IMG/VR virus record: IMGVR_UViG_3300020395_000117
Coordinates: 1 to 22,854 of that record
From: a virus
Direction: 5' to 3' (one strand)
DNA length: 22,854 bases
Below are positions 1 to 22,854 of this stretch, piece by piece; position 1 is the first letter of the stretch, and each line of letters starts with the position of its first letter. The translations under genes and the position numbers were made by a program. The notes beneath the pieces were generated by a model that was not told the DNA's origin, did no database searches, and saw nothing but the letters and a program-made list of their open reading frames with translations.

Positions 1-166
1 TGTGTAAATTACCCCAACGGTAATGTCCGACTTTCCACCAGTGCTTCAGTAAGAGGTCTCCATACGTAAAGGGCATATTCCACTGGGGTCGCCCACCCTT
101 GCCTTACTGTTGATGTATTCGGTAGTTAGGAACCTAGTGATCCCTCAACAAATATACTATAGCATT
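1..166. other. Window-edge region with no gene that can be supported
   Basis: Beyond the terminator three short frames reach or approach the edge and none is decisive. A minus frame starts at an ATG at 76 (MPFTYGDLLLKHWWKVGHYR...) and is still open at base 2. Another minus frame has no ATG, only a GTG at about 91, and ends at 9 (VEYALYVWRPLTEALVESR...). A plus frame is open from base 1 and stops at 67-69. I see no good ribosome site, tRNA or clear promoter. TATAGTATATTT (minus, about 150-161) is AT-rich but has no convincing partner box. Confidence 0.4.
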
Positions 167-190
167 AAAAAACCCCCTGTGAAGGGGGCT
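167..190 (-). terminator. Rho-independent terminator closing the fibre operon
   Basis: On the minus strand CCCCCT pairs with AGGGGG around a TCAC loop (173-188) and is followed by six T residues (172-167). A G-T and an A-T pair can extend the stem at its base. The hairpin begins about ten nt after the TAA of the 119-residue gene. The opposite strand has no T-run after the stem, so it should act only on leftward transcripts. Confidence 0.88.
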
Positions 191-199
191 TGTGACAGT

Positions 200-559
200 T
201 TAAGAATTGGATGGTGGACTGTCCACGTTCTTCCATATAAAATCACCAGTCTTATCCATGACATGACACTCCCAGTGATGGAAGTCATCAGGACAGTCTT
301 CCTTTCTAGGGAACCATGCAGTAGCATTTGCTATCGCTTGATCCTCATTGGTAACTGCTATTATATCCCAGTCACCCAAGGTTTTCATGAGATCAAGGAC
401 ATCATCCTCTGCAAAACTAGAGTACCATGTCCATACTGCTGTCTTCTTAGCATCATCAGCAGTCTTGATCTTGTCATTGACAAAATATATCAATGATGTA
501 TTATTGGTCTTACAATATGCTTCAATTGTATCCCAAATGTTTAGTGAGGTAACTGCCAT
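200..559 (-). CDS. Small phage protein of unknown function, 119 aa
   Basis: I do not recognise a family. The frame could begin at a TTG at 562, but the ATG at 559 is preferred: it overlaps the previous stop by one base (TGATG) and has a strong AGGAGG at 567-572, seven nt upstream. That ribosome site is encoded within the last glutamate codons of the 294-residue protein. The product is acidic and soluble-looking, with no signal peptide or membrane segment. Near the C-terminus C89, H94, H95, C98 and H99 form a compact cysteine/histidine cluster that could bind a metal ion; this is only an impression from spacing. It is the last gene before the terminator at 167-190, so it should be expressed with the fibre and chaperone genes. 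A role in fibre assembly or as a small accessory protein is possible but not shown. Confidence 0.85.
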   Translation of the reverse strand: MAVTSLNIWDTIEAYCKTNNTSLIYFVNDKIKTADDAKKTAVWTWYSSFAEDDVLDLMKTLGDWDIIAVTNEDQAIANATAWFPRKEDCPDDFHHWECHVMDKTGDFIWKNVDSPPSNS

Positions 560-1443
560 CAACCTTCCTCCTCAATCTTCTTAAGTACATCATTTAGATA
601 GTCTTTAGTAGTTTGAATCTCCTCGGCACTATAATCACTAGGATAATCAGTAATAGGTGCTTGAGATTGACTGTAAACTACATTTGCTTTTAATAACTCA
701 TCAAGGAATGATTTATTATACAATCCTTCAGTTAATTCAGATACAATTAAATAAGATGTAATCTTCTCTTTAAATGTATTGAAGTATGTAGATGCAAGAG
801 TAATAAACTGATCATCAGTCTCTAAATATTCTGCACTAGCATCCTTCTGTAAGATAACATTCTTATAATATGATGGATTGATGGGAAACTTAACTCCAAC
901 AGGATCTGTAGTTCCAGCATCACTAGGAACATCTCTTAATTTTGCTCTATACTTCTTGTATAATTCTTTATCATCAGCACTGATACCAGAGTCCTCAACA
1001 AATACCCAGTCAGTTTCACTAAGTAGGAAGTTACGTGATAGTCTAACTGACAACCAACTAACAGCAGCAGTATTAGCATATATCTTGGAAAACTCTGCCT
1101 GATACTCAATATCTTCTAGGGAATCAGCAAGGAAGAATGCCTCCTTAAACTTATCATATACTTTCTGACCTTCAGTACCACCAACATCCTCCATCTCATA
1201 ATCATTCCAATAAAATGTATCAGTCTTGAAGTTCTTGGTGTACTTACGTTTCTGTGCCATGTAAGTATCATTTGCATACCATGCGAACAACACTAACTTA
1301 TCCTTGTCACTATCCCATAAAGGATATATCACAGGAACAATATCACTAGTCCAGTATGTTTCAGTAATATTCTTAGTCACACCTCTATATGTAACTGTCT
1401 TTTGTATTGCATCTACTTGCAATAATAATTCTGGTGTTGCCAT
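559..1443 (-). CDS. Phage tail assembly chaperone-like (Phage_tail_APC) protein, 294 aa
   Basis: Residues about 136-190 match the Phage_tail_APC family pattern: RNFLLSETDW, then about 20 residues to YKKYRAKLRDVP, then VKFPINP. The family usually shows R..LL..TDW, Y/W..YR..LRD.P and V.[WF]P..P. The N-terminal 135 residues are aromatic-rich (WYANDTYM, FYWNDYEMED) and the C-terminal 100 are acidic and probably helical, so the family segment sits inside a larger protein. A chaperone for one of the upstream fibres is the best guess from family and position: fibre chaperones often follow the fibre gene, as gp38 follows gp37 in T4. The start codon is 25 nt after the previous stop. AAGGGA at 1457-1462 is a rather distant ribosome site (13 nt), and CTAAATA at 1466-1472 may be its own late promoter. 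The client fibre is not known. Confidence 0.92.
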   Translation of the reverse strand: MATPELLLQVDAIQKTVTYRGVTKNITETYWTSDIVPVIYPLWDSDKDKLVLFAWYANDTYMAQKRKYTKNFKTDTFYWNDYEMEDVGGTEGQKVYDKFKEAFFLADSLEDIEYQAEFSKIYANTAAVSWLSVRLSRNFLLSETDWVFVEDSGISADDKELYKKYRAKLRDVPSDAGTTDPVGVKFPINPSYYKNVILQKDASAEYLETDDQFITLASTYFNTFKEKITSYLIVSELTEGLYNKSFLDELLKANVVYSQSQAPITDYPSDYSAEEIQTTKDYLNDVLKKIEEEG

Positions 1444-1465
1444 GTTAGATAGTAGTTCCCTTGTT

Positions 1466-1472
1466 TATTTAG
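1466..1472 (-). promoter_or_regulatory. Candidate T4-type late promoter (CTAAATA) before the chaperone-like gene
   Basis: CTAAATA lies 23 nt upstream of the ATG at 1443 and overlaps the end of the 1,283-residue gene. T4 late promoters are a lone -10-like TATAAATA, and I recall the shorter CTAAATA form for marine T4-like phages. A start of transcription about ten nt downstream would leave a short leader carrying the AAGGGA ribosome site. A seven-base AT-rich motif can occur by chance, so this rests on position as much as on sequence. Confidence 0.45.
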
Positions 1473-4400
1473 AACGCTTTGATAAGGTACTTAGTTAGAT
1501 GGTACGGTTCAACAAGTGGTATATCCTTATCTGGATCAATCGCTGCATCTGGTATAAGTGGTACTTGAGGTGTCATTGTAAAAGTTGAATTCTCACCAAT
1601 AGCACCTGACCTATAGAATGAATCTGCTGGTCCTCCAATTTCATATGATAATGAATCAATAGTTGTTGGCATCTTACCTGCGGCTGCTTGATAAACTAAT
1701 TCAGTTACCTCTTTATATTCATAAATGAAATCACAAATACCATAATGATCACTATCAGTTGTTTTATCATCACCAACATTCCTTGATTGTCTTATCTGGA
1801 ATCTTACATTTGCTTTCTGAGCATCAGTTGGTAGATCAATACCATACCAATACCAATTGGTTGGATTACTACCCTGACCAGTACCATCAATTTGATTTGT
1901 CACTTCAGCTGGAGTTGGTTTTGGAACAATTTCACCTAAGAAACTATTGAAATTTAAAGTAAGATCAGTATTATAATAAAGTAAAAGATCATCACCAACA
2001 TGTGATGGATATTCTCCACCATTAACACCATTACCACGTGCAACTTTTATCCAGAATGTCTTCACATTGGTAGTATCTGCTTCTTTAACAGAAACAAATC
2101 TTACTTGATCAGCACCACTCATTTTAATATATCCCCATGCATCATTATATGCTGCTGGAATTACTTGAGTTGATAATGCAATACTATCAACTGCTCTGTT
2201 TCCAGCCTCTTCAACTGTACATGTTGCAAAAGATCTCGTTCCAGCACCATCTCTAATACGAACCTGTGGTGCAGATGTATATCCTGATCCTCCATTAGTT
2301 AATGTTATTCCAACAACCTTTCCACCAGATATATTGACAGTAGCAGCAGCACCACTTCCACCACCTCCACCTGAAAATTCAACTGTAGGAACTTGTGTAG
2401 TTGGTAATTTAAATCCACCACCATCACCTGTACCAGCACCCGAAGCATATATTTCAGTACCAGCGTTTGCATCTACAACTATATCTCCTATTGTCTGCCT
2501 TGTTGTTCCACCATCCCATCCAGTAACAACACCAAATCCAACTCTAGCAAATGGTGGCAATCCATTATTAGTTCCACCAACACCAGAAGCAGCACTAGGA
2601 TTATAGTTCAGTTGCAATGAAGATGCTCCTGGCAATTTAGTAGCTTTAATATTAAATCTTATATATGCACCTGCACCACCACCACCTCCTCCTGGAGACC
2701 ATGCACTATTATCTTCAGTGGTATTAATTATAACGTAACCATTACCAAAGTTACCATTATCTCCAGCAACAGTATTGACATGAGTGAAGAATGAAGTATT
2801 AACAGCAGAAGTACCTGACTTTCCACCTTTACCACCACCGTGACCAGCCCAACCACCAATACCACCTGGATCTCCACCATCACCACCTGCACCACCGCCA
2901 CCAGAAGCGTCTGAGGAGATTCCACCTCCTCCTCCTCCACCACCGCCACCTACGCAACCGTAGTTACCACCAACAATTCCACCACCACTATACAGTGCAG
3001 TATTATTACCCAATTTTAAGAAATCATCTGCTGCTTCACCATTACCACCATTATAAAAGTATTGTTGATGGTTCTGAAGACCACCGCCTCCACCACCACC
3101 GCCAGCACCAGCAACTAACTGATCTTGACCATTAACCTGAAGGAATACAGCAGTAGCACCACCGCCACCACCTCCATCATCAGTAGCACCATCACCACCT
3201 CTACCTCCAGATGCGTTATTCCATCCTTGACCACCAGCACCACCAGTTCCATCACCATTTCCACCAGACCAACTCTGTCCTCCGTAACCTGGTTGAATTT
3301 TAAATACGTATGCCTGTTGATCGTCTGGATCCTTCAGTTCAAGATTCATCTTTGCACCACCGTATCCCTTACCACCAATTACACCACTATAGTTTCCAGA
3401 AGCACCTGGTCCTTGCTGAGAATCAGCACCACCACCAGCTGCAAGTTCTAAAGTAATCTCAGTAAATTTAGAAGTTGTTTGTAATGTTACTACTTGTAAG
3501 GTCGTACTAGGTTGATACGTATAAGTATTCTGAACATTTGATGCTGTTCCTATAAATGTATGAATACCATCACTACCACCACCAATAGTAGGTCTAACAA
3601 CAGCAGGAGCACCTGTACCAGATTGTCCAGGATTATTTGGATATTGTGCTCCAGGAAAGATTCCATTTGCACCTGGTCCTTCTTGTCCAGCAGTACCATC
3701 AATAGTTACTTCTGTTTCTACCTCAATATCATTAATTGCAGAACCAGACTTTGTAACAGCACCACCACTACCTGCACTTGTATAATTAGTTGTTTTTCCT
3801 CCTCCATCACCACCACCAGCAGTAACATCTAATAATGTTCCACCAGCAGTAACTGTGACTTGAACATCTTCACCATCAGTACCTGATTGTGTTCCATCAC
3901 TACCAGATCCACCACCACCTTGAATCTCAACTTGCATTGTTTCCCAATTAGTAGGGAATGAAACAGATGTAGAACCACTATAAGTTACATCATCAGTATA
4001 TGTAATAATTGCTGAACCACCTGATGTTATTGTTCTATTACCTATTTCTGAACCATTGGTAGAATCACCCACAAATGTTCTAAACATTGTATTTGGTACA
4101 TATGTCTGTTCTTCCCATGTTCCAGATCCTGTTGAACCAGATGCAAAATAAAAATCACCAGATGGTGTTTCATACTTAAGACTACCTGTTCCGTCAGCAC
4201 CTGCCTTCCAATCATATACATCATAAGTTGCTACTGATGGATCTGTGATTGCTGATTTTGATAGTCCATGCTTATGTTCATATTGTATTCCACCAATAGG
4301 GTTCCAGTTATCTAATCTTCCGTTAGCATTTGTATAACTGACCAAATATCTATCATATGATAGTCCCTGATGCCATCCAAAAGTAGTATCTGCTTCAGTG

Positions 4401-5320
4401 GCATAAATGTAATGATCATGTTCTGGTACTCTCTGTAATCTTCTGTTCTCCATTGTAACAGTAATTTTTTGATTACCTATTACATTTGTGGCTACCTCAT
4501 CACTAACCTTTTCATAACCAGTTGTAGTTATTGTACCAAGAGCAAAATATGATCCTTGAGATGCTTTGTCAAAATACCATGATCCACCTTGTTTAACAAT
4601 ACCATTGTTACCACCAGCACCTAGTGGAAGCAATCCAATACTAGGAGATCCCTGTCCATATACATTTCCATAACCAACAACCTTTTTAGCTTTTAAATCA
4701 GGTACTTTAAAAGTACCTAAACTTCTACTCTCACCCCAATGCTCAAATACATTATCTTTATTAACTGTCTCAAGTCCTCCACCAGCACCGATATTAATTT
4801 CTAAATCTAATCCTGTTCCAGTACCTGCATTAGCAAGAGTAAAATTTGGTTCACTGGTATATCCAGCTCCTATAACACTAGCATTAACTGCTACAACAAC
4901 ACCAGTAGCATTGATATCTAAAGTTGCTTCAATAGTAGTACCACCAGCAGGTGCAGCATCAAATGTTATAGTTGTGGCAGCATCATATCCACTACCACCA
5001 TTAAGAATTTTTATTGATGGTCTTGCTTCACCACCATAATCATTTCCAATAATAGAATATAATACAGGAAAATCGCTTATATTATATTCAGCACCATCAC
5101 AATAAATGTATCCAGGATATTGATATTCAGGTTTATCTTGTACATTTGAATTACCAGGAACTACACTATATGCATTTAATGGTATATACTCATTATCATA
5201 TACACCAGTAATTGATTTAAAAGTACTAATAATAGAACCAACAGGATTATTATCTGATGCCTTATCTGTATAATAATTTTGTCTAGTATTTCTATAGGTT
5301 GGTGGTGATGATACTGTCAT
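1469..5320 (-). CDS. Collar-domain tail fibre/adhesin with large glycine-rich domain, 1,283 aa
   Basis: Residues 68-98 (PGYIYCDGAEYNISDFPVL...YGG) and 201-216 (LGTFKVPDLKAKKVVG) are the two halves of a tail collar domain. They are separated by about 100 extra residues containing GSGYD and GAGYTSEP units. HDH (301-303) and HKH (349-351) are possible metal-binding pairs. Residues 463-585 and 620-895 are glycine-rich, with ten consecutive glycines at 791-800 and the motif GGGGGGATAVFL...LVAGAGGGGGGG at 715-747. This pattern is like the glycine-rich domain of ALK/LTK receptors and the polyglycine-II adhesin domains of T-even gp38 proteins. A second GSGYTSAP unit lies at 1011-1018. The C-terminus is KYLIKAF. 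The gene starts three nt after the previous stop. Most likely a host-recognition adhesin; the receptor is unknown. Confidence 0.94.
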   Translation of the reverse strand: MTVSSPPTYRNTRQNYYTDKASDNNPVGSIISTFKSITGVYDNEYIPLNAYSVVPGNSNVQDKPEYQYPGYIYCDGAEYNISDFPVLYSIIGNDYGGEARPSIKILNGGSGYDAATTITFDAAPAGGTTIEATLDINATGVVVAVNASVIGAGYTSEPNFTLANAGTGTGLDLEINIGAGGGLETVNKDNVFEHWGESRSLGTFKVPDLKAKKVVGYGNVYGQGSPSIGLLPLGAGGNNGIVKQGGSWYFDKASQGSYFALGTITTTGYEKVSDEVATNVIGNQKITVTMENRRLQRVPEHDHYIYATEADTTFGWHQGLSYDRYLVSYTNANGRLDNWNPIGGIQYEHKHGLSKSAITDPSVATYDVYDWKAGADGTGSLKYETPSGDFYFASGSTGSGTWEEQTYVPNTMFRTFVGDSTNGSEIGNRTITSGGSAIITYTDDVTYSGSTSVSFPTNWETMQVEIQGGGGSGSDGTQSGTDGEDVQVTVTAGGTLLDVTAGGGDGGGKTTNYTSAGSGGAVTKSGSAINDIEVETEVTIDGTAGQEGPGANGIFPGAQYPNNPGQSGTGAPAVVRPTIGGGSDGIHTFIGTASNVQNTYTYQPSTTLQVVTLQTTSKFTEITLELAAGGGADSQQGPGASGNYSGVIGGKGYGGAKMNLELKDPDDQQAYVFKIQPGYGGQSWSGGNGDGTGGAGGQGWNNASGGRGGDGATDDGGGGGGATAVFLQVNGQDQLVAGAGGGGGGGGLQNHQQYFYNGGNGEAADDFLKLGNNTALYSGGGIVGGNYGCVGGGGGGGGGGISSDASGGGGAGGDGGDPGGIGGWAGHGGGKGGKSGTSAVNTSFFTHVNTVAGDNGNFGNGYVIINTTEDNSAWSPGGGGGGAGAYIRFNIKATKLPGASSLQLNYNPSAASGVGGTNNGLPPFARVGFGVVTGWDGGTTRQTIGDIVVDANAGTEIYASGAGTGDGGGFKLPTTQVPTVEFSGGGGGSGAAATVNISGGKVVGITLTNGGSGYTSAPQVRIRDGAGTRSFATCTVEEAGNRAVDSIALSTQVIPAAYNDAWGYIKMSGADQVRFVSVKEADTTNVKTFWIKVARGNGVNGGEYPSHVGDDLLLYYNTDLTLNFNSFLGEIVPKPTPAEVTNQIDGTGQGSNPTNWYWYGIDLPTDAQKANVRFQIRQSRNVGDDKTTDSDHYGICDFIYEYKEVTELVYQAAAGKMPTTIDSLSYEIGGPADSFYRSGAIGENSTFTMTPQVPLIPDAAIDPDKDIPLVEPYHLTKYLIKAF
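2636..3934 (-). repeat. Glycine-rich (polyglycine) region of the 1,283-aa adhesin
   Basis: Residues 463-895 hold two glycine-rich blocks (463-585 and 620-895) separated by a short beta-looking stretch. Runs of six to ten glycines use GGT, GGA and GGC codons, giving a CCA/CCT/GCC-rich run on the plus strand (for example 2921-2950). This low-complexity DNA also creates long Thr/Ser/Pro-rich false frames on the plus strand. Confidence 0.85.
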
Positions 5321-5323
5321 TTA

Positions 5324-6817
5324 TCAAATCTTAATTAGGTATTCTAATATAATAAAAGGTGCTGTCACATTATCTACAGATTTTGATTCATCTACACTTA
5401 ATTGCAATGTAGTATTAAGTAAGTCTGCTGGAAGTTCAGTTGAATCAGTTTTTAATTCATACGTATGATCTTCTTTAACTATATTTAATTTATGATAATG
5501 CTCAGTTGGGTCTTCACCACCAGTATATAGTGCTTCAGTTTGCTCAAAAGTATTAGTTGTAGAAGGATATCCCACCGAACCAGCTTGTTGGTGAGCATCA
5601 TTCGTTTGTAAAGGCACTGAGTCAGCCCAACTTAAACTCATCCAGTCAATAGGAACACCAGTTGCTCCTGCACGATACATTGATTCTACATCCTGATCAC
5701 TACCATATGTACCCCCACCAGGAAAATTACATAAACCTAAGTTCCACAATCTTGACTCTGACGTTGGTATGCTACTACTATCACCAGTTACTGTATATGG
5801 TGGTGTTTTAATAGGATATTGTTCCCATGCTCTAGTAGTACTACCATTACCAGCAGTAGATACACCCTTATCATTTAAATATGATTCTGGTGGCAATAAA
5901 CAATAATATGCCCATAATTCAGTCAAGTTACTGTTATCATTAATACAAGAATAACCATAACTTGTTGGGTTCCAAGTACCTGCAAAAGCACCCTCCTTAC
6001 CTTGCCCAGGTGGTTTTTTTGCAAGTTGGTTTGACGCTATTGCTTTACATGGTTGTTGAGCATTACCAGGATAAAGATTACCACTAGTAGGAAGTGAAGT
6101 AGCGACAATCCACTCATGTAAAGGAATAGTAGAAGCATTCCTCAATCCTACTGGACCTGATTGTGTAGGTGGTTTTACTGTATTAGGACTATTCTCATCA
6201 ACCTCACCTCTTGATTTTAATCTAGTTCTAGTGCCACTATGAAAATGCATGTGACCATGTAACTGAGATGAGTCCACTGCCTCAATCTCAGTCCTTCTAC
6301 CATCAGTTGTGCCAACAGTCCATGCTGGTCTACCCCTCATTGGTATAATAGTTGATGGTATGATAAAATTACCAGTATATTCAACAGTGATCACATTATC
6401 AACAGCACCAATAGCATCAGCATCTATTCCAATACCAGAGCGACTCTTCTCAACACCAGACTCTGTTACAATTCTTATATTTGTATATGTTCCACCACCA
6501 CCCCTAGAACCAGTTGGTTTAGGACATTTAGATCCTAGATCTGGCACTGCAAACTGTTCATCACTTATTGTCTGAAGTGGTTCATTAGCAATATTTTTTC
6601 TAACAAACTTACCACCAGTTCCTGTACCACATACAGCAGCAAGTTGTGGGTAATCTACAGCATTATATACAGTACCATCACAACGTAAATAACCTGCTGG
6701 TAAATCTCTTTTAGATGAACTAGAGGTAATAGTATTATCTACTTCTATTGGCCATACTATAATTTGACCAGTTATGTTACCATACTTCCCTCTTTCTTTT
6801 GAATAGATAGTTGCCAT
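5324..6817 (-). CDS. Phage tail collar domain protein, 497 aa, with HxHxHxH motif
   Basis: The N-terminal region carries the collar signature: GQIIVWP (17-23), LPAGYLRCDGTVYNAVDYPQL (39-59) and FAVPDLGSKCP (89-99). A run of alternating histidines, H187, H189, H191 and H193, and another pair, H440/H442, are candidate metal ligands like those in T4 gp12 and gp37 tips. The protein ends ILEYLIKI, matching the Y[LI]IK ends of its two neighbours. The ATG shares one base with the previous stop (TAATG), and AAGG lies about eight nt upstream, so coupled translation is likely. A CTAAATA motif at 6876-6882 could give an extra late transcript. Cysteines are more frequent (C46, C63, C98, C257, C291, C306, C363) than in the adjacent collar proteins. 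Probably a paralogue of the 559- and 1,283-residue proteins and a virion adhesin or short fibre. Confidence 0.94.
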   Translation of the reverse strand: MATIYSKERGKYGNITGQIIVWPIEVDNTITSSSSKRDLPAGYLRCDGTVYNAVDYPQLAAVCGTGTGGKFVRKNIANEPLQTISDEQFAVPDLGSKCPKPTGSRGGGGTYTNIRIVTESGVEKSRSGIGIDADAIGAVDNVITVEYTGNFIIPSTIIPMRGRPAWTVGTTDGRRTEIEAVDSSQLHGHMHFHSGTRTRLKSRGEVDENSPNTVKPPTQSGPVGLRNASTIPLHEWIVATSLPTSGNLYPGNAQQPCKAIASNQLAKKPPGQGKEGAFAGTWNPTSYGYSCINDNSNLTELWAYYCLLPPESYLNDKGVSTAGNGSTTRAWEQYPIKTPPYTVTGDSSSIPTSESRLWNLGLCNFPGGGTYGSDQDVESMYRAGATGVPIDWMSLSWADSVPLQTNDAHQQAGSVGYPSTTNTFEQTEALYTGGEDPTEHYHKLNIVKEDHTYELKTDSTELPADLLNTTLQLSVDESKSVDNVTAPFIILEYLIKI

Positions 6818-8496
6818 TAGTATGCCTTAATAATGTACACACATGCCATTGCTGGCTGAGAGGTAGTTACTATAATATTTAGTGCATTTTCTTCGCTTTG
6901 TGGTACTACATTACCTAAACTTACATTACTAATAGCAAATGTTGGAGTTGGTTTCAAAGACCCAACAGACATTTGTATATCAAAAGTACCATGATTATGC
7001 GATCCAAATGTAGTATCATTAGGATTTAAAGATCCAATAGTATTCAATGTACTTGGCCAAGTACCATCTTTAAATGTTAAAGTTGCATCTGGTTGTCCAG
7101 TAGCATCACTACGTGTTTGTTTACTTAAGTAAATCGTATACTCATAACTAGCAAGATCAGTTCCTGTTCTACTAATTCTAGTAATATGTGTACCTGGTGT
7201 AATAGTTGCACCTTCAACTAATCTATATGGACGTATTTTATCTTCAATATAATATGTGTCACTACCTTCAGTCTTAGTTGTTCTAATATCTGTACCCTGT
7301 GGTAATATAATAAATGATTCTTGGGGAGTAACAGTTACATTATTAACAACAAAATGAGTAAGAGGATCCTCTGGATTATCAGGAATTTGATTTAAAGTTG
7401 CTCCTGTATCATTACCAAAATAGTTTCTTCTATTATTTTGACTCTGTGGTCTAGGATGCATTCCACTCCATGCAGGATGATAATGTAATGTTTTATCAGT
7501 GGTTGTTGGATCATTATCAAATGGTGAATACGTAAATGTATTTGTAGCTACACCAGTCATAGGCTTAACCACATCTTGTGTAGAAGCTCCCATACTATTT
7601 CTAGTTGCTGTTCCATCATGCCAAGATGGTGCTGGAACTGCTGACCAATAATCTTTTCCAGGATCATTTAAGAACTCATGGAACCCACTCATAGTTGGTA
7701 TTGTATGTTCATGTTGGGTATCACCATAATATGAAATAAATGTAGCACCATCCCTCCATGAAGGATATGCTCCATCTCCAGTAGCAATACTACACGTATT
7801 ATTTCTTGATTTAACTATATTAGAACATCTTCCACTTGAATGAGGATCAACACCACCCATAGAAACAGCAGCAGTATCAAATACTTGAGGACCAGTGAAA
7901 TTTGCCCTTGCATTTTGAAATGTACTTCTATGACTATGTGCTGGTATATGGTTTATACCTAATTTCCTACTAATTGTACTAACAGAAGTAAAGAAGTCTG
8001 GATCACTAATTGTTTGACCTGTAAACTTACCAGTTAAAAGAATTTGTGGATTGTTAAAAGTGAAATCAATATCTGCATATGCATTATGTGATATCTTAAC
8101 AGCATCAGGTCCAAAATCATTTGCTATATCATCACCAGTACCATCACCTACAGAATCACCAACAACTGATAGTGCATCAGCCTGACCGAATTGATACCTT
8201 GCATCACTAAGATAGTTCTTTTCTAAATCAACTAGTCCTTTATTAGCAACATCAGGTAATTGAAATTGTCCTGTGAAATTAGGAAATTCTCCATCCAAAT
8301 CACCACCATATGTCTTACCAATTTCAGATGCTAGTAAAGGATAATCTATTCCATCTTTCAGTCCACCATCAGCAACTATCCACCCTTTTGGTAAGTTTGC
8401 AACAGTGAACCCTTCGTTACCATCACCACCCCACGGCATTATTGTGCCGATACGAGCAGACTTCATGGTTTTAATTGAACTGTAGTATTGTGCCAT
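6817..8496 (-). CDS. Phage tail collar domain protein (short-tail-fibre-like), 559 aa
   Basis: Residues about 14-90 match the phage tail collar domain: IGTIMPWGG, then LPKGWIVADGG, YPLLASEIGKTYGG and FQLPDV. This domain is known from T4 gp12 and many fibre tips. Four HxH pairs follow, at H187/H189, H262/H264, H338/H340 and H500/H502. In T4 gp12 and gp37 such pairs bind metal in the trimer tip. Residues 429-467 resemble a small beta unit (TPGTHITRI...YTIYLS). The C-terminus is VYIIKAY, close to the ends of the next two genes. The start lies six nt after the giant gene's stop, and only a weak AAAGAAAT precedes the ATG, so translation may depend on coupling. Probable role: trimeric receptor-binding or baseplate-attached fibre. 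The collar assignment is confident; receptor and particle position are unknown. Confidence 0.95.
   Translation of the reverse strand: MAQYYSSIKTMKSARIGTIMPWGGDGNEGFTVANLPKGWIVADGGLKDGIDYPLLASEIGKTYGGDLDGEFPNFTGQFQLPDVANKGLVDLEKNYLSDARYQFGQADALSVVGDSVGDGTGDDIANDFGPDAVKISHNAYADIDFTFNNPQILLTGKFTGQTISDPDFFTSVSTISRKLGINHIPAHSHRSTFQNARANFTGPQVFDTAAVSMGGVDPHSSGRCSNIVKSRNNTCSIATGDGAYPSWRDGATFISYYGDTQHEHTIPTMSGFHEFLNDPGKDYWSAVPAPSWHDGTATRNSMGASTQDVVKPMTGVATNTFTYSPFDNDPTTTDKTLHYHPAWSGMHPRPQSQNNRRNYFGNDTGATLNQIPDNPEDPLTHFVVNNVTVTPQESFIILPQGTDIRTTKTEGSDTYYIEDKIRPYRLVEGATITPGTHITRISRTGTDLASYEYTIYLSKQTRSDATGQPDATLTFKDGTWPSTLNTIGSLNPNDTTFGSHNHGTFDIQMSVGSLKPTPTFAISNVSLGNVVPQSEENALNIIVTTSQPAMACVYIIKAY
6876..6882 (-). 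promoter_or_regulatory. Possible late promoter (CTAAATA) inside the end of the 559-aa gene
   Basis: CTAAATA occurs 59 nt upstream of the ATG at 6817, within codons for an Ala-Leu-Asn-Ile run. The spacing would allow a separate late transcript for the 497-residue collar gene. It sits wholly in coding sequence of an AT-rich genome, so chance occurrence is quite possible. Confidence 0.22.
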
Positions 8497-8502
8497 ATTT
8501 CT

Positions 8503-8895
8503 TTATAGTTCTGTTAACCACCATCCACGTAAGTTAGATGGAACTGTAGACGCATTTGGATCACCAGCAGCATCTGTTGCACCGACATATATTAAACCAA
8601 ATGATGCGTTTCTTGTTTGAACAACAAGTTCACCACTATCCCAAGCAGTTTGCATCTGACCAGCACCAGCTTGAATCTTAGTACCAGTAGTATCACCTTG
8701 AATTGCAACTGGAACATTAGCAACCTTAAGTGCTCTCAATACTAGACTTGTATTGTATGTTAGATTTCCACTAACCTCAACAAATCTAATCATATCACCT
8801 GTTTCTGCTGTCTCTGGAAGATACATGACAATGTTTGAACCAGAAGAAGTGTTGATCAAGTAATTATTATTTGGTTGTAATGGATTTGCTTGTGT
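8503..8895 (-). other. C-terminal tip-like domain of the giant protein
   Basis: Residues about 4651-4780 begin NNNYLINTSSGSNIVMYLP and pass through TGDMIRFVEVSGN, then LVVQT, FGLIYVG and RGWWLTEL. The pattern (start in Y.[IV].[TN], LP....GD.[IV].[FV].D/E.[SA], ending in GW) recurs at the ends of phage tail and head fibre proteins. Placement as a distal tip is inferred. Confidence 0.5.
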
Positions 8896-11800
8896 CTGAC
8901 CTATTCCAGTAAGTGACTGCTCAACATATGTATATCTACGACCACCGTTTCTAGTGAAGTAACGATTGATTCCAAACGCATCAATTGAACAATCTTGATA
9001 CATGATCCAATCTTTAGGACCAGTTAAACTACCTTGAGCAGCACCTAAATTATCAATATGGAAGATTGGATCTTGTGAGTTTCCAGTTGTATTAACCTTA
9101 CCTTTAATGTAAAGTTTCTCACCCATGTCAACAGAACCAGTACCACCATATACTTGGAATAAAGTTTGGTTAGCACATGTACCATTAGTCTGACAACTCT
9201 CAAAGATAACCTTAAGGTCACCACCAATCATTGCCCCACCATTGACATACATTCCCATCACACCAGTCTTCTCGTCTCTAACTGATCCATCACCATAGTG
9301 ATCATCATCGTTAGCTACGTTGAATACTAGAGTCTTACCATCAGAACCATACATTCTGAGGTTACCACCAATCATTTCCATATGATCGTGGACTGTTAAC
9401 TTACCACCACCAAAGTATCTTGTATGTGTTCCACTTGCAAGGAAATTGCCATTAGCATCAAGTCTAGTAGACTTGGACATCCTTACACCATATACATTAT
9501 CAGCATTACCATCAATACTATCAGGATAGAACCACTCAAATGCTCCACCAGTTTCAAACTTAACGAACTGTAAGTAGTCTAATTTATCAGATATTATATT
9601 AGAATCAAGAAGTCTAACTCTGATCTTATTAGCATTAAGGTTAGGTGACTCAACAGCAGTTCTGTTTCCAGCAGCACCAATTGGATCAACAAGTGTTGTT
9701 GTAAACTCATCCTTACTAATCTTAACAACTTGTGATCCAGAATCAAATGCTTGTACAGCAGTTCCTTCTGCTCCTCTACCACCTGTAGGATATGTTCCAG
9801 CTGGATATCCAGAATTGTAAATCGTGGGTAATGTTACATTACCTTGTGCATCAGTTTCAGGATCATCAGTTATAATGAATAGTTCTATCTTACTATCACC
9901 ATCAATCATGGCAACTAGATCACCCTTCTCAAATGCATCTCCATTAGAAGCAATAGGGATATTCCATGTTCCTGTAGTAACACCACTGGATAATGTTGTG
10001 ATAGGACCTGCAGCCTGTAAAGTAAATGGATCAAATGTATACGCTGTAACTACTGTTGTGCTATCATGAGCAATACCAGTAGATCCATAGTATTGACCAA
10101 CCATGAATACAGTACCAACCTTAGTACCAATAGTTGTGTCACCATTACAGATGTTTATATCAAATGTAGTTGATTCAGAATTTTGTATTGTAAACTTACT
10201 ATCAAGAGCAGTATTAGCACTTGGATAAACCTCATTTGTACTACCACACTTACCTTTCAGAAGTACTGATCCATTGATAGTTGTTTGTGTGGTATTATTA
10301 CCAATAATGACATCTCCTGTTACAGAGTCTACTTCAAATACTGTCTCCTCATTACCTTCACCACAATTATTTTTGACGGATAATTTTTTAGCAACCGCTT
10401 CAATAACAGTATCTAATTTAAATATCTCACCTTCATCATCAACACCATCATTAGCAGGTGTACCATCTTCACGTGAAATAATTATATAATCATCAACATC
10501 AAGACCACCACCAAACTGTGCAAGTTTAATTGTCTTGGTTCCAGCAGATGCATCAATATCTTCTGTTAACCATGTAGAATCATACTGTACAATACACTTG
10601 TATACACTAGTTGTATCTAAATGTGTTGAAGATGTTGTAGTAAATGTTCCAAATGGTTGCCTACTAACAGTAACATAATATGGACTGTCGTTTGATACTA
10701 TTTTTGGAAGAGCAACAATCTTAACAAATTCTGCATGACCTGATCCACTCTCAGGACTATCAATCAATAGAATATCATTCTCACTGAAGTACTGATCTCC
10801 ATCAGGATTAGCAACACTAATATTATGGAAAGGACTATACTTAAGTGGTAAGTAGAATTGTCCAGTAGGTAGGTCAGGTAAACTTGCCTGTGGAATTTGT
10901 TGACTCCATGTTGCGTCACCCCATCCTCCACTACCACCTGTGTCAATCCTGTTATAAGCAGTCTTCATGCCAGCAGGATCTTGTGCAGGTGCAGTAACTC
11001 TTAGTACATCAATAATATCTACATTCTTATTAAATGTAGTAGTAGTAATGATACCATTAGTATGAGCAAGCATTGTTGTTGAACCTGCTTGCTTTCTACT
11101 TGCAGTGAAGGAGAAGTTATTTAATCCACCACATAAAGTAATATCACTATTGACTCTCAATGTGGAATCAATAACAGTATTATTTCTAATCTTGGTAGTA
11201 CCACCCTGACCAGCAATTGTTAACTGTGATGCGTTAGTAGCAAAGTCAACGATTGTTGTTGCACTATTATCTCCTAAGAAAGATACCTTCTCAGCAGTAG
11301 ATCTAATGAATGTTGTATCACCAGCACCTCGTCTAGTAATGTTAGATCCATCAAATCTATTCTTGACCTGACCAAGTAAAACATCACCAGCAATCTTAAA
11401 CTCTTTGTTATTAACTTGTGTATAAGAATCTGTCTCTGTACTTAAGAATGCACCACCAATGGATATCCTAGAGATATGTGCATTGGTTCCATCACCAGCA
11501 GCAGTAGAACCTACATCAATCCAACTCTTCTTAGAGTTACCACCGATCTTAGTCTCTTGTTCATCTGCTGCTTCGTTACCAATTTCAATATTTGCAGCAT
11601 AACCAGCCATCTTAAGACCTTTAGTGCCACCAATATTTGAGGCATATAGATCATGAGCACCATAGAAACCAGAATCCATCAAGAACTCAAAGGTTCCATC
11701 AGTAATAGAAGTTCTAATCTCAGCAGTGTTATTAGGACCAGGTCCACCACCATTTACATCAATGTCTTGTTCAAACTTAACATCATCAGTAAATCTACCA

Positions 11801-14800
11801 TCACCATTAACAGTAAGTGTTCTATCTAATTGTGTTGCTGCTGTCTTATCATCAGATACATTAATACCAACACGATTAGTCTGAGCATTTATACGGAAGA
11901 TAGCAGAATTATCTGGTGTATTAGGAGTATAAGTACCAACTAAGAATGCATTATCTAAACCAGCAAATGTACCAGTTGCATAGAAAGTTTCAAAACCACC
12001 AATGATAGCACTACCATGAACATCAAGGTTTGCTTGTGGTGTTGTTGTGTTATTAACAAAACCAGTCTTCCATGCTTCAGTACCACCTGATCTTGCAGTT
12101 GTGTTGATACCAACCTTATAATTGGATAGAACAGAAGTTTCTGTTCTAATTGCTTCACTACCAAGTACGCCCCACTCCTTCCAAGAAGTGTCAGCATATT
12201 CCATAACAGCAGTAGGTTCAGAGTTCCAAAGAATTGGACTTGCAACAACATTTGCTCCAATTATAATCTTAATATAATCATTACTATCATTAAATGTATT
12301 AGGATCAATGTCAAATACACCATTCAATGTTTGTTCACTACAATCCTTAATTCTAATCTTAGTTGCAGCAGTGATCTTAGGACTAAAGGCATCATTCTGT
12401 TTAGAATTCTTCCAGTTAATCTTGACTAGATTACTACCATCAAATTCAACATTAAATACTTGATCAGGATTAGAAGCAGTTTGATCTCCTAGTGTGAAGT
12501 AAGAGTTAGCATAGATCCAACCGATAGAACCAGATGCACCAATACTATCACCCTTAAGAAGTATATCGCCAGGTACGGGTGAAGCACCATTAGTACCATA
12601 ACGTACTATCTGAGTAGAATCAAAGTATTCCTTACTATCAGCACTTTGTGAAGGTGATATATTTGAACCTTCTGCTCCAACAACATGGTTCTGAATCTTA
12701 TAACCTTGTGCAAATCCACCAGAACCACGTGGGTTAAACTGGAATACAGAAGCAGCAATCATGTTCTTATTAAGAACAATATCACCATTAGTTAATGTAT
12801 TACCTTGCTGTGACGATCTATCAAGTGACTCATCATCTCCAACTGGAGTTGCATTTGGATTAACAGATGATAGAATAGTTAGAGAATTTAAACCTAAACC
12901 ACTAGCAACATTAACTGTTACTGGTGAGTTAAATGTATTAACTAACTTACCTTCATCACCACCATTGACTGTAATATTCTGGTTGAATGTTACAGGAGTA
13001 TCAAATGTAGTAACAAGACTATCAATGATATCGTCTGGATCTTCAGAGTCAACTAATGTTGCAGACTCTAAGAATACTTCCTCACCAGTGATAGCATCAA
13101 TCTTACGGTTACCAATGTATAGGTCACCATTTGAGTTAAGACCAGTGTAGAATACTAAACCACCGTCTTGCTTCTTAGACTGTGAGTAGAAGTCTTGAGT
13201 TGTAGTAAGAAGTACTTCTTGTCTAGCAGGTAAACCAGTTGAGTAGTTACCTGGACCAAAACCAAGGTATTCAAACGTATGGTTACCAGCACGTGCTATG
13301 GATGGTCTTCTAAGTTCAACATATAGTCTCTGATCAACAACAACTGTGTTATCACCAGCAATAGGAATCTGACGATCTTCAGATCCTGATGCAGCATTAC
13401 CAGACTGTGCTTCAATGGGTTTAACATTATATGTGTTATTAGCAAGAGAATCAGTTGCTATGATATCAAATATAGTTTCCTTAGTAATAGATCCCTTGAA
13501 ATCATTAACAGTAACTAAACCATGAACATAGTTATCAGCAGCAGAGTATGTTGCTGGTGGATCAACGAAGTTAGAATCTAACTGCTTGAACCATACTGGA
13601 TCATTCTTATAGTTTAATGGATATAACTTACTGATTGGCTGAGAGAACTTGAAATTCCTGAAGTTATTCAGATTACCAGCACCTGTTGGATATGGAGAAA
13701 CATCACCACGTACAGCAGTTAGATAGAAGATACCATCTTGCTGTTCAAAGATACGTCTTTGAATTGTTTCAACATTAAAGATATAGAATGTATCATCAAT
13801 TTCACCAACATCATTTACAGATGCGATGTAATATTCATTACCTGCTTGGTCAGTAATCTCATCACCTGGTGTTAGAGTATAAACATTGGCAGAATTTTGC
13901 TTATAGTAATACTCTGGATAACCTTTCTTAATAAGTGTCTTAAGTGCAAGAGACTTACCACCATCAGGATCTGCAAGTTGATCAGCAAATACTACAGTGC
14001 TTGCCTGAGTCTGTGTAAATCTAGTATCTTCAGTAGAACTATAATCTAATGTTCCAGAGATACCTTTAAGAATCAAATGCCATGTATCTGTGCCAGGTAC
14101 ATTAAGAGCAGCATGAATATAACCACTACCCTTATCAGCACCATCCCACTCAACCTTAGTATCCTGGAAATAACCATTAACAGGATTAGCAGAATTGGTA
14201 GTAAATGTGCCACCTTGAGGTGCAGTAATCTTAACAGTAGTTAGATTCTCATTCTTAAGTCCAGGAACTTGAGTATCAATCTCATGGTCAAATATTGTCA
14301 ATTCAAGTAGTTCATCACCACTTACAGCATCAACAAAATATCTACCAGATTGAATAGTTGCTTGAATCTTAGAATCAGTTCTAATATATGCCTGATATTC
14401 TTTACCAGCACCTGATAAATCTTTCTTAAATGGATCATATCTCTTAGATGGATCAAGAGCATTTTGATTTCCACTAGGAGTAGCAAACGATCCTAGACCA
14501 GTAAATTTCATACCAATGATCTCATTGGCCTGACCACTATCAGCAGTATTATTAAAGATTGCCTTTGTTACACTGTTACCAGATTTTGGCTTAAGTACGA
14601 TTTTTTGTGGAAGAAGTTTTCTAGTTTCATCCTTCCTCATCTTAATTGTGAATCCATTTAGAGGATCACGAACAGACTTGAGGTAACTAGGAATTACATA
14701 ACGTAAACGATAGATACGATCATCAGCACTTCTATCATCTTTCAGACGAGTATACCAAGTATCATTACTCTTAGTATTACCAGATGCATCGTTATACTCA

Positions 14801-17800
14801 ACATCATGAAGTCTTGCAAGAATCTCTTGAGATGTTGATGGTGCTCCACTTGAATTAGGTTCAACTTGTAAGAACCACTTACCTTTATCTGCTACATTTG
14901 AATTAGTAAAGGATGGATCATAACGCATTGGTGATATACGCTTATTAGCGAATACATCAAAACCAATGTCATTATTAGTTACTAAATCAATAGCATTTGT
15001 GTCATTTATTGAATCAGTATGAGTTCTATAGATTTTAAATACTTTAGGTGTAATATACCTAGCATAAAATTCTACATCACCTCTCAACTTACCTAAATCT
15101 ACACCAGATTGATATGCAACTGCACCATCAGCAGCATCAGTTCCACCAACTGTAGGTAGACTCTTACCAGCTTGTGCTCTAAAGAATACTGGATGACCTT
15201 CAGGTACATTTGCTTTTGGTAAATCAAAGATGTTAGATACATCTGTTTGAATACCATTACTTACTAATGTACACTCATACTGATGTAAATCATAACTATC
15301 ATCAATAGTAAATTGATATAGATCAATTTCAATATCTGGATGAATACCACTAACTTCTTGAGAGTGTAAGTAAATACCAGCAGCAGCATTTTCTTTACTA
15401 CTTGCAAGCATTAATACATCTTGCTCAATACCATTGAATGATGTTGTAGCAGAGAAATCTTGTGGATTTGTTTCTCTACCTGGAGCAATTACATAGTACT
15501 CTTGGTTAGTATTAAATCCATTAGGTAATCTTACATTACGCTTATCAACTGTAACACCAGCCTTAGGTCTTGGAACCAATCTTACTGGAGTACCAGTCTC
15601 AAATCTATGAGGATCAGATTGATTAGCAGGTGCCTTAGATGGATCTGTTAATGTCCAAATAGTTGCCCTTCTTGAAAGTGCAGAAGATGAAGTAGGTTCA
15701 TTTCTAGTGACACTTCCTAATCCAGACTGTATAATAGTACCAATGTTGGTGAAGTACTGACGTACAGCAGTTGCTTCATTAGCACACTGTGGATAATTTG
15801 TATCCTTTCTAGCATCATTAGAAGGATCACTATTAAAGGAAGAAGATATATCTGGTTTCTTAGTTGTGTAGATACCATTATCTGCTATACCACCAGTTAT
15901 TGGCCAAGCAAACCATAGATATGAATCAGTAGTTGTTGAATTAGCATTAACAGAATTACCTAATACCAAACCAAGAGGAATATCATTCTTCTCAACAGTA
16001 TCCAAATATCCAACAGTCTTAATAGTATTGGTAAGAATACTAAACAATGTAGTTACTGTTGAAGCAACCTCTTGACAAGGACCATTTGAGATATTTCTTG
16101 ATATAGAATCAAGAGCACTACCATTGGCAACAGTAGTTGTGACTATATCAAATAATGTATTAATGGTAGATTTAATATTATCACACTTACCACCAGCTAC
16201 TGTCTTGATTATTCCACCAATAGTAAGATTTGCTGTAGAACTAACAAATGTATGAGGATTAACATTAGTAGAAGGTACTGAATCTAAAACCTGAACGCTA
16301 ATTGTAGTTCCAGTTACAGCAGTAATAGTAGGAGCTGTTATTGCTGCTGGATCAGTTGCTCTAGGATAATACTTAGTTCCAGAACCAAGAGTACAAGTGA
16401 ATCCTAATGATCCTACAGGAATGTCAACCGATTCTCCTACTTGATAAGTATGAGTACCAACTTCCAATTCCATAATACCTGTTGTTGGATCATAGCTAGC
16501 ACCACTAACAGATGCTTTAGATCCAACCAAACTTTCAGGTGTATTAATTGCATTCTTAACAATATCATATAATGTATTAATTGAAGATACAACATTCACA
16601 CACTTACTTGAAGACTCAGTACGATCAATACTATACAATGAAGATGGAGAAGCAATAGCATTAGTTAAGATACCAACAAGTGTAGTAACAGTTGCCTTTG
16701 CATCATCACAATCACCATTAGCAACACCATTTGTAATTGATGTGTCAGTTGCTTGAGTTAATGATGTATAACCACCAACTGTAACTGCTTCATTAACGAT
16801 TACCTGTCTGATAATATCACGTACAGCATTGAAACCAAAGATTGTTTCATTCTCATGTCCATCTGCATGTCCACCAGAATTGTATAGTAATGCAGTATCC
16901 CATACACGATCATTACCACCATATGCTAAGTTATGTGCTACAACATCTACTACATCTTTAAGATCATCAAGACAATCATCAGTAGTATATCCTTGTGCAG
17001 GGACATAGTTAGAATACTGTGATAGCATCCTTCCCAGAGCAATTTCTGCCACGAAATTTTTATTGGAAGTTATCAAATTAGCAGCATCAATTACCTTATT
17101 GTTAACTGGAACTGAAGGATCAGTAGTACCAGTATAGAATGTCTGAGTCTTACCATGTGTTCCACCAATAAGAACCTTATCATTCTTTACTACTTGAACC
17201 ATCAACTCTTTGGCATCTTCAAATGCTTTTAGAGTTTGTGCTTCTTCACCAACAACATGAGCACCAGTAACGTACAAGTTTGACATATCCCAAACTCTGT
17301 CATTACCACCAAATCCTACGTTATGTGCAATTTCAACAACGAAGTCCTTGATGTCATCCTTACAATCTTGTGGGTTACCAGTTGGAGGTGTGAAGTCTGG
17401 GAACTCAAGAATCATTCTATGATATGCTTCAGCAGCAATCAAATCTGCATTTGCAATCAATAGATTATATGCATCACCATTCTTATTATCAGTAGATGTT
17501 GGAGTATCTTCAGTAATTGTGGTATCATATGTCTGAGCAATATGATGTGATCCAACTTGTAATACCTTCTGGTTCTTAATAACCTGACCAGCCATCTCCT
17601 TGGCATGACGGAAGACTTCATTAGTCTCTTTCTCCTCACCACCAACAAGTATCTGTGTGGTTCCTGGTACAAATTGATGGACACCAGCAGTAACATCATT
17701 AGCAGGACCAACATTAACTGTAATTGTTGTACCAGCTACAGATTTAATAGAAGGATCATAAGTTGCAATTGGATCAGTTACACGAGGATATGAATGCTCG

Positions 17801-20800
17801 GTATCATAGTTATCCTTCTCACACTTAAATGTTAATGCACCTAAAGGAATATGAACTCTCTCACCAACTTTATGTGTATGAGCACCTATATCTAATGTTA
17901 AATTACCATCAGCAGGAGTATATGTAGCAGCATTAACTGTTTTCTTAAATCCAGCAACGTGAGCACCAGTCTTGTATGAGTATGCAGCATCCCATGTCTT
18001 ATCGTTACCACCGTATGCTACGTTATCTGCAATTGCTTCAAGTAGATCTACAACATCATCAACACAATCTTGATCATGATAGTTTCTATTACCAGCAACA
18101 GAGAATACTTTATGTACTGAGTTAGGTTCAGTTGTAGTCCAGTAATGACTGTAATTACCACCACTAACTACAGCACCAGTAGCAATTCCATTACCAGGTG
18201 CAGCCCATGTATGAGCATAACGATCTGCTGAAGCAGCAACACCAACATTAACTGTGATAGTACCAGACTGTCTTGCTATACCACCTGTCAATCCTCTCTT
18301 AAATGTATGAGCAGATTGTGGTTTATGCTCAACACAAAGAGTTGTATTAGGTTGTGAAGCAGCCCATGTATGTGTAGACTGTGGTACATATTCAACAGCA
18401 CCAGTTATAGCACTATCCCATGTATGAATATAATCATCACCACCTGTAACAGAACCAGCAACACCACTACCAGCTACAAATTCATGAGCAGTTACGTTAG
18501 TAGAAGGAACTGTATCAAGAACCTGTATAGTGACAGTAGTTGCTGTGACTGCTTGAATACTTAATGACTTGCCACTGATAGGATCAGAAGCACGTGGATA
18601 TGAATGTGGAGTAGCTTTATTATCTTCTTCACACTTAAACTGCATTGCACCATCAGCAATTCTGATTCTATCGCTAGTAGTTAAAGTATGTGAACCAATA
18701 TCTAATACAAGAAGACCAGTAGTAGGATCATATGTTGTTGCATCTCCAGGAGTATGTGTGCTAATATCACTCTGTCCAACATTAACTGTAATTACACCTG
18801 TTTGCTTTCTAATACCATTAGCAACAAAAGCAGTAGGATCTGCTGTATGTGTAGAAAGGTTAGAAGACTTACCAACATTAACAGTGAAATCATTTGCAGT
18901 CTTAGATCTAATCTGCAACCATCTTCCACTTGGATAATCAAATCCAGTACGAGGATATGTTTTAGCAGCAGCACTAGGATCTAGATCACATGTAAATGCT
19001 AATGAGTTATCTACAATTTGAATATAATCACCACCAGAGGTTACACCACCAGTTACAGCACCTGCAACTGTATGTACATACTGTCCAAGACCAGTAGCAA
19101 CACCAACATTAACATCAAATGTACTTTGCTGTGCGTTACTAACAACTAGGTTCTTACCACTCGCAGGGTCAGTTGCTCTTGGATATGAATATGCTTGAGT
19201 ATCACTATCCTTAGTACATGTAAATGATATTGCACCATCCTTAATTCTAATATACTCACCATTCTGTAAACCGTGGTTAGGAATATTAAGTGTTAGTATG
19301 CCAGTTGCAGGATCGTATGCAGTTAGACTTCCAGCAGCAGTTAATGGTGTAAACTCTTGAGGTCCATCAAATTGATGACCATTAGATGTAATTGTTAGGT
19401 CACCAGTGGTAGGATTATAGATTGCACCTGTAGCAGTCTTTTCAATATAACCTACAGAATCAATATCAATTGACTTACCTGCTTTAGGGTCAACACCAGG
19501 ACGAGGATAACTCTCTACTCCACCACCAGGCTTATCACATGTAAACTTAAGTGAATTATCTTTTAATACAATGTTAGAACCAACAGAAAGACCATGCTGA
19601 CCAATGTTAAGATCTAAATTACCTGTCTTAGGATTGTAACTACCAGTAGAAGGTGTGTAATACTTATTATCACCAGCATTACCTACATTAACTGTAACAG
19701 TAGTATCTGTCTTGTTAACAATAGGAAGTGATCTGGAAGATGCATTATCCTTATTTGTACGAGGATATGTCTTAACAGAATCATTACCATCCATTGTACA
19801 TGTAAATGCCAATGAATTATCCTTAATGAGGATTCCATCTCCAACCTTTAGATCATGACCACCAATAGTAAGAGTTAATTCTCCACTAGAAGCATCATAA
19901 GAACCATTGGTAGGAGTATATGCATGATCTCCACCAGCAGCACCTACATTAACTTTAAATGTATGAACTTCAACATCAGATACAGTCAACCACTCACCAC
20001 TTGCAGGATCACCTGATCTTGGATATGAATGCTCTGTAGCATTGTTATCCATTGCACAAGTAAAGACTAATGAACCATCAGCGATTCTTACTTTGTTACC
20101 TTCAGCAAATCCATGATTAGGTACAGTTAGTTTAATGATACCAGTTGCAGGATCATACTCTGCATCTGTTGCCTTATGGAAAGAAGATCCAACCTTTGTG
20201 ATTTCAATTGACTTATCAGCATAAGGATCAACACCAGCACGAGGATATGTTTCAGTCGCAGTGAAGTTATCTTTAGAACACTTAAAGCTTAATGAATTAT
20301 TTGGAATCTTAATACTTGTTCCTACCTTAAGATTATGAGATCCAATGTCAAGTGTAAGATCACCTGTATTTGGATTGTAATCAGCAGTTGAAACATCATG
20401 ACTAACATTTAATGTCTTACCAACATTGATTGTAACTTCATCAGCAGTTGTTGCACCAATAGGTAACACAGCATATCCAGCAGGGTCACCAATACGAGGA
20501 TATGTGTGCTGACTAGCACGACCATCCATATCACACTCAAATGTGAATGCGTTATAATCAAATCTTAAACTATCTGCTGCTCTCTTTAATCCACCACCAG
20601 TAGAACCTTGGAATGTATGTACATAATCACCACCAGTAATTACAGCACCAACACCAGCTGCTAAATTAGGAACAAATGTATGAGCATACTGATTAGCAAC
20701 ATCAGCATCAAATCCAACATTAATTGTGATTGTAGTTGTAGTTACAGAATCAATATTAATTGCTGTATCATAGAATGGGTCTGATGATCTTGGATAAACA

Positions 20801-22845
20801 TGATTAGTCTGATTATTATCCTTGGTACAAGTAAATGTTAATGACTCGTTAGCAAGTTTAATAGCAGTACCAGCACTCAATCCATGATTACCAATTGTCA
20901 AGGTCATTACACCTGTTGCTGCATTATAATCAGCAGCAGTTGGTGTGAATGATTTTGTTTCAGACTTACCTACATTAACCTTAAAAGTATTATTAGAAGG
21001 ATCAGATTCAAATATAGTTAACCACTTACCACTAACAGGATCACTTGCTCTTGGGTATTGCTTATTACCAGCACCCATTGAACAAGTAAATGTTAATGAG
21101 TCATCATCAAACTTAACTCTTTCTCCATTAGCAAAGTCATGACCAGTAACAACTACTGTCATCACACCTGTTTGTGGATTGTAGTTAGCACTAGCTACAG
21201 TATAAGAATCAGCACCAATTAAACCATGCTGATCAATAGTAAGTGTAAGATCACCTGTTGTAGCATTATATACTGCACCTGTAGGTGTGAACCTTTCTGT
21301 AGATGATTCACGAATCATTCTCTCAACAGATTCATGTGCAATTAAACTCTTGTTAGCAAGAATTAAATTACGTGCATCACCATTCTTATCATTAACAACC
21401 TCTGCTGGTTCTGATGTGATAGGATCATTAGCAGTTGTAGCAGACTGTGTTAGACCATGTGTACCATAAATGAATACATTCTCCTTACGCATGACTTGAA
21501 TAGCCATGTCTTTACAGTAATTAAATGCAGTAATGGTCTCGTCTTTCTTCGCTGCTAAATCTTGTACAGCACCACTATCATAATAGTATGCAGCATCCCA
21601 TGTCTTATCATTACCACCATAACCTGTATTTTCTGCAACTGCTTCAATCGCTTTACCTAAATCATAAAGGCATTTTACTTTACTCTGAGCAAGAGTATAT
21701 CCTGTAGAAGGAGTATAGTTAGGGAAGTCAAGAAGCATTCTTTCATATGCTTCATTTGCAATGAAATCTTTATTAGCAAGAATCAACTCTCTTGCATTAC
21801 CATGACGATCAGATGCTACTTGCTTAACACTAGTTGTTGCTCTCTGACCAAGTTCAACTGTTGTAGCATCAACAATACGCTTAACAAATGTATTGTCAGG
21901 AACAACAGGTTGTGCTGGTCTAGTTGCACCAGTCTTCAAATAATTAGTCTGATTGCCCTGTGCATCTTCAAACTCACTAGGAGCATAGTCAGCAACAGTC
22001 ATACCTGGAACAATACCACTACTATCACCAACCTTGATGATAGAATTACCAGCAGTTGTTTCTACTCCAGTACGCTTGTATGTGTAGTTACGTAGAGCAG
22101 CAATTGCTAAATCTCTAGCATAGTAGTAACCTTCTAAAGTCTCAGGAAGTTCATTGTTAATGAAACTTAGATTATCAGTACCACCAGATTTTACGTAATA
22201 GGACTCAGCAGCCTGAATAGTGTTAATATTTCCACCAAGTCGTAAGTCTGCAATAGTAGCGTCAAGTAAGTAACCAATATCCCTACGACACTTAACAATT
22301 TGAATGCTCTGCTTGACAAGGAGTGCTGGATACTTTGCAGTAATGTAACCGTATGCTTCATATGCAATAAATTCTTTGTTTGCTTCAATTAAATTAGCAG
22401 CATCCTGTGCTTTATTATTAACTTGAGCAGCATTAGGATTAAGTATATCTGGTGTAGCAACATACTTCTTAAATCCATTCGGTGTTAAAGTTGCATGGAA
22501 CTCACTGTTTCCTCCAGTAGTTCTTGGTGTCAACTTAACATATAATTTTTCGTCAGACTTTGCACCAATACGATAACCACCTATAGTAGCAGCAGGTCTA
22601 GATGTTGGAACATAAGCATTATCATCACCAAGATATAGTTTGGTATGGTTTGCTTGATCATTAGATGCCTGAATGTCAATAGTATAGTAAGATTGTCTCT
22701 TAGTATTTCCTACTTCTTGAACTTTCTTTGGTGGAATAATGGCATCAATATATCCACCCTTATCTTGGTTAAAGGAATATCCCTTATGACCAATAGCATG
22801 TAAGGATGTATTACCAAAGTTACTGTTAGAGTTGGTGATACTCAT
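8503..22845 (-). CDS. Giant multi-repeat phage virion/fibre-like structural protein, 4,780 aa
   Basis: One uninterrupted frame. The ATG at 22845 is preceded by GGTGGTGAT, a Shine-Dalgarno-like stretch, but the frame stays open to the window edge, so an earlier start cannot be excluded. Layout by residue: 1-139 N-terminal region starting MSITNSNSNFGN; 140-265 and 343-480 helical repeats A1 and A2, separated by a small segment (271-335) with a GMTV...TFVKRI...TTVEL pattern; 481-518 start of A3; 519-1585 ten beta-type B repeats; 1586-1637 middle of A3; 1638-1736 B11; 1737-2039 end of A3, then A4 and A5; 2040-2287 C repeats with B12 at 2113-2211; 2354-2382 C5; 2383-4650 long beta-rich region; about 4651-4780 tip-like domain ending RGWWLTEL. 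I see no enzyme motif, signal peptide or membrane segment. It heads the fibre operon, six nt before the next gene, so a tail-fibre or other virion appendage is inferred. Virion role is fairly sure; the exact position in the particle is unknown. Confidence 0.93.
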   Translation of the reverse strand: MSITNSNSNFGNTSLHAIGHKGYSFNQDKGGYIDAIIPPKKVQEVGNTKRQSYYTIDIQASNDQANHTKLYLGDDNAYVPTSRPAATIGGYRIGAKSDEKLYVKLTPRTTGGNSEFHATLTPNGFKKYVATPDILNPNAAQVNNKAQDAANLIEANKEFIAYEAYGYITAKYPALLVKQSIQIVKCRRDIGYLLDATIADLRLGGNINTIQAAESYYVKSGGTDNLSFINNELPETLEGYYYARDLAIAALRNYTYKRTGVETTAGNSIIKVGDSSGIVPGMTVADYAPSEFEDAQGNQTNYLKTGATRPAQPVVPDNTFVKRIVDATTVELGQRATTSVKQVASDRHGNARELILANKDFIANEAYERMLLDFPNYTPSTGYTLAQSKVKCLYDLGKAIEAVAENTGYGGNDKTWDAAYYYDSGAVQDLAAKKDETITAFNYCKDMAIQVMRKENVFIYGTHGLTQSATTANDPITSEPAEVVNDKNGDARNLILANKSLIAHESVERMIRESSTERFTPTGAVYNATTGDLTLTIDQHGLIGADSYTVASANYNPQTGVMTVVVTGHDFANGERVKFDDDSLTFTCSMGAGNKQYPRASDPVSGKWLTIFESDPSNNTFKVNVGKSETKSFTPTAADYNAATGVMTLTIGNHGLSAGTAIKLANESLTFTCTKDNNQTNHVYPRSSDPFYDTAINIDSVTTTTITINVGFDADVANQYAHTFVPNLAAGVGAVITGGDYVHTFQGSTGGGLKRAADSLRFDYNAFTFECDMDGRASQHTYPRIGDPAGYAVLPIGATTADEVTINVGKTLNVSHDVSTADYNPNTGDLTLDIGSHNLKVGTSIKIPNNSLSFKCSKDNFTATETYPRAGVDPYADKSIEITKVGSSFHKATDAEYDPATGIIKLTVPNHGFAEGNKVRIADGSLVFTCAMDNNATEHSYPRSGDPASGEWLTVSDVEVHTFKVNVGAAGGDHAYTPTNGSYDASSGELTLTIGGHDLKVGDGILIKDNSLAFTCTMDGNDSVKTYPRTNKDNASSRSLPIVNKTDTTVTVNVGNAGDNKYYTPSTGSYNPKTGNLDLNIGQHGLSVGSNIVLKDNSLKFTCDKPGGGVESYPRPGVDPKAGKSIDIDSVGYIEKTATGAIYNPTTGDLTITSNGHQFDGPQEFTPLTAAGSLTAYDPATGILTLNIPNHGLQNGEYIRIKDGAISFTCTKDSDTQAYSYPRATDPASGKNLVVSNAQQSTFDVNVGVATGLGQYVHTVAGAVTGGVTSGGDYIQIVDNSLAFTCDLDPSAAAKTYPRTGFDYPSGRWLQIRSKTANDFTVNVGKSSNLSTHTADPTAFVANGIRKQTGVITVNVGQSDISTHTPGDATTYDPTTGLLVLDIGSHTLTTSDRIRIADGAMQFKCEEDNKATPHSYPRASDPISGKSLSIQAVTATTVTIQVLDTVPSTNVTAHEFVAGSGVAGSVTGGDDYIHTWDSAITGAVEYVPQSTHTWAASQPNTTLCVEHKPQSAHTFKRGLTGGIARQSGTITVNVGVAASADRYAHTWAAPGNGIATGAVVSGGNYSHYWTTTEPNSVHKVFSVAGNRNYHDQDCVDDVVDLLEAIADNVAYGGNDKTWDAAYSYKTGAHVAGFKKTVNAATYTPADGNLTLDIGAHTHKVGERVHIPLGALTFKCEKDNYDTEHSYPRVTDPIATYDPSIKSVAGTTITVNVGPANDVTAGVHQFVPGTTQILVGGEEKETNEVFRHAKEMAGQVIKNQKVLQVGSHHIAQTYDTTITEDTPTSTDNKNGDAYNLLIANADLIAAEAYHRMILEFPDFTPPTGNPQDCKDDIKDFVVEIAHNVGFGGNDRVWDMSNLYVTGAHVVGEEAQTLKAFEDAKELMVQVVKNDKVLIGGTHGKTQTFYTGTTDPSVPVNNKVIDAANLITSNKNFVAEIALGRMLSQYSNYVPAQGYTTDDCLDDLKDVVDVVAHNLAYGGNDRVWDTALLYNSGGHADGHENETIFGFNAVRDIIRQVIVNEAVTVGGYTSLTQATDTSITNGVANGDCDDAKATVTTLVGILTNAIASPSSLYSIDRTESSSKCVNVVSSINTLYDIVKNAINTPESLVGSKASVSGASYDPTTGIMELEVGTHTYQVGESVDIPVGSLGFTCTLGSGTKYYPRATDPAAITAPTITAVTGTTISVQVLDSVPSTNVNPHTFVSSTANLTIGGIIKTVAGGKCDNIKSTINTLFDIVTTTVANGSALDSISRNISNGPCQEVASTVTTLFSILTNTIKTVGYLDTVEKNDIPLGLVLGNSVNANSTTTDSYLWFAWPITGGIADNGIYTTKKPDISSSFNSDPSNDARKDTNYPQCANEATAVRQYFTNIGTIIQSGLGSVTRNEPTSSSALSRRATIWTLTDPSKAPANQSDPHRFETGTPVRLVPRPKAGVTVDKRNVRLPNGFNTNQEYYVIAPGRETNPQDFSATTSFNGIEQDVLMLASSKENAAAGIYLHSQEVSGIHPDIEIDLYQFTIDDSYDLHQYECTLVSNGIQTDVSNIFDLPKANVPEGHPVFFRAQAGKSLPTVGGTDAADGAVAYQSGVDLGKLRGDVEFYARYITPKVFKIYRTHTDSINDTNAIDLVTNNDIGFDVFANKRISPMRYDPSFTNSNVADKGKWFLQVEPNSSGAPSTSQEILARLHDVEYNDASGNTKSNDTWYTRLKDDRSADDRIYRLRYVIPSYLKSVRDPLNGFTIKMRKDETRKLLPQKIVLKPKSGNSVTKAIFNNTADSGQANEIIGMKFTGLGSFATPSGNQNALDPSKRYDPFKKDLSGAGKEYQAYIRTDSKIQATIQSGRYFVDAVSGDELLELTIFDHEIDTQVPGLKNENLTTVKITAPQGGTFTTNSANPVNGYFQDTKVEWDGADKGSGYIHAALNVPGTDTWHLILKGISGTLDYSSTEDTRFTQTQASTVVFADQLADPDGGKSLALKTLIKKGYPEYYYKQNSANVYTLTPGDEITDQAGNEYYIASVNDVGEIDDTFYIFNVETIQRRIFEQQDGIFYLTAVRGDVSPYPTGAGNLNNFRNFKFSQPISKLYPLNYKNDPVWFKQLDSNFVDPPATYSAADNYVHGLVTVNDFKGSITKETIFDIIATDSLANNTYNVKPIEAQSGNAASGSEDRQIPIAGDNTVVVDQRLYVELRRPSIARAGNHTFEYLGFGPGNYSTGLPARQEVLLTTTQDFYSQSKKQDGGLVFYTGLNSNGDLYIGNRKIDAITGEEVFLESATLVDSEDPDDIIDSLVTTFDTPVTFNQNITVNGGDEGKLVNTFNSPVTVNVASGLGLNSLTILSSVNPNATPVGDDESLDRSSQQGNTLTNGDIVLNKNMIAASVFQFNPRGSGGFAQGYKIQNHVVGAEGSNISPSQSADSKEYFDSTQIVRYGTNGASPVPGDILLKGDSIGASGSIGWIYANSYFTLGDQTASNPDQVFNVEFDGSNLVKINWKNSKQNDAFSPKITAATKIRIKDCSEQTLNGVFDIDPNTFNDSNDYIKIIIGANVVASPILWNSEPTAVMEYADTSWKEWGVLGSEAIRTETSVLSNYKVGINTTARSGGTEAWKTGFVNNTTTPQANLDVHGSAIIGGFETFYATGTFAGLDNAFLVGTYTPNTPDNSAIFRINAQTNRVGINVSDDKTAATQLDRTLTVNGDGRFTDDVKFEQDIDVNGGGPGPNNTAEIRTSITDGTFEFLMDSGFYGAHDLYASNIGGTKGLKMAGYAANIEIGNEAADEQETKIGGNSKKSWIDVGSTAAGDGTNAHISRISIGGAFLSTETDSYTQVNNKEFKIAGDVLLGQVKNRFDGSNITRRGAGDTTFIRSTAEKVSFLGDNSATTIVDFATNASQLTIAGQGGTTKIRNNTVIDSTLRVNSDITLCGGLNNFSFTASRKQAGSTTMLAHTNGIITTTTFNKNVDIIDVLRVTAPAQDPAGMKTAYNRIDTGGSGGWGDATWSQQIPQASLPDLPTGQFYLPLKYSPFHNISVANPDGDQYFSENDILLIDSPESGSGHAEFVKIVALPKIVSNDSPYYVTVSRQPFGTFTTTSSTHLDTTSVYKCIVQYDSTWLTEDIDASAGTKTIKLAQFGGGLDVDDYIIISREDGTPANDGVDDEGEIFKLDTVIEAVAKKLSVKNNCGEGNEETVFEVDSVTGDVIIGNNTTQTTINGSVLLKGKCGSTNEVYPSANTALDSKFTIQNSESTTFDINICNGDTTIGTKVGTVFMVGQYYGSTGIAHDSTTVVTAYTFDPFTLQAAGPITTLSSGVTTGTWNIPIASNGDAFEKGDLVAMIDGDSKIELFIITDDPETDAQGNVTLPTIYNSGYPAGTYPTGGRGAEGTAVQAFDSGSQVVKISKDEFTTTLVDPIGAAGNRTAVESPNLNANKIRVRLLDSNIISDKLDYLQFVKFETGGAFEWFYPDSIDGNADNVYGVRMSKSTRLDANGNFLASGTHTRYFGGGKLTVHDHMEMIGGNLRMYGSDGKTLVFNVANDDDHYGDGSVRDEKTGVMGMYVNGGAMIGGDLKVIFESCQTNGTCANQTLFQVYGGTGSVDMGEKLYIKGKVNTTGNSQDPIFHIDNLGAAQGSLTGPKDWIMYQDCSIDAFGINRYFTRNGGRRYTYVEQSLTGIGQTQANPLQPNNNYLINTSSGSNIVMYLPETAETGDMIRFVEVSGNLTYNTSLVLRALKVANVPVAIQGDTTGTKIQAGAGQMQTAWDSGELVVQTRNASFGLIYVGATDAAGDPNASTVPSNLRGWWLTEL
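11803..12114 (-). other. Two VGIN...LDVHG/LTVNG fibre motifs in the giant protein
   Basis: Residues 3578-3611 (VGINTT...ANLDVHG) and 3659-3681 (VGINVS...TLTVNG) resemble the VGIGTTxPxxxLDVNG motif common in phage fibres and other trimeric beta-fibrous proteins. They support a beta-fibrous rather than globular second half. Confidence 0.65.
15700..15786 (-). repeat. Probable fifth C repeat (C5)
   Basis: Residues 2354-2382 (C...TAVRQYFTNIGTII...LGSVTRN) fit the C pattern. They lie about 65 residues after C4, across a Ser/Thr/Asn-rich spacer. More divergent than C1-C4. Confidence 0.5.
15985..16212 (-). repeat. Short helical C repeats C3 and C4
   Basis: Residues 2212-2287. C3 starts at C2221 (CDNIKSTINTLFDIV) and C4 at C2257 (CQEVASTVTTLFSIL). 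Both share the LDSISRN or LDTVEKN ending. The C2 to C3 linker carries B12. Confidence 0.72.
16213..16509 (-). repeat. Single B repeat (B12) inserted between C2 and C3
   Basis: Residues 2113-2211, 99 long like B11. Its first half is closest to B11 (HTxxVGExVxIPxGxL), while its second half (VQVLDSVPSTNV..H.FV) is closest to B10. It ends LTIGG and is followed by the next helical C repeat. Confidence 0.85.
16510..16728 (-). repeat. Short helical C repeats C1 and C2
   Basis: Residues 2040-2112. The unit is about 35 residues: C, four to six residues, then VxxLxxILxNAIxSPxSLxxIxR. C1 starts at C2046 and C2 at C2082. They directly follow A5 and precede module B12. Confidence 0.72.
16729..17637 (-). 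repeat. End of helical repeat A3, then complete repeats A4 and A5
   Basis: Residues 1737-1786 complete A3 (ETNEVFRHAKEMAGQVIKN...GSHHIAQT). A4 is 1787-1914 and A5 1915-2039. Both have the full set of three segments, including FGGNDRVWD or YGGNDRVWD and the closing HGKTQ or TSLTQ. No B module interrupts either. Confidence 0.83.
17638..17934 (-). repeat. Single B repeat (B11) inserted in helical repeat A3
   Basis: Residues 1638-1736, 99 long, with the full B pattern: YTPADGNLTLDIG, LTFKC, SYPRVTDP and TTITVNVG. It ends ILVGG and is followed at once by the E-rich third segment of A3. Uninterrupted repeats A2, A4 and A5 have only a short loop here. Confidence 0.85.
17935..18090 (-). repeat. Middle segment of split helical repeat A3
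   Basis: Residues 1586-1637 contain the CxxDxxDLLEAIADNVAYGGNDKTWDAA signature and GAHVAG. They align with the middle of A2, A4 and A5, where they directly follow the first helical segment. Here the first segment is about 1,067 residues earlier. Confidence 0.82.
18091..21291 (-). repeat. Tandem array of ten beta-type B repeats (B1-B10), about 1,067 residues
   Basis: Each unit reads roughly YxPxTGxLTLxIGxHxLxxG, then IxIxxxSLxFTC, then YPRxxDP, then IxxVxxxTxTVNVG. YPR motifs fall at 21049, 20788, 20494, 20239, 20017, 19759, 19501, 19177, 18949 and 18592 (lowest base of each). Spacing is 74-119 residues, most often about 86. Nearly every copy keeps one cysteine, in FTC or FKC or FEC. Alternating hydrophobic strands suggest a beta-sandwich-like domain. 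Copies have drifted at DNA level, although the codons for NVGxx recur almost unchanged. The array sits inside helical repeat A3. Confidence 0.88.
21292..22428 (-). repeat. Helical A-type repeats A1, A2 and the first segment of A3 (giant protein)
   Basis: Residues 140-265 (A1), 343-480 (A2) and 481-518 (A3, first segment). The unit has three segments: AxNLIxANKxFIAxEAYxRM; then CxxDxxxxxxxxAxNxxYGGNDKTWDAAxxYxxG; then an ET..AF...K.MA.QVM.NE.V segment ending G.HGLTQ. A1 is the most divergent and lacks YGGND. A2 is complete and uninterrupted, so it gives the reference for seeing where A3 is split. The repeats are predicted helical from composition only; I know no named domain for them. Confidence 0.85.
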
Positions 22846-22854
22846 ATCACCACC

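Follow-up and report, generated by a model that had tools for sequence, protein, structure and literature searches.

How can a repeat built of helices be interrupted twice by β domains, once by more than a thousand residues, and what kind of repeat is it? These questions arise from IMG/VR record IMGVR_UViG_3300020395_000117, of which we analysed positions 1-22,854 (22,854 bases; hereafter the window). A giant ORF on the minus strand (8503-22845) encodes 4,780 residues, counted from the first ATG in the window. That ATG, at position 22845, lies 9 nt short of where the contig ends. The giant ORFs of relatives have about 509 more residues upstream that are missing from the window; in the close relative L001, residue 534 of the frame aligns with residue 1 of the window frame. 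The gene is therefore cut by the contig end, with the N-terminus of the protein lying off the contig.

Searches with phmmer, using repeat A2 or A4 as the query, found five A repeats in the giant ORF, four of them whole and the third, A3, in three ordered pieces. The fifth to be recognized, A1 (residues 144-265, window 22051-22416, minus strand as are all features below; phmmer match 147-254), carries the motif KCRRDIGY and is more divergent than the others. Repeats A2 (343-480; 21406-21819; also modelled with AlphaFold), A4 (1786-1915; 17101-17490) and A5 (1916-2040; 16726-17100) are uninterrupted, as the original prediction had it. The A3 pieces matched at residues 483-522, 1590-1634 and 1732-1780, with conditional E-values of 8e-7 to 2e-13 (query A4). 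Their boundaries, set by alignment to the uninterrupted third repeats of relatives (L048, and L007 for the second insert), place segment 1, with helices A and B, at residues 483-512 (21310-21399), segment 2, with the motif QDCVDD..YGGNDKTWD and helices E and F, at 1592-1631 (17953-18072), and segment 3, with helix G, at 1736-1778 (17512-17640), within a few residues of the predicted 481-518, 1586-1637 and 1737 onwards. The loop-1 insert of about 1,079 residues (513-1591; 18073-21309) holds ten matches to the B unit, eight near-complete and two truncated, together with two fragments, and the loop-2 insert of 104 residues (1632-1735; 17641-17952) holds one, which bears out the predicted tally of ten B units in the first loop and one in the second. 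Neither L007 nor L048 has an insert in loop 2, and alignment to L007 puts that of the window exactly between GAHVA and GEE.

The B units are β domains of about 80-100 residues with a shared motif, Y..G..H..C..YPR.D (window 16279-21195), that includes an invariant cysteine. They are not restricted to A3: a twelfth unit (2113-2189; 16279-16509) lies after A5 among short helical C repeats, and in L055 and L016 B units are also found between repeats. The proposal that β domains are inserted at loops of a helical scaffold thus stands, whereas their confinement to the loops of A repeats does not. The C-type repeats (C..V.S.I.TL..I; window 15946-16728, residues 2040-2300), among which that B unit is inserted, have a counterpart in S-RSM4, where the C motif precedes the KCRRDIGY helices, so that C may replace helices A and B of a divergent A repeat. 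The largest B arrays seen, 26 units spanning about 2,500 residues, occupy loop 1 of the same repeat as A3 in L037-L042 and L079. Two identities for the B fold were considered and not accepted. A profile match to iota-carbonic anhydrase (1e-4) covered only 37 columns, and a Foldseek match of a model containing one B unit to the tailspike β domains of phi92 endosialidase and endoNF (about 107 columns, rmsd 3.1) was weak, with the matched region not resolved, making it a mere lead.

The original prediction had called for insertions to be mapped loop by loop across relatives, and this mapping revealed both filled and empty states, in cultured phages as well. In the third repeat both loops are empty in L048 and L057, and only loop 2 is empty in L007. 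Loop 1 is filled by about 840-1,360 residues in 27 of 39 five-repeat arrays and is empty in the other 12. One order fixed in all relatives, with no A repeat free of inserts, had been named as the observation that would speak against the proposal; given the relatives with an intact third repeat, this objection falls. Pieces 2 and 3 of A3 score best against the third repeats of the uninserted L057 and L048 (piece 1 is less decisive), from which we conclude that one and the same repeat exists in an inserted and an uninserted form. On an unrooted tree built from the other four repeats, where a change of state may be gain or loss alike, loop 1 switches state on one occasion and loop 2 on three or more. 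Cultured phages differ in loop 2 of another repeat, where S-RSM4 and S-WAM2 have no insert, Sf-CH1b has one B unit and ACG-2014j two; both states, filled and empty, recur in uncultured relatives whose A parts are about 76% identical. An artefact of assembly, with repetitive B units joined wrongly into A3, might be suspected in a metagenomic contig with so many similar repeats; but the loop-1 insert recurs in 27 of 39 arrays on separate contigs, the reading frames are continuous and the loop-2 form is present in isolates, leaving this explanation hardly credible.

An AlphaFold model of a homologous repeat with one B unit in loop 2 gave the expected order of three helices (9-35, 47-67, 71-82), a β domain (strands between 91 and 192) and a last helix (200-221). 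Its confidence is medium (pLDDT 76.2, pTM 0.55; block means 81-89), and it bears directly on loop 2 alone. The A3 pieces probably pack together around the 1,079-residue insert.

What the original prediction missed, though its scaffold reading was right in kind, is the identity of the helical repeat, which is phycobiliprotein-like. Of 63 diverse repeats, 37 matched Pfam Phycobilisome (PF00502; best 2.3e-6), and no other family was matched by more than a single repeat; against the whole A region of the window PF00502 scored 36.7 bits (E 5.1e-9), above the curated cut-off of 22.2, and against single window repeats 14.7-16.4 bits, below it. Run against the PDB with an E limit of 10, a profile of the 63 repeats gave 171 matches, led by phycocyanin 6jpr_B (7.6e-7), and the best 60 of the 171 were all phycobiliproteins or their close kin. 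The profile was needed for this result, as the single A2 sequence retrieved no phycobiliprotein from the PDB and only the repetitive chain FD15. Searches were specific in both directions: all 162 matches of the phage profile to cyanobacterial ORFs at E<=1e-3 were phycobiliproteins (next best 0.3), and all 105 domains found in phage ORFs by a phycobiliprotein profile overlapped A repeats. HHalign paired the two families at 96.3% (E 1.4e-9), over only 66 columns, versus 0.3% (E 0.21) for the reversed control. The AlphaFold model of A2 (pLDDT 88.1, pTM 0.83) agrees, with phycobiliproteins filling 49 of the best 50 Foldseek rows against the PDB and a globin domain the remaining one (query TM 0.44-0.75; probabilities mostly 0.9-1, E-values weak at 0.04-0.4).

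The two families share globin-like helices, an NKxxDAxN start and, in helix E, Cys84-x-x-Asp87, a register described further below. In the PDB profile search the matched part of phycobiliproteins starts near residue 35, and the A2 model opens with helix A; by both measures the N-terminal X-Y helices, which serve alpha-beta pairing, are absent from the phage repeats. Further differences from phycobiliproteins (phycocyanin, phycoerythrin, allophycocyanin) are that the phage repeats stand in tandem in a giant virion protein, have mostly lost Arg86 and bind a bilin only putatively. Loop 1 of A3 corresponds to the B-E loop of phycobiliproteins, and loop 2 to the connection of their helices F and G. 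The core-membrane linker ApcE (LCM) likewise has a phycobiliprotein domain in a large multidomain protein, with a PB-loop insert in the B-E region. The PB-loop is short, however, whereas the phage site is filled by 8-26 B domains, and the phage protein is viral.

Convergence or a bias towards helices could in principle mimic descent, and low identity (about 20%), helical composition and non-significant Foldseek E-values would allow it. Against this, the reversed-profile control fails, the reciprocal searches are specific both ways, the same Cys-x-x-Asp occurs in register and the repeats are restricted to phages of cyanobacteria, so we regard convergence as very improbable. From the profile, reciprocal and HHalign results, the fold, the Cys/Asp register and the cyanophage restriction, homology is very likely; the A repeats descend from, or closely resemble, cyanobacterial light-harvesting phycobiliproteins.

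The restriction is strict in the records searched. With A1 as the query, 401 of 50,697 phage records matched at E up to 0.05, each a cyanophage or an unnamed marine virus, and A repeats occurred in 27 of 27 cyanophage records, Prochlorococcus phages included. Direct homologues with A and often B repeats are the giant proteins of T4-like cyanophages (short tail fibre, T4-GC 734; gp7 baseplate wedge; phrog_4527, phrog_5342, phrog_701), which are annotated only as structural or hypothetical. In a literature search that took in few subscription papers we found no description of these proteins as relatives of phycobiliproteins or as hosts of nested insertions; the folds are known, and their recruitment into virion proteins, nested one within another, seems undescribed in the literature searched.

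The C-terminal half of the giant ORF matched phrog_4527, 'short tail fiber protein', with 1890.6 bits over residues 77-2480 of that half. The next gene downstream (6817-8496, minus strand; Pfam PF07484 and phrog_4591) encodes a collar-domain protein of the short tail fibre type, and the genes downstream of the giant ORF encode three collar-domain proteins in all, together with a tail-assembly chaperone, a gene set resembling the short-tail-fibre region of S-RSM4, S-WAM2 and S-PM2. The giant ORF thus combines C-terminal-half homology and collar-gene neighbourhood, the marks of the short-tail-fibre/baseplate class of giant proteins; on PHROG and isolate annotation, it would be a virion protein, and probably sits in the tail. 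At 1469-5320, the window also encodes a 1,283-residue collar-domain protein with a glycine-rich centre, possibly a further adhesin. In S-PM2 (AJ630128, L163:8557-13384), sixteen tRNAs are annotated within the giant CDS S-PM2p218; this annotation looks misplaced, as ARAGORN found none inside that CDS and nine upstream. In a coevolution study of S-PM2 and its host, late mutations arose in very large hypothetical proteins, ORF 218 with its A repeats included (PMC9910659), which is consistent with, without proving, a role in host contact.

Do the beads bind bilin? Across 380 distinct repeats the equivalent of the bilin-attaching Cys84 is kept, in register, in 97.4%, and that of the bilin-contacting Asp87, three residues on, in 99.2%; the cysteine column is the only one with more than 6% Cys. 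The Arg86 equivalent is kept in 28.9%, compared with invariance of all three residues in 31 cyanobacterial sequences, and the full C-x-R-D occurs in 110 of the 380, including most first repeats, which mostly read KCRRDIGY. In relatives with enough upstream sequence, the giant gene is closely preceded by one or two CpeT-like lyase genes, with a ferredoxin-dependent bilin reductase between CpeT-like genes in L049, L053, L055, L056, L066, L069 and L073, and a heme oxygenase upstream of the giant gene in L011, L013, L014 and L112; the heme oxygenase (Pfam 2e-70) occurs in some relatives within the window's own inserted clade. Examples of these heme oxygenase, bilin reductase and CpeT-like genes, on the same strand as the giant gene of these uncultured relatives, are at L013:3919-4632, L049:3085-3720, L053:1795-2430 and L001:345-809. 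Such genes suggest a link to bilin, one weakened by synteny: CpeT keeps a conserved position after gp5/lysozyme genes, so its adjacency to the giant gene may be plain synteny. Co-occurrence was likewise discounted as strong evidence for bilin, since CpeT is present in 22 of 27 cyanophage records against 27 of 27 for A repeats and occupies that position even in phages with distant A genes. The bilin reductase genes of isolates are not near A genes.

Two readings of the bead follow. In one, the A repeats are working biliproteins, carrying phage- or host-made bilin on the conserved cysteine with the aid of a CpeT-like lyase, and the outcome would be a tail fibre with pigment, or a step in folding or light sensing that depends on bilin; it differs from our preferred explanation only by the added bound bilin. 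The conserved Cys and Asp, the complete C-x-R-D in first repeats, the upstream bilin genes and the description of the roles of phage cpeT, pebS and pcyA as unresolved (PMC3037559) speak for it. T-type lyases, however, serve Cys153/155 and not Cys84 (PMC10452541; PMC2327270), Arg86 is lost in 71% of repeats, CpeT is far from any A gene in P-SSM4, P-HM1 and S-RIM8, A genes occur without CpeT in S-RIM14, S-BM3 and ACG-2014d, and the synteny noted above could account for adjacency. We therefore consider bound bilin unlikely, and equally so the pigmented, folding or light-sensing roles. In the other, the fold was borrowed as a pure helical spacer in which Cys and Asp play a structural part in helix E with no ligand. 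Loss of the pocket arginine from most repeats fits this, as does the presence of the repeats in Prochlorococcus phages though their hosts lack standard phycobilisomes; the B units also have an invariant Cys, so that a conserved Cys alone is no sign of bilin. It is harder to reconcile with retention, across very divergent repeats, of just the two bilin residues, at the only Cys-rich column, but we lean towards it.

Taken with or without bilin, the giant protein is in our view likely to belong to the short-tail-fibre/baseplate class and to form a fibre of the cyanophage virion, with beads homologous to phycobiliproteins and B domains in loops and linkers. Each A repeat would consist of the globin-like core alone (helices A, B, E, F and G), lacking the N-terminal X-Y pair, and would serve as one of the tandem beads of the fibre scaffold, with B domains inserted both in linkers and in surface loops of the bead (in A3, the B-E and F-G loops). 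The A3 bead would still fold because its conserved pieces meet in space while the B units project outwards, altering the length, bulk, reach or adhesive surface of the fibre. The protein may form the modular display architecture originally proposed, in which B units could contact the host or set reach. We speculate further that cyanophage tails might bear viral phycobiliproteins, as bilin-binding beads in tandem whose pigment is made and attached by the products of a phage gene cluster (heme oxygenase, bilin reductase, CpeT) and whose loops contain host-contact β domains, although we think this fuller scheme doubtful.

A light-harvesting fold appears to have been recruited as a virion building block across T4-like cyanophages, which are among the most abundant marine viruses, and to have escaped notice in proteins labelled, for instance, structural or hypothetical. 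Its loops offer a natural domain-insertion system, in which one bead occurs with empty and filled loops in close relatives, and which can help to learn how virion fibres gain modules. The A repeats are also candidate in-virion substrates, testable at the bench, for the phage bilin and lyase genes whose role has been left unresolved (PMC3037559). If true, bilin-binding tail beads would explain these long-puzzling genes and would imply pigmented or light-responsive virions.
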